Shown piece after piece: positions 1-64,000 of a DNA stretch of 64,000 bases. Positions within the stretch are counted from its first letter, which is position 1; every line of letters starts with the position of its first letter. The stretch is from Deferrivibrio essentukiensis. GTDB taxonomy: Bacteria > Chrysiogenota > Deferribacteres > Deferribacterales > Deferrivibrionaceae. Position numbers and translations under genes: made by a program. The stretch lies in NCBI RefSeq assembly GCF_020480685.1, contig NZ_JAJAFU010000008.1, positions 1 through 64,000 of the forward strand, written 5' to 3'. Under the pieces are notes generated by a model. The model did no database searches and had not been told where the DNA came from. It was given only the letters and a program-made list of their open reading frames with translations.

Positions 1-1026
1 TAAGTCAAACAAAACGCAGGCTGACATAGACTCTGCTATTGGTACAACACGAGGAGCAACGCACGGGTCATGTCTGCCTTCTGTCACTACAGTTTTTTCA
101 TTACCAAAAACATCTACTGTCCTTTTTGGAATTAATATTGAAGATGCCGGCTTTACAACAAATCTGAAGATAATATCCTGCCCTGTTGAAATTCCGCCGA
201 GAGTCCCACCTGCATTGTTTGAATAAAACCCATAGGGTGACATCTCATCATTATTTTCACTGCCAAACATCTCTGCCGCTTTAAAACCTACGCCAAACTC
301 TATCCCCTTTACGGCAGGTATAGACATTATCCCCTTTGCAAGCTCTGCATTTAATCTATCAAATACAGGCTCGCCAACACCAACCGGCACACCTTTTATT
401 ATAATTTCAACAACTCCACCTACTGAATCTCCTCTATTTTTTGTTTCCAAAATAAAGTCAAACATTTTTTGGGCGGCTTCTATATCAGCACACCTTACAG
501 GATTTTTCTCTATATCATCCCTTTTGAAAGTTTCAGCCTTAATCTTTCCTACTTGCAACACATGACCAATAATATCGATATTTTTATTTCGTAATATTTT
601 TTTGGCAATTGCACCGGCACATACCCGCCCAATTGTTTCCCTTGAAGAAGAACGCCCCCCGCCTCTGTAATCCCTAATTCCATATTTCATAAAATATGTA
701 TAGTCAGCATGCCCGGGTCTAAAAAGATCTTTAACCTTACTATAATCTTTTGATATTTGATTTTTATTATACACAAGCATACATATGGGTGTACCGGTTG
801 TTTTCCCTTCAAAAACTCCGCTCAATATTTCGACTTCGTCCTTTTCATCTCGCGGCGTTGTTATCTCACTCTGCCCAGGCCTTCTTCTGTCGAGTTCAAC
901 TTGAATATCCGACTCATCAAGCTCAAGCCCGGCAGGGCAACCGTCCACAACCACTCCGACAGCTTTACCATGGCTTTCACCGAAGGTCATAAACTTATAA
1001 ATTCTTCCAAAACTATTTCCTGCCAT
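1..1026 (-). CDS. aroC: Chorismate synthase, 3' end outside window
   Basis: Converts 5-enolpyruvylshikimate-3-phosphate to chorismate, the last shared step of aromatic amino acid synthesis, using reduced FMN; cytoplasmic. Reading from the ATG at 1026 gives MAGNSFG, then the family signatures FGESHGKA (about residues 15-22), RRPGQSE (48-54), RPGHADYTY (103-111) and [11 protein letters not shown] (121-131), and an [13 protein letters not shown] stretch further on. 342 codons are open to the window edge with no stop; the family is usually about 360 residues, so only a short C-terminus is missing. The next gene upstream (DUF190) ends 9 bp before this start, so they may share a transcript. Identification is secure. 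Confidence 0.96.
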
Positions 1027-1035
1027 CAAACACCT

Positions 1036-1365
1036 CTATCTGTAAGTAATAACATCAGCAAGTTCTAATGTAATCAAACCATGCTCAACCATTGAGTCTA
1101 TAATTGGCAAAAATTCATTAATCTTTTCCTCTTTATCTACAATTTCCACTATCAAAGGTAAGTCATCGGAAAGTGTCAAAACTTTTGACGAATGAATTAC
1201 CGAACTGGCACCATACCCATATATCCCCCTGATTACAGTAGCACCTGCGATATTGTTCTCCAAGCACTTATCAACAATCGCTTTATATAGGGGTTTCCCT
1301 TCATACCTATCCTTTTCCCCAATAAATATTCTCATTAATTTTCGTTTACCTTGTAATTTTAACAT
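1036..1365 (-). CDS. DUF190 family protein, partner of fluoride channel
   Basis: A 109-residue cytoplasmic protein of the DUF190 family, small ferredoxin-like-fold proteins of unknown biochemical role that commonly sit beside crcB fluoride channels. The family pattern is clear: RIFIGEKDRYEGKPLYKAIV near the N-terminus and GATVIRGIYGYGASS in the middle. I chose the ATG at 1365 rather than 1371 because GAGGGT sits about six bases before it and the resulting N-terminus (MLKLQGKRKLMRIF) matches family members. It overlaps the end of crcB by a few bases, indicating translational coupling. Family assignment is firm; function is unknown, and a link to fluoride resistance is inferred from context only. 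Confidence 0.88.
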   Translation of the reverse strand: MLKLQGKRKLMRIFIGEKDRYEGKPLYKAIVDKCLENNIAGATVIRGIYGYGASSVIHSSKVLTLSDDLPLIVEIVDKEEKINEFLPIIDSMVEHGLITLELADVITYR

Positions 1366-1367
1366 AA

Positions 1368-1736
1368 TCATACCCTCGCCAATATAATTCCAAAATAAGC
1401 AAATATTAAGCTTAAAAAAACATTTAGAAAAATATTTGCCACAGCCAGCAATAACATACCATCTTCAAACAGATTTAAAGTCTCCACAGAAAAAGTTGAA
1501 AAAGTCGTAAAAGCGCCCAAAAAGCCTACGCCTACAAACATTCTAAAGTTTTCAGTAATAGCAAGCTTTTCCACAGACAAAGTATACAAATACCCGAGAG
1601 TAAAAGAGCCAACCACATTCACCAATAATGTCCCGTAAGGAAAACTTGAAGAAAGTAAAAGGTTCGTATACTTTGAAGAAAAATATCTTAAAATTGCACC
1701 GAAAAAGCCACCCATACCAATTATAAAAATTTTCAT
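1368..1736 (-). CDS. crcB: Fluoride exporter CrcB/FluC
   Basis: Inner-membrane fluoride channel that lets F- leave the cell; works as a dual-topology dimer. The 122-residue product has four hydrophobic segments and the family motifs GGFFGAILRY near the N-terminus, GTLLVNVVGSFTLGYLY in the second helix and GFLGAFTTFSTFS in the third, where the phenylalanines and the TTFSTFS turn line the pore. I start at the ATG at 1736, preceded by AAGGTG; a longer reading frame to 1787 would add residues unlike the family. No fluoride riboswitch fits in the 36 bp separating it from the divergent gene at 1773. Co-transcribed with the DUF190 gene. Confidence 0.94.
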   Translation of the reverse strand: MKIFIIGMGGFFGAILRYFSSKYTNLLLSSSFPYGTLLVNVVGSFTLGYLYTLSVEKLAITENFRMFVGVGFLGAFTTFSTFSVETLNLFEDGMLLLAVANIFLNVFLSLIFAYFGIILARV

Positions 1737-1760
1737 CTTTACACCTTTATTTAAAATGTA

Positions 1761-1766
1761 TATAAA
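1761..1766 (+). promoter_or_regulatory. Predicted -10 box for the small membrane protein; possible leaderless start
   Basis: TATAAA lies so that a start site seven bases after the hexamer falls on the A of the ATG at 1773. There is no Shine-Dalgarno sequence before this ATG, so a leaderless mRNA is plausible. AT-rich surroundings make chance matches common. Confidence 0.35.
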
Positions 1767-1772
1767 ATAACC

Positions 1773-2018
1773 ATGAGCAAATATCAACTTATAATATTTA
1801 TATCACTTTTTGCATTCTCAATAAATATCCCTTTCGGAATACTGAGAGCGAAATATAAAAAATATTCGCTCGGATGGTTTCTATGCATCCACGCACCAAT
1901 CCCTTTAGTCGCAGGAATAAGAATCTTCTCCAAAGTCTCCCTATATTTTATCCCCATTTTCCTTGCTGTTTCAATCTTAGGACAAATTGCGGGGGGTAAA
2001 TTTAACAAAACTATTTAA
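1773..2018 (+). CDS. Small conserved membrane protein of unknown function
   Basis: An 81-residue protein with two strongly hydrophobic segments (about residues 5-24 and 56-75) separated by a conserved-looking basic loop (RAKYKKYS) and a CIHAPIPLVAGIRI stretch, suggesting a two-helix inner-membrane protein. I do not recognise a characterised family, though short proteins with this loop followed by HAPIPLV look like a known conserved hypothetical type. No ribosome-binding site precedes the ATG; a TATAAA box is placed for a leaderless transcript. Its last 8 bases overlap the convergent trmI gene. A reading frame on the opposite strand covers the same bases but gives no membrane or family pattern, so I kept this strand. 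Confidence 0.65.
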   Translation: MSKYQLIIFISLFAFSINIPFGILRAKYKKYSLGWFLCIHAPIPLVAGIRIFSKVSLYFIPIFLAVSILGQIAGGKFNKTI

Positions 2019-2781
2019 TCTTTCTTGCCTTGACTATAAATGCACTGTGATTATAAATCCACATTTCCGGCCTGACGGATAGTCCGTCTACCTTCCAAGG
2101 CCTTTTTATTAGCTCGAAAGTTTCTATATCATCAAAATAACCGGTTTCCTTTAAAGTATCAACATAGGTTTTCACTTGCAAAACCGTAGGAATGTAAGAG
2201 ACTATCATCCCGCCATCGATAAGTCCAGTTTTACAATGTTTTAACACATGCCATGGCTCTGGCAAATCTAAAACAATCCTATCAAAACAGCCTTCAAACC
2301 CGTCATATATATTGGATATAACAATATCATGATTGTCAACTTCGCCCAAAAAATTATGAATAAAGTTTTTAGATTGCAAAGCAAAATCCTCTCTGACTTC
2401 AATAGAAGTCAACCTTCCTCTACCACCCAAAGCTCTTAAAAGAGCGATTGACAAAGCCCCCTGCCCTATACCTGATTCCAAAACATTTAAACCTGGATAA
2501 ATATCGGCATACATAAGTATCATTGCAGTGTCTTTCGGATATATTATCTGTGCATTTCTTTTAATTTTCATAACATAGTCTATATAGGTCGGTTTAAAAA
2601 CCCTGTATTCTTCCCCCTTACTTGCCTTAACAAGACCGCCGTTTCCTGCATTGATAATTTCCGCGTGATCGATAAATCCGTATTGACTTGAAAACCTTGC
2701 ACCCTCTTTCAAGGTAATCATATATTTTCTTGCCTTTTTATCGCTTAATATTACCAAGTCACCATAATTTAAAATATCCAT
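2011..2781 (-). CDS. trmI: tRNA (adenine-58-N1)-methyltransferase TrmI
   Basis: SAM-dependent enzyme that methylates N1 of A58 in the tRNA T-loop, aiding tRNA stability. It has the small N-terminal beta domain, then a Rossmann methyltransferase fold: the IIYPKDTAMILMYADIYPG segment before motif I, motif I as VLESGIGQGALSIAL, an acidic strand end (TSIEVRED) and the RIVLDLPEPWHVLKH motif typical of TrmI. The C-terminal ELIKRPWKVDGLSVRPEMW is also family-typical. Several in-frame starts exist; the ATG at 2781, after GGATGGTG, gives a family-length 256-residue protein, while earlier ATGs at 2817 and 2790 cannot be excluded. Monocistronic, convergent with the gene at 1773. Confidence 0.93.
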   Translation of the reverse strand: MDILNYGDLVILSDKKARKYMITLKEGARFSSQYGFIDHAEIINAGNGGLVKASKGEEYRVFKPTYIDYVMKIKRNAQIIYPKDTAMILMYADIYPGLNVLESGIGQGALSIALLRALGGRGRLTSIEVREDFALQSKNFIHNFLGEVDNHDIVISNIYDGFEGCFDRIVLDLPEPWHVLKHCKTGLIDGGMIVSYIPTVLQVKTYVDTLKETGYFDDIETFELIKRPWKVDGLSVRPEMWIYNHSAFIVKARKIK

Positions 2782-2872
2782 ATTCACCATCCCATTTTTT
2801 GCCTTTATAATATTCATTCCCGATAATAGCAATAAAATCTTAGTTGTTAAAACATTAGTTTTTTGTTACTTT

Positions 2873-2878
2873 TATACT
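2873..2878 (+). promoter_or_regulatory. Predicted -10 box of the tungstate transporter operon
   Basis: TATACT lies 24 bases before the chosen wtpA start (2902), giving a predicted transcript start near 2885 and a short leader carrying GAGG. No convincing -35 box at standard spacing is visible. Confidence 0.35.
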
Positions 2879-2901
2879 AAATACCTATGAGGTTAACAAT
2901 T

Positions 2902-3852
2902 ATGTTCAGACTTTTGCTACTTTTTATAATTTTAGCTCCACAGTTAATTTGTGCAAAAGAAAATATAATCGTTTTTCATGCAGGAAGCTTGAGTGTCCCC
3001 TTCTCTATGTTAGAAAAAGAATTTGAAAAAAATAACCCGCAATTTGACGTAATTAGAGAAGCTTCCGGCAGCAGAGTGTGTGCCAGAAAAATATCCGAGC
3101 TTAAAAAGCCTGCAGATATAGTTGCAGTTGCGGATTATTCTGTCATAGACAATCTCTTAATACCAGAATATGCCAAATTTAACGTGCATTTTGCCACAAA
3201 CGAAATGGTAATAGCCTACACTGCCAAATCCAAATACAGTGAAAACATAGACAGCAACAATTGGTACAATATCTTATTGAAAGATAATGTAAAAGTGGGG
3301 CACTCAAACCCTAATTTGGACCCTTGCGGCTACAGAAGTATTTTAGTGGTTAAGTTGGCTGAAAAATATTATAAAATCAACAATTACTACAATCAGCTTC
3401 TGAATTACGGAGATAGTTACGAAAACGGAGAAGAAAACCGTTCAAAAATTATAGTAAGGCCAAAAGAAACAGATTTATTGGGACTTCTTGAGTCAGGAAT
3501 AATTGACTATCTGTTTATTTACAAGTCGGTTGCCATACAACATAATTTGAAGTATGTAAAATTGCCAAATGAAATTGCCCTCAATGATATTAATTTTTCA
3601 GACTTTTACAGCATAGTTAATTTTAACATTACCGGAAGCAAGCCGAGCAATTTTATTACGGTAACAGGAAAACCAATTGTGTATGGCATAACCATACCTG
3701 AAGACCATAAAATTTATCCCAATAACAAAAAAGGGGCAATTAAGTTTCTAAATTTCATACTGTCTGAAGACGGACGAAAGATTATGGAAAACTCCGGACA
3801 AAACCCTATATATCCTCCTTTAGTTACAGGAAATATAATCAAAAATGAGTAA
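2902..3852 (+). CDS. wtpA: Tungstate/molybdate-binding protein WtpA
   Basis: Periplasmic solute-binding protein that captures tungstate (and molybdate) for the ABC transporter encoded next. A signal peptide (about residues 1-18, hydrophobic and ending LICA) is followed by the family opening FHAGSLSVPF, the EASGSRVCARKI oxyanion-binding segment and KPADIVAVADYSVI, all typical of the WtpA branch rather than bacterial ModA. The C-terminus has the KFLNFILSEDGRKIM pattern of binding proteins. Two ATGs compete; I prefer 2902 because GAGG lies nine bases before it and the signal peptide then starts normally, but 2887 would add five residues. The gene overlaps wtpC by 8 bases. High affinity for tungstate is inferred from family. 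Confidence 0.92.
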   Translation: MFRLLLLFIILAPQLICAKENIIVFHAGSLSVPFSMLEKEFEKNNPQFDVIREASGSRVCARKISELKKPADIVAVADYSVIDNLLIPEYAKFNVHFATNEMVIAYTAKSKYSENIDSNNWYNILLKDNVKVGHSNPNLDPCGYRSILVVKLAEKYYKINNYYNQLLNYGDSYENGEENRSKIIVRPKETDLLGLLESGIIDYLFIYKSVAIQHNLKYVKLPNEIALNDINFSDFYSIVNFNITGSKPSNFITVTGKPIVYGITIPEDHKIYPNNKKGAIKFLNFILSEDGRKIMENSGQNPIYPPLVTGNIIKNE

Positions 3853-4828
3853 TTTTTTAATTTTAAATAATATATCTTATAAAATTGGAAACTTTAACTT
3901 ATTTATTGATAATTTAGAAATTAATGAAAATGAATATTTTATAATTCTTGGTAAAACGGGAAGCGGTAAAACAACACTTCTTGAAATTATAGCCGGTTTG
4001 ATTAAAGCAAATACCGGAAAAATATTTCTTAAAAATCAAAATATTACAAATCTTCCACCGGAAAAGAGGCATTTTTCTATTGTATATCAAGACTATGCAC
4101 TTTTCCCAAACATGAAAGTCAAGGAGAACATTCTCTTTTCTTCAAAATACACAAAAATAGATAATAAGCTATTTGAAGAGTTGATAGATTTTTTAAAAAT
4201 AAAAGATATCATGGAAAGAGACATCCAAAAACTCAGTGGCGGAGAAAAGCAACGGGTCGCACTTGCAAGAGCTTTATTATACAAACCAAAAACTCTTTTA
4301 CTTGATGAGCCTCTTAATGCCATTGACCCAGTGTTTAAATATGAAATAATGGATTATTTAAAACAGCTTATCCCAAGATTTGGTATTACAGTTATACACG
4401 TAACTCACAATTTTCGTGAAGCACTTTATCTGGCAGACAAAATAGGAGTAATCGATAAAGGAACTATATTGGAATATAATAACAAAGATATTATTTTTAA
4501 CTCCCCCACTTACAAAGAGACAGCAAAGTTTCTTGGATTCAAGAATATTCTCCCTGCCAATATATTAGGGTTTAAAGATAAAAAAATATTTACAATCAAT
4601 CCTGCAAAAATATTGATAGAGCCGTATTCTGCAGATTATAAACTTGATTGTGAAATCATGGAGATATTAAACTATACCGACCATTTCAAAGTTTACCTTT
4701 CACACAAAGGGGAAAAGATATTTACAAAATGCACAAATATAAACTTATCTTCTTGTAAAAAAAGTTTAAAAATTGGATTCAGTAAAGAAGATATAGTTTT
4801 TTTAAGAGAAAAAAATGAAAAACAGTGA
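3845..4828 (+). CDS. wtpC: Tungstate ABC transporter ATPase WtpC
   Basis: Cytoplasmic ATPase subunit powering tungstate import. The 327-residue chain has Walker A GKTGSGKT (residues 36-43), a Q-loop (VYQDYALFP), signature LSGGEKQR (about 128-135), Walker B LLLDEPL and a switch histidine in IHVTHNF. About 100 residues after the ATPase domain form a probable regulatory/TOBE-like segment, as in ModC/WtpC/PotA proteins. It lies between the binding-protein and permease genes and overlaps both, so the three subunits are made from one mRNA. The order A-C-B, and the WtpA-type binding protein, support tungstate or molybdate rather than sulfate as substrate. Confidence 0.92.
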   Translation: MSNFLILNNISYKIGNFNLFIDNLEINENEYFIILGKTGSGKTTLLEIIAGLIKANTGKIFLKNQNITNLPPEKRHFSIVYQDYALFPNMKVKENILFSSKYTKIDNKLFEELIDFLKIKDIMERDIQKLSGGEKQRVALARALLYKPKTLLLDEPLNAIDPVFKYEIMDYLKQLIPRFGITVIHVTHNFREALYLADKIGVIDKGTILEYNNKDIIFNSPTYKETAKFLGFKNILPANILGFKDKKIFTINPAKILIEPYSADYKLDCEIMEILNYTDHFKVYLSHKGEKIFTKCTNINLSSCKKSLKIGFSKEDIVFLREKNEKQ

Positions 4829-5576
4829 AATTTATAAATTAATTTTTTATTTCCTCAGCGGATTTTTGATTTTATTTTTTAGTTACCCTATAGCCAAGCT
4901 GATATATAATGTTGGTCTTTCAAACATATTAAACACCATATCTGAAAAAGAGGTATACAAATCTATTGGTTTGACCTTCTACATATCTTTTTATGCGGTA
5001 ATTATAGCTTTTATCGCAGGGATTCCTCTTGCCTATATTTTGGCAAGGTATAATTTTTGGGGTAAATCTTTTGTAGAAGCTGTTATAGATTTACCTACCA
5101 TGATACCTCACACTGCCGCCGGAATAGCAATACTGTTAGCTTACAACAATACATTTATAAATAATTATTTTAATATACGCATAATTGATAGTAAAATAGG
5201 AATTATGTTTGCCATGATGTTCTTATCCTCATCTTACCTTGTAAATGGAGCTAAAGAGGGTTTTAGAAAAGTTGATATAAAATTAGAAAATGCAGCGAGG
5301 ACGCTTGGAGCAAATTGGTTTTCAGCATTTACAAGAGTAGTAGTGCCCAATGCAAGACATGAAATAATAAATGGAATGTTAATGATGTGGGCAAGAGGTA
5401 TTGGTGAATTCGGAGCGATTGTAATCATTGCATATCATCCTATGGTCGCGCCTGTATTAATATATGACAGGTTTAATAACTTTGGACTTCAATACTCTGC
5501 TCCGGTTGCTGCAGCAATGATTCTTATGTCTATGATAGTTTTTATTAGTGTAAGAATAATTAACAAAAAAACTTAA
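4815..5576 (+). CDS. wtpB: Tungstate ABC transporter permease WtpB
   Basis: Inner-membrane channel subunit, working as a homodimer. Six hydrophobic segments can be followed along 253 residues. The cytoplasmic EAA coupling loop is clear as ENAARTLGANWFSAFTRVVVP, and the MMWARGIGEFGAIVIIAYHPM segment is the motif conserved in molybdate/tungstate/sulfate permeases. The start overlaps the end of wtpC by 14 bases. Together with mobA and fdhD elsewhere in the window it points to use of tungsten or molybdenum enzymes such as formate dehydrogenase; those target enzymes are not in the window. Confidence 0.92.
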   Translation: MKNSEIYKLIFYFLSGFLILFFSYPIAKLIYNVGLSNILNTISEKEVYKSIGLTFYISFYAVIIAFIAGIPLAYILARYNFWGKSFVEAVIDLPTMIPHTAAGIAILLAYNNTFINNYFNIRIIDSKIGIMFAMMFLSSSYLVNGAKEGFRKVDIKLENAARTLGANWFSAFTRVVVPNARHEIINGMLMMWARGIGEFGAIVIIAYHPMVAPVLIYDRFNNFGLQYSAPVAAAMILMSMIVFISVRIINKKT

Positions 5577-5592
5577 AAAAAATACTAATATA

Positions 5593-5621
5593 TTTACAAT
5601 GTTATTAAAAGTTGGTAACAT
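5593..5621 (+). promoter_or_regulatory. Predicted promoter with inverted repeat before the REC-GGDEF gene
   Basis: TTTACA (5593-5598) and TAACAT (5616-5621) are separated by 17 bp. An inverted repeat, AATGTTA (5598-5604) and TAACATT (5616-5622), spans the spacer and the -10 box and could be an operator. A good ribosome site (GGAG) precedes the ATG at 5641. Confidence 0.4.
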
Positions 5622-5640
5622 TTTGGATAGGAGAGCTTAA

Positions 5641-6528
5641 ATGTTAGAAATTTTAATAGCAGACGATGATAAGGATGCTCAAAATCTACTTGGCTTATAC
5701 ATAAATAAGCTCGGATTTAAAGTTCATTACGCTTCCAACGGTATAGATGCACTTAATAAAATAAACGAATTAAATATTTCGATTGCCTTGCTTGACTGGA
5801 TGATGCCCGGTATGAGCGGAATAGAGATTACACAAAAAATAAGAGAATCAAAGATTGACAGATATGTATATATCATTATGGTTACTGGAAAATCTGAAAA
5901 AGATGACACAATTGAGGCACTCCATAACGGCGTTGATGACTATATAGTAAAACCTTTTACATTCCAAGAATTAAAAGTCAGGATTTTTGCTGCAGAAAGA
6001 ATAATAAAATTAGAAAACAAACTTAAAAATGCTTACAACAAACTATACAATGAAAGTATACATGACGTATTGACAGGAGTGTTAAACAGAAAAGCACTTA
6101 TGGAAAAAATTGAAGACTACAACAATAAAAATAAATCACTTGGTATCATAATGATTGATATTGATAACTTTAAAGTCATTAATGATACATATGGGCATCT
6201 TGTCGGTGACCAAATATTAAAAGAATTTTCCGCCATAATATCAAATACTATAAGAAAGTCGGACTTTGTAGGAAGGTACGGTGGGGAAGAATTTTTAGCC
6301 GTTATTCCTGACTTGGATGTAATTGAAGTTAAAACAATTGCTGAAAGAATAAGAAAAAATATAGAATCAGAAACATTTCATATCGGCTCACTAAGCCTTA
6401 AAATAACAGCAAGTCTGGGCGTATATGTTTTAACAGAAAAAACTAAAATTGAAGACGCTATAAAATTAGCTGACGATGCACTATATGAAGCTAAAAAATC
6501 TGGCAAAAATAAAGTTATAGTTTATTAA
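5641..6528 (+). CDS. Response-regulator diguanylate cyclase (REC-GGDEF)
   Basis: Makes the second messenger c-di-GMP from two GTP when its receiver domain is phosphorylated; PleD/WspR-like layout. REC domain at about 1-120 with phospho-acceptor D52 (LLDWMMPG) and the KPF lysine; a short coiled linker; then GGDEF domain with NFKVINDTYGHLVGD (about 176-190) and active site GGEEF (214-218). An inhibitory site RKSD (205-208) sits five residues before it, so product feedback is expected. The Asp ending GHLVGD is kept, as in true c-di-GMP enzymes and unlike the cGAMP-making Hypr group, which has Ser there. No kinase is adjacent. The neighbouring PilZ gene is a candidate receptor. Confidence 0.93.
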   Translation: MLEILIADDDKDAQNLLGLYINKLGFKVHYASNGIDALNKINELNISIALLDWMMPGMSGIEITQKIRESKIDRYVYIIMVTGKSEKDDTIEALHNGVDDYIVKPFTFQELKVRIFAAERIIKLENKLKNAYNKLYNESIHDVLTGVLNRKALMEKIEDYNNKNKSLGIIMIDIDNFKVINDTYGHLVGDQILKEFSAIISNTIRKSDFVGRYGGEEFLAVIPDLDVIEVKTIAERIRKNIESETFHIGSLSLKITASLGVYVLTEKTKIEDAIKLADDALYEAKKSGKNKVIVY

Positions 6529-6544
6529 TGGCACATTTATTGCA
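6529..6544 (+). promoter_or_regulatory. Sigma-54 promoter, full match to consensus
   Basis: TGGCACATTTATTGCA matches the -24/-12 consensus TGGCAC-R-N4-TTGCW with GG and GC separated by exactly 10 bases. The predicted start (about 6555) falls at the ATG of the PilZ gene (6556), which lacks a Shine-Dalgarno site, so the mRNA would be leaderless. The element begins in the intergenic gap just after the cyclase stop. Confidence 0.6.
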
Positions 6545-6555
6545 ATAACTAAAAT

Positions 6556-7179
6556 ATGAATATTATTCAAGATGTTACAGTAGTTGGTTGTAGTATTCAC
6601 CCAATTACACCCAACTACATAATTTGTTCATTTTGGCTAACTGATAACAATACTGGCTCTACCAGTATGTTTTTAATTGAAAAAAGCCAATTTATAAATT
6701 TGACCAACTTTCACACAATTAGCAAAAAAAATGAAATTAGCTATAAATGCGTCTATTGCAGCAATAATAAATGTTTGATAAAAAGTTCTAAAAATTTTGA
6801 GGCATGTCTAAATAAAATTTTTTACTCACCAAGAAAATATGACAGAATTGAAACCAATTTAAAAGGCCTTATTAAGACCAACTTACATGCATATGACTGT
6901 CAAGATATTATTATAAAAGATATCAGTCTTGGCGGCATAAAGTGTATTCTCACCAACCAAGAAGTAAGCCTTCAAGTTGGTGAAAATGTTTATATCACAC
7001 TTTGTACGTGCGGTTTTAGAGAGGAATGTGTCTGTAAAAAATGTTTCAATTTTAAAACAATACTGGATAATGTGCTCGAAGGGGTAGTTGTCTGGAATAT
7101 TGGCACAATGTATGGCATAGTCCTTGACCATGTTAATAAAAACAGCTCTAAAATAGGCGAAATATTAGAAAATATTTAA
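6556..7179 (+). CDS. Cysteine-rich PilZ-domain protein
   Basis: A likely cytoplasmic c-di-GMP receptor. The PilZ signatures are present: RKYDR (R93 and R97, the RxxxR motif) and DISLGG (122-127, the DxSxxG motif). The surrounding sequence is unusual: 13 cysteines in 207 residues, including CVYCSNNKC (65-73) before the PilZ domain and CTCGFREECVCKKC (150-163) inside it. These spacings suggest a bound metal or redox-sensing thiols, which is not a usual PilZ property. It follows the diguanylate cyclase by 27 bp and has a sigma-54-type promoter of its own. With the start site predicted at the ATG, the start codon may be leaderless, or translation may begin at Met38 (6667). Target unknown. Confidence 0.8.
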   Translation: MNIIQDVTVVGCSIHPITPNYIICSFWLTDNNTGSTSMFLIEKSQFINLTNFHTISKKNEISYKCVYCSNNKCLIKSSKNFEACLNKIFYSPRKYDRIETNLKGLIKTNLHAYDCQDIIIKDISLGGIKCILTNQEVSLQVGENVYITLCTCGFREECVCKKCFNFKTILDNVLEGVVVWNIGTMYGIVLDHVNKNSSKIGEILENI

Positions 7180-7254
7180 TAACATAACTATGCATATTTA
7201 CAAAATCAGACAGATAGCTGTTTAATTGATTAGGGTAAGCAGTATAAAATATTC

Positions 7255-8583
7255 TCATATAGCTACTTTATTGTTTAAAACAACCGTAATTGCGCTATTT
7301 ATAATGTTAGCTATTTTCATAGAATTAATATTATGTACGATATCATTATATTCATTTTCCGTTAAAGTTAAAAAAACTTCCACAAGTGCAGGGTCAAAAT
7401 ATGAGCCGGAATAAGACTTAATAACATCCATGGCTTCATTAAAGTTGTAAGCCTTTTTATAAGGTCTCTCAGACACAAGAGCATCAAAAACATCTATAAT
7501 ACTAAAAATTCTCGCAATAAATGGAATCTCCTCGCCCTTGAGTCCATGAATATAACCTGTCCCATCCCATTTTTCATGGTGGTACAAAATTAAATCTTTT
7601 ACCGTAGATAAGACCTCGTCACTCTCCACCAACTTATAGCCCATCAACACGTGCTTTTGCACTATCTTCCTCTCAAAGTCCAACAATGCCTCATTTTTCA
7701 AAATAATACTATCAGGAACACTTATCTTTCCTATATCATGTAAATAGGCTCCTATAACAATCTGGCCAGTTTCATAACTGTTTAACTTTAACTTATTTGC
7801 AATATTTAACGATATCAGCGCGACTCTTTCAGCATGCCCTTCAGTTTCAACATCTTTCATTTCAAGTACTTTTGACAGACTCTTAATACTATTGGAATAA
7901 GAAATGCCCAATTTATCATAGGAAACTTTCAGCTTGTTATCAAAATTATCAAGGGTTTTAATTGCATTTTTGAACTCTCTATAAAGAATTACATATACTA
8001 TAAAAGGTATAAGTGAAGCAAAAAGAATAACTGCAAACGTTTGAGGTCCAAGTAAAAATAATTTTGGAGCTACTGTATAATACTCAGCAACGGCCACAAC
8101 TTTACCGCTTTTGGTAATCGGGATATATGTTTCAAGTAATAAGCCTTTATCCAAAAGGTAGTAGTTTTCATTTTTGCCGGGATTTACATATTCACTTATT
8201 ATTTTATTTTTCTTAATCGATTCTATAAGCTCTTCGTTGATAAATTTTCTACCGATGAAAGATTTGTTGGCAAAGCTATATAATATTTTATTACCAACCC
8301 ATATCCTAAAGTCAACTATATCCCCATAATTATACAAATCATTAATGCTATCCTCAATTAAAGGGTAATTCGGTTTAAACTCACCCTTCTCATCTATTAT
8401 GTTAGCTAATTCAAGACGAGTCAATTTATCAAGCCTTTCAATAAATTTGTGTTTATTACCACTTAATTCCACAAAATATACTATTACCGGTAGTATCATT
8501 AAAAATAATATTGTAAAAGTTAATACAAATACAAACGTCCTCCTATAGAAGCGTTTTTGTAATTTATTAACAAATTCGCTCAT
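7255..8583 (-). CDS. Membrane HD-GYP phosphodiesterase with periplasmic sensor
   Basis: Predicted cyclic-dinucleotide phosphodiesterase. One membrane helix at about residues 16-38, an extracytoplasmic sensor region of roughly 140 residues (Cache-like, not firmly assigned), a second helix near 180-202, a linker, then the HD-GYP domain: H250, HD at 282-283 (LHDIGKI), HH at 335-336 and GTGYIHGLKGEEI from 341. The namesake GYP is GYI here, so specificity or activity may differ; metal ligands are intact. Its ATG overlaps the stop of the multiheme cytochrome gene (TAATG), so the two are translationally coupled, tying cyclic-nucleotide turnover to the electron-transfer locus. It converges on the PilZ gene. 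Confidence 0.88.
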   Translation of the reverse strand: MSEFVNKLQKRFYRRTFVFVLTFTILFLMILPVIVYFVELSGNKHKFIERLDKLTRLELANIIDEKGEFKPNYPLIEDSINDLYNYGDIVDFRIWVGNKILYSFANKSFIGRKFINEELIESIKKNKIISEYVNPGKNENYYLLDKGLLLETYIPITKSGKVVAVAEYYTVAPKLFLLGPQTFAVILFASLIPFIVYVILYREFKNAIKTLDNFDNKLKVSYDKLGISYSNSIKSLSKVLEMKDVETEGHAERVALISLNIANKLKLNSYETGQIVIGAYLHDIGKISVPDSIILKNEALLDFERKIVQKHVLMGYKLVESDEVLSTVKDLILYHHEKWDGTGYIHGLKGEEIPFIARIFSIIDVFDALVSERPYKKAYNFNEAMDVIKSYSGSYFDPALVEVFLTLTENEYNDIVHNINSMKIANIINSAITVVLNNKVAI

Positions 8584-10187
8584 TACAATAAGCCACCATC
8601 ATGAAAATGACATCTTATACAGTAACCACCATTATTAATATATTGAACGTGAGGATTAGAATGACTTGTAAAACTTCTACCATTATGGCAAGTTCCATAA
8701 CAGAAATTTGTAAAATTGACATTACTAACGTAAATAGTAGTCTGAAGTGTTCTACTAGCATCTTTTGTGCTAAAGGGGGCTCCCCCATCAATATTCCAAT
8801 TTACATCTTTAACCATAGCCATATAGTTTCCTGAATGTATATCATGGCACGCAAGACATGGAATTGACTTAGAACCATGCGTCTCATTTGAAAACCTTGT
8901 CAACACTATCGGCGCCCTATTTGTAGCTGTGCTTACCGTTAAATCACTTCTGTTAGCGGGATTTTGAGAGTAAGAACCATCATGGCATTTCAAACAAAAT
9001 TCATTTATTCTATAAAACTTTTTCCAATAGCTGCTTGTACCTGTATAGCTAGTACTCTGCGTAGGGGTAAAAGGCTGCAGTGTGTCAGGGTCAACAAGAC
9101 TTTCAATGACAGTAGTAGCCAAATTATCTTTTTGCACTCCATGCGGTCCATGGCAGTTAATACACTCCATATGTGTACTGTTACCTGATTGAGCAGTAGA
9201 AATTACATCATGGGATTTATTGTAATATCTAAAGTTATTTGGATTTGTATCTTTAAATTTCCCCTTATGGCAGGCATAGTTTGTGCTTGATTTTCCACAA
9301 GTAACGTTATTATAACCTGGAGAAGCATATGTACCGACTGAAGTATCTGTAACACTTTCAATATTTTTACCTGTCCCGTTTGGCACAGGAGCCACGGCTA
9401 AGTTTCCGCTTGAGCCATGACACACAAAGCATAGGTTTTCTTCATTGCCCCTTAATAACTGAGAAGTCTGAGAGTTAGTAATTAAGTCCTTTGCATTATG
9501 GGCCTTGTGGCAATTTCCGCACGAATAATCTGATGAAATTGGAGAATTAGTAACTACTTGATTATGAACGGAATTTGTAAATGTCAACGTTCCTGTTTTC
9601 TTGTCATGACAAGCTGTACACAGAGTAAGTTTATCAGCATTTCTTAGAAAATATTCAGCTTCGGTATGAGGGTCATGACAAGTGGTACACTCTATCCTAT
9701 TATTTTGCAACTTAATAAAACTTGGCAAGCTGAGAGGTGACTTTAATTGAGTATCAGAAGATGCAAGAGAACTGTCATACACAAATGAAATCGGATGATC
9801 GTCCATCAAATTTGTCCCGAGATTGGCTCCACCTGAAATAGTAGCATTTAAATCACTAACTGAACCATTATAAATAGCATTAAGCGCAATAGTGCCATCA
9901 TGGCAAGATAAACAAAGTCTTGAATTACCTGTAGGTTGACCAGGATTCGCGTTTAAGGTGTTTGATGTATATGTAGTGTAAACTGTATTACTCAGTTCTC
10001 TATTCCATAAAGGTGCATATGTTAAAGCATTATGTGGAGTATGACAAAAAACACATACTCTATCCTCGGTGCTTGATTTTATAGTCCCGGGGCCAGATTT
10101 AGACAAATTATGCTTCGTATTTTGCACACCAGCATAAACAACTATAGTGAAAAGCATAATTATAAAGAATAAACAAATTTTTTTCAT
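8583..10187 (-). CDS. Multiheme c-type cytochrome (10 CxxCH plus two variant sites)
   Basis: Exported electron carrier of 534 residues. The signal peptide (about 1-19, ending VVYA) is followed by ten CxxCH sites, plus CYGTCH (CX3CH) and C-X8-CH as possible further haems. The N-terminal 160 residues match the tetraheme domain found in the three small cytochromes of this locus: CVFCHTPHN, APLWNR, CLSCHDGT, HPISF, CTTCHDPH, CTACH. The rest adds six or more sites, some within HGPHG and HDIHSG patterns that supply distal His ligands. A GGAGG ribosome site precedes the ATG. It is translationally coupled to the HD-GYP gene. Periplasmic or surface location is inferred; no lipobox is visible. Confidence 0.9.
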   Translation of the reverse strand: MKKICLFFIIMLFTIVVYAGVQNTKHNLSKSGPGTIKSSTEDRVCVFCHTPHNALTYAPLWNRELSNTVYTTYTSNTLNANPGQPTGNSRLCLSCHDGTIALNAIYNGSVSDLNATISGGANLGTNLMDDHPISFVYDSSLASSDTQLKSPLSLPSFIKLQNNRIECTTCHDPHTEAEYFLRNADKLTLCTACHDKKTGTLTFTNSVHNQVVTNSPISSDYSCGNCHKAHNAKDLITNSQTSQLLRGNEENLCFVCHGSSGNLAVAPVPNGTGKNIESVTDTSVGTYASPGYNNVTCGKSSTNYACHKGKFKDTNPNNFRYYNKSHDVISTAQSGNSTHMECINCHGPHGVQKDNLATTVIESLVDPDTLQPFTPTQSTSYTGTSSYWKKFYRINEFCLKCHDGSYSQNPANRSDLTVSTATNRAPIVLTRFSNETHGSKSIPCLACHDIHSGNYMAMVKDVNWNIDGGAPFSTKDASRTLQTTIYVSNVNFTNFCYGTCHNGRSFTSHSNPHVQYINNGGYCIRCHFHDGGLL

Positions 10188-10209
10188 ATCTTACCTCCGG
10201 AAACTAAAA

Positions 10210-10225
10210 TGCAAATTATATACCA
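10210..10225 (-). promoter_or_regulatory. Possible sigma-54 promoter before the 534-residue cytochrome
   Basis: On the minus strand TGGTATATAATTTGCA keeps GG and GC ten bases apart, with TTGCA at -12. The predicted start, about 10199, would give a 12-base leader just containing GGAGG. The -24 box is TGGTAT rather than TGGCAC, and the 39-bp gap is AT-rich, so chance is possible. Confidence 0.35.
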
Positions 10226-10226
10226 T

Positions 10227-11201
10227 TTATTCATAAGACTTATATTTTTTTATTCTCGAATTAAAAAGATCAGCTATATAAATTTCATCTTCATAACAAT
10301 AAATTCTTTCAGGCATATAAAATTCGTCATCATGAGAGCCATTCTTCCCTATGAAAAACAATAAATCTCCATTTATGTTAAAAATTTGGAAATTATCAAA
10401 ATCGGTATCAGTAATATAAACTCTTTTATATTTGTCTATGCATATCCCTTTGGGCTTGGAAAAATAACCCGGACTGTTACCTATGCTGCCAAAGCTTCCT
10501 AATAATTTTCCGTTATAGTCAAACTTTAAAACTCTAAAATTCATGGAGTCAAGCACAAATAAAGTCCTTTCATCAGGGATTACGTCAATATCAATGGGAA
10601 AGTTCATTTCATAATTAAACTCTTTTAATATATTCCCGCTAAAATCTGTCTCCAAAATATTATTTCTTTCTTTGTCACTTATAAATATCACATTATTTTT
10701 GCGGTCAACTTTAATAGAAGTTGGTTTCTTCACAGGGATATCAAAAAAGGATATTTTATCTGTAATAATATTAACTTTAATAATTTTACCTAAATCTGAA
10801 TCAACCAAATAAAGATCATTACCATCAAAATCAAGATCAACTATCGACTTTAAATGTGTTGAATTAAACTCTCTGATTGTCTTAAGCCTAAAATTATTTT
10901 TATCAAAAACATATAATATACCAAACACTATATCACTTACTGCAATATAATTATCATTTGCAGCAACTGCAAAAGGTCTAAACAAAATAGGCACAGCATC
11001 ATAACCGTATCCAAAGAATTTCTTAAAAAAACTGTAATTTTCTTCTATAGTTTTACCGTCAATAATTTCTACCAACGCAACTTTTGGGTTAGTAATATCC
11101 GGGTAAAAATATTCTAAAAAGTTAGCAGTGCTCTTTTCTTTATAAGCACAACCACTAATTATTAACAGTATTATCAATAACTTTAACGTCAAACGTACCA
11201 T
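10227..11201 (-). CDS. NHL-repeat beta-propeller lipoprotein
   Basis: Predicted lipoprotein of 324 residues: a signal peptide ends in the lipobox IISGC, giving an acylated cysteine near residue 18. The rest is a series of beta-propeller blades of the NHL type, recognisable by repeated patterns such as GICIDKYKRVYITDT, FSKPKGI and IYIADLFNSRIKKYK. Such propellers are protein-interaction platforms and commonly accompany multiheme cytochrome genes of metal-reducing bacteria; enzymatic activity is not indicated. I chose the ATG at 11201 because GGAGAAGG lies just upstream and the signal peptide then begins cleanly. It overlaps the parvulin gene by 47 bases and precedes the 534-residue cytochrome by 39 bp. 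Confidence 0.82.
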   Translation of the reverse strand: MVRLTLKLLIILLIISGCAYKEKSTANFLEYFYPDITNPKVALVEIIDGKTIEENYSFFKKFFGYGYDAVPILFRPFAVAANDNYIAVSDIVFGILYVFDKNNFRLKTIREFNSTHLKSIVDLDFDGNDLYLVDSDLGKIIKVNIITDKISFFDIPVKKPTSIKVDRKNNVIFISDKERNNILETDFSGNILKEFNYEMNFPIDIDVIPDERTLFVLDSMNFRVLKFDYNGKLLGSFGSIGNSPGYFSKPKGICIDKYKRVYITDTDFDNFQIFNINGDLLFFIGKNGSHDDEFYMPERIYCYEDEIYIADLFNSRIKKYKSYE

Positions 11202-12105
11202 TAGCCTTCTCCATAACCTCAGCATATCTTTTTTTAAATATACCGTTATGCATAATTCTCTTAATTTCCTCTTTTACCTCTTGAAACGGTATTATCTCAG
11301 GAGGAAATTCTTCTTTGACATGGACAATTAAAAATCCAAAAATATTTTTATATGGACCGCCATACTGACCCTTCTCTAATTTTTCAATATCTTGTATTGG
11401 GTAATTTTTAGAGAATCTATAAATTCTTTCCTCTTTTGGATACTTTTTATCAGAACACTCTTTTAGCGCAGATTTATCACCTTGTTGAAGTCTTTGCTTA
11501 ACTTCATTGGCAAAATTTTCTTTTTCTTTCATCTGCTCAGGCTTTAAGTTTCTTGCATCAGCCTCTATTAAACAATTATCTACCTTCCAAGATGAGCCAA
11601 GATTAAACATGTCTTTGTTATTATTGTAGTAATCTAATAGCTGGCTATCTGGAATATCTGTAGATTCAATAGCTTCTTTAAAAGCATTCTTTATATTTAA
11701 ATCTATATGTGTTAACAAAAGATCCTTCTCAGTTATATAATTTTGTGCTAATGCTTCTTGAAATTCATTATCACTTTTAAACCTTTTCCTAATATCTTTA
11801 ATCACATTGCTTGCTTTTTCTTCTGCCTTTTTATAAACTTCAGGTTCAGTTTTATGCAGATATAAACTTAATTTTCTTGACTCTACTGCAGCTTTAAAAG
11901 CATCCTTCCAATAGTCAGCTTTATTAAGGCTTGCCCCATGAAATTTTCCTATTGGCAACACTGTATTAACAAAACTATTAACTTCAAATTGAGTAATCGA
12001 AGTATTGCCAATTTCAGCAACAATATTATTTGCAAAAACATTAACACTAATTGCGAGACTTATAAAAATAGTCAAAATTCTTACTAATCTTGAAATATAC
12101 AACAT
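11155..12105 (-). CDS. Periplasmic PpiC/SurA-type peptidyl-prolyl isomerase
   Basis: Likely folding helper in the periplasm. The 316-residue product has a signal peptide (about 1-25, SVNVFA), a helical SurA-like N-terminal region beginning IVAEIGNTSITQFEVNSFV and a parvulin-like domain in the C-terminal half, where EKLEKGQYGGPYKNIFGFLIVHVKEE matches the usual end of that fold. The parvulin domain looks shortened and somewhat diverged, so isomerase activity is uncertain. AGGAG eight bases upstream supports the ATG at 12105, even though it overlaps the beta-barrel gene by 59 bases. Its position suggests it helps fold the barrel or the cytochromes. Confidence 0.8.
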   Translation of the reverse strand: MLYISRLVRILTIFISLAISVNVFANNIVAEIGNTSITQFEVNSFVNTVLPIGKFHGASLNKADYWKDAFKAAVESRKLSLYLHKTEPEVYKKAEEKASNVIKDIRKRFKSDNEFQEALAQNYITEKDLLLTHIDLNIKNAFKEAIESTDIPDSQLLDYYNNNKDMFNLGSSWKVDNCLIEADARNLKPEQMKEKENFANEVKQRLQQGDKSALKECSDKKYPKEERIYRFSKNYPIQDIEKLEKGQYGGPYKNIFGFLIVHVKEEFPPEIIPFQEVKEEIKRIMHNGIFKKRYAEVMEKANGTFDVKVIDNTVNN

Positions 12106-14416
12106 CTTCTGTTCTCCTCATGTCGTTTTCGACAGTTATATTCTTTCGATAGCCAATTGCAAGTCTAAATACCCTTGTGTAATATTTAGCAATAAACTCA
12201 TAATCATCCCCTTTATTGCTACTCTTATCAAGCTCTTTCTCGTACGAGAATATACTTTCCAACCTTGATGTAGGTTGATAAGTAAGTTTAAATTTAAAAT
12301 AGTCATCATTTTTAAAACTTCCGGTAGCATCATCCCTATCTCTTTCAAAACCAAACTCTGCAATCAAATATGGTGAAACTGTCGGAAAATATTTATATTT
12401 TATTAGTTTTATATTTGCATTATAAGTTTCAACCTTCTGCTCATAATCATAGGCTCTATAAATCAATTCACCAATAACATTTCGAGCATTGATTTGATAA
12501 TTAAAATCTCTAATAGTATTTTTAGTCTTTTCAGTACTATTTGCATATTCATATATTTCTTTAGAATAAAATGCTCTAAAATTATTTATTTTATAATTTA
12601 TTAAAAGTTCAATACTATTTAATCTTTTAGTATAGTTATTTTTTTCAGTTTCTTTAGAATATAGTGGGAAAAATGATAACTTTCCTTTTTTACCAAGAAT
12701 TTCACTATAAAGCATAAACTCGTATTTATCCCTTTTATCATAACCGTTACCATTACGTGTCTGATATTTACTATTTAGATATAACTTTTTATCTAAAGTA
12801 TAGTAACCATCTTTAGACTCAAAAAACATTTCATCATAAAACTCATTATCGTAATCATTGTGGCTGTATCTAAATGCCTTATCAAAGATATAAACATAAG
12901 GTCTAATTTCAAATCTATCTTCTGCACTGAAAATATATTCGTCATTATAATCAAGATTCCCTCGAGGGTCATCTGTAATTGTATAATTATAACTAAGGTA
13001 ATTAATATCAAACCTATTTTTAAAATATTCAGAAGTATTAAGAAAATAACCCGTACTTCCACCTATTATTTTTTTATCATAAGTTCCATAGTTTAAATTA
13101 TTAACACTAAATTCGAGATCGTTAGAATCACCTGATATAACATTTATAATTCCATCAACGGATGTACCGAAGTTAATTGTATACTGTCCGCCAGAAGATA
13201 ATACTATCAAACCCAAACCGGCATTTGAGCCATCAATATTTATTCCTGTCAAATCAATGGTTATAGAAGAATTTCCGGTATTTAAAATTAATAAACTGCC
13301 ACTCCCCTTAAGTCCACCTGATAACAAATTGGTAATTCCGATATAATTATACGTATTATTAATGTCATTTAAGTCAACTTTTTCTTTACCTATCGAAAAT
13401 TTAATGTAAAAAGGTAAATCTATGGTGTCATAGTTATAAGCAAAATCATAAAAATAGCCTTCTTTTATGTCATTGGTATATTTACCTTCATCATACTTAT
13501 ATGAGAAATTATTCTGTAATGAATTTACCCCTTTTTCATAGCCAAAATCAGCAAATAAATGTCGGCTTTCATAATAAGCACCCTTATAAAATTCTTTTAT
13601 TTTTTCACCATATCCGCCAACCTTGAAATCTCCAAGCTTATAGTTTACAGAATTTCCAAAAACATCAACAAATCCAAGTTTATACACATCTTCTTCTTCA
13701 TTGTCTGAGCTGTCAACATAATCTTTTTTATTTGACTCATAATATAGACTAAAATTATTCTTTATACCTGCACCAGTAGATAGATTTGTTTCATTTTTAA
13801 GATAACTGGCATTGTCAGTAGTATTTTTATAATCATAAACAGTATAGCTTGACATTAATGTCAAGCTACCCGGCTTGAAAAAATAATAATTAGTAGTAGA
13901 GCTTTTCTGATAGTCGCCTAAAGATTTAATTATACCTTCTAATTCACTGACGTCAGACTTTATCTTAGAAAGAGAATTAAAGTATATATCGTTATCAATA
14001 TCTGTTTCTTTATTTGCATAATGTTCGAATGACATGGAAATTTTATACTTTGGGATGTTAAACCTTAACTTACTTTTTACATTATAAAATGTATCAGATT
14101 CGCTATCAGATTTATAAAAAGGGGTACTAATCTTCATATTATCATTATAAAATCCTAAATCATATCTGTTAACCTTTGCATCAAGATCTATACTTCCCAA
14201 ACGCCTTCCATAAAAATCACGATTAAAAGATGTTTCAAGAAACAAGTTATCCAATTGATTTGATTCCGTTTTTTTAGTCTGATTATCGCTAAAACCATAT
14301 TGTTGTAATTGTAAATCATAACCAGCATTTAAATAGAGATGACCAGCAAAAGTAATTTTATCTAAGAATATAAAAATGAGTAAAGACAACAATAAAATAT
14401 AAAATTTATTTATCAT
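12047..14416 (-). CDS. Large outer-membrane beta-barrel, candidate cytochrome-conducting porin
   Basis: A 789-residue exported protein: a signal peptide (about 1-24, ending TFA) and then long stretches of alternating polar and aromatic residues typical of transmembrane beta-strands (for example FKLTYQPTSRLESIFSYE and VYFKISKNFDYFYK at the end). Length and context are like the barrels that sheathe multiheme cytochromes in porin-cytochrome conduits (MtrB/PioB and analogous proteins), but I see no motif proving homology. A Gly/Ser/Ile-rich insertion at about 375-455 (ITIDLTGINIDG, GQYTINFGTSVDG) may be a loop domain. I use the ATG at 14416; a GTG lies three codons earlier. It overlaps the small tetraheme gene before it and the parvulin gene after it. 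Confidence 0.75.
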   Translation of the reverse strand: MINKFYILLLSLLIFIFLDKITFAGHLYLNAGYDLQLQQYGFSDNQTKKTESNQLDNLFLETSFNRDFYGRRLGSIDLDAKVNRYDLGFYNDNMKISTPFYKSDSESDTFYNVKSKLRFNIPKYKISMSFEHYANKETDIDNDIYFNSLSKIKSDVSELEGIIKSLGDYQKSSTTNYYFFKPGSLTLMSSYTVYDYKNTTDNASYLKNETNLSTGAGIKNNFSLYYESNKKDYVDSSDNEEEDVYKLGFVDVFGNSVNYKLGDFKVGGYGEKIKEFYKGAYYESRHLFADFGYEKGVNSLQNNFSYKYDEGKYTNDIKEGYFYDFAYNYDTIDLPFYIKFSIGKEKVDLNDINNTYNYIGITNLLSGGLKGSGSLLILNTGNSSITIDLTGINIDGSNAGLGLIVLSSGGQYTINFGTSVDGIINVISGDSNDLEFSVNNLNYGTYDKKIIGGSTGYFLNTSEYFKNRFDINYLSYNYTITDDPRGNLDYNDEYIFSAEDRFEIRPYVYIFDKAFRYSHNDYDNEFYDEMFFESKDGYYTLDKKLYLNSKYQTRNGNGYDKRDKYEFMLYSEILGKKGKLSFFPLYSKETEKNNYTKRLNSIELLINYKINNFRAFYSKEIYEYANSTEKTKNTIRDFNYQINARNVIGELIYRAYDYEQKVETYNANIKLIKYKYFPTVSPYLIAEFGFERDRDDATGSFKNDDYFKFKLTYQPTSRLESIFSYEKELDKSSNKGDDYEFIAKYYTRVFRLAIGYRKNITVENDMRRTEDVVYFKISKNFDYFYKSRN
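13845..13868. repeat. 24-bp perfect palindrome inside the beta-barrel gene
   Basis: The two halves, TAGCTTGACATT and AATGTCAAGCTA, are exact reverse complements with no spacer. It lies in coding sequence and may be coincidental; a hairpin in the long operon mRNA or a protein-binding site are alternatives. Confidence 0.5.
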
Positions 14417-14915
14417 GACAATCACTGCAAAGACTATTTAAACCATCTCTTAATAATTTATCTTTCTTCCCATGAGGATCATGACAAGTGGCACACTCAA
14501 CCTTATTATTAGAAAACAAAGGCAGTTTGTCCAATACTTTTTTGTTTATCACAGCAATATTTTTTTTCACATTTTTAGCAGTATCAATCGATATTGAAAA
14601 AGGGTGCAGATTATTATGATTTATATAATCAGGATGGCAGGAAAGACACACTTCGGTTATCTTTTCAATACTCTTAATATTTTTCTTAAATTCTTTCACA
14701 TTTATAGTGGGCGTTGCATACTCGTAAATCTTACTTTTACCCCAGAAAGCTTCAATGTCATACGATTTTCTTATCTTATGACAATACTTACAATATTGTT
14801 TGCCTTCGTCATCACTCTTACCCATAAAAGTAAACCTATGAGAATTTGATACTGCAAAACAAGTTGCAGAAAACATCAAAAAGATCACAAAAATATACCT
14901 ACAACTATTCCCCAT
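14406..14915 (-). CDS. Small tetraheme c-type cytochrome
   Basis: Exported 169-residue cytochrome with four canonical sites: CKYCH, CLSCH, CATCH and CSDCH. The signal peptide spans about residues 1-22. The order and spacing (CxxCHK, CLSCHPD, HPFSI, VECATCHDPHGKK, LCSDCH) match the tetraheme domain of the two following-upstream paralogs and of the N-terminus of the 534-residue cytochrome, although this copy has lost the PLWN motif (AFWGKS instead). AAGG precedes the ATG. Its stop overlaps the start of the beta-barrel gene, so barrel and cytochrome are made together. Candidate haem protein for filling or docking to the barrel; this is inference. Confidence 0.88.
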   Translation of the reverse strand: MGNSCRYIFVIFLMFSATCFAVSNSHRFTFMGKSDDEGKQYCKYCHKIRKSYDIEAFWGKSKIYEYATPTINVKEFKKNIKSIEKITEVCLSCHPDYINHNNLHPFSISIDTAKNVKKNIAVINKKVLDKLPLFSNNKVECATCHDPHGKKDKLLRDGLNSLCSDCHDK

Positions 14916-15082
14916 AAAATAAACCTTGTTAATTATTTTTAACTAAATCAATGTCTATTCGTATAAAAAAACTCTATAATCAATATCTATAAATAAGTTA
15001 TTATGCAGTATAATATTAAACTCAGAAATCCTTCTTACTTTAAAAAATCCATACATCATCACACCCCCAATTCTCAAAAACC

Positions 15083-15793
15083 TCATTTAGTCGAGTGGCA
15101 ATCAGCACAAAATGTCTTAAGATCAGTTGTCCTTAGTAACTTATTATATGGTATTGCAACTTCAGCAGATACAGTCCCATAAAATTTATAAAACAGCATA
15201 TCCGTACCTACTGGTCCTTTTTTGTGAGGGTCATGACATGTTATACATTCTACCTTACCATTAACAAGCTTGTAACTACCATTAGTGCCAATAACTTTAC
15301 CATTATTTACATTACTACTAAGGCCTGAATCTTTATTATAATCATATTCTATTCCTATTGGATGATTTGCTTTGCTGTAGTCTATTTCCAATTTACCCAT
15401 ATTGAGGCTTGCAAAATAACTCTCAGTATATCCAGTTGATTCTGACATCCCATCATGACAAGCCATACAGGCTTCTGATGATGGGTTAATAGATGTGTCT
15501 TGAATATTATCAAGAGTATTGGTAGGGCTAGTATATGCCGAATATGCCGCACCATCATCATATTTATTTACATCGTTCCACAAAGGTATTTTAGTCCCTG
15601 CATTATGAGGCTTATGGCAAGGAGCACATGGACTAACATCAGCACCGTCGACCCTCGAAAAATTATGAGGGCTTGTATGACCATCAGGAGTAAAATTATG
15701 ACAGTTATATGTTGAACAACTTGACGCATATAAATAGCCGGAAGTTAATAGAAAAAAAGAAATTACAAGGAATTTGAATTTAATTTTACACAT
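15083..15793 (-). CDS. Tetraheme c-type cytochrome, filament-subunit-like (copy 2)
   Basis: Exported 236-residue cytochrome with CAPCH, CMACH, CITCH and CADCH, plus CSTYNCH (CX4CH) near the mature N-terminus as a possible fifth site. It closely parallels the next upstream gene: CHKPHNAGTKIPLWND, then a YSAYTSPTNTLDN stretch, CMACHDGMSES, HPIGIEYD and CITCHDPHKKG. Tetraheme proteins with this motif order form extracellular filaments in Geobacter (OmcE type, from memory). I start at the ATG at 15793, after AGGTGG; an open frame reaching 15847 runs through a strong hairpin and is unlikely to be translated. A 167-bp gap separates it from the 169-residue cytochrome. Confidence 0.87.
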   Translation of the reverse strand: MCKIKFKFLVISFFLLTSGYLYASSCSTYNCHNFTPDGHTSPHNFSRVDGADVSPCAPCHKPHNAGTKIPLWNDVNKYDDGAAYSAYTSPTNTLDNIQDTSINPSSEACMACHDGMSESTGYTESYFASLNMGKLEIDYSKANHPIGIEYDYNKDSGLSSNVNNGKVIGTNGSYKLVNGKVECITCHDPHKKGPVGTDMLFYKFYGTVSAEVAIPYNKLLRTTDLKTFCADCHSTK

Positions 15794-15807
15794 ATCCCAC
15801 CTCATGA

Positions 15808-15858
15808 TTAATAGCTTATCAAGGCGGGGTACTTTACCCCGCCACAAAAAGCTATTAA
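15808..15858 (-). terminator. Nested stem-loop between two tetraheme cytochrome genes
   Basis: The inner stem GGCGGGGTA / TACCCCGCC (15823-15831 and 15835-15843) has a 3-base loop. An outer arm pair, TTAATAGCTT / AAGCTATTAA (15808-15817 and 15849-15858), encloses it and includes the stop codon of the upstream gene. No clear U-tract follows in the direction of transcription, so it may be a partial terminator or an mRNA-stabilising hairpin that raises the first cytochrome over the rest of the operon. Confidence 0.65.
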
Positions 15859-16457
15859 TTGTTATGGCAAGTCTGACAAAGTGTTGTTTTTGATGCCCTT
15901 AAAAAGTCTCCATTTGTATCATCATGTGGATCATGACAAGTTGCACACTCTAAAGTATCAGAAGAAGCCCCATAAAATTTAAAACCTGCTGACTTAACAG
16001 TTGCTAAAGCTACCAATGCAGTATTAGTTCCTGCATCATCATACTTAATAGCTACAGGGTGCTGGCCACCTGAATTATTGGTATAATCTAATTTCAAACC
16101 TGTAGTAATGCCTGCTTTTACTGGTAGCGCACTTGCAAAATCAACATTTACAGATTCTACCATACCATCATGACAAGCCATACAAGCTTGTGAAACATTA
16201 CCCAAAGTACTTCCAGGTGTTTGATTCAAAGCATCTGTTGGAGATGAATACGCAGCATAAGTGGTATCATCAAACTTGTTTGAATCATTCCACAAAGGGA
16301 TTAATGTACCTGCGTTGTGAGGTTTGTGACAACCTGAACATGCAGTAGTACCGTAATTATTGCCTGCACTTGAGAAGTCGTGTGCAGTCCCCGCAACCGC
16401 TGCAAAAAGCATGGTTGGTAAAGCCAATAAAGCTAACAACATTAAAAGTTTTTTCAT
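15855..16457 (-). CDS. Tetraheme c-type cytochrome, filament-subunit-like (copy 1)
   Basis: First gene of the sigma-54-controlled unit: an exported 200-residue cytochrome with CSGCH, CMACH, CATCH and CQTCH. A clean signal peptide (LALPTMLFAA) gives a mature start near VAGTAHDFS. The mature protein carries the motif series GTAHDF, CHKPHNAGTLIPLWND, AYSSPTDAL, CMACHDGM, HPVAIKYDD, ECATCHDPHDD and LCQTCHNN, resembling OmcE-type tetraheme filament subunits as I remember them. GGAGG sits seven bases before the ATG. Strong promoter, strong ribosome site and a downstream hairpin all suggest it is the most abundant product of the unit. Filament formation is a hypothesis. Confidence 0.9.
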   Translation of the reverse strand: MKKLLMLLALLALPTMLFAAVAGTAHDFSSAGNNYGTTACSGCHKPHNAGTLIPLWNDSNKFDDTTYAAYSSPTDALNQTPGSTLGNVSQACMACHDGMVESVNVDFASALPVKAGITTGLKLDYTNNSGGQHPVAIKYDDAGTNTALVALATVKSAGFKFYGASSDTLECATCHDPHDDTNGDFLRASKTTLCQTCHNN

Positions 16458-16504
16458 AAATACCTCCTGTCTGTTTTATGAAACAAATTTGTTGAATTAC
16501 TTAT

Positions 16505-16520
16505 AGCATTAACTGTGCCA
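16505..16520 (-). promoter_or_regulatory. Sigma-54 promoter of the outer cytochrome unit
   Basis: On the minus strand TGGCACAGTTAATGCT gives GG and GC exactly 10 bases apart, with only the first base of the -12 box (A for T) off consensus. The predicted start, near 16494, leaves a 37-base leader ending in GGAGG before the ATG at 16457. A gene for a sigma-54 activator ends 287 bp upstream. Confidence 0.75.
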
Positions 16521-16682
16521 ACAATTGTCATTTTTTTATGAACCATTGCCTACTTTAATAATCTAACGTATCGCACTATATAAAGGTGGTTCACTTATTT
16601 TCATACCAAACTTGTAAGATTTTTTGGCTTGCCAGAAAATTGATCACTTATTATTGATACAAACTGTATACAAAATACAATA

Positions 16683-16736
16683 TTTTGACACAGTGGTGGT
16701 ACACTTTTGACACACTTTTGAAACAGATTTGAAACA
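16683..16736. repeat. Tandem 11-bp direct repeats, probable activator-binding array
   Basis: Four copies of TTTTGAMACA-type decamers start at 16683 (TTTTGACACA), 16705 (TTTTGACACA), 16716 (TTTTGAAACA) and 16727 (ATTTGAAACA); a degenerate copy (TGGTGGTACA) fills 16694. All are 11 bp apart, so they face the same side of the helix. They lie about 190-240 bp upstream of the predicted sigma-54 start, the usual distance for enhancer sites. Confidence 0.65.
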
Positions 16737-16806
16737 TTAACAATAAAAGATTGGACAACGACACAAATCGATACTAATTTTCAGTTTAACAGAGAACTGC
16801 CCGAAG

Positions 16807-18108
16807 CTATTTAATGCCGTGCCTGTCCAGCATTCTATATAGTGTAGATCTGCTAATTCCCAAAGCTTCCGCTACTTTGACCTTATTGCCATTATAATCA
16901 TCAAGGGCTTTTATTAAGGCATTCTTATCGACAAGTACATTCTCTGCCTTGTCAATTGGACAGAGATTGAGGTCTGTTTTTAAAATAACACCGCTATCTT
17001 TAGCTTTTACTATTGCATTTCTGATAACATTTTCAAGCTCTCTAATATTCCCGGGAAAGTCGTATTTTAGAAGACATTTTTCAGCTTCTTTGGAAAGTTT
17101 CAAAATTTCTCCACCTTCAGCATATTTTTTTAGAAAATAATTGGCGAGGGGAAGTATATCTGACTTTCTTTCCCTCAATGGCGGTAATTTAATTTCAGCA
17201 ACCTTTAATCTAAAATATAAATCTTTTCTAAACTTCCCATCTTTAACCTTATTTTCAAGGTTTACATTGGTTGCAAAAACATACCTTACATTGAGCTTTA
17301 TTTCCTTTTTACCTCCTACTCTCCTAATAGTGTTTTCTTGCAAAACTCTCAATAATTTTACCTGAATATCAAGCTCAAGATCGCCTATTTCGTCTAAAAA
17401 TAGAGTCCCATTGTTTGCAAGTTCAAAATATCCCTTTTTATCTTTATCTGCGCCTGTAAATGAGCCTTTTTCATATCCAAAAAGTTCAGATTCCAAAAGA
17501 GAAGCCGGAATCGCATTACAATTTACGGCAAAAAACTCATTATTCTTTCTGTTACTATACTTATGAATTAGGTTAGCTATTACTTCTTTACCTGTTCCAC
17601 TTTCACCCAAAATTAAAACTGGCATATCACTTTTAGCTATCTTAGCCAACTCCTTCAATATTTGCACAAAGCTAGGAGAATTGGCTATAATTTCGTCTTT
17701 ATTTTCTGTTTCTGTGTTGTTATTGTTTTCTACCGAAATTGCAGCCTCTTGCCTCTTTTCATAATTTTCAATTATTCTTTTTAAATCTTTAATTTTGAAA
17801 GGCTTGCTCAAATATTCATAAGCCCCCTCTTGTATTGACTTTATTGTCAGCTCGCTTGTACCAAAGGCAGTTATTAATATAAAAATAGCATCGTTACCTT
17901 CACTTTTTATCCTTCTGAGAAGCTCAAGTCCGTCAAGCTCATTCATAACAAAGTCACATATTATAACGTCAAATTTTTCCTTTTTTAATATATCGTAGGC
18001 GTGTATTCCATCATAAGCGACTTTAACATCATAGTCTTTTTGAAGCCCCATTTTAATTATTTCTCTTGAGTTTTTGTCGTCATCAACCACTAACACTTTA
18101 AGCTTCAT
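16807..18108 (-). CDS. Sigma-54-dependent response regulator (NtrC family)
   Basis: Phosphorylation-controlled activator that opens sigma-54 promoters by ATP hydrolysis. REC domain (1-120) with phospho-acceptor D52; AAA+ domain with Walker A GESGTGKE (168-175), the sigma-54 contact loop GSFTGA (215-220, a Ser variant of GAFTGA), Walker [11 protein letters not shown] and an arginine-finger region [12 protein letters not shown]-terminal Fis-type helix-turn-helix ending [17 protein letters not shown]. It overlaps the kinase gene by 11 bases. The nearest sigma-54 promoter lies 287 bp beyond its stop, with tandem repeats between, so it probably activates the tetraheme cytochrome unit. The Ser in the contact loop is tolerated in some family members. 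Confidence 0.94.
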
Positions 18109-19462
18109 AATAATTAACCGGTATCCTTATCCCAAAAGTTGTATTTTTATTGTTTGATTCAAAGTATATTTCACCCTTTAAAGCCTCTGCCAACTCTTTA
18201 CAAACGGATAATCCGAGGCCGGTACCTTTGCCGGTTTTTTTAGTGGAAAAAAACGGATTAAATATTTTATCAATAACCTCTTTCGGCACACCTTTCCCAT
18301 TGTCTGTTACCGAAATATCCACGATTGGCTTCTTGATTATAGATTTTACTTCAATTTGACCATTATCAGCTCCAATACTATCAGCTGAATTTTTTATAAA
18401 ATTAAAAAGTATCTGCTCTATAAATCCCCTATCAGAAACGATGTCATAATCTGATGTAGAATAAGTAATTTTAATATTGTCAGAAATTGTAAAAGATATA
18501 TCCTGAATCAAATTCTCTATCAGCACTTTCAAGTTAAACTCTTCTATATTTGGGTCAGGTTTTTTTGAGGCATAAAGATAATTTTTGATTATAGTCTTCA
18601 TTTTAGATGTCTGTCTTACAATACTTTCTGCCCTTTCTTTTACAAACTCATCTTCATACATTTCAAGCAATAAATCAGCGTTGCCCAAAATAACGTGAAT
18701 AGGCGTGCCAAGCTCGTGAGCCATTTTAGATGCAAATTGACCAAGAAGTGAAATTTTTTCAAGCTGATTAACTTTTTCATTAAGAGCAATTTCACGTTCT
18801 TCAATTTTTTTCACGACCAAATACAGCATAAAAATATATGCTATAAAACCTAAAAGAGTAAATATGGAAGCCCTCACTCTGACATGATTAATATTATGTA
18901 TTACATTGGTAGCATTTTTATAAACTTCCATTACCCCTTTTATTTCGCCGGAAAAAACAACAGGTATATAAATTTCTTGTACATATTCAACATTTTTTAT
19001 ATTCATGAGATAATGAGCGCTTTCAACTTTATCTATATGTTTAATCTCATAAAAATTTTCCCCTTTTAAAGCTATCTTCAGCCCATCACTTTCATTATTC
19101 AAGCTTAATAACTGCTTTGAATTTTTCACAGCTAATCGCTTACCTTTATTATCATAAACTACAATATCAATTAATTCCGGTTCAAAATCAAGACTGTTAA
19201 AAAGTGTAGAAAAGTCAATATACTCATTCCATAAATTTCTATATACATAAAGACTTGTCTTACTCATTAATATATTTCTAAACTTTGCATCAAAAGATTC
19301 CTGTTCACTTTTAATAATAAAATTTTTAAAATCTTGATAAATCATAATATTCATAAGAAACAGCAATCCGAAAACAATAGTTACAGTAGTAATAAGAAAT
19401 TTCTGTGTCAAAGATATCCTGTCAAAGAAATACGCTAACCTGCCAATTATATTTTTAATCAA
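18098..19462 (-). CDS. Membrane sensor histidine kinase
   Basis: Likely kinase for the sigma-54 regulator that follows. The 454-residue chain has a membrane helix near the N-terminus, an extracytoplasmic sensor of roughly 140 residues, a second helix, then a kinase core: H-box MAHELGTPIHV, N-box NFIKNSADSIG, G1 DNGKGVPKEV and G2 GKGTGLGLSVCKELAE. The signal sensed is unknown; an unfamiliar periplasmic domain in this locus might sense redox state or an electron acceptor. The start is not an ATG: I prefer the TTG at 19462, which follows AGGTGG and comes right after the stop of the propeller lipoprotein gene; another TTG at 19489 has no ribosome site. Confidence 0.9.
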   Translation of the reverse strand: MIKNIIGRLAYFFDRISLTQKFLITTVTIVFGLLFLMNIMIYQDFKNFIIKSEQESFDAKFRNILMSKTSLYVYRNLWNEYIDFSTLFNSLDFEPELIDIVVYDNKGKRLAVKNSKQLLSLNNESDGLKIALKGENFYEIKHIDKVESAHYLMNIKNVEYVQEIYIPVVFSGEIKGVMEVYKNATNVIHNINHVRVRASIFTLLGFIAYIFMLYLVVKKIEEREIALNEKVNQLEKISLLGQFASKMAHELGTPIHVILGNADLLLEMYEDEFVKERAESIVRQTSKMKTIIKNYLYASKKPDPNIEEFNLKVLIENLIQDISFTISDNIKITYSTSDYDIVSDRGFIEQILFNFIKNSADSIGADNGQIEVKSIIKKPIVDISVTDNGKGVPKEVIDKIFNPFFSTKKTGKGTGLGLSVCKELAEALKGEIYFESNNKNTTFGIRIPVNYYEA

Positions 19463-19463
19463 T

Positions 19464-20555
19464 CTACCACCTAAGCATAGGCTCTTCAACCGTCATATTT
19501 TTTCGAGCTTTCTTGTATATATCACTCAAATATTGAAAAACAACCAATCTTCTATTCGGTGCATCAAGCACATATATCCTATCCTTTGAATCAATAATTA
19601 TATCTTTGGGATTGTTAAATCCCCCCAAATATACAGACGGCTTCTGATCGCCCATATAGTATAAAAATGTTCCATCCTGACCATATATTTTAAACCCATT
19701 TGAAGCGATGTCAACTATATATATGTGCCCTTCAGAGTCAAAAGCGATTCCGTTAGGAAAATTTAGCGCCCACAAATTATCCCCCGGCTCGAGTAAATCT
19801 TTTATAAGATTACCATCTTTATCATAAATAAAAACCTTACCGACAAATTTTGAAACAGCAAAAATTCTCCCGGTGCCATTTTCAACAGCCAAAGCAACTG
19901 GTGCAGGAACTTTTTCAATACTCTTTACAAACTTGCCATCGAGAGTCAGTATGTCGATTTTACCAAACAGCTGATCTGACACATATATTTTACCATCATA
20001 AACATAAAGGTCTGTTATATCTTTATAAAGTCCCGTAGAATCAAAACTTCCGCCACTTTCAAATTTCTTAAGATCTTCATCTTTAACTTTCTTACCATAT
20101 GACCATAAGACCTTTTTATCTTCATTTATTTCCATTATACTTCCAGAAGCTCTGTTAGCAATAAAGATTCTTCCATCGGGAGTAACATCAATGGCACATG
20201 GCATTATACTGCCAAAATTCAAATCTCTAATCTCCTGTTTTACAAAGTCAATAATCTGTATCTTAAAGGCAATCGGAGAAGCAATATAAACTTTACCTTT
20301 CCCGTCAGTAGCCATTCTGATTGACCTGTTTTCTATCCACTTAACATTAACATCACCAACTAATTCTTTTAAGATTGCACTCTTCCCGCTCTCCTTTTTT
20401 GGGAATTCATTAGAATTGGTAATAACTCTCAAAGCCTGTATTTTTGGATTTGCTGACTCTTTTGGCCATACATACTCATCCAATACAAATTTCGGAGGTT
20501 TAGAAGCACAGCCAAATATAACAAATACAATAAAAATAAAAAATAATTTCCTCAT
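19464..20555 (-). CDS. NHL-repeat beta-propeller lipoprotein
   Basis: Predicted 363-residue lipoprotein: signal peptide MRKLFFIFIVFVIFGCASK with lipobox VIFGC. The mature part shows about six propeller blades of the NHL type, for example CAIDVTPDGRIFIANRASG, ALNFPNGIAFDSEGHIYIVD and PKDIIIDSKDRIYVLDAPNRRLVVFQY. TAGGAG eight bases upstream fixes the ATG at 20555. It sits between the octaheme cytochrome gene and the histidine kinase gene and probably shares their mRNA. Propeller lipoproteins may tether or dock cytochromes at the outer membrane; this is context-based inference. It is similar in plan, but not closely in sequence, to the other two propellers in the locus. Confidence 0.83.
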   Translation of the reverse strand: MRKLFFIFIVFVIFGCASKPPKFVLDEYVWPKESANPKIQALRVITNSNEFPKKESGKSAILKELVGDVNVKWIENRSIRMATDGKGKVYIASPIAFKIQIIDFVKQEIRDLNFGSIMPCAIDVTPDGRIFIANRASGSIMEINEDKKVLWSYGKKVKDEDLKKFESGGSFDSTGLYKDITDLYVYDGKIYVSDQLFGKIDILTLDGKFVKSIEKVPAPVALAVENGTGRIFAVSKFVGKVFIYDKDGNLIKDLLEPGDNLWALNFPNGIAFDSEGHIYIVDIASNGFKIYGQDGTFLYYMGDQKPSVYLGGFNNPKDIIIDSKDRIYVLDAPNRRLVVFQYLSDIYKKARKNMTVEEPMLRW

Positions 20556-20565
20556 ATCCCAACTC

Positions 20566-21501
20566 CTACAATTTATCATTATGACATTTTAAACACAATT
20601 CCATAAAATCCGTTACATCCTGTTGAAATAACTGCTTGGATTTACCGTAATGAGGGTTGTGACACGACACACATGATAATTCTTCCCCCGTGCTTCGAAT
20701 GATTTTATCGGAAGTAGGGTGCGCATTGGAATTAAAATTAGCAAGTACATGAACACCTGACTTTTTATCGGTATGACAGTTATTACATATCCCATTAATT
20801 TTATCATTTAAAAGAAATTTCAACTCTGATCCGTGAGGGTCATGGCAAATGTTACAATAGCCGGCTACTGTCGGACCGTGGGCAAACTTGGCCTCAAACA
20901 TTGCCGACTGAAATTCCTGATGGCACTGCAAACACTTTGTAGAAACCGGTTGCGTAGGGGTAAAATAGTTATTTTTATCGTGGCACTGAAAACATTGTAT
21001 TGCAGCAACAGGGCCGTGTACAAACTTTGTCTTAGTTTTTTCTTTATGGCATTTCATACAATCGGACGACTTCTCAAAGCTATGACAACTCACACATAAA
21101 GTCTTATTTTCATCCATATGGAAAAAAGTTTTCTTTTTTACTTTATCCCTATATGCAACTGTAGAAGTTTTGAAAAATATTTTCAAATTTTGCTGTGAAC
21201 CTTTGTAGTCGATAAGTATGTCATTCTCATCTTTATCTAAAGTTACACTTTTCATAAAAACGTATTTTTCTCCATCTTTGGAAGCCAATTTTCTAAAGTT
21301 ACCAATCTCTTCTACCTTATTATTAGTCTTAATAGTAAACTCTTCAGATTTTTTTACATATCCTACTATATGAATGGTCCTATTAAATACAACGGTATTA
21401 TTTGTAGGATATACAATAGTTAAATCTGCGGAATAAGCCTTTGTAAAAACAAAAAACAGCAATAAACTAATCAAATATATTTTTTTCACACGCTTTCTCA
21501 T
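20566..21501 (-). CDS. Octaheme c-type cytochrome with N-terminal beta domain
   Basis: Exported 311-residue protein with eight CxxCH sites (CVSCH, CMKCH, CFQCH, CLQCH, CNICH, CNNCH, CVSCH, CLKCH), all in the C-terminal two thirds. A signal peptide (ending KAYSA) is followed by about 100 haem-free residues rich in beta-strand patterns (LTIVYPTNNTVVFNRTIHIVGYV), probably an immunoglobulin-like domain. The haem part uses FVHGPVAAIQCFQCH and FAHGPTVAGYCNICHDPHG repeats, shared with the 438-residue cytochrome two genes upstream. The ATG has no strong ribosome site but overlaps the end of the thioredoxin-fold/TPR gene, so translation is probably coupled. Confidence 0.88.
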   Translation of the reverse strand: MRKRVKKIYLISLLLFFVFTKAYSADLTIVYPTNNTVVFNRTIHIVGYVKKSEEFTIKTNNKVEEIGNFRKLASKDGEKYVFMKSVTLDKDENDILIDYKGSQQNLKIFFKTSTVAYRDKVKKKTFFHMDENKTLCVSCHSFEKSSDCMKCHKEKTKTKFVHGPVAAIQCFQCHDKNNYFTPTQPVSTKCLQCHQEFQSAMFEAKFAHGPTVAGYCNICHDPHGSELKFLLNDKINGICNNCHTDKKSGVHVLANFNSNAHPTSDKIIRSTGEELSCVSCHNPHYGKSKQLFQQDVTDFMELCLKCHNDKL

Positions 21502-22405
21502 AATATTCGCTGGCTTTTTCGTAATTTCCTAATTTTGCATAATTTTTTGCTAACAAGTAGTATAACTTACCCTTACTTGGAAAAATATTTTCAATGTTTT
21601 TCAAAATATCAAGGGATTCATTATATTTCCCACTCAGATATTGCACATAGGCAATATAAAATTTTGCATTCATATTAAATGCAATAGTATTCAACATTTT
21701 GTTTGCATCGTCATACTTTCCAAGCATTATATATACTTCACTCAGTTTAAGTTTTTCAAGCTGATTTAATCCATCAACTTCAATCTCTGCCAATCTTCTT
21801 TCCGCATCATCTTTTTGACCGTCCTCGATTAATCTTTTAACAAAATTAATCTTTGGTAATTCGCTTCTCTTTGTAACAACCTTGTTATTACTTTGAAATT
21901 GTTCATATTCCTCTTTAGTAATTTTACCCCGCAAATAGTCAATATATCGGCCTACTTTCGCCACATATTGACCTTGATACCCCAAAGCATCAATAATCAT
22001 ATTTTCTTCATTTAAAAATATTGTTACAGGAAGAGTAAACAGCCCCCAATCAACCAAGATGTCACCTTTAAATTTAACAAAATATATATTCTTTGTATTT
22101 TCAAACTTAATCCCGGCAATCTCGTTAGCATTTTTACCGGAAACTTCAACTGCAAAACAAACGATGTCTTTCTCGTCACATATTTTTAAAAATTTTGTTA
22201 AGATGTCAATACTTATCTGCTTGTTTGAATCCCACACCAATACCATCTTTTTATCTTTTATACCGGCTGCTTTTTCAATAGGCTTATCCAAAGATTCAAA
22301 TTCTGATAAATCGATCTTATCATTAATCTTCAGATTTTTAATTGGAAAAGCATATGATATATTAGCAATAGCAAATACTATTAACAAAAATAATGTTCTA
22401 ATCAT
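21467..22405 (-). CDS. Periplasmic thioredoxin-fold/TPR protein
   Basis: Exported 312-residue protein with a signal peptide (about 1-19, ISYA). The first half reads as a thioredoxin/TlpA-like fold, with a strand KKMVLVWDSN and the conserved cis-proline stretch LFTLPVTIFLNEENMI, but the usual CxxC is absent (DSNKQIS), so it should be redox-inactive. The second half has TPR-like helical repeats (KLYYLLAKNYAKLGNYEKASEYYEKA). It sits between two multiheme cytochrome genes and overlaps the octaheme gene, so a role as an assembly chaperone for cytochromes is attractive but unproven. I use the ATG at 22405, after AAGGTG, rather than a GTG three codons earlier. Confidence 0.75.
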   Translation of the reverse strand: MIRTLFLLIVFAIANISYAFPIKNLKINDKIDLSEFESLDKPIEKAAGIKDKKMVLVWDSNKQISIDILTKFLKICDEKDIVCFAVEVSGKNANEIAGIKFENTKNIYFVKFKGDILVDWGLFTLPVTIFLNEENMIIDALGYQGQYVAKVGRYIDYLRGKITKEEYEQFQSNNKVVTKRSELPKINFVKRLIEDGQKDDAERRLAEIEVDGLNQLEKLKLSEVYIMLGKYDDANKMLNTIAFNMNAKFYIAYVQYLSGKYNESLDILKNIENIFPSKGKLYYLLAKNYAKLGNYEKASEYYEKACEKNIFD

Positions 22406-22415
22406 AACAGTCACC

Positions 22416-23732
22416 TTATTCTGTATATTTTACAGGATTGAGACGATCATACTCTTTCGGCTTGTGGCAACCTACCACACAGCTACCGCCGGTCTTTGTT
22501 TTTGTGAAATTAATAGGCAATTCCCAACCACCACTGCCAAAAGGTACAGATTTTCTTACATGATTTTGCTGATTTGAAGCATGCACCTCATGACAAGCTT
22601 TACAGCTTCTGCCTTTACCTTTAATCATAACGTGAAGATAATGAAGATTCCTATCCCCATTTCTAAAACCAGTATATTTTGTTGTATTTGAATATTTTAA
22701 CACATCATCATTATGACAATTGAAGCATAACTGATACAATCCATCAACATACTGATTGTAAAACTTTTTAGGAAAAGCCATTTTTAAAATAAATGGGTTA
22801 TCAGAGCCATGCACGTTATGGCAAGCTGCACATCCATCCGATGCAACAGGTCCATGAACATACTTAGATTCCTTGACTCTTTTTGCAATATCCCCATGAC
22901 ATTCAAAACAAACATTTTTTTCATCGGATTTTAACAACTTACCATATGCAGATGCATGAGGGTTGTGACATTCGGCACATTCTCCGTCAGCCACAGGTTT
23001 ATGCTGGAACTTTGCCGTATCAACAAATTTTGACAAATTTTTATTCTCTTTATGACAACTCATACATAGCTCTTTTTCAGACTTTGCATTTAAGTGAAAC
23101 GGTGCATCAGAGTTGTGAGGGTCATGGCATTTTGCGCACCCCTCTTTTACAGGTTTGTGAACAAATTTATTATTAAAGTCATCTTTTTTATCATTATGAC
23201 ACTTATAACATATTTTATCTTCTGAATCTCTCAATTGGTATTTATAATCGGAGGCATGTGGGTCGTGGCAAGAAGCACACTCACCCACTGCTACCGGACC
23301 ATGCAAAAACTTTTTAACTGTCTTATTATTTTCATGGCATTGAAAACAGGTATCCGATTCTTTTTTCCCGATTATAAAATACTTATTATTGGCACCATGA
23401 GGATTATGGCAAGTTGTACATGAGCCGTCAGTAACAGGAGCATGCACATATTTACCATCAACTTTATTATCATGACACATAATACATACAGGCTGGTCAC
23501 CTGTCGGTGAAGCAAAATCAATAAAGCTCTTTGGCTTCTCTGAATGCTTCTTATAATTTTCCTCACTTGCAGCATGGCATACATTGCACTGACCAGCAGA
23601 TACCGGACCATGAGTAAACTGATTTTTCATAATATCAGTATGGCAGTTTCCGGTAGTACATGTCACTGCGTATGCATTAAAAGTAAGCAACATAAAAACA
23701 AATAAATAGCCTAACAACTTCATTGACTTCAT
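22416..23732 (-). CDS. Multiheme c-type cytochrome (13 CxxCH plus two variant sites)
   Basis: Exported 438-residue cytochrome. After a signal peptide (LLTFNAYA) there are 13 canonical CxxCH sites, plus CTTGNCH (CX4CH) at the mature N-terminus and CVVGCH (CX3CH) near the C-terminus. Most of the chain is a repeated unit of the form [FY]xHGPVxxGxCxxCHxPH followed by a second CxxCH, seen about six times, which would build a linear stack of haems. The C-terminal 90 residues carry fewer haems (KACHEVHAS, GGWELPINF). GGAGG lies seven bases before the ATG. It follows the 28-haem gene by 51 bp. Likely a periplasmic wire or surface component; location not provable from sequence. Confidence 0.9.
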   Translation of the reverse strand: MKSMKLLGYLFVFMLLTFNAYAVTCTTGNCHTDIMKNQFTHGPVSAGQCNVCHAASEENYKKHSEKPKSFIDFASPTGDQPVCIMCHDNKVDGKYVHAPVTDGSCTTCHNPHGANNKYFIIGKKESDTCFQCHENNKTVKKFLHGPVAVGECASCHDPHASDYKYQLRDSEDKICYKCHNDKKDDFNNKFVHKPVKEGCAKCHDPHNSDAPFHLNAKSEKELCMSCHKENKNLSKFVDTAKFQHKPVADGECAECHNPHASAYGKLLKSDEKNVCFECHGDIAKRVKESKYVHGPVASDGCAACHNVHGSDNPFILKMAFPKKFYNQYVDGLYQLCFNCHNDDVLKYSNTTKYTGFRNGDRNLHYLHVMIKGKGRSCKACHEVHASNQQNHVRKSVPFGSGGWELPINFTKTKTGGSCVVGCHKPKEYDRLNPVKYTE

Positions 23733-23783
23733 TAAAATCCTCCAGCAATTTTTAAGAACGAATTAAGCAATTTATATACCAAA

Positions 23784-26720
23784 TTAATTTCCAATTAGTA
23801 ACTCCATAAAAGTTTTCTTTCGTTTCTTTTTATCATTATATTTTTCTTTTCTTAACTTATCAGTATGATAATACTTGTATCTTAGCATTGTTTCTTCCCC
23901 ATGACAAGTTGAACAAAAAGTAATAATCCCTTTATACTTCAAAAAACTATTCAAAACATTTCCTTCAGTATTTTCTGTAACCTTATAATCGTGACTTTCA
24001 CTCCACTTATGAACATCATGACATGTAGCACAAGTAATATTCCCTGTTAAAGACTTTTCTCCATTTTTCTTAAAAAGAAATTTATCCGGCAAATCTCTTT
24101 CAAGCTTAAAAGTCATAGGAATCTCAGGGTGACCATAAATATTAATCGCCTTAGTCTTGGCGATTCCATTTTCGCTATGGCAACCTAAACATATTTCTTT
24201 TACAAAATCTTTATTCGCATCGACATCTTTCTTATAAAAATACTTGTTATTCTCTGAATAATTGTGAACAGTGTGGCATGCATCGCATACGGAATCTTTA
24301 TCTTTGAAGATAAGACTCATATTATGTTCCGAATATAGCACATCTTTTTCTTTTTGATGGCATGAAATACATAGTTGATAGGATTTTAAAATATTTGATG
24401 GAAATAAATATTTATTATTTATATGTGGCTCATGGCATGTTTTACAAACAACTTCCCCGTTGTGAGTATAAAAATCTTTAATTTTTTCGTCCTTCATGCC
24501 GATATGACTTGTTTTAATGATGTTATTTCCAAAAATATTTTTATCACTATGACAGCTTTCACAAGTGCGAATTAATACAGCATCTTCAGTTTCACCTCTT
24601 TTGTGGATATCATGACACAAGTAACAATTCTCTTTTTTAAATTTACCGGACATATCTCTAAAGTGTGTTGAATTATGAGGTGAATCCAAAAATTCTTTCT
24701 TATCTTTATGGCATTGAAAACAAAAACTATCTTCTTTATATTTAAGAAATCTGTTTTTCCCTTTCTGTTGACTGTGCGGATCATGACATGAAATACAGCT
24801 AAGATTTTCCTTGATGGCATTTTTTTTATCTTTGATAGTGCCAAAAGGGTGCAATACTTTAACAATATTGTTTTTTGCAACACCATTAGTATTATGGCAA
24901 ACTTCACAATAATCATTATCATTATTATAATCCCACTTAATAGACATCAAATATTTATTGCTAAAGGAATTATGAACCACATGACAATTTTCGCATAAAC
25001 CTTTTTTCTTTTGATCATGGTGTTTTGAATTAAAAATACCATTTTTTTCAATATGGCAACTTATACAAAAATCATCCTTATTGCTAAAGTTAATCCTCAA
25101 AAACTTTTTATTCTTACCGGGTTGATGAGGGTCATGACATGTGGCACATTGAATTTTTGAATCGTAAAGCTTGAAGTTATCAGGAATAACATCATGAACA
25201 ATTTTGTTAACCGGGTGGCTATTTTCCCCGGGTATAAATTGCTTTGCTACCCCATTCTTATTATGACAGTCTACACATATATCTTTAATATCTCTTTTCA
25301 AAAGATATTTATTCTCAGAATTATGAATATTATGACAGCTGAGACAAGTTATATCATTTAAACTATGTTTAGAACCTAAAATATCTTTTTTATTGTCATG
25401 ACATTTTAAACATATAAAATCATTTTTGACTTCAGCCCTTAAAAAATTCTTTTCTTTACCGTGTGAATCGTGACAAGTAGCACAATTGATAAATTTGTCA
25501 TTATTTTCCTTATTCATTTCACTAAAATAATTTATACTTTTTGTAAATAACGGTAAATCTTGACTGTTTTTAACCTCAACACTTACCGGATGATTAAATC
25601 TATCCTTGAAAATCCTTTTTTCGCCAACAATATCAGCCTCTATATGGCAAGACAAACATGCTTTGCTTAATAAATCGGTATCAACATTTGGCAAGTCAAC
25701 TCCCCAACCGTGAGGACCGTGGCATGCTGAACATGTTCCATATTTATCAGGTGTCTGACCAAACTTATTTTTAAACCCTTTTTTCTTTTTTAAGTCATGG
25801 CTTGTGTTTTTCACTGATACCTTATTCTTGTGACAAGTAAGGCAAAGTTTATCATCTTTATTATCAACTATTAATAATTCTTTATTGATACCTTTATGAG
25901 TATTGTGGCAGCTCAAGCAAATTATCCTGCCATCCTCAAACTTTCCTCCTAAACTTTCTACTTCTGAAATCATTGTGTTATCTGTTGGTATATTTACAGG
26001 GTGGTTTAATACACCTTTTTTGTATTGTTTTTTAGAATCCAATTTATCGGTATGGCAAAAAGAGCAAATTTCCGAATTTGCAATTTTACCCAACAAAATC
26101 TTCTTCTCTTTAGGACCGTGGGGAGTATGGCAACTTTCACATATTATTTTCTCATCATCCCCTAACTTTCCTTTATTTTCAACTAATTGCCGTGAAACAC
26201 TCATTTTACTATTTAGCTTGGATTCAGGGTGATTATAATGACCTTTTTTATCCGAGTGACACATTTTACACAACTGTGAATTAGTATTTTCTACTCTTAA
26301 GAAAACACTTCTGCCTATGTCCCCTTTGTTAATATCCTTTGTGCCATGAGCAGTATGGCAAGTCCTACATTGAATCTCACCATTTTCAAGGGGCAATTCT
26401 TCAGGAATCTTCATGTTTGATGGTGGCTTTATGCCAACTTTATGCATATCATTAGCCCATACACGTAATCTGCTATCAGCTACCGAACCGTCATGACAAG
26501 AAAAGCACATCCTTTCGTTTGCAACAATTCTGTCCTTTTGGTAGTCTACTATTTCAGTCCCTTTTAGCTCGTAAATAAATGAATCCATCCACTCATAGTG
26601 GCAAATCGCACACTCCTTTGCAGATTCTTGACCTGTAAAAGAGTAGCTTGCAGATAAATAAGAAAACAAAAATAAGCAAATTATTATAGGCAACTTATTT
26701 AAATTTAAATTTATATACAT
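23784..26720 (-). CDS. Giant multiheme c-type cytochrome, 28 CxxCH sites
   Basis: The largest cytochrome here: 978 residues, a signal peptide (about 1-28, SASYSF) and 28 canonical CxxCH motifs, one per 35 residues on average. Many are followed by xPH or xHN groups that give the distal His ligand (CHTPHGPKE, CHDPHQPGKN, CHDPHSQQKG). Local repeats such as CHNKNGVAK, CHNTNGVAK and CHSENGIAK recur at intervals, pointing to growth by internal duplication. The first segment (CAICH, CFSCHDGSVAD, CRTCHTAHG) resembles the small tetraheme domain of the locus. The C-terminus is very basic (KKKRKKT). I use the ATG at 26720, after AAAAAGG; it overlaps the propeller gene by 26 bases. Such a protein could span the periplasm. 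Confidence 0.92.
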   Translation of the reverse strand: MYINLNLNKLPIIICLFLFSYLSASYSFTGQESAKECAICHYEWMDSFIYELKGTEIVDYQKDRIVANERMCFSCHDGSVADSRLRVWANDMHKVGIKPPSNMKIPEELPLENGEIQCRTCHTAHGTKDINKGDIGRSVFLRVENTNSQLCKMCHSDKKGHYNHPESKLNSKMSVSRQLVENKGKLGDDEKIICESCHTPHGPKEKKILLGKIANSEICSFCHTDKLDSKKQYKKGVLNHPVNIPTDNTMISEVESLGGKFEDGRIICLSCHNTHKGINKELLIVDNKDDKLCLTCHKNKVSVKNTSHDLKKKKGFKNKFGQTPDKYGTCSACHGPHGWGVDLPNVDTDLLSKACLSCHIEADIVGEKRIFKDRFNHPVSVEVKNSQDLPLFTKSINYFSEMNKENNDKFINCATCHDSHGKEKNFLRAEVKNDFICLKCHDNKKDILGSKHSLNDITCLSCHNIHNSENKYLLKRDIKDICVDCHNKNGVAKQFIPGENSHPVNKIVHDVIPDNFKLYDSKIQCATCHDPHQPGKNKKFLRINFSNKDDFCISCHIEKNGIFNSKHHDQKKKGLCENCHVVHNSFSNKYLMSIKWDYNNDNDYCEVCHNTNGVAKNNIVKVLHPFGTIKDKKNAIKENLSCISCHDPHSQQKGKNRFLKYKEDSFCFQCHKDKKEFLDSPHNSTHFRDMSGKFKKENCYLCHDIHKRGETEDAVLIRTCESCHSDKNIFGNNIIKTSHIGMKDEKIKDFYTHNGEVVCKTCHEPHINNKYLFPSNILKSYQLCISCHQKEKDVLYSEHNMSLIFKDKDSVCDACHTVHNYSENNKYFYKKDVDANKDFVKEICLGCHSENGIAKTKAINIYGHPEIPMTFKLERDLPDKFLFKKNGEKSLTGNITCATCHDVHKWSESHDYKVTENTEGNVLNSFLKYKGIITFCSTCHGEETMLRYKYYHTDKLRKEKYNDKKKRKKTFMELLIGN

Positions 26721-27564
26721 ACACAACCTTTTTAAAATTATCCAATATACATAAAAAATTATTATACACCTTTAACCTATATGGTGATTTTAACCTCAAT
26801 ATTTTATCATTTTCTCCCAAAACACCTAAAAACTTTCCACTATTCTTATCAAATATCTGGATAACTCCCATAATGCTGTCTGTAACAAAAAGATTTTGCC
26901 CTTGTATTTCAATACCTTTTGGACGATAAAGTTGACCTTTTTTTATGCCCCACTCTCCAATTGTATCTACATATTTTAAACTTGTGTTAAACTTCTGCAC
27001 CCTCGTATTTATTACCTCTGAAACATAAATATCTCCTTTTTCATCCACTTTTATATCAAAAGGATATCTGAACTGATTTTTATTAAAACCAAACCCTTTT
27101 ACCTGTTGGGTAAGCTTAAGATTTTTAAGTTTATACTTCATAACCTTTTGACCATCGTTATCAACTATAAACATAAAATCCTCATAAAATGCTATACCGG
27201 TCGGATCTTGAGCATCAATTTTTGCTGTTTTTAAATATTTCCAAGTAGAATCAAAAATAACTAAACTATTCTCATTTGCTGATAAAACATACCATTTTGA
27301 GTCAAAATACTTGAAGCTGATCAAAGAGTGAAAGTTGCCAATATTTTTTTTACCTTTCAAAGCACCATCATACAAATTATAAAAAAACACATTATTTTTG
27401 CTTGACTCCAAAATATATAATAAAGAATCAACTACCTCTATATCAGTAACAAACTCATCCTTATCAAAATGAATTTCATATTGTTTTTCGACATTCACAG
27501 TGTTTAAGGCAAAAGCCTTAAACACTGTAAAAAATATGAAAAATATATAGACTAAAACTCTCAT
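26695..27564 (-). CDS. Periplasmic NHL-type beta-propeller protein
   Basis: Exported 289-residue propeller without a lipobox: signal peptide about 1-19 (VFKAFA), then blades with patterns such as YPFDIKVDEKGDIYVSEVINTRV, LYRPKGIEI and NLFVTDSIMGVIQIFDK. The ATG overlaps the stop of the triheme gene (ATGA), so translation is coupled. A perfect 14-bp inverted repeat with a 4-base loop lies within the signal-peptide codons. Encoded between the membrane triheme cytochrome and the 28-haem cytochrome, it may position them relative to each other; this is inference. Third propeller of the locus and the only one apparently soluble. Confidence 0.82.
   Translation of the reverse strand: MRVLVYIFFIFFTVFKAFALNTVNVEKQYEIHFDKDEFVTDIEVVDSLLYILESSKNNVFFYNLYDGALKGKKNIGNFHSLISFKYFDSKWYVLSANENSLVIFDSTWKYLKTAKIDAQDPTGIAFYEDFMFIVDNDGQKVMKYKLKNLKLTQQVKGFGFNKNQFRYPFDIKVDEKGDIYVSEVINTRVQKFNTSLKYVDTIGEWGIKKGQLYRPKGIEIQGQNLFVTDSIMGVIQIFDKNSGKFLGVLGENDKILRLKSPYRLKVYNNFLCILDNFKKVVYVYKFKFK
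27497..27528 (-). repeat. Perfect 14-bp stem-loop within signal-peptide codons
   Basis: Arms ACAGTGTTTAAGGC (27497-27510) and GCCTTAAACACTGT (27515-27528) flank a 4-base loop, about 36-67 bases after the propeller start codon. In mRNA it would form a stable hairpin within early codons, and could slow or gate translation; no U-tract follows, so termination is unlikely. Confidence 0.6.
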
Positions 27565-28388
27565 TTAGTTTGACCCGGCATCAAAAAATTGGGGATATAA
27601 AATTCCTTGTACTTTTCAACCATACCTACCACTTCATTACTGAGAATCTGATTCACTCTTCTTTCTTTATAGCCGATTTCCAGTAACGGTAGATAACTTT
27701 GGCTTAAACTTGGCGCATGACACTCATCACACTTGACAGGATTTTTAGAAACGTTTTTGTGTATGATTTTTAACCCCTGACTCTTTTTATCAGGAGATAA
27801 GGTAGGTAGCATTTTTCTAAACTCATCAACAAAATTTCTTTTTGAATCTGAATCAAGTCTTTCAAACTTTCCGTCAACTTCCAATAAAGGGATTAATTTT
27901 TGAGGGATATTATTTAAAAAAACTGATATCTCAAAATTGTCTACCTCTTTACCGGTAGTTTTATTGTACCAAATAAACTTTTTGTTATCCACTCTGACAT
28001 GACAAGTCTCGCAGGCAAAAAAATCACTGTGCATATTTAAGAATGCCCTTATTGCCTTATTCTTGTCATGAGGTATATCCCCATGGCATTTTATACATAT
28101 ATTTATGGAATCGTGCATTACCGGATCACCTATATGATGAAAATGTTTTTCGATATCTTCTTGTTTAATAACCTTATAGCCTAAGTTATAAGTAACCTCT
28201 TTTTTATCTTTCATCATTTCTTTAAATAACTTTTCCTCTTCAGAAATAGCCATATTTTCCACTTCTTCGCCATGCTGATGCCATATATGCATAACTAAAA
28301 TGTACACTAAATAGGATGACCACACTAAAAGCACTATACCTATTACAGCATATATTCTTTTCAAGAAACTACTACTATGCCTGCTCAT
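27561..28388 (-). CDS. Membrane-anchored triheme c-type cytochrome
   Basis: A 275-residue protein with one N-terminal membrane helix (about 11-32, VIGIVLLVWSSYLVYILVMH) that probably stays as an anchor, and a periplasmic part with three CxxCH sites (CIKCH, CETCH, CDECH). Spacing between haems is wide, with a long haem-free helical section between the second and third sites. It is coded right after the cytochrome b gene, overlapping it by 14 bases, so it most likely takes electrons from that subunit. It is not a NapC/NirT-type tetraheme. GAGGAG before the ATG at 28388 decides the start; upstream in-frame starts would add basic residues. Confidence 0.86.
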   Translation of the reverse strand: MSRHSSSFLKRIYAVIGIVLLVWSSYLVYILVMHIWHQHGEEVENMAISEEEKLFKEMMKDKKEVTYNLGYKVIKQEDIEKHFHHIGDPVMHDSINICIKCHGDIPHDKNKAIRAFLNMHSDFFACETCHVRVDNKKFIWYNKTTGKEVDNFEISVFLNNIPQKLIPLLEVDGKFERLDSDSKRNFVDEFRKMLPTLSPDKKSQGLKIIHKNVSKNPVKCDECHAPSLSQSYLPLLEIGYKERRVNQILSNEVVGMVEKYKEFYIPNFLMPGQTK

Positions 28389-29277
28389 CTTTTTTCTCCT
28401 CATTCTCAAAATTCTCATCAATTATATCTTCAAAACAGTGTAAAAGATGTTCTTGCATCTCCTTTTTCTTATTTGCCTTATATTCGTCCATATCAAAAAA
28501 CAGGCTCTTATCCTTTTCTACCAAACAGTTAATTCTCTTCCACTCGAGATAGTATTCATGCTTCATAATCTCTTCAGGCAAATAACCCGTAAGAAACAGT
28601 GGCGACATCGGAAATTTATCATAGTTAACATGGGCATTGTACATATGCCATATAAGGATTACTGCAGCTGCAAGCAATGCTTCATCAGAATGAGCTATAA
28701 AGCTTATATTAACAAACCAACCCGGGAAAAACATTGTTGAATATGATTCAAACCACAAGATTGCACCGGTTAAGCCTAAAACAGGAATACCCCAAAACAC
28801 CGCCCAATAATCAAACTTTTCTCTCCAATGGAATCTTTCATGTTTTGGTTTTTCGTCTGTAATAAAAAATACATATTTTAAAAAATCAGCCACATCTTTA
28901 ATATCTTTTACTCGCGGAAACATGGGTGAATAGTAAATAAACTTAAGAAGGCCTTTTAAAGAAAATTTTTTCAGCCTTATTGAAGGAGCTATATAGTAAA
29001 CATAGAGATTCTTAAACAAATAATACCAATGGTAAAAAAATAATCCAACCATTGTAACGCCACAAATTCTATGAATAACAGTAGTGACTTTTAACCCTCC
29101 CAAACTGTTTATTAAAGTTTTAGCCCAAGGATAGTAATGAAATTTAAGAGGAAAACCTGTTAAAACTAATAGAATAAATGTACTCATCAAGATAAAATGT
29201 TGATACCTTTGAGCAGGTGTCATCTTTAAATAATATTTTTTACCTCTTTGAACTTTTATTAAGGGTAACTTCCTCAT
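28375..29277 (-). CDS. Membrane cytochrome b, quinol-oxidising type
   Basis: Integral membrane b-type cytochrome of 300 residues, of the four-helix formate-dehydrogenase-gamma/cytochrome b561-like type. Hydrophobic segments lie at about 27-47, 64-88, 158-178 and 193-215. Candidate haem ligands sit in these helices: H27, H69, H83, H196, H211 and H216. The charged C-terminal 60 residues should be cytoplasmic. Flanked by a triheme and an octaheme-type cytochrome with membrane helices, it probably forms a quinol:cytochrome c oxidoreductase like the Cbc complexes of Geobacter (context analogy). GAGGAGG precedes the ATG. No molybdoenzyme subunit is nearby, so a formate dehydrogenase role is unlikely. 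Confidence 0.88.
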   Translation of the reverse strand: MRKLPLIKVQRGKKYYLKMTPAQRYQHFILMSTFILLVLTGFPLKFHYYPWAKTLINSLGGLKVTTVIHRICGVTMVGLFFYHWYYLFKNLYVYYIAPSIRLKKFSLKGLLKFIYYSPMFPRVKDIKDVADFLKYVFFITDEKPKHERFHWREKFDYWAVFWGIPVLGLTGAILWFESYSTMFFPGWFVNISFIAHSDEALLAAAVILIWHMYNAHVNYDKFPMSPLFLTGYLPEEIMKHEYYLEWKRINCLVEKDKSLFFDMDEYKANKKKEMQEHLLHCFEDIIDENFENEEKKDEQA

Positions 29278-29279
29278 GT

Positions 29280-30320
29280 CTATTTCCTCCTCTTAAATTT
29301 TCTCAAACTAAAATTAGGAAAAATTTCTCTTATCAATTCTAAAATAAGAACTACTATAAGTGGAAAAAATGCACCTAACGTAAGTCCTGTAAAACCCAAT
29401 GCTGTATAATATTCCGGTTTGTATAAATTTTTATCTATTACAACGTGCATTCTGATATCTTCAATACCATCTGCAGCATTAGGGTGGCATGTCTTGCGAC
29501 TACACACTTTTTTTCTATTATCTTTATTAATTGAACTTTCCGGGTCTTCGTAACTTTTTATCGCATGAGCAGATTCATTTTCCCTGACATGACAATCTAC
29601 ACAATCCGGCGCACCCTCAAGGCCAAACGTAATAGCTTTGCCATGGAATGTATCTTTGTAAGTTGATACTGCATTTTTTAACTTATGTCTTTTTACCATT
29701 TCAGGTTTAGAATGGCATCTTTCGCACATCCTTACGATTTCTGAGCTGTCTTTGCTCGTATGTAGTCGATGACTAACATGATTATAAAAATACTTTATAA
29801 ATTTTTCTTCTTTATGGCACAAATTACATCTGGCAAGAGCTTTTGGGCTTTGCCCTTCTTCAGTAATATTCTTAAATAGTTGTATCGGTTTAAACAACGG
29901 ATTGTTATGACAATCTATACATTCAGGAAAATCATCAGCTTTTGAAAAATTAGCATATTTGTTTTCTGGTGAATGGATACTGCTTTTTATCACTTCCGCT
30001 ACACTTTTGTGTGAAAACCTTTTTTCACTCGTTGGCTCTACTATATGGCATTCGTTAAGACAGTTTACTTTAGTATTCTCTTCATGGGGTATCTTTGTAA
30101 TCTGACTATGACACTCTTTACATTTTATTTTGCCATGAACAGATGAGTGAAAGAGATTGTCATTGACGTAGTAAAGCCTTGTCTTGCCTGTTTCGTCAAT
30201 CCTTGAAAGGGTTCGATACTTGTGACAAAGAAGACAATTTTCATCATCGGCACAATTACCAAACGAAGAAAAAAACAGAACTAATACAATACATAAGAAC
30301 AGTTTTGCAATTACCCTCAT
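29280..30320 (-). CDS. Multiheme c-type cytochrome with C-terminal membrane helix (6 CxxCH plus two variant sites)
   Basis: A 346-residue periplasmic cytochrome held in the inner membrane by a C-terminal helix (LTLGAFFPLIVVLILELI), with a basic cytoplasmic tail (KFKRRK). Six canonical sites (CLLCH, CKECH, CIDCH, CNLCH, CERCH, CVDCH) plus CLNECH (CX3CH) and CSRKTCH (CX4CH) suggest up to eight haems. A signal peptide ends near SFGNCA. GGAGG before the ATG at 30320 decides the start. It is two bases upstream of the cytochrome b gene, and the C-terminal helix suits pairing with it. The two variant sites could need a dedicated haem lyase; none is encoded here. Confidence 0.88.
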   Translation of the reverse strand: MRVIAKLFLCIVLVLFFSSFGNCADDENCLLCHKYRTLSRIDETGKTRLYYVNDNLFHSSVHGKIKCKECHSQITKIPHEENTKVNCLNECHIVEPTSEKRFSHKSVAEVIKSSIHSPENKYANFSKADDFPECIDCHNNPLFKPIQLFKNITEEGQSPKALARCNLCHKEEKFIKYFYNHVSHRLHTSKDSSEIVRMCERCHSKPEMVKRHKLKNAVSTYKDTFHGKAITFGLEGAPDCVDCHVRENESAHAIKSYEDPESSINKDNRKKVCSRKTCHPNAADGIEDIRMHVVIDKNLYKPEYYTALGFTGLTLGAFFPLIVVLILELIREIFPNFSLRKFKRRK

Positions 30321-30336
30321 ATACACCTCCATTTAT

Positions 30337-31302
30337 TTAACCTTTATTATGACATACATTACAAAGCTCATAGCCTTCTGGTAGTCTAGTCCTGTGCTTA
30401 TACTTATTCTTTGCCTGCCCCTTTATTAGCTCAAACTGATGGGGTAAATGACAAGTTACGCACAAAATTTGATTATTTTTACCCAATGGAAATACCAACC
30501 CTCTTTTTTGCTCATATGACTTAATATTATTTAAAATAGTTGAACTTGGTGTTACAGTATGTAGGATTCCCGTAGGGTGTGCCTCACGAATTTGATGACA
30601 ACCATCACAAATCTTGTTGGGTTCACCTTTTAATAGTATAGATTCTATACCTTTATCTTTTTTAATATCTGGCTTAACTGAATGACAAATTATGCAATTA
30701 TTTTCATTTACGGTTCCATCTGGATTAATCTGAATATGCGGGTTATATTTTTTATACTCATCCGCATTGTGACAGTTAAAACAAAATTCAGTAATATGTG
30801 AGAATGGCCTTCTCAAGTACTTAAAATTATTTTTATCCAGACAATTAAACAAATGACAAGTTAAGCAAGTAACTTTACCATCATTTAATGGAAAATCCCT
30901 CGGTATTCTTACTTCCTTGGTTTCAACATATTTAAAGTTTGTACTGTGGGCTTCAACACTTACGTCCCCTTCCGAATGACATTTTTCACAAAGCATTGTA
31001 TCATTGTCAAACCGCAACATTTTCTCTCTTCTGACATGGCATACAGCACATATATTTTTTTCATGTGGATTTTTCTTATTAATGAAAAAAGATTGAACAT
31101 AGTTTTCGGATAAATATTTATAATTATTTGAATCCGCCTTATGGCATAAAATACAATCTTTTTCACACAACCTGCTTATGTTTGCGATATTATGGCATGT
31201 ACTACAATTTTCAGTATCGCTTAATCTATCCGAGTAAGCAAATACCAACACATATGAGAAACAAAAAATAATTGCAATTAAAAACACACTTTTTTTACAC
31301 AT
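30337..31302 (-). CDS. Decaheme c-type cytochrome
   Basis: First gene of the inner cytochrome unit: exported, 321 residues, ten CxxCH sites (CSTCH, CILCH, CAVCH, CEKCH, CLTCH, CFNCH, CIICH, CDGCH, CVTCH, CNVCH). Signal peptide about 1-22 (YVLVFA). Haem spacing is tight at both ends and looser in the middle. There is no CX-type variant site and no membrane anchor, so it should be soluble in the periplasm, probably accepting electrons from the membrane module. The ATG lacks a Shine-Dalgarno site, and a -24/-12-like element lies just upstream, so the mRNA may have almost no leader. It differs from Shewanella MtrA-type decahemes in spacing; I do not claim homology. Confidence 0.88.
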   Translation of the reverse strand: MCKKSVFLIAIIFCFSYVLVFAYSDRLSDTENCSTCHNIANISRLCEKDCILCHKADSNNYKYLSENYVQSFFINKKNPHEKNICAVCHVRREKMLRFDNDTMLCEKCHSEGDVSVEAHSTNFKYVETKEVRIPRDFPLNDGKVTCLTCHLFNCLDKNNFKYLRRPFSHITEFCFNCHNADEYKKYNPHIQINPDGTVNENNCIICHSVKPDIKKDKGIESILLKGEPNKICDGCHQIREAHPTGILHTVTPSSTILNNIKSYEQKRGLVFPLGKNNQILCVTCHLPHQFELIKGQAKNKYKHRTRLPEGYELCNVCHNKG

Positions 31303-31316
31303 AATAAAAATCTATT

Positions 31317-31332
31317 AACAAAAATCATGCCA
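31317..31332 (-). promoter_or_regulatory. Sigma-54-like element before the inner cytochrome unit
   Basis: On the minus strand TGGCATGATTTTTGTT has a strong -24 box and correct spacing, but the -12 dinucleotide is GT instead of the near-invariant GC. The predicted start, about 31306, would leave a four-base leader. Weak on its own; noted because a better sigma-54 site serves the partner unit. Confidence 0.25.
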
Positions 31333-31547
31333 TATTTGTAATATATTATTAAAATTTGTAAAAATAATTCACACTTATTTACTATAGATTAATAACTTTT
31401 CTCTTTTTCATTCAATATTTTATATATTTCAATAAACCATTATTTAACTTATAATAACTTTAACTAAGTAATCACTTATAATTTAACTAAACAATTATAT
31501 TAAACCTGTTATTGTAAAATCATATGGAATATTAGCAAAATTTATTT

Positions 31548-31553
31548 TATAAT
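31548..31553 (+). promoter_or_regulatory. Predicted -10 box of mobA, leaderless arrangement
   Basis: TATAAT ends seven bases before the A of the mobA ATG (31560), so the predicted transcript starts at the start codon. No Shine-Dalgarno site is present. The -35 region (TGGAAT, 17 bp upstream) is weak. Confidence 0.45.
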
Positions 31554-31559
31554 TTTCAT

Positions 31560-32174
31560 ATGAATAAATTCTCTTGTGCAATTTTAGCCGGCGGGCAAAG
31601 TAGAAGATTTGGAAGAGATAAAACAGTTGCAGAAATCAACAATAAAAGTCTGACTGAAATCCTTGCCAGTAAGCTTTGTAAAATCAGCGATGATGTGATG
31701 GTAATTTCGAAGGACAGCTCAAAATTTATTTTTTCCCTTAATCAAGTAAGATTTTTAAACGATTTTACCGACAGTCAATCCCCTCTGGTTGGAATTATTA
31801 CTGCACTGCAAAATGCAAAACATGACAAAGTTTTCATTGTTTCGGCGGACACACCTTTCCTTTCTTTGGAATTAGTAAGTTTTTTGTATAAATTTGCAGA
31901 CGAATATGACAGCGTGCTGACCCAAATTAATGGCAAAATAAACACACTTTGTGGTTTTTATAGGAAAAAAATTTTGCAAACTTTGCTTAATTTCTTTAAT
32001 GAAAACAACTACAGACTAATAGATATTTACACACATATAAACACTAAATTTATAAGTGACGTCAACGAAATAAAAAAGTATGATTCAGAGCTATTGAGCT
32101 TTATAAACATAAACACTCCAGAGGATTACGAATATGCAAAAAAAGTTGCCAAAAAGTTTGGTATCGGAATATAA
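31560..32174 (+). CDS. mobA: Molybdenum cofactor guanylyltransferase MobA
   Basis: Joins GMP to molybdopterin to make the bis-MGD cofactor used by formate dehydrogenases, nitrate reductases and related Mo/W enzymes. The 204-residue product begins with the nucleotidyltransferase signature CAILAGGQSRRFGRDKTVAE, followed by SPLVGIITAL and the metal-site segment FIVSADTPFLS. The ending INTPEDYEYAKK is also typical. It overlaps fdhD by 41 bases, so the two are co-expressed, which points to formate dehydrogenase as a main client. Its ATG has no ribosome site and sits at the predicted transcript start. It shares a control region with the divergent cytochrome unit. Confidence 0.93.
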   Translation: MNKFSCAILAGGQSRRFGRDKTVAEINNKSLTEILASKLCKISDDVMVISKDSSKFIFSLNQVRFLNDFTDSQSPLVGIITALQNAKHDKVFIVSADTPFLSLELVSFLYKFADEYDSVLTQINGKINTLCGFYRKKILQTLLNFFNENNYRLIDIYTHINTKFISDVNEIKKYDSELLSFININTPEDYEYAKKVAKKFGIGI

Positions 32175-32916
32175 AGTAAAAATTTATTCTGAAAACAATG
32201 TCGAAAATAGCACACGCTACATTATTAAAGAATATAAATACAACATATTGGTAAATGGGAAGAAATTCACATCAGCCATGCTGTTGCCAGATAAAATCAA
32301 AGAATTTACATACGGATTTCTTTTTACCTCCGATATCATACAAAAAAGTAGCGATATTGTCCACTTTAGGACATGCGAACAAAACAATATCTATACCTAT
32401 CTCGAAGATATGTATTTTGACGTAAGCACAAAAAAGGAATGGACGGTAACTTCAGGCTGCGGTGGCGGGAAAATATTGGAGAAAACTTACTCATCCAGCG
32501 ACAAAATAATATTTGACACTAAATTTGCTTTTGATGAGATAATAACATTATTCACAAGATTGGAAAGTGAGTCTGAGCTTCATACACATACAAGGTGCGT
32601 TCACAAGGCCTACTTTAAGTCTGTCGACGGATTTGTATTTACCTGTGAAGACATAGGGAGACATAATACTATCGACAAAACCATAGGTGCTATTTTGCTT
32701 AACAATGCTTCTTTTGACGGAATTATGCTCTCCACAGGGAGGCTCACCTCAGAAATGATTTTAAAGTGTGCCAAAGCTAAAATCCCGGTAGTAGTGTCAA
32801 GGACTGCACCGAGTGAGGAAGGGATAAAAATTGCCAAAAAATCTAACATGACATTGATTGGATTAACTTCCAAAAAAGGGTTTACACTATTTACAGGAGA
32901 AGAAAGAATAATATGA
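32134..32916 (+). CDS. fdhD: Formate dehydrogenase accessory sulfurtransferase FdhD
   Basis: Transfers sulfur from a cysteine desulfurase to the bis-MGD cofactor of formate dehydrogenase, a step needed for activity. Family signatures are clear: EFTYGFLFTS, the TSGCGGGK loop (C109), FTCEDIGRHNTIDK, LSTGRLTSEMILKCA and KKGFTLFTGEERI at the C-terminus. The loop keeps only one cysteine: family members often read CGxCG, and here the second position is Gly112. GAGG eight bases before the ATG supports this start although it lies inside mobA. Ends 13 bp from the convergent flavoprotein gene. Confidence 0.94.
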   Translation: MQKKLPKSLVSEYKVKIYSENNVENSTRYIIKEYKYNILVNGKKFTSAMLLPDKIKEFTYGFLFTSDIIQKSSDIVHFRTCEQNNIYTYLEDMYFDVSTKKEWTVTSGCGGGKILEKTYSSSDKIIFDTKFAFDEIITLFTRLESESELHTHTRCVHKAYFKSVDGFVFTCEDIGRHNTIDKTIGAILLNNASFDGIMLSTGRLTSEMILKCAKAKIPVVVSRTAPSEEGIKIAKKSNMTLIGLTSKKGFTLFTGEERII

Positions 32917-32929
32917 ATATCTTTTGATA

Positions 32930-33379
32930 CTATCTTCTGGCTTTACCACTTATATCATCTATACTAAGTCTAAATACCCTTGTTTTATCTATTAATTTTT
33001 CAATATAATCAATCCCACTTTCCAAAAAATCTAATGAATACTTTTTAACTAAGCCTACCAAGGCATTTTTCTTTTCTGCTCCGCAGACCTCATTAATCTT
33101 GCCAAACACTATTACACTTTCATAAAAGGTAGCAAATTTATCAGGTAAAATTTTTGCACTTTTAACCACGCAAAACGAAGCATTTGGATTTTTAGCAATA
33201 TACTCAATCTTTTTCCCCTCTACTGCACAATGAAAATATATATTATTCTCTATGACACAATAATTAAGAGGAATGCCGTAAGGATTATTTTCACAACATA
33301 ATGACAATACCCCATACTCTCCGTCAGATAAAAATTTTAACGCTTCGTCCGTGCCCACCTTTCTATCTACCCTTCTCAT
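32930..33379 (-). CDS. Pyridoxamine-5'-phosphate oxidase-like flavoprotein
   Basis: A 149-residue protein of the split-barrel FMN-binding superfamily (NimA/pyridoxamine-oxidase-like). Recognisable parts are RRVDRKVGTDEALKFL at the start, GVLSLCCENNPYGIPLNYCVIENNIYFHCA and GKKIEYIAKNPNASFCVV, the pattern of the nitroimidazole-resistance/FMN-binding group. Substrate unknown. The start is one of two adjacent ATGs (33382 or 33379) after GGAG; both overlap the aldolase gene by about 17 bases, indicating coupling. A longer frame to 33448 is inside the aldolase and has no ribosome site. Confidence 0.82.
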   Translation of the reverse strand: MRRVDRKVGTDEALKFLSDGEYGVLSLCCENNPYGIPLNYCVIENNIYFHCAVEGKKIEYIAKNPNASFCVVKSAKILPDKFATFYESVIVFGKINEVCGAEKKNALVGLVKKYSLDFLESGIDYIEKLIDKTRVFRLSIDDISGKARR

Positions 33380-34412
33380 CATAAAACTCCAATACTTTTT
33401 CATAAAAATTATCAATTTGCTTGCAAGGTGTAGCCCAAGAAGTAACAAGCCTCACCACCGAACAATCTCTGTCTATATTTTCCCACACATAAAAGTCAAA
33501 AAATCTCAACAAATGTTCAATTAAATCATTTGAAAATATTGGAAAAATCTGGTTAGTCTGAGGTTTGTACCTAAAAGTAACCCCCAAACTTTTCAATTTA
33601 TCAGCCAAGCTGATGGCATTTTCCACTGCAATTTTACCAAGCTCAAAAAATAAATTATCCCTAAAAAGTTCCAAAAACTGCACCCCCAAAAGCCTTCCCT
33701 TTGCAAGCAATGCACCGCTTTGCTTTATATAATATCTAAAATTTTCTTTAAATTTATCATTATTGATAATTAATGCTTCACCAATAAGACAGCCGTTTTT
33801 TGTCCCGCCAATATAATAAGCATCAAAAAAATTGTGAATCTCAGCTAGAGAATAATCGCAATCAGGGGACGACAAAGCCTGTGCAAGCCTGGCACCGTCC
33901 ATATATAAGAGGAGATCATTAGCTTTGCAATATTCACTCAAATTTTTTAACTCACCATAGCTGTATATTGTGCCACATTCAGTCGCATTTGAAATATACA
34001 CAAGCTTAGGTTTGACCATATGCTCATCCGTATGTGCTTTAACAATATTGCCTATATACTCGGGGGTCAATTTTTCACTATCAGAGTTAACAATATTTAT
34101 TTTATGCCCTGTAGCCTCAATTGCTCCCGTCTCATGAACATTAATATGCCCTGTTTTGGCAGAAACAGCTGATTCATAAGGTTTTAAAAAGCTACCTATC
34201 ACAAGTTTATTTACCAAAGTCCCGCCGGTAAGGAAGTGTATATCGCAATCAGAAATGTCTAACTTCTCCCTTATTGCTACTTTTGCAGCTTCACAAAAGT
34301 CATCCTTTCCATAGCCATCGCACTGCAGAAAATTGGTAGATGCAAGTGCATCTAATATCTTTTTGTGCGCACCTTCACTGTAATCATTTTTAAAACTATA
34401 TTTTTTATTCAT
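33363..34412 (-). CDS. Low-specificity L-threonine aldolase
   Basis: PLP enzyme cleaving L-threonine or allo-threonine to glycine and acetaldehyde; beta-eliminating-lyase fold. The 349-residue chain shows FKNDYSEGAHKKIL at the start, FLTGGTLVNKLVI, VHETGAIEATGHKI, LYMDGARLAQALSS and the PLP-lysine segment YYIGGTKNGCLIGEAL. The final third (FRYKPQTNQIFPIF, VRLVTSWATP) is family-typical. Start at the ATG at 34412 is supported by AAGG eight bases upstream. It is the first gene of a two-gene unit with the flavoprotein. Confidence 0.9.
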   Translation of the reverse strand: MNKKYSFKNDYSEGAHKKILDALASTNFLQCDGYGKDDFCEAAKVAIREKLDISDCDIHFLTGGTLVNKLVIGSFLKPYESAVSAKTGHINVHETGAIEATGHKINIVNSDSEKLTPEYIGNIVKAHTDEHMVKPKLVYISNATECGTIYSYGELKNLSEYCKANDLLLYMDGARLAQALSSPDCDYSLAEIHNFFDAYYIGGTKNGCLIGEALIINNDKFKENFRYYIKQSGALLAKGRLLGVQFLELFRDNLFFELGKIAVENAISLADKLKSLGVTFRYKPQTNQIFPIFSNDLIEHLLRFFDFYVWENIDRDCSVVRLVTSWATPCKQIDNFYEKVLEFYDEKGR

Positions 34413-34481
34413 AACTATAACCTTAAAACAAATCCATAATCTTCTCAACTTAAAAAATATATTTTCAATTTTATTAACTTG

Positions 34482-34510
34482 TTGAATATTTTATAATTTT
34501 ATTATATATT
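34482..34510 (+). promoter_or_regulatory. Predicted sigma-70 promoter of pyrF-pyrE
   Basis: TTGAAT (34482-34487) and TATATT (34505-34510) are 17 bp apart. The predicted start is near 34517, followed by AAGGAG (34522-34527) nine bases before the pyrF ATG. The short leader has no room for an attenuator. Confidence 0.45.
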
Positions 34511-34536
34511 CCAAACCGTTCAAGGAGAATAGAATA

Positions 34537-35250
34537 ATGTTAAAAAAACCTGAAATTATAGTCGCACTTGACACTAAAAGTTTGGATTCCGCCCAAAGTT
34601 TGGTAAAAATTTTAGGAGAGAAAATAAGTTATTACAAAGTAGGTCTTGAGTCATTCGTTTTGTTTGGCCATACCCTAATAGATTTTCTCAAAAAAAACGA
34701 GAAAAAAGTGTTTTTAGATTTGAAATTTCACGACATTCCAAATACTGTAGCCGGAGCTGTAACTTCTGCAGCAGAAATTGGAGTAGATATAATTAATATC
34801 CACTGTCAGGGTGGACTTGAAATGATGAAAAAGGCATCATTTGGTTTAAAAGAATATTGTATAAAAAAAGGGATTGTACAACCGAAACTCATAGGGGTAA
34901 CACTTCTTACATCTCTTGACAGCAAGTACTTTGAAGAGATGAAATTAAATTGGAATTCTACGGAAGAATATGTCAAACATCTTGCATATAATGCTTTTAA
35001 AGCAGGGCTTGACGGAGTAGTTTCTTCAGCTCAAGAAGTAAAAGCCGTAAAAGATATATGCGGAACAGACTTTCTTACAATTACCCCGGGGATAAGACCA
35101 TCATTTGCGGCTGACAATGATCAGAAAAGAATCGTCACGCCGAAAGATGCTTATCTTTTGCAAACAGATTATATGGTAATAGGAAGACCTATAACAAAGC
35201 ATGAAAATCCGGCATTAGCCGTAGATTTGATAAAGGAGGAGATGAAATGA
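34537..35250 (+). CDS. pyrF: Orotidine-5'-phosphate decarboxylase
   Basis: Decarboxylates OMP to UMP, the last step of pyrimidine synthesis. The 237-residue TIM barrel has the signature IVALDTKSLDSA, YYKVGLESF, the catalytic KFHDIPNTVAGA block (with FLDLKFHDIP), and the phosphate-binding TPGIRPS and YMVIGRPITKHENP segments. It is of the short bacterial group. The stop overlaps the pyrE start (ATGA). A strong AAGGAG precedes the ATG. Confidence 0.96.
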   Translation: MLKKPEIIVALDTKSLDSAQSLVKILGEKISYYKVGLESFVLFGHTLIDFLKKNEKKVFLDLKFHDIPNTVAGAVTSAAEIGVDIINIHCQGGLEMMKKASFGLKEYCIKKGIVQPKLIGVTLLTSLDSKYFEEMKLNWNSTEEYVKHLAYNAFKAGLDGVVSSAQEVKAVKDICGTDFLTITPGIRPSFAADNDQKRIVTPKDAYLLQTDYMVIGRPITKHENPALAVDLIKEEMK

Positions 35251-35825
35251 CATTGGAGCAAGTACTTGAAATTTATAAAAGGCATGGTGCACTTTTAAAA
35301 GGGCATTTTTTACTTTCGTCAGGACTTCACAGTGACACTTATCTTCAAAGTGCACTTGTAATGCAATATCCTATAATAGCTGAACAGATTATCTCAGAGC
35401 TTGTCAAAAAGCTATATGATGTAAATTTTACTACTGTTGTAAGTCCAGCAATCGGAGGCATAAGATTCGGATATGAGCTCGCAAGGCTTTTGAAAAAAAG
35501 ATCAATTTTTACGGAAAGAGTTGACGGTAAAATGACACTCAGAAGAGGGTTTTATCTTGATGAAAATGACTTGGTGCTTATAGCAGAAGATGTAGTAACT
35601 ACAGGAAAATCAACAAAAGAGTGTATCGATGCCGTGCTTGCAACGGGAGCAAAGGTTATCGGTATTACAAGTCTTATTGACAGAAGCGGCGGTCAGGCAA
35701 AATTTGACTTCCCTTTTTATCCTCTTATTAGACTTGATGTAAAAACTTATACCCCTGAGGAGTGCCCACTCTGTAAAGAAAATATTGAACTGGTTAAACC
35801 CGGGAGCAGATTTATTAAACAATAA
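35247..35825 (+). CDS. pyrE: Orotate phosphoribosyltransferase
   Basis: Adds phosphoribose from PRPP to orotate, giving OMP for PyrF. The 192-residue protein has HFLLSSGLHSDTYLQ at the N-terminus, VVSPAIGGIRFGYELAR and the PRPP-binding loop LIAEDVVTTGKSTKECI. The C-terminal CPLCKENIELVKPGSR is typical of the longer thermophile-type PyrE group, with two cysteines that could bind metal. Co-transcribed with pyrF; GGAGG precedes the start. Confidence 0.95.
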   Translation: MTLEQVLEIYKRHGALLKGHFLLSSGLHSDTYLQSALVMQYPIIAEQIISELVKKLYDVNFTTVVSPAIGGIRFGYELARLLKKRSIFTERVDGKMTLRRGFYLDENDLVLIAEDVVTTGKSTKECIDAVLATGAKVIGITSLIDRSGGQAKFDFPFYPLIRLDVKTYTPEECPLCKENIELVKPGSRFIKQ

Positions 35826-35902
35826 GACAAAAAAAAGTATAAAAAAACATATATACACAAAACTTTTGTTGCTTATTATTAATTCATTAATTATTATTAG
35901 TT

Positions 35903-37069
35903 ATGAAGATACTTTATATTGAAGATGAAAAGAACAATATTTTTCTGGTAAAAAAAATATTAGAAAAATATAACGTTGAATTTATATCATGTGCCACAGG
36001 TGAAGAAGGGTTAACCTTATATAACACACATCACCCGGAAATAGTCCTGATTGACATAAACCTACCCGGACTTGGTGGCCATGAAATAGCAAGAATTATC
36101 AGAAAAAATGATAACAATACAAAACTTGTAGCTGTTTCAGCCTCTCATAGTCAAGACGATAGGATTATTGCCCAAGCAATAGGTTTTAATCTCTATATTG
36201 AAAAACCTATTGACCCAAATTTCTTTTATAAACAAATCACAGAAGCTGAATATGAAAAGCCGTTACAGGTTGAAACAAAAATAGTACTTGAAAAATATGC
36301 CGACAAGCTTATCGAATCTTTAAGACAGAAAGTTGATGAACTTACTGAGATGAACAGGCTCTTACTCGACTTTGATAAAGTAAAATCAAACTTTATCGCC
36401 ATAGCCTCTCATGAGCTTAGAACTCCGCTTGTCCCTCTTATGGGCTATCTTGAACTTCTGATGGAAAAAGAAAAAGATAACCTGCCAAAACACATCGTCG
36501 AATATTTGGAACATATTAATAATTCCGCCGACAAACTAAACAAAACGGTAAACAAGATTTTAGATATGGCAAGACTTGAAAAAGGTGTCCTAAATTTAGA
36601 TATCAAACCCACAACTATTATTGAAATTATTGATAAATCCGTCTCATACTGTCAACCATACGCAGAAAAAAGAGGGATAACTTTCAATATTAATATCAAT
36701 AATAAATCACTAAACTGTGACTTTGACAAAACCACCTATATAGTCACACAGGTATTACTGAATGCCATCAAATTTTCCTTTGACAACTCAAAGATAGATA
36801 TATATTTTGACTCTAATAAGAATACATTTGTAATAAAAGATTATGGTATCGGCATCGACGAAAAAGAACTTAAAGAGATATTTAAGCCCTTCTTTGCAGG
36901 AAGCGATGTCAAGCATCATCATTCCAGTGATTATGAATTTATGGGTAAAGGGATTGGCTTAGGTCTTGCAATAGCAAAGGGATTTGTTACTATACAAAAG
37001 GGAAAAATTTGGGTAGAAAGTAGTGGTAAAGACAAAGGTAGCACTTTTTATATACAATTACCGGGGTAA
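35903..37069 (+). CDS. Response-regulator/histidine-kinase hybrid (REC-HisKA-HATPase)
   Basis: Cytoplasmic 388-residue signalling protein. N-terminal REC domain (about 1-120, phospho-Asp in IVLIDINLPG, lysine in IEKPID), coiled-coil linker, then a kinase: H-box FIAIASHELRTPLVPLMGY, N-box-like LLNAIKFS, G1 DYGIGIDEKE and G2 GKGIGLGLAIAKGF. With the receiver before the kinase it may pass phosphate within a larger relay instead of sensing a ligand. It opens a run of six signalling genes on the same strand. No Shine-Dalgarno site precedes the ATG, and AT-rich -10-like words lie at the right place for a leaderless start. Input unknown. Confidence 0.9.
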   Translation: MKILYIEDEKNNIFLVKKILEKYNVEFISCATGEEGLTLYNTHHPEIVLIDINLPGLGGHEIARIIRKNDNNTKLVAVSASHSQDDRIIAQAIGFNLYIEKPIDPNFFYKQITEAEYEKPLQVETKIVLEKYADKLIESLRQKVDELTEMNRLLLDFDKVKSNFIAIASHELRTPLVPLMGYLELLMEKEKDNLPKHIVEYLEHINNSADKLNKTVNKILDMARLEKGVLNLDIKPTTIIEIIDKSVSYCQPYAEKRGITFNININNKSLNCDFDKTTYIVTQVLLNAIKFSFDNSKIDIYFDSNKNTFVIKDYGIGIDEKELKEIFKPFFAGSDVKHHHSSDYEFMGKGIGLGLAIAKGFVTIQKGKIWVESSGKDKGSTFYIQLPG

Positions 37070-37072
37070 ATA

Positions 37073-38587
37073 ATGTATAAGGTTTTATACGTAGAAGATA
37101 ATTTTGAAAACTACAAATTAGTTGATTTTATTTTGTCAAAGAAGGGGTTTCAGGTTTATAATGCTATTGACGGGATAGACGCAATTGATAAGGCAAAGCA
37201 GCTTTTGCCGGATATAATCATAATGGACATTAACCTCCCTAATCTTATGGGGTATGAAGCCGTTACAATGATTAAATCTGATGAATCTCTAAAGCATATC
37301 CCTATCGTAGCTCTTACGGCCGCTTACAGCGATGAGTATAAAGAGCTGTCAATGTCTGCCGGGTGTTGCGAGTATTTTACAAAACCGATAGACCCTATAT
37401 CATTTGCGGATAATCTGAAAGATATAATAGAAAACACTACTCTTGTTTTAAATGATGATAAAAGCATAAACCAGATTTCTAGAGAAATTTCTAAATCACT
37501 GGAAGAAAAGGCAAGAAAAATATTAAAGCTAAACAAAGAGTTGGCAAAGTATGAAAGTAAAATAGAAAAAATCCTTTCCAACATATCCGAAATTATTTTC
37601 CTTCTCGATAACAACTTTAAAATTAAATTTTATAACAATTCTGCTCTCAACAACAAAAATTTTGTTGCACAATACGATGAAAGCAAAACTTTCTTTGATA
37701 TTTTCGATATCGGGACGGAAGACTTGTCCAAAATAAAAGAAACATTGGAACACAAAAAAAGCATTGCTAACCTGCAAGTTATTTTAAAAAATTATAATCA
37801 GTTTGACCTGTTTTTATGTAACCTGACACATATGGAAGATGAAATAATAGCCACATTAAGATCTATTTCAAGTGAGAATGAAATAAAAGATAAAATCGTG
37901 CATCTTGAGAAATTGGCATCAATCGGCCAAGTCACCGCCGGTGTAATACATGAAATAAATAACCCGCTGACAGCACTTAAAACTTATTTTCAGATATTAA
38001 AATTAAAATATCTAAACAATATTGATGGTGAAGATTTAATAGGTATTACATCAAAAATTGAACATGGATTTGACAAGATTGAAAACCTAAGTAAAACACT
38101 CCTTAGCTTTGCAAGACCATCTACAGAGAAAAAATATCCTTTGAACATAAATGGCATCATAAAAGATGTTATAGAATTTGGTGAGTATGAATTAAAAAGA
38201 GGGCAGATAAATATAGTTTTGGATTTAGATGAAAATATTTCCTATACCATGGGGATTAAATCTCAACTTGAACAAGCCATATTAAACATCCTGATAAATG
38301 CACATCAAGCATTAAAAAATACTAACAACCCTGAAATAAAAGTTAAGACTTATGAAGAAGATAATAAAATTTATCTTTCTATATCAAATAATGGGCCAAA
38401 AATCCCAGATGATTTGAAAGAAAAGATTTTTGAACCTTTTTTTAGTACTAAAGGTGATGGTGAAGGTACTGGACTGGGTCTTGCTATCGTAAGGCAAATT
38501 ATGAATAAACATGGTGCAGGGGTAGAAGTTTTTTCCGATGATAACTGCACTGAGTTTTTGATGAAATTTGATAAGGTACAAAAATAG
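37073..38587 (+). CDS. Response-regulator/histidine-kinase hybrid (REC-PAS-HisKA-HATPase)
   Basis: Second receiver-kinase hybrid, 504 residues, three bases after the first. REC domain (about 1-120) has IIIMDINLPN and FTKPIDP; a coiled coil and a PAS-like region (about 165-270, EIIFLLDNNFKIKFYNNSAL) follow; the kinase core has H-box ITAGVIHEINNPLTALKTY, N-box ILNILINAHQAL, G1 NNGPKIPDD and G2 GEGTGLGLAIVRQIM. HEINNPL is typical of NtrB/ZraS-like kinases. No membrane segments, so the signal is cytoplasmic or comes by phosphorelay. A cognate output regulator is not evident here; the PilZ, STAS and GGDEF neighbours suggest a role in surface behaviour. Confidence 0.9.
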   Translation: MYKVLYVEDNFENYKLVDFILSKKGFQVYNAIDGIDAIDKAKQLLPDIIIMDINLPNLMGYEAVTMIKSDESLKHIPIVALTAAYSDEYKELSMSAGCCEYFTKPIDPISFADNLKDIIENTTLVLNDDKSINQISREISKSLEEKARKILKLNKELAKYESKIEKILSNISEIIFLLDNNFKIKFYNNSALNNKNFVAQYDESKTFFDIFDIGTEDLSKIKETLEHKKSIANLQVILKNYNQFDLFLCNLTHMEDEIIATLRSISSENEIKDKIVHLEKLASIGQVTAGVIHEINNPLTALKTYFQILKLKYLNNIDGEDLIGITSKIEHGFDKIENLSKTLLSFARPSTEKKYPLNINGIIKDVIEFGEYELKRGQINIVLDLDENISYTMGIKSQLEQAILNILINAHQALKNTNNPEIKVKTYEEDNKIYLSISNNGPKIPDDLKEKIFEPFFSTKGDGEGTGLGLAIVRQIMNKHGAGVEVFSDDNCTEFLMKFDKVQK

Positions 38588-38589
38588 AG

Positions 38590-39261
38590 ATGGAAAAGAT
38601 AAAAGATATTTCTACTTATTTGACAATAAACACAAAAATACTTGTCAATGTATTATCCGGAAATTACAGAGGAATATACGATTCAAGGATTGAGGATATT
38701 CACAACGACAAGATGAAAATAACTATCCCCTCTCAAAAAGGGATACCATTCCCATTAAGCCCAGGGTCTAAATTAGAAGTCAGCTTTATTACCCCAATGG
38801 GAAGATTCTCATTTAACAGCGAAGTTATCGGGAGAACAAGGGAAAATATTCCTCTTTTGGAAATAGTATATCCTGAATTTTTAAGACGTCAGGAATTGAG
38901 AAGATTTTTTAGAGTGGAAGCAAGGTTAAAAATAAAATTTAGGACTATTGATTATATTGAAAAAGATGGTGCCCCTGAAATGATAAAAAAGGAGTACGAC
39001 GGTATCATAAAAGATATTTCAGGAGGCGGCATAAGACTTACCAGCGACATCCAACTTGAACAAGGTCAGGCAATTGAACTTGATATGTCAGAAGCAATAG
39101 GCACTAAGTTTGATATAATTGCCAGAGTTGTCCACATATACAATAATGATGACAAATCGGAAGTGGGGGTCGAGTTTATCACAATCAAGGAAACAGACAG
39201 AGATAAAATTATCAAGTATGTTTTTCAAAGACAGATTGAGTTAAAAAGAATGTCAAAATAA
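38590..39261 (+). CDS. YcgR-like PilZ c-di-GMP receptor
   Basis: A 223-residue protein with a YcgR N-terminal beta domain (about 10-100, KILVNVLSGNYRGIYDSRIEDI) and a C-terminal PilZ domain with RRFFR (RxxxR) and DISGGG (DxSxxG), the two ligand-binding motifs. YcgR proteins bind c-di-GMP and act as a flagellar brake; whether this organism's flagella are the target is inference. It starts right after the second kinase hybrid and precedes the STAS protein by 11 bp, inside a single signalling operon with a GGDEF enzyme two genes later. Confidence 0.88.
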   Translation: MEKIKDISTYLTINTKILVNVLSGNYRGIYDSRIEDIHNDKMKITIPSQKGIPFPLSPGSKLEVSFITPMGRFSFNSEVIGRTRENIPLLEIVYPEFLRRQELRRFFRVEARLKIKFRTIDYIEKDGAPEMIKKEYDGIIKDISGGGIRLTSDIQLEQGQAIELDMSEAIGTKFDIIARVVHIYNNDDKSEVGVEFITIKETDRDKIIKYVFQRQIELKRMSK

Positions 39262-39272
39262 AGAGGTGCTTT

Positions 39273-39608
39273 ATGTCAATTTACAAAGAAAGGGATGGAA
39301 AAATAGAGCTAATTTTTCCTATTAACGATTTGGACACGCTTACTGGAGAAGAGATAGCACGATATTTGACAGAAATAGTCAATGAAATTGACGGTGTAAT
39401 TATAAATTTTTCAAGAGTAAACTACCTAAACAGCAGTGGACTCAGGGAGCTTATACAAATATTAAAATATCTTAAAGATCACAATATAAAGCTTGCACTC
39501 ACCAGGCTGAGTGACAACATCGCAAAAATATTTAATAATACGAATCTTCATAAACTTTTTGAAATATTTGACACCGATGACGAAGCTAAAAGAAGTCTTC
39601 TCCAGTAA
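39273..39608 (+). CDS. STAS-domain anti-sigma-antagonist-like protein
   Basis: A 111-residue single STAS domain, as in SpoIIAA/RsbV partner-switching proteins. The strand-helix pattern GVIINFSRVNYLNSSGLRELIQILKYLK shows the phosphorylatable serine position (NSSGL). The usual Asp before it is Asn. Such proteins bind serine kinases to release sigma factors or other targets; no RsbW-like kinase is encoded here. GAGGTG precedes the ATG. The 3' end overlaps the CheR gene by about 32 bases. Confidence 0.88.
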   Translation: MSIYKERDGKIELIFPINDLDTLTGEEIARYLTEIVNEIDGVIINFSRVNYLNSSGLRELIQILKYLKDHNIKLALTRLSDNIAKIFNNTNLHKLFEIFDTDDEAKRSLLQ

Positions 39609-40839
39609 CACGTTAATTGAGGCAGTATTAAAGTATATCGAAAACCAATACGGGCTTAAAATAAATGAACTGAATACGGACAAAGTTTTCGATTTAATTT
39701 ACAAAAACCACATATCTGACTTAGGGTTTGACGAAGAGGTCTTAGAGGTTGTAGACAGGCAAATAAGCGATTTTTTATTTAACAATGAGTCTTACTTCTT
39801 CAGATACCCTGCTCAATTGGAATTAATTTTAAACCACTGTAAAAACAATCTTGCTCCGACAATAGTTTCTTTCGGTTGTTCAAACGGTCAGGAGGCATAT
39901 TCAATTTCAATGTACTTAAAAGAAAGCGGTTTAAACCCAACAATAGTTGGCGTCGACATTGATGAACAAGCGGTCGAAAATGCCAAAACAGGAATCTATT
40001 CCCCTTACTCTTTGCAAAAACTTCCTGAAAAATTTGCAAAATATTTCAGCACCTTAGATAACAAAAAATTTATACTTGCCAATGAAATTAAAAATAACGT
40101 TAACTTTTACAAATTAAATATTCTGAAAGATGATATTGGCAAAATACTCCCGGACCAAAAAGCAGATATTGTTCTTATGAACAATATTCTTATTTACATG
40201 AATAAGAAGACTATAGACTATGTAATAGAAAAGATTGCTAACATACTAAAGCCAGATGGAATTCTTCTGACAACCGAAGAAGGATATTCCATTAAAACAT
40301 TTCAAAACTTTTTAAAAAGCGATAAAACAAACAATTGTAAATTTTACACCAAACCAAACTTGGAAGAGATAGCACCAATGGAATACCGTGAGCTGTTTGA
40401 AATTAAGATTGATAAAGAGAATACGGAATTTGATTATGAATCATTAAAAATAAAACAAGAAGAAACAACCATAGAAGATGCTAAGCGATACTTTAATAAA
40501 AATAACTTTTTGAATGCCATAGCTATCAGCTACAACATATTGAAAAATGATCCATTAAATGATGAAGCACTTATTATTATTTCAGAAAGTTTTTATAAAT
40601 TGGGATTTAACAGTGAAGCTAAAAAATGGCTTAAGACTTACCTCATCATCAACTCGAATAAAGAGGAAAAAATTGAGCGATATCTTAACCTTTGTTTGAA
40701 AACCAAAGATTTTTTTGAATATATAAGAATATTAAAGAAAAAAATAGCCCTCTTAAATAAAAAAGATGATATAATTAGATTAAGAGAAATTTTAAATAAA
40801 GTAGGGCTAAATGCTGAAGAATTGCATTATAATATGTAA
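39577..40839 (+). CDS. CheR-type protein glutamate methyltransferase with C-terminal helical repeats
   Basis: Probable SAM-dependent methyltransferase for chemoreceptor glutamates. It has the CheR helical N-domain, then NNESYFFRYPAQLELI, the SAM site IVSFGCSNGQEAYSISMYL, GVDIDEQAVENAKTGIYS and ADIVLMNNILIYMNKKTID. About 130 residues after the methyltransferase contain TPR-like repeats (NAIAISYNILKNDPLNDEALIIISESFYKLG), as in CheR proteins that dock on complexes. No chemoreceptor, CheA or CheB lies in the window. I chose the ATG at 39577 because an earlier frame start (39511) lies deep in the STAS gene; no clear ribosome site marks either. Confidence 0.86.
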   Translation: MTKLKEVFSSNTLIEAVLKYIENQYGLKINELNTDKVFDLIYKNHISDLGFDEEVLEVVDRQISDFLFNNESYFFRYPAQLELILNHCKNNLAPTIVSFGCSNGQEAYSISMYLKESGLNPTIVGVDIDEQAVENAKTGIYSPYSLQKLPEKFAKYFSTLDNKKFILANEIKNNVNFYKLNILKDDIGKILPDQKADIVLMNNILIYMNKKTIDYVIEKIANILKPDGILLTTEEGYSIKTFQNFLKSDKTNNCKFYTKPNLEEIAPMEYRELFEIKIDKENTEFDYESLKIKQEETTIEDAKRYFNKNNFLNAIAISYNILKNDPLNDEALIIISESFYKLGFNSEAKKWLKTYLIINSNKEEKIERYLNLCLKTKDFFEYIRILKKKIALLNKKDDIIRLREILNKVGLNAEELHYNM

Positions 40840-42133
40840 AAAGAGTGAAAATAAACTATTCAAGACATTGTGCCCTGACAGTGTGATAAAAAATTCCCTT
40901 TTAACTGCTTTTAGATACGTCTTTAATAATTCTGGCATAATTGTTGTGGTTACTGAAGGATTTGTTCAGGTAAATAGCTTGGTTTTGCCACCTCTCATAA
41001 GACTCAGTAAGCTAAAAAATATCCCACCATTAATTATGGTTTCTGAAAAAAATTATACCTATTCTGATATTATAGTGACAAATATTAATAACCTGAAAGA
41101 AACTATTTTCCACATGGGAACTTTTTTAAATAATTATGATCCAATAATTAGCTCCAATATATTTAACGACTTCCTGATGCTTAACTCTTTTGAAATGTTA
41201 AATCAAATTTTAAGAGAAAAACAGACAGACAAAAGTAATATTTATAAAAAATGTACTGAACTGATGGAGATAGCGTTACTACCGGCTGGTCTTGCAATTG
41301 GCGAAACAATAAATAATGAAACAACACTGTTTATTTCCCAAAACTCTTTCGTAGATATCCAAACTTTCAAAAATATATTAAGTTCTAATAAAATACCCAC
41401 GGAAAACCTGACAATACAAAATAACGAAAAATCAAAGGCGCATGAATATACAAAAATATATTTGAAAGATACGCAAACATATTTCATAAAAAAGAATGAT
41501 CTTTTTTTAGTAACTATTTTCAGCAAAGAGCAGATAAAAGACGAAACATATATGACAAACCTTTTGAACAAACTTTTCGAAAAAATAGAGGAAGTGATAC
41601 ACATAAGCAGTACAACTATCAGAGAACACCGCATATCAATTACCGACTATCTGACAGGGATATATAACAGACGATTCTTCGATGAAATTTTAAATAAAGA
41701 GTTAATACTTTCAAAAAGGAAAAAGATGCCCCTTTCGTTATTGCTCTTTGATATAGATTTTTTTAAACGTATTAATGATTCATATGGTCATACGATTGGT
41801 GACGGGGTTTTGACCTCCCTTTGTAAATTGGTAGCAAAGCTCTTAAGAAAGTCGGATATTTTTGCTCGAATCGGTGGAGAAGAATTTGCTATTTTACTCC
41901 CGGATACCGACGAAAAAGGGGGATATTACTTAGCTGAAAAAATTAGAGCTACTGTGGAAAACGAAACTTTTATAATTGATAAATACAAAATAAAATTTAC
42001 TATTTCCATTGGACTTTTAACTGGAATTAATGTAGATAAACTTGACTATAATACAATATATAAACTAACTGATGATGCACTTTATGAAGCTAAAAAAAGA
42101 GGAAGAAATAGAACAATTAACAGAGTTTTCTGA
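40811..42133 (+). CDS. Diguanylate cyclase with novel N-terminal region
   Basis: A 440-residue c-di-GMP synthase. The first 270 residues have no recognised domain; the segment at about 125-270 could be a GAF-like sensor (TELMEIALLPAGLAIGETI). The C-terminal GGDEF domain is complete: FKRINDSYGHTIGD, inhibitory site RKSD, catalytic GGEEF and LTDDALYEAKKRGRN. The Asp of GHTIGD marks it as c-di-GMP-type. It overlaps CheR by 29 bases and is followed by rlmN within its own 3' end, closing the signalling operon. AGGG precedes the ATG. Confidence 0.9.
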   Translation: MLKNCIIICKKSENKLFKTLCPDSVIKNSLLTAFRYVFNNSGIIVVVTEGFVQVNSLVLPPLIRLSKLKNIPPLIMVSEKNYTYSDIIVTNINNLKETIFHMGTFLNNYDPIISSNIFNDFLMLNSFEMLNQILREKQTDKSNIYKKCTELMEIALLPAGLAIGETINNETTLFISQNSFVDIQTFKNILSSNKIPTENLTIQNNEKSKAHEYTKIYLKDTQTYFIKKNDLFLVTIFSKEQIKDETYMTNLLNKLFEKIEEVIHISSTTIREHRISITDYLTGIYNRRFFDEILNKELILSKRKKMPLSLLLFDIDFFKRINDSYGHTIGDGVLTSLCKLVAKLLRKSDIFARIGGEEFAILLPDTDEKGGYYLAEKIRATVENETFIIDKYKIKFTISIGLLTGINVDKLDYNTIYKLTDDALYEAKKRGRNRTINRVF

Positions 42134-43190
42134 CATAACCCTTGATAACCTTTCCAAACAAGAGCTTACAGTTTTTTTTACATCAATAGGTGAGAAAAAA
42201 TTTAGAGCTGAACAGGTTTATAAATGGTTATACTCTAAATATTCGGATGATTTTGAAAGTATGACCGATTTGTCTAAAACGCTACGAGAAAAACTTAAAG
42301 CTCACACAAAGCTCACAAAGCTTGAAGTCGCACAAATTACTCGTTCAAAAATTGACGGAAGTATGAAAATTCTAATAAAATTGTCTGACAATAATTACAT
42401 TGAATCAGTCATTTTAAAAGATTCTGAAAGACTTACCGGTTGTATATCATCTCAAATAGGGTGTCGTATGGGGTGTAAATTTTGCAATACGGCTAAAATC
42501 GGGCTAATTAGAAATCTCACGTCAGGAGAAATAGTAAGGCAAATACAGCTTATAAATAAAATCTCTTTGGATGAATTTGGCAAAAAGGTATCAAACCTTG
42601 TCTTTATGGGCATGGGAGAGCCACTTGACAATATGGATAATCTTATAAAAGCACTTGATATAATCCTTGATGAAAACGGATTAGGATATTCTCATAGAAA
42701 AATCACAGTATCAACTTCAGGAGTAAGCAACAAAATTATTAATCTATTTGAATTAAAGAATGCACCAAATATTGCTATTTCCCTTAACGCCACAACAGAT
42801 GAAACAAGAAACAGGATTATGCCGGTAAATAACAAATACCCGATAAAAACACTGTTAACCGACATAAAAAAACTCCCCCTTCAAAAACGAAAAAGAATCA
42901 CTTTTGAATATGTCATGCTTAAAGGGATTAATGACAGCATCGATGATGCTAAAAGATTAATCAAGCTGTTAAAAGGTATCCCTTCAAAAGTTAACCTAAT
43001 TTCATACAATATAACCAAAGATTCTGAATTTCAAAAAATATCATATGAACATATTTTAAGATTTCAAAAAGTTTTGACAGATGCAGGTATTTGTGCTCTC
43101 ATAAGAAAAAGTCTCGGAGAGGACATTGATGGAGCCTGCGGGCAACTTTATGCAAAATATTTAAAACAAGGAGGCTGTGATGTCAATTAA
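42084..43190 (+). CDS. rlmN: 23S rRNA (adenine-2503-C2)-methyltransferase RlmN
   Basis: Radical-SAM enzyme that methylates A2503 of 23S rRNA (and A37 of some tRNAs). The cluster-binding CRMGCKFC motif lies near residue 120 within CISSQIGCRMGCKFCNTAKIGLIRNLT; VFMGMGEPLDN and the C-terminal SLGEDIDGACGQL, holding the catalytic cysteine, are family-typical. N-terminal LSKQELTVFFTSIGEKKFRAEQVYKWLY is the usual RlmN start domain. Several starts are possible; I used the ATG at 42084, inside the end of the cyclase gene. The 3' end overlaps bcp by 11 bases. Confidence 0.94.
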   Translation: MKLKKEEEIEQLTEFSDITLDNLSKQELTVFFTSIGEKKFRAEQVYKWLYSKYSDDFESMTDLSKTLREKLKAHTKLTKLEVAQITRSKIDGSMKILIKLSDNNYIESVILKDSERLTGCISSQIGCRMGCKFCNTAKIGLIRNLTSGEIVRQIQLINKISLDEFGKKVSNLVFMGMGEPLDNMDNLIKALDIILDENGLGYSHRKITVSTSGVSNKIINLFELKNAPNIAISLNATTDETRNRIMPVNNKYPIKTLLTDIKKLPLQKRKRITFEYVMLKGINDSIDDAKRLIKLLKGIPSKVNLISYNITKDSEFQKISYEHILRFQKVLTDAGICALIRKSLGEDIDGACGQLYAKYLKQGGCDVN

Positions 43191-43650
43191 ACTTCAAAAG
43201 GAAGACAAAGCTCCAAATTTCGAACTTGAAGCAAATGATGGTAATGTTTATTCCCTTAACAGTTTTTCAGATAAAATATTAATTCTTTATTTCTACCCTA
43301 AAGACAATACTTCAGGTTGTACAACTGAAGCAATTGAATTTACTGCAAAAAAAAACGAATTTGAAAATTTAAACGCTGAGATTGTTGGTGTAAGCCCTGA
43401 CTCGGTGAAATCTCATTGTAATTTTATTAACAAACACAACCTCGGAATTCTCCTTTTGAGCGACCCTGATAAAAAAGTTGCTGAGGCTTACGGTGCATTT
43501 GGTGAAAAAAAGATGTATGGTAAAGTTACAAAAGGGATTATAAGATCTACCTTTGTAATAAAAAATGGTATTGTTATAAATGCATACTATAACGTAAAAG
43601 CTAAAGGGCATGCAGAAAAAGTTTTAAACGATTTAAAAGGGTTTAAATAG
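43180..43650 (+). CDS. bcp: Thioredoxin-dependent peroxiredoxin, Bcp/PrxQ type
   Basis: Reduces hydroperoxides with a catalytic cysteine in a thioredoxin fold. The 156-residue protein has FYPKDNTSGCTTEAIEF around the peroxidatic Cys near residue 46. The usual resolving Cys five residues later (CxxxxC) is absent (CTTEAIE), so it may be a 1-Cys or atypical form; another cysteine lies in KSHCNF. I use the ATG at 43180, after AAGGAGG. Its upstream neighbour is rlmN, overlapping, and xseB follows by 3 bp. Confidence 0.92.
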   Translation: MSIKLQKEDKAPNFELEANDGNVYSLNSFSDKILILYFYPKDNTSGCTTEAIEFTAKKNEFENLNAEIVGVSPDSVKSHCNFINKHNLGILLLSDPDKKVAEAYGAFGEKKMYGKVTKGIIRSTFVIKNGIVINAYYNVKAKGHAEKVLNDLKGFK

Positions 43651-43653
43651 ACT

Positions 43654-43878
43654 ATGAAAGATAATAACAAATTTGAAGCAAAGTTAAAAAGGTTAGAAGA
43701 AATAGCGGAAAAACTTGAGCGTCAGGACATCGGTATTGAAGAATCTTTAAGCCTCTTTCAAGAAGGGATGAAATTGGGAAAGGAATGTAAAAAAATCTTA
43801 GAGGAAGTCGAGCTGAAAGTCCAAAAAGTCGTTAATGAAATTGATGATGAAATAAAAACGGAGCCCTTTGATGAGTGA
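43654..43878 (+). CDS. xseB: Exodeoxyribonuclease VII small subunit
   Basis: A 74-residue helical protein forming the small subunit of exonuclease VII, which degrades single-stranded DNA. The family pattern is present: FEAKLKRLEEIAEKLERQDIGIEESLSLFQEGMKL followed by CKKILEEVELKVQKV. The large-subunit gene (xseA) is not in the window. Its end overlaps the prenyltransferase start by 8 bases, the usual arrangement xseB-ispA-dxs found in many bacteria. Confidence 0.93.
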   Translation: MKDNNKFEAKLKRLEEIAEKLERQDIGIEESLSLFQEGMKLGKECKKILEEVELKVQKVVNEIDDEIKTEPFDE

Positions 43879-44770
43879 GTTTAATCTGAAAAACTATCTG
43901 CTATTTTGGTCTAAGAAGGTTGATGAGTGGCTAAATAATTACATGAAGCCAAATAGTGCTTTTTCACTCGGTTTGACGGAAGCAATGAGATATTCTGTTT
44001 TTGCAGGGGGGAAAAGGCTCAGGCCTGCTCTAATCTATTCTGCTTACGGAATATTTGAAAGCTATTTTGATAAAGTTACACCTTTTGCTGCCGCAGTTGA
44101 AATGTTGCACACGTACTCACTTATACATGATGATTTACCTGCAATGGATGATGATGACTTAAGAAGAGGAAAGCCTACTAACCATAAAGTTTTCGGAGAA
44201 GCTACTGCTATTTTAGCCGGTGATGCACTTTTAACCAAAGCATTTGAAATAATGACGGACAAAAATATAAACACAGATATACCGATTGAAATGATGATAG
44301 AAGCAGCACATAAATTGGCAATTGCAACTGGTGACAGAGGAATGGTTGCAGGGCAATTTGCAGATATTAAGGCTGAAAATAGTAAGGTTGGCTTAGAAAA
44401 TGTAATCTTTATTCACCAGCATAAAACTGCAGCCCTTATAGGTTACTGCACAGAGCTTGGGGCAATCCTCGGCTTCGGGGATGAAAAAGATAAAGAAATA
44501 TTGAAAAATTTTGGGCAAAAAATTGGTCTTGCTTTTCAAATATACGATGACGTCCTTGATGTGACATCAACTACCGAACAACTTGGTAAAAATGCAAAAA
44601 GTGACATTGAGAATAATAAAGCAACTTACACTACATTTTATGGTGTGGATGAATCCATTAAAATAGCAAACGAACTAATAGATGAGGCAATAAATTCTGT
44701 CGAATGTTTTAAAGCTGCCTCCAGGCCGCTTGTGGAAATTGCAAAATATACCACTACAAGAAATAATTAA
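43871..44770 (+). CDS. Polyprenyl (farnesyl/geranylgeranyl) diphosphate synthase
   Basis: Condenses isopentenyl diphosphate with allylic diphosphates. The 299-residue product has both aspartate-rich motifs: LIHDDLPAMDDDDLRRGKPT (first, about 85-104) and FQIYDDVLD (second). GGKRLRPALIYSA is the N-terminal substrate motif. Adjacent dxs and xseB match the classical ispA operon. Chain length (C15 or C20) cannot be fixed by eye, so I leave the symbol blank. The ATG at 43871 overlaps xseB. Confidence 0.93.
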   Translation: MSEFNLKNYLLFWSKKVDEWLNNYMKPNSAFSLGLTEAMRYSVFAGGKRLRPALIYSAYGIFESYFDKVTPFAAAVEMLHTYSLIHDDLPAMDDDDLRRGKPTNHKVFGEATAILAGDALLTKAFEIMTDKNINTDIPIEMMIEAAHKLAIATGDRGMVAGQFADIKAENSKVGLENVIFIHQHKTAALIGYCTELGAILGFGDEKDKEILKNFGQKIGLAFQIYDDVLDVTSTTEQLGKNAKSDIENNKATYTTFYGVDESIKIANELIDEAINSVECFKAASRPLVEIAKYTTTRNN

Positions 44771-44781
44771 CGAGGGGTTGG

Positions 44782-46638
44782 ATGGGGATAATAGACAATA
44801 TAAAACTGCCGGACGGGATTCAAGCTTTAGGGTATGACGAATTAAAAGAGTTAGCCAAGGATGTAAGAGAGCTAATTATAGATGTAGTTTCCAAAAATGG
44901 GGGGCATCTTGCTCCAAGCCTTGGTGTGGTGGAATTAACCATTGCACTTTTAAAAGTATTCAAACCTGACTTTGACAGAATAGTCTGGGATGTGGGGCAT
45001 CAATCTTATGCCTACAAAATACTAACTGACAGAAAAGATAGGTTTCACACTTTAAGGACTTATAAAGGGATAAGTGGCTTTATCAAACCTTCAGAGAGTA
45101 TTTATGATACTTTTGGCGTAGGCCACACAAGTACATCTATCTCTGCAGGTCTTGGGATTAAAACTGCTTCAGACCTGTTGGGAAAGGGGCAGCGTGTAGT
45201 TGCTGTAATAGGCGATGGTGCCATGACAGCAGGGCTTGCTTTTGAAGGGCTTAACAACCTTGGCCAGCTTGACAAAAATATGATAGTAATCCTCAATGAC
45301 AATGAAATGTCGATTAGCCCAAATGTCGGAGCTTTTTCAAGACATTTATCAAAGATTTTATCAGGAGATATCTATACAAAGTTTAGAAAAGATGTTCAAA
45401 AGCTTCTTGAAAATGCACCACTTGGAGGGCAGCTTCTTCACGTTGCAAAAAAAATGGAAGAAGGGCTTATAGGATTTTTCACTCCCGGAGCCATATTTGA
45501 AGAGTTAGGACTTAGATACATAGGTCCCATTGATGGACACAACATAAAAGATATAGTTTCTGCACTTAATAATGCTAAAAAGCAAGATGGTCCTGTTTTA
45601 ATACACGTATCAACCAAAAAAGGGAAAGGTTACAAGCCAGCAGAAGAAAACCCAGACATATATCACGGAGTATCATCATTTAATAAGGATGATGGAAAAC
45701 CTATAAAATTTGGGGCAAAAAAAACTTTTACAAATGTATTTGGTGACAAACTGGTAGACATGGCGCTTAAAAATAATAAGATTGTTGCAATTACAGCTGC
45801 TATGGCAGATGGTACAGGGCTTAAAAAATTTGCTGAAGTATTCCCCGACAGATTTTTTGATGTGGGAATAGCAGAGCAACACGCTGTAACATTTGCGGCA
45901 GGTCTTGCAATTAACGGACTTAAGCCTTACGTTGCGATATATTCTACATTTTTACAAAGAGCTTATGATCAGATTATCCACGATGTAGCTCTGCAAAACC
46001 TTCCTGTAGTATTTTGCATAGATAGAGCGGGGCTTGTGGGAGCTGACGGGCCTACACATCACGGGAGTTTTGATATTTCATATCTGAGATGCGTCCCAAA
46101 TATAACCATTATGCTACCGAAAAACCTTTTTGAGCTTGAAAAGATGTTAGAGCTTTCTGAAAATATAAACTCTCCCGTTGCCATAAGATATCCACGAGGC
46201 AGCGCTGAAGATATAGACGGCTATATTGATGCTGAAGTTGAGCTTGGCTTGCCTGAAATTGTAACAAATACAGGAGAAATTGCATTAATTACTGCTGGAC
46301 ATACTTTCTCTGAAGGCTTTAAAGCAAAAAAATTACTAAAAGAAAAAGGTGTTGATATTTCCCTTATAAATTTAAGGTTTTTAAAACCATTAAATAAAAA
46401 AGTATTAACTGATGCAATAAAAGATAAAAAACTAATTGTAACCCTGGAAGATAACAGTATCAAAGGCGGGGTTGGTGAAGAAATATGCTCGCTCGTTATG
46501 GAAAATAATATCTGTGCGAAAGTCATAAAATTGGGGTTACCCGATAGTTTTGTTGAACATGGAGATGTCAGTATATTAAAAAAACAGCTCAAACTTGATA
46601 GTGAATCCGTTGTAGAGCTCATTTTGGAACATGCCTAA
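44782..46638 (+). CDS. dxs: 1-deoxy-D-xylulose-5-phosphate synthase
   Basis: First enzyme of the MEP pathway, joining pyruvate and glyceraldehyde-3-phosphate with thiamine diphosphate. The 618-residue chain is full length: VGHQSYAYKILTDR and FGVGHTSTSISAGLG in the N-terminal domain, VIGDGAMTAGLAFEGLNNLG with the ThDP/metal motif ending LNDNEMSISPN, IGPIDGHN, FDVGIAEQHAVTFAAGLA in the pyrimidine domain, and YPRGSAED and TLEDNSIKGGVGEEI in the C-terminal domain. GAGGGG precedes the ATG. Its end overlaps tlyA by 8 bases. Confidence 0.97.
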   Translation: MGIIDNIKLPDGIQALGYDELKELAKDVRELIIDVVSKNGGHLAPSLGVVELTIALLKVFKPDFDRIVWDVGHQSYAYKILTDRKDRFHTLRTYKGISGFIKPSESIYDTFGVGHTSTSISAGLGIKTASDLLGKGQRVVAVIGDGAMTAGLAFEGLNNLGQLDKNMIVILNDNEMSISPNVGAFSRHLSKILSGDIYTKFRKDVQKLLENAPLGGQLLHVAKKMEEGLIGFFTPGAIFEELGLRYIGPIDGHNIKDIVSALNNAKKQDGPVLIHVSTKKGKGYKPAEENPDIYHGVSSFNKDDGKPIKFGAKKTFTNVFGDKLVDMALKNNKIVAITAAMADGTGLKKFAEVFPDRFFDVGIAEQHAVTFAAGLAINGLKPYVAIYSTFLQRAYDQIIHDVALQNLPVVFCIDRAGLVGADGPTHHGSFDISYLRCVPNITIMLPKNLFELEKMLELSENINSPVAIRYPRGSAEDIDGYIDAEVELGLPEIVTNTGEIALITAGHTFSEGFKAKKLLKEKGVDISLINLRFLKPLNKKVLTDAIKDKKLIVTLEDNSIKGGVGEEICSLVMENNICAKVIKLGLPDSFVEHGDVSILKKQLKLDSESVVELILEHA

Positions 46639-47434
46639 AACCAGACTTGACAAACTTCTAACAGAAAGAGGCTTGGCAGAATCAAGGGAAAAAGCACAGA
46701 GATTAATTATGGCAGGGCTTGTGTTGGTAGATAATAATGTAATAGATAAGCCAGGCTCCCAAATTGATGAAACATGCAACATAACCTTGAAAGAGACATT
46801 AAAATATGTCAGTCGTGGCGGACTAAAATTAGAAACCGCTCTTAAGTATTTTAATTTAAATTTTAAAGGTAAAATTGTAATTGATATAGGGGCATCAACC
46901 GGCGGATTTACAGACTTGTGTCTACAAAACGGTGCTATTAAAGTTTACTCGGTGGATGTGGGGAAAAATCAATTGCATGAAAAACTCCTCAAAGATGAAA
47001 GAGTAATCAATCTTGAAAAAACAAATTTCAGATACATCACTTTTGACGCGATTAACGAAAAAGCAGATATAATAGTCTCAGACGTATCTTTTATTTCCCT
47101 TACAAACATTATCCCATCGATTATTCAATTCTGTCATGAGAAAACTGAAGCTTGCCTTTTAATAAAACCTCAATTTGAAGCGGGGGCAAAATTTGTAGGT
47201 AAAAACGGGGTGGTAAGGGATAAAGAAGTACATGTGCAAGTAATTAACAAGATTATAGATTTTGCAAAAGAATATGGCCTATACACCAAAGGTCTTGTAA
47301 AATCTTCAATAAAAGGTCCTAAAGGAAATATTGAATACCTTTTATATTTAAAGTATAATTCTAAAAGTGAGAAGGAAATTGCAGAAAACGAAATAAGGAA
47401 AGTAGTTTATGAAGAATATTGCCATTGTGGCTAA
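46631..47434 (+). CDS. tlyA: TlyA-family rRNA ribose methyltransferase
   Basis: Predicted 2'-O-methyltransferase acting on ribosomal RNA (haemolysin A family; in mycobacteria it confers capreomycin sensitivity). An S4 RNA-binding domain (about 3-62, RLDKLLTERGLAESREKAQRLIMAGLVLV) precedes an FtsJ/RrmJ-like domain with VSRGGLKLETAL, the SAM site VIDIGASTGGFTDLCLQNGA, DVSFISLTNI and LIKPQFEAG. It lies in the dxs-nadK-recN order common to many bacteria and overlaps both neighbours. Confidence 0.93.
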   Translation: MPKTRLDKLLTERGLAESREKAQRLIMAGLVLVDNNVIDKPGSQIDETCNITLKETLKYVSRGGLKLETALKYFNLNFKGKIVIDIGASTGGFTDLCLQNGAIKVYSVDVGKNQLHEKLLKDERVINLEKTNFRYITFDAINEKADIIVSDVSFISLTNIIPSIIQFCHEKTEACLLIKPQFEAGAKFVGKNGVVRDKEVHVQVINKIIDFAKEYGLYTKGLVKSSIKGPKGNIEYLLYLKYNSKSEKEIAENEIRKVVYEEYCHCG

Positions 47435-48269
47435 ACCGCATACTCCAAACATAAAAGATATTACTGAAAAAATAATTAATTTTTTAATGAGTAAAAATAA
47501 ACGTATATTACTTGAAAAAAGGGCAGCTGAAGCTTTGTGTGTAGATAATTATCACAGTGAAAATGAAATCAGGGATAGTGCAGATTTGGTAATAGTATTA
47601 GGCGGTGACGGCACTTTAATCTCTGCTATAAGGTTACTACAAGAAAAAAGTACACCTGTCTTGGGTATAAATTTGGGTAGGCTCGGTTTTTTAACCGACA
47701 CAAAAATAGAAGATGCCACGTCAACCTTACAAGAGGTTTTTTCAGGAAATTACATGATTGAAAAAAGGATGAAGCTGGATGTCTTAGTAAAAAACAAATA
47801 TAATACCACATTCAAAGCGCAGGTAATTAATGATTTGGTAATTAATAAAGGTGCTCTCGCCAGAATAATTGATATTGATGTAACCGTTGATAACCTTTTT
47901 ATGAACACCTATAGAGCTGACGGTATAATTATTTCCACACCTACAGGCTCAACGGCTTATACCCTTGCAGCGGGAGGTCCAATCGTATACCCTACTCTAA
48001 ATTCAATTATAGTAACACCTATTTGCCCGCATGCTCTCAGCCACAGACCTATAGTCCTTCATGATACAAGTAAGCTGAAATTAAAAGTGAAAGACCTTTA
48101 TGATAAAGTATTTATAACATGTGATGGTCAGGAAGGGAAAAAGATGGAGTCAGGCGAAGAAGTTTATGTGGAAAAATCAAATTCATTTGCAAACCTTATT
48201 GTAACAAAACACCATAATTATTTTACACTTCTAAAAGAAAAGCTTGGTTGGGGAAGGCCTAATGCTTAA
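47409..48269 (+). CDS. nadK: NAD kinase
   Basis: Phosphorylates NAD to NADP. Family motifs: IVLGGDGTLISAIRL (GGDGT, near residues 61-66), GINLGRLGFLTD, YRADGIIISTPTGSTAYTLAAGGPIV and ITPICPHALSHRPIVL-like VTPICPHALSHRPIV. Length of 286 is normal. Its ATG lies 26 bases inside tlyA, after AGGAAA; its stop overlaps recN by 8 bases. Confidence 0.96.
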   Translation: MKNIAIVAKPHTPNIKDITEKIINFLMSKNKRILLEKRAAEALCVDNYHSENEIRDSADLVIVLGGDGTLISAIRLLQEKSTPVLGINLGRLGFLTDTKIEDATSTLQEVFSGNYMIEKRMKLDVLVKNKYNTTFKAQVINDLVINKGALARIIDIDVTVDNLFMNTYRADGIIISTPTGSTAYTLAAGGPIVYPTLNSIIVTPICPHALSHRPIVLHDTSKLKLKVKDLYDKVFITCDGQEGKKMESGEEVYVEKSNSFANLIVTKHHNYFTLLKEKLGWGRPNA

Positions 48270-49905
48270 AGCACTATCTGTTAGAAATTTAGGAGTAATT
48301 GAAGACGTATTTATTGAATTTGAAAAAGGTTTAAATATTATCACAGGGGAAACAGGAGCGGGAAAATCTGTGCTTATTGGTGCAATAAAATTGCTTTTAG
48401 GGGACAGATTTAACAAAACTCTCATAAGAGATGAAAGCTTACCTGTAAAAATCGAAGCTGTATTCGAAAATAAGTTTGATTTTCTTGATGATGAAATTAA
48501 AGCTGAGTTTGACATAGAAAGTGAAATTATTGTCAAAAGGATTATTGATCCTTCAGGAAAGAATAAGATTAGTATTAATGGAAATATTGCTACCTTGAAT
48601 CAACTCAAAGATATCATCTCTGAGCTTGTAGATATTCATGGACAGCATGAAAACCAAAAATTACTAAATCCAAAAAATCACTTAAAATATATAGATAAAT
48701 ATATTAAGTCGGATAATCTTAAGATATACAAAGATAAGTTCTCTGAATATATTCATTTGAAAAGAAAGTATGAAACATTAAAATCTGAAATATCAGATTT
48801 GTTAAAAAATAAAGACTTCTTGGAATTTCAAATCAAAGAGATAGAAGAGTTAAATATAAGGCTACCTGATGACTTGGAGCTTGAAGACAAATTAAATTAT
48901 ATGACAAATATTGAGAAGATAAATGAAAACTTATCAGCTGCGTTAAATAATCTGAAAGATGGAGAAATCAATGCCTATTCACTTATTTCAGATGCACTAA
49001 AGAATATTTCTTATACCTGCCGTTATCTCGAAAAGTTAAAAGATACAGAAAACAGACTTAACTCAGTACTTTATAATTTAGATGAAATTGCTTCAGAATT
49101 GTATGAATATATACAAGTTGATGAATTTGACCCTAATATTTTAAATGAGCTAAATGCAAGAAAATATAGATTAGACAACCTAAAGAAAAAATACAATCTT
49201 GAACTTGACCAAATACTTGATTATAAAACCAAACTTAAACGTCAGCTTGATAACATAGAAGTAAATGAAGATGAAGTTCAAAAAATTGAAAAAAAACTAA
49301 CCGAATTAAAAAATACTCTTTTAAATCAAGGTGAAGTTATTAATAAAGAAAGAAAAAGTGCAGCTAAGGTCATATGTGAAAAAATTGAAAAGATTTTAAA
49401 CGAACTCGAACTGAAAAACACAGTATTTGACTTCAATCTTAAAATTCTTGATAAAGTTGATGATAATGCTTTTGCTGAAGGTGAGTTCTTAATCTCAACA
49501 AATGCCGGCTTTGAACCAGCTGGGTTGTCTAAAATTGCCTCTGGTGGAGAAATATCAAGAGTAATGCTGGCGATAAAAGATGTATTTGCCGAATCTGACA
49601 ATGTATCAACTCTAATTTTTGACGAAATAGATACCGGAATTAGCGGTAAAACGGCAAAAAAAGTTGCGGAAAAATTAAAAAATATCTCTAATTACAAACA
49701 ATTAATTGTTATAACTCACCTGCCAGTAGTAGCCGCGATGGCTGATAGGCATTTCCATATTTCAAAGATACATGATGATAATACTACCAAGACAGTAGTT
49801 AGTACTTTGGATGGACACGCTCAAAAAGAGATTTTGGCAGCAATGATTTCCGGTAGTGTTACGGAAATGTCTATAAAACAAGCTGAAGAGTTGATAAATG
49901 GATAA
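48262..49905 (+). CDS. recN: DNA repair ATPase RecN
   Basis: SMC-like protein that binds DNA ends in double-strand-break repair. The 547-residue chain has Walker [21 protein letters not shown] (about 29-48), [13 protein letters not shown], two coiled-coil arms around a hinge, the signature [18 protein letters not shown] and Walker [17 protein letters not shown], followed by [16 protein letters not shown] use the ATG at 48262, after GGGGAAGG, rather than a TTG six codons earlier. Ends within the DedA gene start (8-base overlap). Confidence 0.96.
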
Positions 49906-50500
49906 AATAGTTGCCTTTATTGTAGCTTCCATAGGTGGAATGGGATATATTGGAATTGTGCTTTTGATGGCACTTGAAAGCTCTTTTTTCCCTTTTCCAA
50001 GTGAAGTAGTAGTCCCTCCGGCCGGCTATCTCGCCTCTCAAGGGGAAATGAATATTTTTTTAGTAATCTTAAGCGGAATTTTAGGCAGTATATTAGGTGC
50101 CTTTGTAAATTACTACATTGCTTACAAGTATGGAAGAAATCTACTTATAACCTATGGGAAATATTTTTTTATCAACGAAGAAAAATTTAAAAAAATTGAA
50201 AGTTTTTTTATAACTCATGGAGAAATATCGACTTTTGTAGGCAGGCTTATTCCCGGAGTAAGGCAATATATCTCATTTCCTGCCGGTCTTGCGAAAATGA
50301 ACCTAACCAAATTTATATTTTACACGGCTCTTGGAGCAGGTATATGGGTCGTAATTCTCGCTTACGTTGGTTATTTCATCGGGAACAATATTGAACTTAT
50401 TAGAGAAAAGCTTCACATTATAACAATAATAATTATCCCTTTTATAATTATAATAATTATGCTATATATCTATATAAACAAAAAAAAGAAAAAGGCTTGA
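49898..50500 (+). CDS. DedA-family membrane protein
   Basis: A 200-residue inner-membrane protein of the DedA/SNARE-associated family, now linked to flipping of undecaprenyl phosphate or phospholipids. Visible family patterns are [38 protein letters not shown], and [21 protein letters not shown] with the conserved arginine. Four to five hydrophobic segments; basic C-terminal tail (NKKKKKA). Within the recN-M23 stretch; the next gene starts 1 bp after it. Confidence 0.91.
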
Positions 50501-50501
50501 T

Positions 50502-51629
50502 ATGAAAAAAATATATTTCATTCTAACTTTAACTCTCATAGCATTTAATCTGTTTGCAACTACATACACTGTTAAAAATGGTGATACATTAGTAAATATT
50601 TTAAGTAATAATTTTGATTATTCAGAAATAATTACGATTGACAAAAGGCTTAAAGAATTGTCTTCTGAATTTACACTTCAGTCAGGTCAGACATTTATGT
50701 TTGATAAAGATATCGTAAGACTAAAATATGCAATAGATAAAGAATTTGTCATCTATAAGAATAATAATAAGTTGGAAATAAAACTTGAACAATTCCCAAT
50801 ATTTAAGCTAAAAACAGTAGTAGAAAACAGTATTGACAGCTCCCTCTTTGAAGCTGTCAGGGCAACTGGTGAAGATGATATACTCGCCATCATGCTTGCT
50901 AATATTTACGAATGGGAAATAGATTTTTTCAAGGATATAAGACAAGGGGATAAATTCAAGATATTGGTAGAAAAAAATTTTTGCAGAGGAAAATTCATAG
51001 GCTATGGAAAAATTCTTGCAGCCGATTTTGTAAATCAAGGAAGACTAATAAGGGCTCTTTATTACGAAGATGAAAAAACAGCAGGATATTTCTCACCAGA
51101 TGGAAAGTCATTAAGAAAAGGTTTTTTAAAGGCACCTATAAAGTTTGGCAGAATATCATCAGGTTTTACATCAAGAAGGTTGCACCCTGTTTTAAATGAA
51201 GTTAGAGCTCACTATGGAGTTGACTATGCAGCACCTTACGGCACCCCCGTTCATGCAACTGCCGATGGAAAAATTATTGCAAGAGAATATAAAAAAGGGA
51301 ACGGATACTATGTCAAGCTAAAGCATAACAATGGCTACGAAACAATGTATATGCATTTTTCCAAATTTAAACAAGGGCAACATATTGGCAGCTATGTAAA
51401 ACAAGGGGAAGTGATAGGCTATATCGGCACATCAGGGTATGCTACCGGACCTCACGTAGATTATAGAATTATAAAAAATGGCACATATTTGAACCCGCTT
51501 GCATTTAAATCGCCATCAAAATCGCTGCCAAAGGAAAAAATAGAAGCCTTTACAAAAGCCACTGCATCATATGCAAGTATGCTCGATAGGACATATTACA
51601 GACTGGCTAAGTTTAAAATGCTGAAATAG
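50502..51629 (+). CDS. LysM and M23-family peptidoglycan endopeptidase-like protein
   Basis: Exported cell-wall protein of 375 residues: signal peptide (LIAFNLFA), one LysM-like module (TYTVKNGDTLVNILSNNF), a central domain of about 140 residues and a C-terminal M23 (LytM) domain. The domain keeps SGFTSRRLHPVLNEVRAHYGVD, giving ligands H and D of the HxxxD motif, and GTPVHATADGKI, but the usual HxH reads HVD (ATGPHVDYRI), so a zinc ligand is Asp in place of His. Activity is therefore uncertain, although I recall similar HxD forms in other phyla. Last gene of the plus-strand run; it converges on ktrA. Confidence 0.88.
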   Translation: MKKIYFILTLTLIAFNLFATTYTVKNGDTLVNILSNNFDYSEIITIDKRLKELSSEFTLQSGQTFMFDKDIVRLKYAIDKEFVIYKNNNKLEIKLEQFPIFKLKTVVENSIDSSLFEAVRATGEDDILAIMLANIYEWEIDFFKDIRQGDKFKILVEKNFCRGKFIGYGKILAADFVNQGRLIRALYYEDEKTAGYFSPDGKSLRKGFLKAPIKFGRISSGFTSRRLHPVLNEVRAHYGVDYAAPYGTPVHATADGKIIAREYKKGNGYYVKLKHNNGYETMYMHFSKFKQGQHIGSYVKQGEVIGYIGTSGYATGPHVDYRIIKNGTYLNPLAFKSPSKSLPKEKIEAFTKATASYASMLDRTYYRLAKFKMLK

Positions 51630-51643
51630 TAAAATTTGATTTA

Positions 51644-52291
51644 TCACATCAGCTTAAGAATATTTTCTTCTACACCGACTATAATCAATTCATCATTTTC
51701 ATTTATTACGTAATCCGGATTAACGGTAAGTTTTAACTTGTCGTTAGCTCTTTTAATCGCAAGGATATTAAGATCATACTTTCTTCTCAAATCAAGCTCT
51801 TTTAATGACTTACCAATTAAATTTTTATTAGCCTTAATATTTACGATTTTTAGCTCACCTTCCAAATCAAGCATTTCAAAGAAATTTTCAAAATTGATCT
51901 TAGTAGCTACTTTTTTAGCTATCTCTCTCTCAGGTAAGATTACTTGGTCTGCACCCATTTTGTAAAGTATTTCTTCTTGTATTTTTGTATTTGCTTTACA
52001 AATAACATATTTTGCTTCAAGTCTCTTCAGAAAAGCAAGGGTCAGAATCTGACTTTCAAAGCTGTTACTCATGGAAAGGACAACTACATCAAATTTATTT
52101 ATTGCCAGCTCTTTTAAAGTGTCTTCATCAGCTACATTAGCACAAACGGCTTCCGTAACATCATCCTTAATCTGCTCAACAATCATTTTATTTTTATCTA
52201 CAGCTAATACTGAGTGTCCGTATTTATAACATTCTCTGGCAACCGAATACCCAAAATAGCCCAAACCAAATACAGCAACATCTTTTTTCAT
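51644..52291 (-). CDS. ktrA: Potassium-uptake regulatory protein (KtrA/TrkA family)
   Basis: Cytoplasmic ring-forming gate of a Ktr/Trk potassium channel. The 215-residue protein has an RCK N-domain with the nucleotide-binding VAVFGLGYFGYSVA (GxGxxG) and an acidic strand end, LAVDKN; a TrkA-C domain from about 135 (GELKIVNIKANKNLIGKSLKELDLR). One RCK unit, as in KtrA, unlike the doubled E. coli TrkA. GGGGTG precedes the ATG. It starts right after the channel gene's stop, so both are made together. Regulation by ATP/ADP or NAD(H) is expected from the family. Confidence 0.92.
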   Translation of the reverse strand: MKKDVAVFGLGYFGYSVARECYKYGHSVLAVDKNKMIVEQIKDDVTEAVCANVADEDTLKELAINKFDVVVLSMSNSFESQILTLAFLKRLEAKYVICKANTKIQEEILYKMGADQVILPEREIAKKVATKINFENFFEMLDLEGELKIVNIKANKNLIGKSLKELDLRRKYDLNILAIKRANDKLKLTVNPDYVINENDELIIVGVEENILKLM

Positions 52292-52294
52292 TTT

Positions 52295-53581
52295 TCACCC
52301 CAAAATAATCTTTTCTTCAGGATATTTTAAATGTGTTTTTTTATCTTTATTTAAAAGTAACATAAATAAAATGGAAGGTCCGACCCTTCCTGCAAACATT
52401 AAGAATATCAACAAAGACTTGCCAATACCGTCAAGCTTTGATGTAATTCCCAAAGATAATCCTACCGTACCCACAGCAGAAGCAACCTCAAAAAATGTAT
52501 TGATAAATCCAAAATCATCATAAAGTAACAATATAGTCGTACCTACAGAAATAAACAATATATAAAGAAAAAATATCGCATGTGCCCTTAAAATATTCTG
52601 ATAAGGTATCTCCCTTTTAAATACAACAAGCCTATCACTACCTTTTAAGGTATTTAAAACAGATAATACTATTACAAAGAAAGTCGTAGTCTTGATACCG
52701 CCACCGGTTGAGCCGGGTGAAGCACCAACCACCATTAATATGAAAATAACAAAAATACTTACATTATGGAGTCCCGCAATATCAACAGAGTTAAACCCCG
52801 CAGTTCTTGCTGTTATGGACTGAAAAAAAGCATCAACGATTGTAACTTTTCCGGCCTCAACTGCATACAGTATTAACATCCCAGAAATTATCAAAAAGAA
52901 TGTAGTTATAATTACTATTTTTGTATGACTTTTTAATCTATTTTTTAATCTAAAAAATCTCATAACATCAAAAACCACATAAAACCCTATCCCACCAAGA
53001 ATAATCAATATCGCTATTACAACTTTAATGTAAGCAGACTGATTGACCAGACTTTCATCAAAAATAGAAAAACCGGCATTACAAAACGCTGATATTGAGT
53101 AAAATATTGAATAATAGAACGAATCGGATAAATTTATATTCTCCATATAAAATCCAAAAAACAATAAAATACTGCCAATAACCTCTATCGTAATCATATA
53201 ACCAATGATAAAAACAATAATATTGTCCGTTTCTGCAATGGAAAGAGTGCCGCTAATCTTTGCAACCGATATTCTCCCCTTTAAATCAAGCTCACCCCGT
53301 AAAAACAACACAATAAATGTAGTCAAAGTCATTATCCCTATCCCGCCAAGCTCTATAAGAAGTAGAATTATAATCTGCCCCCAAAAGCTGAAACTTGAAA
53401 CGGGAAAAGTAGTAAGGCCTGTAACGCAAACAGCTGAAGTAGCTGTAAACAATGCATCTATATATGTAAAATTACTTCTATAGTTTATTCCAGGAATACT
53501 TAGTAAGAGTGAACCAATAATTATCAATAAGCCAAATGTTATAACAAATAAATTTAGAGGATTTCTGAAAAATTTCTTCAT
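52295..53581 (-). CDS. ktrB: Potassium transporter membrane subunit (KtrB/TrkH family)
   Basis: Inner-membrane K+ channel-transporter, 428 residues, with about ten hydrophobic segments and four pseudo-repeats, each carrying a selectivity-filter-like segment: TATSAVCVTGLTT, SAFCNAGFSIF, TARTAGFNSVD and SAVGTVGLSLG. The length is closer to KtrB than to TrkH. It has no ribosome site; its ATG sits just after the terminator hairpin of the upstream Fe-S operon, so how it is transcribed and translated is unclear. KtrA is encoded directly downstream. Confidence 0.92.
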   Translation of the reverse strand: MKKFFRNPLNLFVITFGLLIIIGSLLLSIPGINYRSNFTYIDALFTATSAVCVTGLTTFPVSSFSFWGQIIILLLIELGGIGIMTLTTFIVLFLRGELDLKGRISVAKISGTLSIAETDNIIVFIIGYMITIEVIGSILLFFGFYMENINLSDSFYYSIFYSISAFCNAGFSIFDESLVNQSAYIKVVIAILIILGGIGFYVVFDVMRFFRLKNRLKSHTKIVIITTFFLIISGMLILYAVEAGKVTIVDAFFQSITARTAGFNSVDIAGLHNVSIFVIFILMVVGASPGSTGGGIKTTTFFVIVLSVLNTLKGSDRLVVFKREIPYQNILRAHAIFFLYILFISVGTTILLLYDDFGFINTFFEVASAVGTVGLSLGITSKLDGIGKSLLIFLMFAGRVGPSILFMLLLNKDKKTHLKYPEEKIILG

Positions 53582-53586
53582 AAATT

Positions 53587-53610
53587 AAAAGGCCGGTAAC
53601 GTTACCGGCC
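53587..53610 (-). terminator. Rho-independent terminator after the Fe-S assembly operon
   Basis: GGCCGGTAAC and GTTACCGGCC form a perfect 20-bp palindrome (53591-53610); on the minus strand it is followed by TTTTAATTT. It ends transcripts from the nfu gene, 20 bp after its stop, and lies 10 bases before the ktrB start codon. Confidence 0.8.
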
Positions 53611-53629
53611 AATAATATTTTTTTGTCAA

Positions 53630-53857
53630 TTAGAAAGAAACTACCTCTTTAACTTCAGGGATAGCATCTTTAAGTCTCATTTCTATACCGTGTTTTAAAG
53701 TCATTGTACTAAATGGGCAGCTTCCGCAAGCTCCTGTTAGCTGAACTTTAACAACACCATCATCTGTTACACCAATAAGCTCTACGTCCCCACCATCAGC
53801 TTGAAGTGTAGGTCTTACTTGTTTTAAAACTTCTTCTACTCTTTCTTTCAAAGTCAT
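53630..53857 (-). CDS. NifU C-terminal-domain (Nfu-type) Fe-S carrier
   Basis: A 75-residue stand-alone Nfu domain that carries or delivers iron-sulfur clusters. The CxxC motif is in TGACGSCPFSTMTLKHGIEM (C44 and C47), preceded by VRPTLQADGGDVELIGV, all family-typical. AGGAGG precedes the ATG. It is nine bases after the IscU-like scaffold gene and closes the operon before a strong terminator. Confidence 0.93.
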   Translation of the reverse strand: MTLKERVEEVLKQVRPTLQADGGDVELIGVTDDGVVKVQLTGACGSCPFSTMTLKHGIEMRLKDAIPEVKEVVSF

Positions 53858-53866
53858 CTATTCCTC

Positions 53867-54307
53867 CTAATGTTTAACTTTATCCTTTATTTTAGCTTTC
53901 ATTTCATCTACAATTTTAGGGTCTTTACCAACTCTAACATAATAGTCTTTCAAAGCCGCCTCTATCGCCTCTTCAGCCATAACAGAACAGTGAATTTTAG
54001 CTGGTGGCAATCCATCTAACGCCTCAACTATAGCATTATTTGTCAGTTCAAGAATCTGCTCAACTGTCTTGCCTTTCAAAAGCTCAGTTGCCATAGAGCT
54101 TGATGCAATTGCAGCTCCGCAGCCAAATGTTTTGAACTTTACATCTTCAACTATTCCATCATCGCTAATCTTTAGGTAAAGTTTCATGACGTCTCCGCAA
54201 GCAGGGTTTCCAACTTCACCTACTCCGTTAGCGTCATTAATCTCACCCATATTTCTTGGATTCATAAAATGTTCCATTACTTTGTCACTGTATGGTCCTT
54301 TTGCCAT
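53867..54307 (-). CDS. iscU: IscU/NifU-type Fe-S cluster scaffold
   Basis: Scaffold on which Fe-S clusters are built. All three ligand cysteines are present: C37 in NPACGD (with Asp39), C63 in FGCGAAIASSS and C107 in IHCSVMAEEAI; the chaperone-binding motif LPPAK is at about 100-104. The 146-residue length is typical of scaffolds with a short C-terminal extension. AGGAGG precedes the ATG. The gene is 51 bp from the NifS-like gene and shares its operon. Confidence 0.94.
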   Translation of the reverse strand: MAKGPYSDKVMEHFMNPRNMGEINDANGVGEVGNPACGDVMKLYLKISDDGIVEDVKFKTFGCGAAIASSSMATELLKGKTVEQILELTNNAIVEALDGLPPAKIHCSVMAEEAIEAALKDYYVRVGKDPKIVDEMKAKIKDKVKH

Positions 54308-54358
54308 CTTTTCCTCCTGTGAGTCTAATTTTCTAAACCATATTTTAAAATATGTAAA

Positions 54359-55543
54359 TTACTTTTTATTATAATAAGGTGACATTTCACACAATCTTGT
54401 AACAATGGTAGGTGTCACCTCTATTACCTTATCTATATCTTCTTCAGTAATATATTTTGACATAGAAAAAGTCATTGAGCCTGCACAAATATCATTTGGC
54501 ACACCCACTGCGGTTAATACATGGGAAGCAGCCAAATCGTCTTCATCCTCAGCCAAAATATTTGAAGAGCACGCAGAACCGCTTGCACCGTAGATATTAT
54601 TCAAAGAATACCACAACAACAGAGATTCCCCTTCAATATATTCTATCCAAAAACTTACATGACCTGGCAATCTTTTTGATTTGTCCCCAGTAATATGCAA
54701 AAAGTCAAACATACCTTCAAGGGATGCCATTAACTTTTTCCCAAGAGCTTGCATTTTTGGGATATATGTATCCATCTCATCTTTAGCTATTCTCGCGGCC
54801 TCTCCCAAACCTACAATACCTGCCACATTTTCTGAGCCACTTCTATATCCGTTTTCCTGAAAGCCACCATCAAACAATGGGGTTAGTTTTACTTCTTTAT
54901 TTACGTAAAGTGCACCAGTACCTCGTGGTCCGTAAAAGTTTTGTCCCGCAAGTGAAAGCAGATCACAATTAAAATCCTTTACGCTTACTTTTTGATGACC
55001 GACAGAAGCAACCGCATCTACATGATAAATAACCCCTTTCTCCTTACAAATCTGACCGATTGCAGCCGAATCTTGAATCGTCCCTATTTCAGGGTTAGCA
55101 GACATAATGGATACTAAAAGCGTATCATCCGTAATTGACTTTTTCAAATCATCAAGATTTATCTGCCCATTGTTATCAACCTTAAGCTTTGTGATTTTAT
55201 AGCCCTCATTTAAAAGCTTTATACAGGTATTTTGAACTGAGAAGTGTTCTATCTCACTTATAATTATATGTTTTTTATCTTTATAATTATCATTTAATGC
55301 CAAACCCTTTATGGCCATATTGTTTGATTCTGTGCCACACGAAGTAAACACTATTTCATCAGGTGTAGCATCTATAAGATTTGCTACATGCTCCCTTGCT
55401 TCGTTTACCGCTTCAAAAGCTTCCCTACCCAACGGGTAAAAATGTGCGCTCGGATTCCCGTATTTTTCTTTTAGAAACGGAATCATCTTTTCAACTACAC
55501 GCTCATCCGGCTTAGTCCCTGCCACATTATCAAGATAAATCAT
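54359..55543 (-). CDS. NifS/IscS-like protein lacking the PLP-binding lysine
   Basis: Homolog of cysteine desulfurases (394 residues, normal length) encoded with the IscU scaffold and Nfu. The fold and many motifs are kept: YGNPSAHFYPLGREA, FTSCGTESNNMAIKG, EIEHFSVQN (H100), YHVDAVASVGH and the catalytic-loop cysteine GASGSACSSNIL (C325). But the segment normally read as SxHK-x-GPKG is SLAGQNFYGPRG: the Schiff-base lysine is Asn202 (codon at 54938-54940) and the preceding His is Gln201. The Gln that normally follows the PLP aspartate is Ala179. Without the lysine it should not act as a standard desulfurase. Archaeoglobus IscS also has Asn here (from memory). A role as assembly partner using free sulfide is plausible. 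Confidence 0.85.
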   Translation of the reverse strand: MIYLDNVAGTKPDERVVEKMIPFLKEKYGNPSAHFYPLGREAFEAVNEAREHVANLIDATPDEIVFTSCGTESNNMAIKGLALNDNYKDKKHIIISEIEHFSVQNTCIKLLNEGYKITKLKVDNNGQINLDDLKKSITDDTLLVSIMSANPEIGTIQDSAAIGQICKEKGVIYHVDAVASVGHQKVSVKDFNCDLLSLAGQNFYGPRGTGALYVNKEVKLTPLFDGGFQENGYRSGSENVAGIVGLGEAARIAKDEMDTYIPKMQALGKKLMASLEGMFDFLHITGDKSKRLPGHVSFWIEYIEGESLLLWYSLNNIYGASGSACSSNILAEDEDDLAASHVLTAVGVPNDICAGSMTFSMSKYITEEDIDKVIEVTPTIVTRLCEMSPYYNKK

Positions 55544-55544
55544 C

Positions 55545-56300
55545 TTATTCTCCTATATTAAATTTTATTTTTTCTGTAATTTGCTCAGATATCAATTTTA
55601 AGTAATCAGCCACTACTGTAGCCCTTTCATCATCCATAAGATAAATTTTGTGAGTCCTGTCATGCAATATACCTGAAAGAGCAATCTCCTCTTCCAAATA
55701 GTCGCTATAAATTTCCACATTGAAAGGCTTAAAAATATCAATAATCATATATGTGGAAAAAGGTAAAAGTCTCAAATCAAAGTTAGATATTATTGTATCA
55801 CTAAACCTTGAAATATACTCTTTCAATCCATTCTGCCCAAACCCCATTCCTAAAATTGCATTAAAAGGGATAGAGCTTTTGAGTATTTTTGGCTCGGTAT
55901 TACCAAAAGTAAATATATCCTTAGTCTGATTTACCAAATCATCTATCCCTGCCTTACCAAATATACAGGTAGGATAATATATATTCCCTTTTATCACATC
56001 CAAAGAATCACCAAAGTACTTTTCCAAAAGATAAACACTCGGCTCGACTATATCTTCTGTATTGTTATAGTAATTTTTTACAACCCCAGTCAGGTCTAAA
56101 ACTGTTCCATTATAATTTTTGATAAAATTCACCAGTTTTTCGTTAAAATCACTTAAAACTATAAACACATCATACGCTGTAACATCCTTAATCTCTTCCT
56201 CATCTGCTATTAGCTCAAGGATAAAATTACTGTCAGATGTAAACTCTTCTAACTCTTTAAACAAAAAATTATCTTTACTAAACACACCAATATTTTTCAT
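55545..56300 (-). CDS. Degenerate aspartate-semialdehyde-dehydrogenase-like protein
   Basis: A 251-residue protein with weak but ordered resemblance to aspartate-semialdehyde dehydrogenase and its USG-1 paralogs: VLDLTGVV in the place of VIDxSxxFR, FGKAGIDDLVNQT resembling SGAGKAGIEELxxQT, IPFNAILGMGFGQNGLKEY resembling FNxIPQIxxFxxxGYTxEE, and a final strand-rich part. The nucleotide-binding GxTGxxG and the catalytic Cys motif are absent, so it is probably not an active dehydrogenase. Its stop abuts the ribosome site of the NifS-like gene, so it is the first gene of the Fe-S operon. Role unknown. AAAGG precedes the ATG. The family link is by eye and could be wrong. Confidence 0.55.
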   Translation of the reverse strand: MKNIGVFSKDNFLFKELEEFTSDSNFILELIADEEEIKDVTAYDVFIVLSDFNEKLVNFIKNYNGTVLDLTGVVKNYYNNTEDIVEPSVYLLEKYFGDSLDVIKGNIYYPTCIFGKAGIDDLVNQTKDIFTFGNTEPKILKSSIPFNAILGMGFGQNGLKEYISRFSDTIISNFDLRLLPFSTYMIIDIFKPFNVEIYSDYLEEEIALSGILHDRTHKIYLMDDERATVVADYLKLISEQITEKIKFNIGE

Positions 56301-56358
56301 TTTAATACCTTTTTAGTCTTTTTTAGAAAATATACAATTAAGACAAAAAAATCAATGA

Positions 56359-57222
56359 TTATTTTTCAAAAACAAGGGTGTCATTATCATTAACATAAAA
56401 ATATAGATTTTTCAGTGGTTGCCTATAATCACCAAGCCCTTGAATAACCTGATCTTTATATTTTATTGTCACTGCCGCAGCATTTCCAATATCAAGCTTA
56501 AATGAATTATCAAAACCTATATTCTTAACCAAATCTTTTTCTGCTATAAAGTCATAGTCAGTCTTATTGTCTGCTTTTAAATGAATCCAACATATATCAT
56601 TAAATAATAAGCTTACAATTTTACTGGCCTTCTTTTCTTTATCCTGCTCTTTTTTAAACACTTCCTTGGCAATTATTTCAGGGTCTATTTTAACCTCATT
56701 ACTTTTTGTATTTGCTGAGACATTGTCAATACTTGCGGCACTACTATTATCCAAACTCTTATTGTCTTTACTGATATTATCTGTTACAATACGCTCCTGC
56801 ATAACGTTATCCGTTTTGTTTATTACCTCTTTTGTCGAATCTTTTTTATATAATAAAAAAATTATCAGTGAGATTACAATGATCACACCAATAGCTATAA
56901 AAAACACCTTGTAAAAATTACTGCTGCTGTTAGAAGTATTGCTTTGTTCAGATTCAACAATACCCGCCTTTTTCTTTCCAAAGTCTTCCTTTGAAAACTC
57001 TTCCTTAAAAATATTCTCAATCTCTTCAACATTTAATTTCAGAAAAGATGCATAATTTCTGATAAATCCAAAAGCATGGGCATATGAAGGGAGCTTTTCT
57101 ATCTCCCCACTTTCAATCAAATTTAGAAAATTTGTGCTTATTTTTGTCTTTTTAGAAATATCTTCTAAGTTAAGACCCTGTTTTTCCCTTTCTTGTTTTA
57201 AAATTTCAGAGACTTTACTCAT
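56359..57222 (-). CDS. RodZ-like membrane protein with XRE helix-turn-helix
   Basis: A 287-residue protein: an N-terminal Cro/C1-type helix-turn-helix (about 3-70, LKQEREKQGLNLEDISKKTKIS), one membrane helix (about 104-123), a linker rich in Ser, Asn and Lys, and a C-terminal beta domain of the DUF4115 type (CWIHLKADNKTDYDFIAE and NAAAVTIKYKDQVIQGL). This order is that of RodZ, which links MreB to the cell-wall elongation machine. The start overlaps the end of the TPR gene by 8 bases. It lies in a minus-strand run with coaX and birA. Confidence 0.87.
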   Translation of the reverse strand: MSKVSEILKQEREKQGLNLEDISKKTKISTNFLNLIESGEIEKLPSYAHAFGFIRNYASFLKLNVEEIENIFKEEFSKEDFGKKKAGIVESEQSNTSNSSSNFYKVFFIAIGVIIVISLIIFLLYKKDSTKEVINKTDNVMQERIVTDNISKDNKSLDNSSAASIDNVSANTKSNEVKIDPEIIAKEVFKKEQDKEKKASKIVSLLFNDICWIHLKADNKTDYDFIAEKDLVKNIGFDNSFKLDIGNAAAVTIKYKDQVIQGLGDYRQPLKNLYFYVNDNDTLVFEK

Positions 57223-57979
57223 TGTATATACCCATCTTCATCAAGTAAGACTTTGCTTCATCTGCAAATTTGGTATTATTCTTGGCATCAATTACTTCTG
57301 AAAAATATTTAGCTGCTTCCTGGTATTTTCCATTGTCATAATAAAATTTTCCAGCTTCAAGTTTAAGGTCCAAATAATCAGGATTTATCATAATAGAAGT
57401 CAAAAGAGTCCTTTCAGCATCATCAATCTTGCCTGAAAACAGATAGCTTCTGTAAAGCAATAAGGTTGGCGCCACTACCTTTGGATTTGTCTTTACGGTT
57501 ACTTCCAGATATTGTGCTGCCTCTTCGTATCTTTTCAGATTAAATAGCGCAAGACCTATATTGTAATTTACAAGGGACGCTGAAGGGTAACCAGGGTCGT
57601 TTAATACAATCTTCCATTGCTTAATAGCCTCTTCAAGTTTCCCTTCTGAAGCCAATATTGAGGCATATGTATTTATATACTCAGATTCCTTCGGATTAAG
57701 CTCTAACGCCTTTTGAATATTGTGCTTTGCATCGGCAATACGATTTCTTTTTATATAAAATGTAGATAAAGCATAATAAATTCTATCATTTTTAGGGTCG
57801 ATAGCCAATGCCTTTTCAAACTCACCCACAGCCAGATAATCCTTATCAGTATTTAGATATGCAAGCCCCATCTTAAAGTGAAATTCGGCAATAACCTCAT
57901 CACTTACACTGGAATTAGGAGATTTTGATGCACAACCTATCAATAAAATCACAACAAATAAACTAAATATTTTTTTCAT
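57215..57979 (-). CDS. TPR-repeat lipoprotein
   Basis: Predicted 254-residue lipoprotein: signal ending in lipobox LLIGC, then about six tetratricopeptide repeats with the usual Gly/Ala/Pro pattern (YLAVGEFEKALAIDPKNDRIYYALSTFYIKR is one unit, cited in part). The layout is like PilF/NlpI pilus- or wall-associated lipoproteins, but the assignment to either is not supported by specific motifs. GAGG precedes the ATG. It overlaps coaX at its 5' end and the RodZ-like gene at its 3' end. Confidence 0.85.
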   Translation of the reverse strand: MKKIFSLFVVILLIGCASKSPNSSVSDEVIAEFHFKMGLAYLNTDKDYLAVGEFEKALAIDPKNDRIYYALSTFYIKRNRIADAKHNIQKALELNPKESEYINTYASILASEGKLEEAIKQWKIVLNDPGYPSASLVNYNIGLALFNLKRYEEAAQYLEVTVKTNPKVVAPTLLLYRSYLFSGKIDDAERTLLTSIMINPDYLDLKLEAGKFYYDNGKYQEAAKYFSEVIDAKNNTKFADEAKSYLMKMGIYNE

Positions 57980-58733
57980 AAATTAACCTCAACCCGTTTA
58001 ATGTTAAATTAGGTTCGTATATTTTTAAGTATTTTGAGTCATCTATAAAAATACTTCCTAATCCCCCGGTTGCAACTATATTGACATGCTTTCCTTTAAA
58101 TTGCTCATCAATTACCCTTTCAATGATACCATCCACTACAGACAAGTAGCCAAAATATATTCCAGACTTAATAGAATTGATAGTGCTGTTACCAACAACT
58201 CTGCTGCACTTTTCTATCTCTACTTCAGGTAATTTGGCTGTTTTGCTTCTCAATATACTTGCTGAAAGTTTTATCCCTGGGTATATGATTCCACCGAGAT
58301 ATTCGGAACGTTCATTTACCACGTCAAAGGTAGTTGCCGTACCAAAGTCCACTACAATCACTGGGGTGCCATATTGCTCTATTGCGGCCACAGCGTTTAC
58401 AACCCTATCAGCACCAACCTCTTTAGGATTTTCAAGTTTTATTTTAAGGCCCGTCTTTACACCAGGTCCAATTACAAGAGGCTCCAAATCAAAATACTTT
58501 CTCGATAATTTAGAAAAAGTATATATCAGCTGTGGAACAACACTTGAAATCACAACACTATCTATCTTTTTACTGTCTATCCCCTGTCCGTTTAAAAGTA
58601 AAAGAACAGTTGCAGCATACTCATCTGTTGTCCTTAATACATCAGTTGCCAACCTGAAATTAGAAACCAACTCTTCACCTTCAAATACACCAATCACAAT
58701 ATTAGTATTACCAATATCAACTGCAAAAATCAT
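57963..58733 (-). CDS. coaX: Type III pantothenate kinase
   Basis: First step of coenzyme A synthesis, in the type III form that is insensitive to CoA feedback. Family signatures: AVDIGNTNIVIGVFEGEEL (phosphate loop), VISSVVPQL, GADRVVNAVAA, IVVDFGTATTFDVV, YLGGIIYPGIKLS and VATGGLGSIF. Length of 256 is normal. GGAG nine bases upstream of the ATG. Overlaps birA, a common gene pair in bacteria. Confidence 0.96.
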   Translation of the reverse strand: MIFAVDIGNTNIVIGVFEGEELVSNFRLATDVLRTTDEYAATVLLLLNGQGIDSKKIDSVVISSVVPQLIYTFSKLSRKYFDLEPLVIGPGVKTGLKIKLENPKEVGADRVVNAVAAIEQYGTPVIVVDFGTATTFDVVNERSEYLGGIIYPGIKLSASILRSKTAKLPEVEIEKCSRVVGNSTINSIKSGIYFGYLSVVDGIIERVIDEQFKGKHVNIVATGGLGSIFIDDSKYLKIYEPNLTLNGLRLIYEKNI

Positions 58734-59481
58734 AACCGATATCTCCGCTGTATAATACCCTTTCTATACCAGATTTATCTGATACAATCAAGCCACCATA
58801 ATCATTTATTCCCTTTTCAATAAATATATTTTTTTTATTATCCACTGTCACTGATATCTCTTTGTTCAAACAACATGAATAAAAAGCCCACAATTTTTTT
58901 AAGTCTATAAAATTATTTTTAAGTTGCTCTATTTTTATTTCCAACTCATTCACAAGCTCAGCAAGCAATATTTCTCGTGATAAATCTTTGCCGGAAACAA
59001 TCTTTAGCGAGGTAGCTATATCTTTCAACACATCTTCAAAATGAGTGTTATTTACATTGATACCTATGCCAAATATTACTTTTTCAAGATGATTACCGCT
59101 AAATTTTGTTTCAATAAGTATTCCACCGGCCTTTTTGTTATTAACCATAATATCATTTGGCCATTTTAAGTAACAATCAGCATATTTCCTCAGCACATCG
59201 CATACGGCATAGCCGATAATGATGTTTAGCTGCAGAAGATTTTCAGGCTTTATATCCCCTAACACACATGAAAAATAAATATTTTGGTCACTGATACTAC
59301 TCCACTTGCGGTTACTTCTCCCCTTCCCTTTTATTTGCATATCAGCAAACACAATACTCCCATAAGGCAGTTTATTTTCAATTGCATAGGTATTGGTGGA
59401 GTCAATACTTTGGAAATAGAGAAAATTTCTCCCAAGTTTTTGTGTATTTAAAGTTGCAAAATAAAGATTTTTATCAAACAT
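58717..59481 (-). CDS. birA: Biotin--protein ligase (without repressor domain)
   Basis: Attaches biotin to carboxylase carrier proteins. The 254-residue catalytic type lacks an N-terminal DNA-binding domain, so it should not repress biotin genes. Motifs: FQSIDSTNTYAIEN, MQIKGKGRSNRKWSS (biotinyl-AMP loop GKGRxxRxW), LKWPNDIMVNNKKAGGILIE and FGIGINVNN. Start overlaps the response-regulator gene by 8 bases (ATGTTTGA), implying coupling. Confidence 0.94.
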   Translation of the reverse strand: MFDKNLYFATLNTQKLGRNFLYFQSIDSTNTYAIENKLPYGSIVFADMQIKGKGRSNRKWSSISDQNIYFSCVLGDIKPENLLQLNIIIGYAVCDVLRKYADCYLKWPNDIMVNNKKAGGILIETKFSGNHLEKVIFGIGINVNNTHFEDVLKDIATSLKIVSGKDLSREILLAELVNELEIKIEQLKNNFIDLKKLWAFYSCCLNKEISVTVDNKKNIFIEKGINDYGGLIVSDKSGIERVLYSGDIGYDFCS

Positions 59482-59827
59482 TAACGTATTTTTTTACTGT
59501 ATTCTTCAGCTCTGTCAAATCAGCTCCTTTGATAACAAGCTCTACATTTTTATACTTTTTATAATCATCTATATCATAAGGATTTGCTGTATACAATATT
59601 ACAGGAACATCTACATCAACCTTTTTTATTTCTTCAAGGACTTTTTTGCCATCAACTTTTGGCATTCTTATATCAAGAATTACCAAATCTATATTCTCCT
59701 CACTAAAGCTTATAAGAGCTTCTTCGCCATCAACAGCTGTAATCGTATTAAAACCTAACTCACAAAATTCATCCCTCAGCAACAGCCTTATGTTACTGTC
59801 ATCATCAACAATAAGCACAGTAATCAC
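59474..59827 (-). CDS. Single-domain response regulator
   Basis: A 117-residue stand-alone receiver domain (CheY/Spo0F-like): acidic triad VDDD at about 7-10, phospho-Asp in LVILDIRMPK (near 54), Thr in ILYTANP. The usual KP lysine region reads VIKGAD, keeping the lysine but not the proline. The start is a GTG after AGGAGGAATT. It lies 13 bp after the HD-GYP gene and before birA; it may serve as a phosphate shuttle or output partner of the HD-GYP protein, which lacks a receiver. Confidence 0.9.
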   Translation of the reverse strand: MITVLIVDDDSNIRLLLRDEFCELGFNTITAVDGEEALISFSEENIDLVILDIRMPKVDGKKVLEEIKKVDVDVPVILYTANPYDIDDYKKYKNVELVIKGADLTELKNTVKKYVNV

Positions 59828-59840
59828 AATTCCTCCTAAC

Positions 59841-61277
59841 CTAAATATGATTGTATATTTGTTTATCTATAAAAAATCTTACAATATCTTTGTCAAGCTT
59901 ATTATTTTCTGCTTCTTCCTGAATTATTTTCAAAGCAACATCCACAGAAACAGCCTTTTTATAAGGTCTATCCTTTGCTGTCAAGGCGTCAAAAATATCT
60001 GCCACAGCCATAATTCTACCATAAATATGTATTTCTTCCCCTTTCAACCCAAACGGATAGCCGGTGCCATCGATTTTTTCATGGTGCATACAGGCAATTT
60101 TAGGAACATCTTTCAATTTTTGCGTCCAAGGTATTTTATTTAAATAGTCATATGTATGATAAACGTGAGATTCAATCTCTTTCCTTTCCTCTTCAGTAAG
60201 AGTCCCCCTCTTGACAGATAAACAGCTGTACTCTGCATCTTCAAGCAATTTGATTTCCTCTCCATTTATCCCTTTAAAAGCATAGTTTGCACACTCTTTT
60301 AAATCATTGCCTATATCTGAATCCAAGACGGTAGGTTCATTAGCCTTCAGTACACTCTCATAATAACTAACAAGCTTATTATATGCATCTTCAGAAGTAG
60401 ATTTAGCAACACACATAGCATATAAAAACTTATATTTGATAGCCTCAAGCTTATCAGGAAAAAGTTTCTTTGGCTTATTTAACACATATTCCCTAACACC
60501 TATTTTCCCAAAATCATGGAGTAAACAAGAATATCTCAAAAGTGTCACATCGTCAGGAGTCATCTTAAAATCAGGGAAACTGACATCATCCTTATCCATC
60601 TCTTCGGCAATTTTCATTGTAATTTTTGTCACCCTGTCTGTATGTCCTCTTGTCACAGGGTCTCTTGCTTCTATTGCTTGAATGCTTGCGGTAATAAATC
60701 CGTCCCACATCCTTTCTATATCCCCATACAGTATGCTGTTTTCAAGAGCTACCGCTACAATGCCGCTTAAAGAATATAAAATACTTATATCTTCAGCACT
60801 AAAAGGGATAATAACATCGTCTACATTAGAAGAGGTTAATTTTACTTTTTCAACCTTCCTGTTAATAAGTTGCAGTACACCTATCAAATCCTTATTAATA
60901 TTTAACAGGGGGATTGATAGTACAGATTTGGTGCGATATCCCGACATTTTATCAAAATCTACATTAAACTTGTATGGTTTATTTGTGTCAATATAGTAAA
61001 CGTCTTCAACATGAACAACCTCCTTCATGAGGCCTGAATAGCTTGCAATACTCTTTTCATCCAGAGGTATACTAAATTCCTTGTAGCTCACATCGATAGA
61101 ATCATTTTGAATATATTTAAAAACAAGTGAATCATCCTCGCTGTTATATATAAAAATGCTGCCGGCATCACAAATAACCAAATCTCTAAGCAGCATTAAA
61201 GTATTTTCCATCAATGCATCTAAATCTCTTATACTAACCAAAGACTGCACAATCTTAATTATCTTGTCGTTATTCAT
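59841..61277 (-). CDS. GAF-domain HD-GYP phosphodiesterase
   Basis: Cytoplasmic 478-residue enzyme predicted to degrade c-di-GMP. An N-terminal GAF domain (about 10-170, VICDAGSIFIYNSEDDSLVF and VLSIPLLNINKDLIGVLQLINRK) should bind a small ligand. The HD-GYP domain follows with TRGHTDRVTKITMKIAEEM, LLHDFGKIGV, an unusually long insertion of about 90 residues, and the canonical CMHHEKIDGTGYPFGLKGEEIH and ADIFDALTAKDRPYK. GYP is intact, unlike the other HD-GYP protein of the window. AAAGGG precedes the ATG. Confidence 0.92.
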   Translation of the reverse strand: MNNDKIIKIVQSLVSIRDLDALMENTLMLLRDLVICDAGSIFIYNSEDDSLVFKYIQNDSIDVSYKEFSIPLDEKSIASYSGLMKEVVHVEDVYYIDTNKPYKFNVDFDKMSGYRTKSVLSIPLLNINKDLIGVLQLINRKVEKVKLTSSNVDDVIIPFSAEDISILYSLSGIVAVALENSILYGDIERMWDGFITASIQAIEARDPVTRGHTDRVTKITMKIAEEMDKDDVSFPDFKMTPDDVTLLRYSCLLHDFGKIGVREYVLNKPKKLFPDKLEAIKYKFLYAMCVAKSTSEDAYNKLVSYYESVLKANEPTVLDSDIGNDLKECANYAFKGINGEEIKLLEDAEYSCLSVKRGTLTEEERKEIESHVYHTYDYLNKIPWTQKLKDVPKIACMHHEKIDGTGYPFGLKGEEIHIYGRIMAVADIFDALTAKDRPYKKAVSVDVALKIIQEEAENNKLDKDIVRFFIDKQIYNHI

Positions 61278-61382
61278 CCAAAGCCCTTTAGCATTTTCAC
61301 ATATTATAACAGGTAGATTTAAAGATTGCGATAAAAATAAAAAGTTTTAATTAAAAAACGTAAAAAAAGACTTAGATCAAAT

Positions 61383-61445
61383 TCAAAACGTTGCACCTTG
61401 AAGTCAGAACTTTGAACCTAAAACGTAGAACATAGAACATTGAAC
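61383..61445. repeat. Array of nine degenerate heptanucleotide repeats
   Basis: Read in steps of seven: TCAAAAC, GTTGCAC, CTTGAAG, TCAGAAC, TTTGAAC, CTAAAAC, GTAGAAC, ATAGAAC, ATTGAAC. Consensus is NTNGAAC, with the last three positions (AAC) kept in most units. It fills the gap between the LUD gene stop and the HD-GYP gene and looks like neither a promoter nor a terminator. Confidence 0.75.
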
Positions 61446-61447
61446 TC

Positions 61448-62092
61448 TCAATAACCAAGATTTTCGCCAATGATAATAATCTCTATATCACTAAAATTGG
61501 GCTTCTTTTCAATTATTGTTGTAACTCTGCAAATTCTCTGCGGACTGTTACAGTCTGAACAAACTCCGGTCACTGCACAAGGAGTATTCACATTCAGCCT
61601 TTTTGTGTTCATAGGTGAAGCGATTTCTTTTATTCTGCTTAATCCTGCATTTACATCTTTAACAATTTTATTAACGCCTGCAAGTACCAATGTTTTTTTA
61701 GGCCCAAAAATCATTGCTGCAACTCTGTTCCCTACCCCATCAGTATTTATTAGCTTTCCATCTTTTGTGAGGGCATTTGTTGATGTAATAAAAAGGTCAC
61801 AAGTAAGCTGTCTTTTTCGAATTTCCAGCTTTTCTTCGGGTGAAAGTGAGCCAATATTGTGATTTAATATCTCTTTCCCTTTTGCCTTAAGCAGCTCATC
61901 AAGTTTTAAATCGTGCAGTACAGTCATAGAACCGCCAAAACCGATTCTGTTGAAATCTTGGGCAATAGACTCGATGTATTTAAGGGCAGTTTCAGATTTT
62001 TCAAAATAAGATGCCTTAAATCCATTCTTTTCAAGATTTTCAATTGTTAAAGAAGCTGTTCGCTCGTTAAACCACTTTTTAACAATCTCCAT
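61448..62092 (-). CDS. LUD-domain protein (LutC/YkgG family)
   Basis: A 214-residue protein of the LUD superfamily, members of which (LutC) take part in L-lactate oxidation and others have unknown roles. Recognisable parts are RIGFGGSMTVLHDLKLDEL, CDLFITSTNALTKDGKLINTDGVGNRVAAMIFGPKKTLVLAGVNKI and CAVTGVCSDCNSPQRICRVTTII. The last block has four cysteines that may bind a metal or cluster. This longer cysteine-containing form is common in anaerobes, often unlinked to lutAB; neither lutA nor lutB is here. GGTAGGGG precedes the ATG. Confidence 0.88.
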   Translation of the reverse strand: MEIVKKWFNERTASLTIENLEKNGFKASYFEKSETALKYIESIAQDFNRIGFGGSMTVLHDLKLDELLKAKGKEILNHNIGSLSPEEKLEIRKRQLTCDLFITSTNALTKDGKLINTDGVGNRVAAMIFGPKKTLVLAGVNKIVKDVNAGLSRIKEIASPMNTKRLNVNTPCAVTGVCSDCNSPQRICRVTTIIEKKPNFSDIEIIIIGENLGY

Positions 62093-62103
62093 ATCGCCCC
62101 TAC

Positions 62104-62787
62104 CTAAGATTTAATTTGAGCAGTCAACTCTGCATAGTTTTGCATAACTTTGTAGTAATAAAATTTTGGGATTCGTCTCCCTCTGCCTAAATATTTGTAA
62201 ATATTTCTTGGTCCCAAATTATAAGCAGCTATAGCCACTTCCTCATTTCCGTTAAATTTGGATAAAAGATAATTGTAATAATTTATTCCAAGTCTGATAT
62301 TTGTGACAGGGTCAAATATCTCTTTCTTATTCTCTACAAATAAATCATCAACTTTTTCAGATATATAATATGCCGTATCAGGCAGCAGTTGCATAAGGCC
62401 TATGGCACCCTTCCTTGAAACCGACTTATAATTAAATGAGCTTTCAGTCTTTATGATTGCAAGCATAAGATAAGGGTCAAGATTATTCTTTGCAGATTCC
62501 TCAACAATAGAATAAGCTATATCTGTAATTGTATACTTACTATATTGTGTATCAAACTGCTCAATTAACTCACTTATCCTTTGCACATCAAGATAAAAAT
62601 TTAATAATTTTAAAGTACTCTCAAGCTCATTTTGAAGCTTTGAGTATTTTTTATTTAAACTTTCAGAATAAGTTACGTAACTGTTTACTTTTCTAACAAG
62701 ATAAAAATTAAATGCCATTGAAAATAAAGCTATTGATACGCTTAATATAAATACTACATTAACATACATTTTAAAAGTTTTCTTCAC
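62104..62787 (-). CDS. Membrane-anchored lytic transglycosylase (SLT family)
   Basis: Peptidoglycan-cleaving enzyme of 227 residues: an N-terminal membrane anchor (about 7-28), a coiled segment, and an SLT domain with the catalytic Glu in MLAIIKTESSFNYKSVSRKGAIGLMQLLPDTA, then DPVTNIRLGINYYNYLLSKF and IAAYNLGPRNI. The family's usual motifs ES, GLMQ and AYNxG are all present. The start is a GTG at 62787 after GAGGTG; a TTG seven codons earlier gives an unlikely N-terminus. Co-directional with the LUD gene, 11 bp upstream of it. Confidence 0.92.
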   Translation of the reverse strand: MKKTFKMYVNVVFILSVSIALFSMAFNFYLVRKVNSYVTYSESLNKKYSKLQNELESTLKLLNFYLDVQRISELIEQFDTQYSKYTITDIAYSIVEESAKNNLDPYLMLAIIKTESSFNYKSVSRKGAIGLMQLLPDTAYYISEKVDDLFVENKKEIFDPVTNIRLGINYYNYLLSKFNGNEEVAIAAYNLGPRNIYKYLGRGRRIPKFYYYKVMQNYAELTAQIKS

Positions 62788-62920
62788 TAAAAACACCTCA
62801 AAGCGCAATATTCAGATTTATATGAAAGGGGAAACACCCCAAATAGTTGAATTTGATTTTTGTGAAAAAATATACTACTTTTAAAAAAAAGCAAGCAATT
62901 ATTTGCTAAGTGAGCATAAC

Positions 62921-63607
62921 ATGTTGAAGTTAAAAGAACTTTATTTTGGAAAGTTTCTAAAAAGGTATAAAAGATTCTTTGTAGATATTTTATTTGGTGA
63001 TGAAGTTATTACCCTTCATAATCCAAACACCGGCTCTATGAAGACCATTTTAGAAAGGGATAGTTTGGTTGCTTTCAGCATATCTGATAACCAAAAAAGA
63101 AAATTAAAATATACAATGGAAGGGATCAAGGTAAAAAATCATTGGTTTTACACAAACACTATAGCTGTCAATAAAATTGTAGAAGCTGCAATATATGACA
63201 ATGAAATATCAGAATTTAGCGGTTTTCATTCTGTTAAGCGGGAATTTAAGTACAAAGATAGCAGAATTGATTTTATGGTAAAACTTAAAAATGGTAAAAA
63301 TGCACTTATAGAAGTAAAAAATGTTACTATGTTTGATAATGACTTTGCATATTTTCCAGATGCTACTACAACAAGAGGCCTGAAGCATTTAAATACATTG
63401 TCTGAATCAATTACAGACGGATTTATACCTTATATGCTTTATGTAATACAATCACCAAATGACAAGTTCAAGTGTGCAGATTTTATTGATAAAGATTATT
63501 GTAACAAATTGAAAGAACTAAAGGAAATAATCAATGTAATCGTGTACAAAAATATTTTTAAGCCTGAAAAAAGCTTATGCTATTTGGAAAAACTAAATCA
63601 ACCCTAA
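62921..63607 (+). CDS. sfsA: SfsA-family protein
   Basis: A 228-residue protein of the SfsA family (named for sugar-fermentation stimulation; structures show an OB fold with a nuclease-like domain, physiological role unclear). Patterns: KFLKRYKRFFVDI, HNPNTGSMKTIL, EVKNVTMFDNDFAYFPDATTTRGLKHL with the acidic nuclease-like residues (RIDFMVKLKNGKNALIEVKN). I use the ATG at 62921; a TTG six codons earlier is less likely. The C-terminus overlaps the convergent holA gene by 15 bases. It is the only plus-strand gene in this stretch and has a 133-bp upstream gap. Confidence 0.94.
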   Translation: MLKLKELYFGKFLKRYKRFFVDILFGDEVITLHNPNTGSMKTILERDSLVAFSISDNQKRKLKYTMEGIKVKNHWFYTNTIAVNKIVEAAIYDNEISEFSGFHSVKREFKYKDSRIDFMVKLKNGKNALIEVKNVTMFDNDFAYFPDATTTRGLKHLNTLSESITDGFIPYMLYVIQSPNDKFKCADFIDKDYCNKLKELKEIINVIVYKNIFKPEKSLCYLEKLNQP

Positions 63608-64000
63608 AAGGGTAATAATATCATTGTCGATATCAGCCATGCCTACTTTTGAGCCATAATCTATCTTTACAAAAAGGTCTGAGCATTTGGAAAGCTCAAG
63701 AATGCTCCAGTTTGCAGCATTTTTTTTAATCTTCTCCATAATAAATTGTCTTTCATTAATCAAAGCCGGATTAATCTTATACACTGCAATCTGCATCAGC
63801 CTTTTTGAAAGCATGTAAAAAAGCGGGGCAAGATTCTCATTATTTTTTGTCATACCCTCAAGAATTTTCATACACTTATGTTTATTTTTATCAAAAAAAC
63901 TATCTATAAAGTCAAATACATTTTCACTTTTTGCATAACTTATCTTCTCTAAAATTTCATTTTCACCTTCCGGTTTTTTATATGCATAATAAATTTTTAA
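63593..64000 (-). CDS. holA: DNA polymerase III delta subunit, C-terminal part (5' end outside window)
   Basis: The frame is open from the stop at 63593 to the window end (136 codons with the stop). The translated part matches the C-terminal domains of the clamp-loader delta subunit: VFDFIDSFFDKNKHKCMKILEGM, then LAPLFYMLSKRLMQIAVYK and the closing NWSILELSKCSDLFVKIDYGSKVG, DNDIITLLGLI, where the collar-domain pattern L-x3-D-x3-K is typical. The ATPase-like N-terminal domain is not in the window. It is on the opposite strand to sfsA and overlaps its end. Confidence 0.78.
   Translation of the reverse strand, partial: LKIYYAYKKPEGENEILEKISYAKSENVFDFIDSFFDKNKHKCMKILEGMTKNNENLAPLFYMLSKRLMQIAVYKINPALINERQFIMEKIKKNAANWSILELSKCSDLFVKIDYGSKVGMADIDNDIITLLGLI

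Follow-up and report, generated by a model that had tools for sequence, protein, structure and literature searches.

An OmcE-family tetrahaem cytochrome preceded by a sigma-54 promoter in the multihaem cytochrome cluster of Deferrivibrio essentukiensis

The protein encoded by a Deferrivibrio essentukiensis gene, here called P0002, resembles the OmcE filament protein of Geobacter sulfurreducens (PDB 7TFS) in its sequence family, its four CXXCH motifs, its eight conserved histidines and its signal peptide. The two proteins differ in length (232 aa for OmcE, 200 aa for P0002), share about 31% identity and occupy separate places in a tree; in addition, the P0002 locus encodes three further OmcE-like proteins and has an adjoining sigma-54 regulator, unlike OmcE. 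PDB entry 9YUQ ('Putative multiheme cytochrome c', with 16 chains in one entry) groups with OmcE and not with P0002. OmcS, the cytochrome of another nanowire, is a hexahaem protein without sequence similarity to OmcE. In the OmcS nanowire locus, with its GSU2500-GSU2493 maturation/secretion block, filament-type cytochromes are likewise encoded in tandem, next to other multihaem genes (PMC12977616). The locus also recalls the MtrCAB conduit in having a DmsE/MtrA-family cytochrome (22416-23732) and a candidate barrel, but the cytochrome contains 13 CXXCH motifs compared to ten in MtrA, and the candidate barrel matches no solved barrel.

Between positions 8583 and 31302, the window (the whole 64-kb stretch of DNA analysed here) contains 19 genes, of which the third to be transcribed encodes cytochrome b561. 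A matching 19-gene cluster has been described in D. desulfuricans, D. autotrophicus and D. abyssi, among others (PMC13186404, PMC6896113). The Deferribacter cluster (DEFDS_0741-60, FHQ18_02900-02990) has the same number of genes, with a cytochrome b at position 3, and both clusters include a two-component system and 28-haem and 10-haem proteins (PMC6896113, PMC13186404). Published accounts of the Deferribacter cluster describe c3 cytochromes and a possible role in Fe(III) reduction, and leave the individual proteins unassigned (PMC6896113, PMC13186404); neither OmcE nor filaments nor NHL proteins are mentioned in the text of PMC13186404. The literature describes reduction of insoluble Fe(III) by members of the phylum, and D. 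desulfuricans, described as non-iron-reducing, also carries the cluster (PMC6896113, PMC13186404).

Gene order and expression signals of the locus

The features of the locus, all on the minus strand, are as follows:

8583..10187, minus strand: 11-haem cytochrome, 534 aa, ten CXXCH and one CX3CH
10227..11225, minus strand: NHL-repeat protein (PF01436, 47.9 bits)
11155..12105, minus strand: PpiC-type peptidyl-prolyl isomerase (PF13145, 39.5 bits against a cutoff of 27)
12047..14425, minus strand: haem-free secreted protein of 792 aa, candidate outer-membrane beta-barrel
14406..14915, minus strand: mhc169, diverged OmcE-like tetrahaem protein of 169 aa
15083..15793, minus strand: P0001, OmcE-like cytochrome, 236 aa from the ATG at 15793
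15698..15718, minus strand: CX4CH motif of P0001 (CSTYNCH), conserved in orthologs
15807..15859, minus strand: intercistronic RNA hairpin between P0002 and P0001, long, with no T run
15855..16457, minus strand: P0002, OmcE-family tetrahaem c-type cytochrome, 200 aa, ATG start, Sec signal peptide
16463..16468, minus strand: Shine-Dalgarno sequence AGGAGG of P0002
16505..16520, minus strand: sigma-54 (-24/-12) promoter, 48-63 bp upstream of P0002
16807-18108, minus strand: NtrC-type sigma-54 response regulator, adjoining P0002
18098-19489, minus strand: histidine kinase, beside the regulator
19464-20579, minus strand: NHL protein, between the kinase and octahaem genes
20566-21501, minus strand: octahaem cytochrome
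21467-22414, minus strand: TPR-like protein
22416-23732, minus strand: 13-haem DmsE/MtrA-family cytochrome (TIGR03508, 237 bits, above the cutoff of 192.2)
23784-26726, minus strand: 28-haem cytochrome
26695-27564, minus strand: NHL protein
27561-28421, minus strand: 3-haem cytochrome
28375-29277, minus strand: cytochrome b561
29280-30332, minus strand: multihaem cytochrome
30337-31302, minus strand: 10-haem cytochrome

Unusual haem motifs occur across 8583-31302, both CX3CH (CYGTCH, CVVGCH, CLNECH) and CX4CH (CSTYNCH, CTTGNCH, CSRKTCH).

The gene order was compared with that of five Desulfuromonadia loci containing OmcE homologs, which are 59-64% identical to OmcE in three loci and 42-51% in the other two. 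Upstream of the omcE homolog lie two cytochrome-biogenesis-type genes (in one locus, a family search confirmed CcsB), followed by genes for a decahaem protein (9-10 CXXCH), an octahaem protein and an NHL protein; in one of the five (L099) the NHL gene was not called, as a longer antisense ORF was retained. The omcE homolog is followed by a gene for a haem-free protein (about 750-810 aa), and in two loci a second NHL gene separates them. The same order is found before P0002: the homolog of the decahaem protein (22416-23732, 13 CXXCH), the octahaem protein (20566-21501) and the NHL protein (19464-20579). The TPR-like gene, the kinase and the regulator are interspersed in the window, and the TPR-like gene is not shared with the Desulfuromonadia omcE loci. 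P0002 thus occupies the position matching omcE.

A sequence-only reading of this DNA had assigned P0002, the first gene of the pair, a sigma-54 promoter, a GGAGG ribosome-binding site and a downstream hairpin, and all three were found. The promoter (TGGCACAGTTAATGCT) belongs to a pattern with three matches in the 64-kb window, compared to 0.14 expected, and AGGAGG is present before every ortholog examined; the P0002 orthologs of three other genera are likewise preceded by a sigma-54 site, at a distance of 51-77 bp, together with AGGAGG. The regulator and kinase genes are kept adjoining P0002 in the four related loci L072-L075. The conserved promoter and Shine-Dalgarno sequence fit a product that is predicted to be abundant, as expected of a major subunit. 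The hairpin has a z-score of –5.2 in the window and of –5.7, –3.6 and –6.9 in three relatives, and is at chance level (–0.2) in the Calditerrivibrio locus; its shape is kept among the relatives, and its sequence differs outside the genus of the window. In L075, the spacer between P0002 and P0001 holds an insertion. A classical terminator was ruled out for this hairpin, given that there is no T run. A second good sigma-54 site (TGGCACATTTATTGCA, 6529-6544, plus strand) lies just upstream of a 207-aa ORF at 6556, which reads like a putative PilZ-type protein.

The OmcE-like proteins and their companions

P0002 lies upstream of P0001 within 15083-16457, and the two minus-strand genes encode related secreted multihaem cytochromes. 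The mechanical ORF call for P0001 (254 aa from a TTG start) was dropped in favour of the ATG at 15793, with the ribosome site GAGGTGGG. Every motif listed in the sequence-only reading was found, in order, in both genes: HDF/HNF, CHKPHNAGT(L/K)IPLWND, SPT, CMACHDGM, HPVAIKYD/HPIGIEYD, C(A/I)TCHDPH and a final CXXCH. The proteins share 44% identity over about 150 aa (E = 1.7e-29), with 69 of 189 positions identical in the whole alignment, and on this homology, well beyond chance, they are paralogues. Two other parts of the earlier reading, that the genes encode tandem tetrahaem proteins and that both are akin to OmcE, hold for P0002 and only in part for P0001, which has a CX4CH motif in addition to its four CXXCH and matches OmcE weakly (1.7e-6, over 69 residues only).

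P0002 contains exactly four CXXCH motifs and exactly eight histidines, and begins with an export signal, MKKLLMLLALLALPTMLFA/AVAG, read from the sequence by eye. In a phmmer search against the PDB, its best match was 9YUQ (1e-19), and OmcE (7TFS) was matched at 9e-16. A profile of the 20-member P0002 family matched OmcE at 5e-54, covering 207 of 209 positions, and 9YUQ at 3e-41; no other PDB entry scored better than 4e-9. Aligned with OmcE, P0002 is identical at 59 of 192 positions (about 31%), and a joint alignment with OmcE and 9YUQ showed that all eight histidine columns common to these two are filled in P0002 (H26, H44, H47, H96, H133, H175, H178 and H198), of which H26, H47, H133 and H178 stand at the columns of the distal ligands of OmcE. 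The ninth histidine of OmcE is absent from every other sequence of the alignment. The eight histidines of P0002 are invariant or nearly so among 20-46 homologs, and the four distal ones, including the N-terminal one, are kept in its orthologs. In the tree, P0002 is placed outside the OmcE/9YUQ clade, with weak support for the deep branches. By these sequence comparisons, P0002 is a true member of the OmcE family of tetrahaem cytochromes. An AlphaFold2 model of P0002 from 46 homologs reached a pLDDT of 47.7, and Foldseek with that model gave no match.

The interfacial haem of OmcE is ligated across subunits (PMC12954529; PMC9473688). Since all conserved histidine columns of OmcE are filled, P0002 has the equivalent of whichever conserved histidine bridges the subunits. 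H26, at about the seventh residue of the mature protein, is the obvious candidate and likely to be the inter-subunit ligand by analogy with OmcE.

The CX4CH motif of P0001 sits near the mature N-terminus, directly after the signal peptide, and because it is kept in all six orthologs (CSTYNCH/CGTYNCH/CAVYNCH), P0001 is probably a pentahaem and not a tetrahaem protein. In all six orthologs nine histidines are invariant where ten would be expected, and P0001 may thus leave one of its haems short of a ligand, which may fit a filament end-piece. A lipoprotein reading of the first cysteine was disfavoured by the conserved YNCH that follows and the signal-peptidase-I-like site just before it.

Two further proteins, passed over in the sequence-only reading, join P0001 in making this a multi-paralogue OmcE-type locus of unusual architecture. 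mhc169 is without the distal histidine of CHKPH (equivalent to H47 of P0002) and carries another histidine. The 11-haem protein contains an OmcE-like domain in its first ~197 residues, and this domain, which matches OmcE at 4e-26, is by sequence the closest OmcE relative in the locus.

Among the companions, the protein encoded at 22416-23732 (13 CXXCH) matches MtrA of 6R2Q at 4e-19. Chain A of that PDB entry matches multihaem cytochromes, and its molecule field reads 'Cystathionine beta-synthase', which could mislead a search by name. The candidate barrel protein (12047-14425) and its positional equivalents gave no useful match against Pfam/NCBIfam; a PDB profile search with their alignment returned chance matches only and no solved barrel, and no sequence kin was detectable outside the Deferribacterota loci compared. 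Its alternation z-score is 1.5, and that of the L073 ortholog is 3.0, in a test that was devised for this analysis and is not a calibrated barrel predictor. Six positional equivalents in other loci have F or W as their last residue, and for five of these the z-score is 3 or more. AlphaFold2 with two sequences gave a pLDDT of 28.6.

Conservation and wider distribution

A block of seven genes (P0002, P0001, mhc169, the candidate barrel, PpiC, NHL and the 11-haem protein, in that order) is kept in a second genome of the same genus (L072) and in two other genera (L073/L074; L075). In a third other genus (L076/L077, contigs titled Calditerrivibrio), two contigs each carry part of the block. P0002 is absent from most other genomes of the same order.

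In L075, a complete genome, an insertion with a 462-aa transposase-like ORF splits the P0002 ortholog ahead of its fourth CXXCH (region of about 9250-11512), and the rest of its C-terminal part follows the insert; P0002 would thus be dispensable in that genome.

Across the loci compared, homologs of the 11-haem type have exactly 11 CXXCH motifs in 32 of 38 cases, and an NHL gene lies no more than 300 bp upstream of 33 of the 38 (median distance –3 bp). The short homologs have exactly four CXXCH in 30 of 32 cases, and the two forms occur together in 20 loci. The records are titled Planctomycetota, Nitrospirota, Desulfobulbaceae, Gammaproteobacteria, Verrucomicrobia, Gemmatimonadales, Actinomycetota and others, most being MAGs for which single taxon assignments may be wrong. 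The long and short forms are largely separate in the tree, with the 11-haem proteins apart from OmcE and 9YUQ, and with P0002, P0001 and the Deferribacterota long proteins forming one group each. One record (L106, titled a Nitrospirota MAG) contains three small OmcE-like genes close together at 1609-4528, beside NtrC-type regulator genes, and continues with NHL, pentahaem, haem-free large protein, NHL and 11-haem genes, nearly the layout of the window.

A proposed filament and its alternatives

We think it reasonably probable, if far from certain, that the locus builds an OmcE-type extracellular cytochrome filament with P0002 as its main subunit, connected to the cell. This reading is based on the homology, the conserved ligands, the gene order, the promoter and the Shine-Dalgarno sequence, together with a hairpin that is mostly conserved; we infer from sequence the polymerisation, the ligand between subunits, the surface location and the roles of the companions. 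The sigma-54 activator encoded next door would switch P0002 on strongly, and P0002 would be exported by Sec, receive four bis-His haems and stack end to end, with H26 probably crossing over to act as a ligand in the adjacent subunit, as described for OmcE. P0001, with a P0002-like core and an extra N-terminal CX4CH haem, would serve as a minor end-piece or cap, and mhc169 as another minor subunit. The candidate barrel and the DmsE/MtrA-like cytochrome would together form an outer-membrane conduit, and the 11-haem protein, with its OmcE-like head, would be the anchor by which the filament docks on it. The PpiC and NHL proteins would help in folding and assembly.

Several observations weigh against the filament: the modest identity of P0002 to OmcE (about 31%), its place outside the OmcE/9YUQ clade, the presence of the cluster in the non-iron-reducing D. 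desulfuricans, and the interrupted ortholog in one complete genome. Polymerisation is known for few OmcE homologs, and even among close OmcS paralogues filament formation is poorly predicted by homology (PMC12977616). The physiological role of cytochrome filaments in Geobacter is also disputed in the literature (PMC11077965), so a filament alone would not prove a respiratory function.

P0002 and P0001 might instead be soluble or outer-membrane-attached monomers of the OmcE fold, shuttling between periplasmic cytochromes and the outer-membrane conduit without forming a polymer. Most OmcE homologs are untested as polymers, and P0001 and the 11-haem protein belong to the same fold family and have extra haems, so the fold also serves proteins that need not form a repeat. 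However, P0002 and its orthologs retain the four distal histidines, the N-terminal one among them, the promoter and Shine-Dalgarno sequence point to an abundant product, and the position of P0002 matches that of omcE; we regard the monomer explanation as rather unlikely. It is also conceivable, at a distinctly lower probability, that the 11-haem protein is the real surface conductor and the small tandem genes encode accessory or assembly subunits, given that its N-terminal domain is closer to OmcE than P0002 is (4e-26 compared to 9e-16) and that its homologs lie beside NHL genes in loci titled to many phyla. Yet the resolved OmcE-type subunit is a small tetrahaem protein, the tree separates the 11-haem proteins from OmcE and 9YUQ, and the strong sigma-54 promoter and the omcE position belong to P0002 and not to the 11-haem gene. 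A last alternative, already suggested in print for D. desulfuricans (PMC6896113, PMC13186404), is that what is left of a former metal-reduction system is now decaying. It could draw on the insertion in one relative's P0002 ortholog and on the absence of P0002 from most other genomes of the order, but is highly improbable in view of the intact reading frames of all genes in the window and the ligands, promoter and gene order kept across genera.

Beyond a P0002 filament in this organism, we tentatively consider a more widespread apparatus, which at present seems to us a doubtful generalisation: a tetrahaem OmcE-like filament would grow on an 11-haem, OmcE-headed base held by an outer-membrane barrel, and a pentahaem CX4CH paralogue would form the end-piece. 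The gene for the base directly follows an NHL gene, and the base would start the wire by mimicking one of its subunits.

Electron transfer to insoluble iron in Deferribacterota has been described as unresolved, with the multihaem cluster known and suspected to be involved (PMC6896113, PMC13186404). An OmcE-type subunit with its own sigma-54 promoter turns this known cytochrome cluster into a testable wire system, and recognising P0002 narrows the search to one gene and one filament. The anchoring of cytochrome wires is listed as open in a recent review (PMC12307469), and short OmcE-like tetrahaem proteins paired with OmcE-headed proteins of 11 haems, found in many phyla by record title, offer a concrete candidate for how such wires may be anchored.

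Follow-up and report, generated by a model that had tools for sequence, protein, structure and literature searches.

In Myxococcus xanthus, Nla28 uses repeated 8-bp half-sites, often three to five per promoter, upstream of -24/-12 promoters, and mutation of a crucial half-site abolished binding or lowered activity (PMC9765219, PMC7910581). Most response-regulator sites in Desulfovibrio vulgaris are inverted repeats; DVU2394 and PhoB (DVU1083) bind direct repeats, and the validated DVU2394 motif was found elsewhere only in D. vulgaris Miyazaki (PMC3333781, PMC4641369). At gcvH2 of Pseudomonas aeruginosa, GcsR has three consecutive dyads upstream of an RpoN promoter, which have been read as hexamer loading (PMC4894688). 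Sigma-54 response regulators usually target neighbouring genes (PMC3333781, PMC4641369).

A cluster of 19 genes in Deferribacter desulfuricans and D. autotrophicus has been proposed to act in metal reduction or Fe(III) reduction (PMC6896113, PMC13186404), and the Fe(III)-reduction system of D. autotrophicus has been called unresolved (PMC6896113). In text searches, "sigma" was absent from PMC13186404 and "sigma-54" from PMC6896113; thus, the control region of the cluster is apparently undescribed in these two papers. How Deferribacterota regulate extracellular electron transfer also appears undescribed in the literature covered. D. desulfuricans is reported to be unable to reduce iron.

Here, we analysed a window of 64,000 nucleotides (the whole stretch of DNA under study) from contig C8 of a 2.36-Mb genome (G000), which belongs to Deferribacterales by its gene content and its relatives. 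A multiheme cytochrome cluster spans about 31.3 kb to 7.3 kb of the window; it lies on the minus strand, is read leftward, and matches the 19-gene Deferribacter cluster (PMC6896113, PMC13186404) in gene order and in the 28-heme and 10-heme cytochromes that it encodes. The outer unit begins with a tetraheme (four CXXCH) cytochrome gene (15855..16457, minus strand) and continues (10227..15847, minus strand) with genes for two further 4-CXXCH cytochromes, a 792-aa protein, a PPIase and an NHL protein, an order that is kept in loci L050, L051 and L053. The 792-aa protein (12047-14425, minus strand) stands at the porin place. Searches of Pfam and NCBIfam gave zero matches for it, and we infer from its position between cytochromes that it is porin-like. 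By the published suggestions for the homologous cluster, the outer unit would serve extracellular electron transfer, for example Fe(III) reduction. After the 10-heme gene comes a gene for an HD-domain (HD_5) protein (7255-8583, minus strand), and a G011 protein with a similar start is found at the equivalent place.

A 13-heme gene heads the unit that is closed by the genes for a sensor histidine kinase (18098..19489, minus strand; HisKA and HATPase_c in Pfam) and for its proposed partner, an NtrC-type response regulator (16807..18108, minus strand). The regulator has a receiver, an AAA+ sigma-54 activation domain and a Fis-type helix-turn-helix (Pfam), and scored under every NCBIfam equivalog cut-off shown. 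Its nearest solved full-length relative is 4l4u, which is labelled an NtrC-family regulator. The sigma-54 contact loop (GAFTGA) is present as GSFTGA at residues 215-220; it reads GAFTGA in five other aligned orthologs, including that of G001, which is 99% identical to the regulator of the window, and GSFTGA has likewise been found in DVU2394 (PMC4641369). In the AlphaFold model (mean pLDDT 82.8; helices 395-404, 409-416 and 420-429), the DNA-binding domain is an ordinary three-helix one, whose structure does not explain why the repeats should be direct. We also considered whether dimers are prevented because this domain is unusually short; this was not supported, the paralogs and 4l4u aligning over the same length.

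The intergenic region that runs from the regulator gene, which ends at 16807, to the first tetraheme gene, at 16457, holds a sigma-54 element and a row of repeats. The -24/-12 promoter of the outer unit, P2 (TGGCACAGTTAATGCT; 16505..16520, minus strand, GG-N10-GC), has one mismatch to TGGCAC-N5-TTGCW, and orthologous promoters are found in G001 (TGGCACGGTTAATGCT), G009 (TGGCACAAATAATGCT), G016 (TGGCATAGTTTGTGCT) and G011 (TGGCACATTTTCTGCT). One rpoN-type DNA-binding-domain match exists in the genome (PF04552, E 1.9e-59). On the minus strand, from 16736 down to 16682, the array reads TGTTTCAAATC TGTTTCAAAAG TGTGTCAAAAG TGTACCACCAC TGTGTCAAAAT. Within it, five words of the TGTNTCA type follow one another every 11 bp (16686-16736), namely half-site 1 (TGTTTCA, 16730..16736), half-site 2 (TGTTTCA, 16719..16725), half-site 3 (TGTGTCA, 16708..16714), the weak half-site 4 (TGTACCA, 16697..16703) and half-site 5 (TGTGTCA, 16686..16692), all on the minus strand. 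An outlying sixth half-site (TGTATCA, 16655..16661, minus strand) is nearly in phase, 31 bp or about three turns from half-site 5. Between them lies the palindrome TGTATACA (16665..16672), whose spacing of 19-20 bp to the last main half-site is fixed in the three lineages of G000, G009 and G011; the palindrome is possibly part of the same complex as the array.

Tandem Repeats Finder gave a period of 11 at 16701-16736, and the 11-bp periodicity of the intergenic region was matched by none of 500 dinucleotide shuffles. Only 0.1 matches to the three-unit word pattern (≤3 mismatches) are expected per 64 kb. The initial annotation had described a minus-strand -24/-12 element at 16505-16520, four clear repeats and one weak one at an 11-bp period, and, beyond them, genes for an NtrC-type activator and a histidine kinase. 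The conserved, nearly consensus promoter, the five words with their period of 11 and the expected domains in both proteins (16807..18108 and 18098..19489) bear this out. Of its repeat word, TTTTGAMACA, the core stood (TGANACA on the plus strand, TGTNTCA on the minus strand); the restriction to A or C did not, any base occurring there in relatives, nor did the flanking T-run and A-run, which are not conserved.

We consider it likely, judging from sequence comparison, that the local two-component regulator uses the array as its upstream activating site and would thereby switch on the porin-cytochrome unit. The kinase (18098-19489) would phosphorylate the regulator, whose Fis-type DNA-binding domains would fill the TGTNTCA half-sites that are lined up on the same strand and the same face of the helix. 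The occupied array would then load an AAA+ oligomer, which would loop to RNA polymerase-sigma-54 at 16505-16520 and open the outer-unit promoter. In this scheme, binding to the array, control by phosphorylation and looping are all predicted steps. That NtrC-type regulators use mostly inverted half-sites (PMC3333781) counts against the proposal.

We compared the array with those of the G009, G016 and G011 lineages, whose regulators are 55-61% identical. On one strand, TGTNTCA occurs six times in G009, nine times in G016 (in two arrays) and four times in G011, where 0.18, 0.22 and 0.33 copies are expected by chance for this word, which was first noticed in G000; the opposite strand has zero copies. 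The arrays of G009 and G016 also contain an equally weak word, TGTAGCA, two words ahead of the promoter-proximal end. Strict words are spaced by 10, 11, 21, 22, 31 or 32 bp. Over all arrays together, a period of 10.65 bp fitted best (mean pairwise cosine 0.94), a value reached by none of 2000 random placements; therefore, the words share one face of B-DNA. If in-phase words with one mismatch are counted, five to seven slots are filled per array. The inverted (dyad) half-sites that are typical of bEBP enhancers were not found, the strict words lying all on one strand in the four lineages.

It might be supposed that the array consists of phased A-tracts that bend DNA and is no protein site, since AAA follows TC in four of the five window units, once per turn. 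However, the array of G009 has an A3/T3 run in only one of seven spacers with TGTNTCA intact, and the spacer positions are low in information. The relatives thus retain the word and lose the A-runs, and we rejected this explanation as hardly credible. The array might also act at the RNA level at the 3' end of the regulator transcript, as a terminator or as protein-binding RNA repeats; it starts 19-73 bp past the regulator stop codon across genomes, and the sequences of G000 and G009 form more stable folds than their shuffled versions (z about -3). However, the folds of G000 and G009 differ, G011 has none (z +0.3), Rfam gave zero matches, and the period of 10.65 bp fits B-DNA. With neither an Rfam match nor a common fold, an RNA element is scarcely probable and was rejected.

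The position of the array relative to the promoter is in line with an upstream activating site. The gap that separates the last word from the promoter GG measures 173, 282, 183 and 705 bp in the four lineages, and 576 bp for the second array of G016. The array thus lies at the variable upstream distance (173-705 bp, by position) that is typical of a bEBP enhancer. Its sequence is kept when the promoter distance shifts by more than 500 bp, as is predicted for an enhancer that acts through looping; a contact activator at a sigma-70 promoter would not predict this. REP-like insertions (...TCATTGCGAGGA...GACGAAGCAATCT...) were observed between array and promoter in two families (L053, 8100-8700, minus strand; L050, 10180-10480), where they widen the gap. 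The second array of G016 has TGTATCAAATGTGTATCA in common with the first.

We searched 45 Deferribacterales genomes for the array and for the regulator ortholog, the latter being told from all paralogs by a drop in score between 528 and 342 bits. Where one mismatch at most was allowed, the array was found at this locus only, in G000, G001, G002, G009, G016 and G011. All six readable genomes with the ortholog have it, and all 38 that lack the ortholog lack the array too (Fisher P 1.4e-7, for lineages that are not independent). In a seventh genome with the ortholog, G018, the contig breaks off 18 bp past the first base of the regulator stop codon, at the point where the array is expected to begin; its sequence near the regulator end closely matches G011 as far as the start of the G011 array. 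The G002 regulator on a 6.7-kb contig (L049, G002:C24) is 99% identical to that of the window, and three other G002 regulators are only 70-79% identical. Because of these identities, the contig is probably mis-binned or recently transferred and G002 is no independent witness; therefore, four independent lineages from three families carry the array.

The genome scan for repeat arrays that had been proposed in the initial annotation was thus run, and the array proved confined to this locus. In G000, the three-unit pattern matched here only; the reversed-pattern control with two mismatches gave two matches over all genomes together. A wider regulon was sought in G000 with a 20-bp two-unit pattern and two mismatches and was rejected; the count was about twice that of the reversed-pattern control, and the sole perfect matches were the two at this locus. 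Of 30 sigma-54-like sites sampled in G000, this one alone had an 11-bp repeat of such strength upstream, scoring 25 against 19 for the runner-up. The seven genomes that have the regulator ortholog are also those that have the 371-aa NHL gene of the cluster, so the distribution of the array is that of the whole cytochrome cluster and alone cannot separate the regulator from the cytochromes. When named genomes were scanned with an alignment of the NHL protein, only two loci were found, both already in the genome set.

OmpR/PhoB-type regulators are the classic users of 11-bp direct repeats. In the PhoB box, two direct repeats of 7 bp are separated by a 4-bp spacer (PMC3333781), and a winged-helix protein of this type is a serious rival as the ligand because the array has the same geometry; moreover, the genome has three OmpR-type regulators. 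However, none of their genes is near the array. For two of them, 39 and 42 genomes out of 45 hold an ortholog, yet 38 genomes are without the array. The third was looked for in G009, the genome with the fullest array, and was not found there. In addition, the array is unique per genome and its promoter distance varies by more than 500 bp. None of the three regulators is linked to the array or tracks it, and on this distribution we rejected an OmpR/PhoB box as very unlikely. Another sigma-54 activator of the genome might instead bind the array, at least 12 further NtrC-type regulators scoring in G000. However, the occurrence of the array matches that of the neighbouring regulator exactly, and no other regulator was found to be so distributed among the paralogs compared, which were only some of them; we give this explanation a small probability. 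The neighbouring regulator as the ligand of its enhancer is supported because the sites are phased, conserved, unique and co-occurring with it, because they lie at variable distance from a conserved sigma-54 promoter, and because an rpoN-type gene is present.

Two further conserved sigma-54 promoters were found in the cluster. P1 (TGGTATATAAATTGCT; 23766..23781, minus strand) lies 34 bp ahead of the 13-heme gene and is kept in G009 (TGGCACATAATTTGCA, a perfect match), in G016 (TGGTATGGAATTTGCT) and more weakly in G011 (AGGTATGTTTTTTGCT). P3 (TGGTATATAATTTGCA; 10210..10225, minus strand) lies ahead of the 10-heme gene and is kept in G009 (GGGCATGGTATTTGCT) and G011 (TGGTATCGTTCTTGCT); a counterpart was looked for in G016 and not found. 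Both are in short intergenic gaps; of the 50-bp stretches on a single strand of the window, about 0.5% contain matches as good as these. At 6529-6544 (plus strand), a perfect match to the sigma-54 consensus (TGGCACATTTATTGCA) lies directly between the gene for a receiver-GGDEF protein (5641-6528) and that for a PilZ-domain protein (6556-7179), which suggests that a c-di-GMP effector may be under sigma-54 control.

Since P1 and P3 are conserved sigma-54 promoters too, control probably extends beyond the outer unit. No array was found at either of them; thus, the same site may be used from about 6.5-7 kb, the site may not be needed, or a different activator may act there. Because the unit of the kinase-regulator pair starts at P1, positive feedback on the pair is likely. 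The earlier claim that the two-component pair drives the outer unit has comparative support from co-occurrence, phasing, variable distance and the lack of tracking by OmpR-type regulators; in view of P1 and P3, the proposed control is probably wider than that claim. A bolder and rather doubtful possibility is that, within one AAA+ ring, every DNA-binding domain reads a half-site of its own in head-to-tail order (one per turn, five to seven slots) rather than loading as part of a dyad-bound dimer, and that a single mid-cluster enhancer serves three sigma-54 promoters over about 14 kb. Together with one enhancer and the three conserved promoters, the single kinase-regulator pair would make a specific candidate switch for a suspected metal-reduction cluster. 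The array would also offer a clean natural model for the loading of a sigma-54 activator ring on unidirectional, helically phased half-sites.

Compared with known systems, the array is like the PhoB box in having a 7-bp word and a 4-bp spacer as a direct repeat with an 11-bp period (PMC3333781). However, the PhoB box is bound by an OmpR-family winged helix, and no such regulator tracks the array. GcsR is similar in its several consecutive sites upstream of an RpoN promoter, but its unit is an 18-bp inverted repeat, TGTAACG-N4-CGTTCCG (PMC4894688), unlike the one-strand half-sites of the array. DVU2394 of D. vulgaris is likewise a two-component sigma-54 regulator with a direct-repeat site and a nearby energy-metabolism operon (PMC3333781, PMC4641369); its site is reported as a direct repeat, in contrast to a row of five to seven, and the operon differs. 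Nla28 shares repeated short half-sites upstream of a sigma-54 promoter, binding of the array by the regulator being predicted here. However, the Nla28 half-site is CT(C/G)CG(C/G)AG with irregular spacing and a large regulon, whereas the array has TGTNTCA with 10-11 bp phasing on one strand and at one location per genome. The initial annotation had called direct repeats unusual for a sigma-54 activator; they are uncommon but not unprecedented, Nla28 and DVU2394 being known (PMC9765219, PMC3333781). Because direct-repeat sites are already known for these NtrC-type regulators, the array is not new in kind. At the level of sequence, what is new relative to Nla28, DVU2394 and GcsR is its regularity (one word per turn on one strand), the number of five to seven and the single location per genome.

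Follow-up and report, generated by a model that had tools for sequence, protein, structure and literature searches.

Within the window, a stretch of 64,000 nucleotides from Deferrivibrio essentukiensis (contig NZ_JAJAFU010000008.1 of a 2.36 Mb genome in 64 contigs), we identified a minus-strand gene, here called misS, whose product is a homolog of the cysteine desulfurases IscS and NifS in which the PLP lysine is missing. Genes for a cluster scaffold and for a presumed cluster carrier follow it, and the features of the locus, in minus-strand order, are these:

56359..57222, minus strand: RodZ-like helix-turn-helix protein, named by sequence appearance; upstream neighbour across the class
55545..56300, minus strand: 251-aa protein, no family assigned; immediately precedes misS in some three quarters of the class
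54359..55543, minus strand: misS-like gene, intact open reading frame for a lysine-less IscS/NifS homolog of 394 aa
54938..54943, minus strand: codons CAA AAC (gttttg on the plus strand, CAAAAC on the minus strand), Gln201-Asn202 in place of His-Lys(PLP)
54539..54559, minus strand: acidic insertion of 7 aa, residues 329-335 (ILAEDED), right behind the Cys325 loop
53867..54307, minus strand: iscU, complete, NifU_N scaffold (NifU_N E 3.6e-51)
53630..53857, minus strand: nfu, complete, NifU C-terminal domain with a CGSC motif, presumed cluster carrier (NifU domain E 3e-30)

The IscS homolog begins one base after the gene for the 251-aa protein and is separated by 51 bases from iscU, which in turn lies 9 bases from nfu, and this spacing would be consistent with a single transcription unit. 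Two Trk-type transport genes come after nfu. With the 251-aa protein, iscU, nfu and the Trk-type genes as its neighbours, misS stands at a locus where iscR, iscA, hscB, hscA and fdx of an E. coli-type ISC operon are not found. The 251-aa protein encoded ahead of misS gave no significant match in Pfam or NCBIfam and is fast-diverging, with 25-35% identity outside the genus. The scaffold keeps all of its cluster ligands (Cys37, Asp39, Cys63, His106 and Cys107), and the domain matches of the two downstream genes confirm what an earlier note on this DNA had stated, that complete IscU and Nfu genes stand beside misS.

Alignment with E. coli IscS, using HMMER and MAFFT, placed Asn202 at K206, Gln201 at H205 and Ala179 at Q183, and showed that His100 (H104) and the catalytic Cys325 (C328) are kept. 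The open reading frame and the alignment agree in this with the earlier note, which had described an intact gene with the same three changes and the same two retained residues; it had missed two further losses, Pro151 at N155 and Thr358 at R354, as well as the insertion of seven residues. The equivalents of T76 and D180 are kept. In IscS structures, N155 and Q183 touch the PLP ring and R354 grips the substrate carboxylate. We compared 65 lysine-less with 53 lysine-bearing homologs, one of the 65 being cut before R354, and found N155, Q183, K206 and R354 all present in each of the 53 and all absent from each of the 65. In every protein of the lysine-less clade Asn, Thr or Val stands in for K206, none of them able to form a Schiff base, and Cys325, His100 and the equivalents of D180 and T76 are invariant across that set. 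PLP binding through another lysine, an objection that the earlier note had raised against itself, finds no support in these sequences, as no compensating lysine exceeds 78% conservation among the 65 proteins. With the Schiff-base lysine and three other catalytic residues lost, cysteine desulfuration is therefore very unlikely. The protein has the class-V aminotransferase fold (Pfam Aminotran_5, 252 bits) and does not reach the cut-offs of the NCBIfam equivalogs for NifS (439.5 bits, cut-off 530.75) and IscS (364.8 bits, cut-off 643.2), a test that discriminates weakly because the lysine-bearing desulfurase of this genome also falls just short of them (515.4 and 451.8). Judged from its sequence, it is a class-V-fold IscS homolog without the catalytic features that define a cysteine desulfurase, and the four-residue split together with the insertion gives a simple signature by which the automatic annotation 'cysteine desulfurase' could be corrected.

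Homologs at 65-89% identity occur in named relatives in the Deferribacterota, and an IscS-type match was found in all 51 genomes of the phylum, 39 of which reach 90% completeness or more with contamination of 5% or less, the rest limiting any claim of absence from a single member. The lysine-less gene is present in 44 of the 48 genomes of the class Deferribacteres. A survey of how widely Asn occurs, as had been proposed, found it in all 43 Deferribacteres copies that were read at this position. A sequencing error or frameshift, for which bases 54938-54943 had been named as the place to look, is ruled out, since 42 further genomes of the class carry the same Asn. The iscU and nfu genes lie directly downstream in all 42 loci that are unbroken by a contig end, and in the same 42 loci the neighbouring IscU keeps Cys37, Asp39, Cys63, Lys104, His106 and Cys107. 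Four Deferribacteres genomes (G029, G031, G032 and G034) are without the lysine-less gene; the first of these, 76% complete, carries iscU-nfu with no misS upstream on its contig. In G031 and G032 (loci L120 and L121) a Clostridia-like lysine-bearing IscS adjoins iscU in place of the lysine-less gene. The other class of the phylum (family f10, three genomes) has only lysine-bearing proteins where inspected, plus a long NifU.

The misS gene is under strong purifying selection, as had been supposed, with Nei-Gojobori dN/dS ratios of 0.024 against G001, 0.044 between G008 and G009, and 0.026 against G002, the last being only rough because synonymous sites are near saturation. The normal desulfurase gave ratios of 0.023-0.043. 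A pseudogene is ruled out by the dN/dS ratios of misS and by its gene order.

NifU_N is found in a single copy in this genome, the one beside misS, and no SufB/SufD core protein was found in the genome. Across the phylum, NifU_N occurs in 48 of 51 genomes, each of which has a single strong copy; in some genomes of family f7 there is in addition a weak match close to the cut-off. The SUFBD core is missing from 49 of 51. Two genomes of family f8, G049 and G050, are the only Deferribacteres genomes with a SUFBD core, which they have beside a lysine-less misS-iscU-nfu. The second, normal desulfurase that the earlier note had suggested looking for was found on contig C7 (L001); it bears the lysine in the motif SGHKIYAPKG, follows cysE and a regulator of the Rrf2 type, and has no iscU beside it. 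Most of the class has a second IscS-type match, next to cysE and a regulator of this type wherever the surroundings were inspected, and the counterparts of L001 inspected in other class members have the lysine. The block of cysE, Rrf2-type regulator and desulfurase at 6983-9248 of L112 is seen in other class members too. In G031 and G032 the separate desulfurase has apparently also been replaced by the Clostridia-like lysine-bearing IscS. The natural exchange of the lysine-less gene beside iscU for a lysine-bearing one indicates that both fill one position in the pathway, and suggests that a catalytic enzyme can serve there.

The nearest likeness among known systems is the IscS of Archaeoglobus fulgidus (PDB 4eb5, 4eb7 and 4hvk; D199K mutant 4r5f), which has in common with our protein the IscS fold, the lost lysine, Ala at Q183, a changed H205, a lost R354 (Leu there), the kept catalytic Cys and His104, and an IscU partner. 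It differs in having Asp rather than Asn for the lysine, in keeping the N155 equivalent and in having no insertion. According to a published account, this lysine-less IscS has no desulfurase activity and donates a cysteine ligand to the cluster on IscU (PMC7585200). The parallel with Archaeoglobus had been drawn before, and it stands as regards an inactive lysine-less IscS but not as regards the residue, which changed from Lys to Asp and not to Asn. The Archaeoglobus-type features here are the loss of the lysine, the kept catalytic Cys and iscU alongside; unlike its archaeal counterpart, the Deferribacteres protein partners the sole NifU_N scaffold that most genomes of a bacterial class were found to have. 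IscS1 of Methanosarcina acetivorans, also archaeal, is reported in the same account to be without the catalytic lysine in one IscSU pair (PMC7585200); we liken it by description, as one of three IscSU copies that stand beside two SufBC pairs (PMC10500019). The MIS system is a minimal IscS-IscU pair, MisS-MisU, in which MisS is classed as a type I desulfurase (PMC12442378), and the bare pair is similar here, with nfu following, whereas the Deferribacteres protein is without the catalytic set. Clostridia-type NifS/IscS proteins are near lysine-bearing relatives in the tree, at 43-48% identity, and two examples, L131 and L132, have iscU adjacent; these proteins have K206, Q183, N155 and R354 and no insertion. 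In the literature searched, which was largely without subscription papers, lysine-less IscS was described solely for Archaeoglobus and one Methanosarcina copy, and none was found for Deferribacteres, an earlier notice being possible. Here such a protein is the fixed partner of the apparent sole scaffold in most of a bacterial class with cultured members, and this opens a way to test whether IscU-based assembly can do without the desulfurase step, and what else IscS contributes apart from persulfide.

Because Cys325 is kept, the gene is closely linked to an intact scaffold gene, and Archaeoglobus offers a precedent, we favour a structural, ligand-giving partner. As had been proposed, partnership with IscU is well supported by the adjacency of iscU and nfu in all of the unbroken loci and by the single scaffold. 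The protein would be a degenerate IscS of the MisS type that lost PLP-dependent cysteine desulfuration and was kept as the partner of IscU, and has probably turned into a helper in cluster assembly, with sulfur arriving by some other route. We infer that its IscS-fold dimer docks IscU, that the mobile Cys325 loop would reach into the assembly site, and that Cys325 may act there as a temporary fourth ligand, or as a docking thiol, during the formation of a [2Fe-2S] cluster out of Fe2+ and sulfide, and that Nfu would then take this cluster onward. In desulfurase-deficient E. coli, H2S rescues cluster assembly and IscU is needed, according to one study (PMC13015791), and since IscU there is fed by sulfide without a desulfurase, the sulfide-fed version is chemically reasonable. 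By analogy, we think it moderately likely that the protein is a non-catalytic IscU partner lending its cysteine to a cluster whose sulfur comes from sulfide. The interpretation in the earlier note is as a whole partly supported: that the sulfur comes as free sulfide and that Cys325 ligates the cluster both seem plausible by this analogy, and a persulfide relay fits the same data.

Against the sulfide-fed reading, the lysine-bearing desulfurase in the same genome could feed IscU in trans. In the relay, which is the main rival, the protein would form no persulfide of its own, and Cys325 would receive one from the separate desulfurase, or from another sulfurtransferase, and pass it to IscU; this would suit the invariance of Cys325, the presence in this genome of a lysine-bearing desulfurase without an iscU of its own, and the further IscS-type match that most class members have. 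However, we know of no relay between two IscS-type proteins, and G031 and G032 seem to have one lysine-bearing IscS beside iscU in place of both, although this fits other models too. We therefore regard the relay as rather unlikely, if well worth keeping in mind.

The insertion was considered separately. From the catalytic Cys to Ser340 there are 14 residues in all 65 lysine-less proteins, and 7 (n=51) or 5 (n=2) in the lysine-bearing ones, so that the insertion of seven residues is present in 65/65 members of the lysine-less clade and in 0/53 of the others. The extra residues are mostly acidic, and Asn328 and Glu334 are invariant in the 65 proteins. It is a speculation that these residues next to the catalytic Cys could take part in iron handling, by binding Fe2+ and delivering it to the IscU site as a kind of built-in frataxin, besides the structural role of the protein. 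The strict distribution of the insertion, its two invariant residues and its place at the loop that enters the IscU site in other IscS proteins would all agree with such an adaptor, but the net charge of the loop (acidic minus basic residues) varies from 0 to 6, and the lysine-less proteins of Archaeoglobus and of the Clostridia phylum are without it. The predicted structure has a good core (mean pLDDT 82) and matches the IscS fold of 8tvt, 1p3w and 4eb7, the last being the A. fulgidus IscS-IscU complex (TMt 0.90), but the loop was predicted with low confidence (pLDDT <50 at 326-343), and because there was no confident Cys loop the insertion could not be placed. An iron-handling adaptor is in our opinion improbable.

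Less probable still is a protein that is still a PLP enzyme, holding PLP without a Schiff base through Asp176 and Thr71 and carrying out slow desulfuration or some other reaction. The invariant equivalents of D180 and T76, and the invariant His100, are what might be expected of such an enzyme. However, N155, Q183 and R354 are gone in all 65 proteins, some have Thr or Val for the lysine, no other lysine is conserved, and the A. fulgidus IscS, which has lost fewer of these residues, is already inactive (PMC7585200). A decaying duplicate without function, which the loss of active-site residues could have indicated, is barely credible with dN/dS of 0.024-0.044 and a fixed gene order over 44 genomes.

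Returning to the non-catalytic partner fed by sulfide, it may be, as a tentative extension that we hold with less than even confidence, that the whole class works with one scaffold and, as its dedicated partner, a non-catalytic IscS with an acidic, possibly iron-handling insertion, and that assembly of its housekeeping clusters has inorganic sulfide, rather than a partner desulfurase, as its starting point.

In trees built with the trait columns removed, the Asn, Thr and Val proteins form one clade (SH-aLRT 98-100) across Deferribacterota and Zixibacteria. The Archaeoglobus IscS falls outside it, and its partner in the tree is an archaeal protein that has the lysine (SH-aLRT 93-95, in two of the three trees). 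Forcing Archaeoglobus together with the lysine-less proteins gave an AU p of 0.049, a borderline rejection, when a Gln protein described below was included, versus 0.58, no rejection, with another set of rows, and separate losses of the lysine in Archaeoglobus and in the bacterial clade are therefore only favoured by these sequence comparisons. In the sole archaeal genome examined (G055) the lysine is present, and matches in a plasmid collection were all below 60% identity.

Among 133 genomes of the phylum Zixibacteria, 22 contain a lysine-less version (Asn in 19, Thr in 2 and Val in 1), all with the insertion; SUF is also present in 18 of the 22, and iscU is adjacent in many, not all. The copies with Val or Thr (L155, L159 and L160) form one well-supported subclade. 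In the Clostridia phylum (that of L054), 58 of 59 inspected genes have the lysine, in a sample of high-scoring matches that does not give a rate for the phylum. G473 of that phylum (L188/L189; L189 5923-7113) has an IscS homolog with Gln for the lysine and Cys for the His. This Gln protein is a probable sister of the lysine-less clade (SH-aLRT 97, in the sole tree containing it). Its equivalents of N155, Q183 and R354 are gone, it has no insertion, and its gene is followed by iscU and then by a DsrE-like gene.
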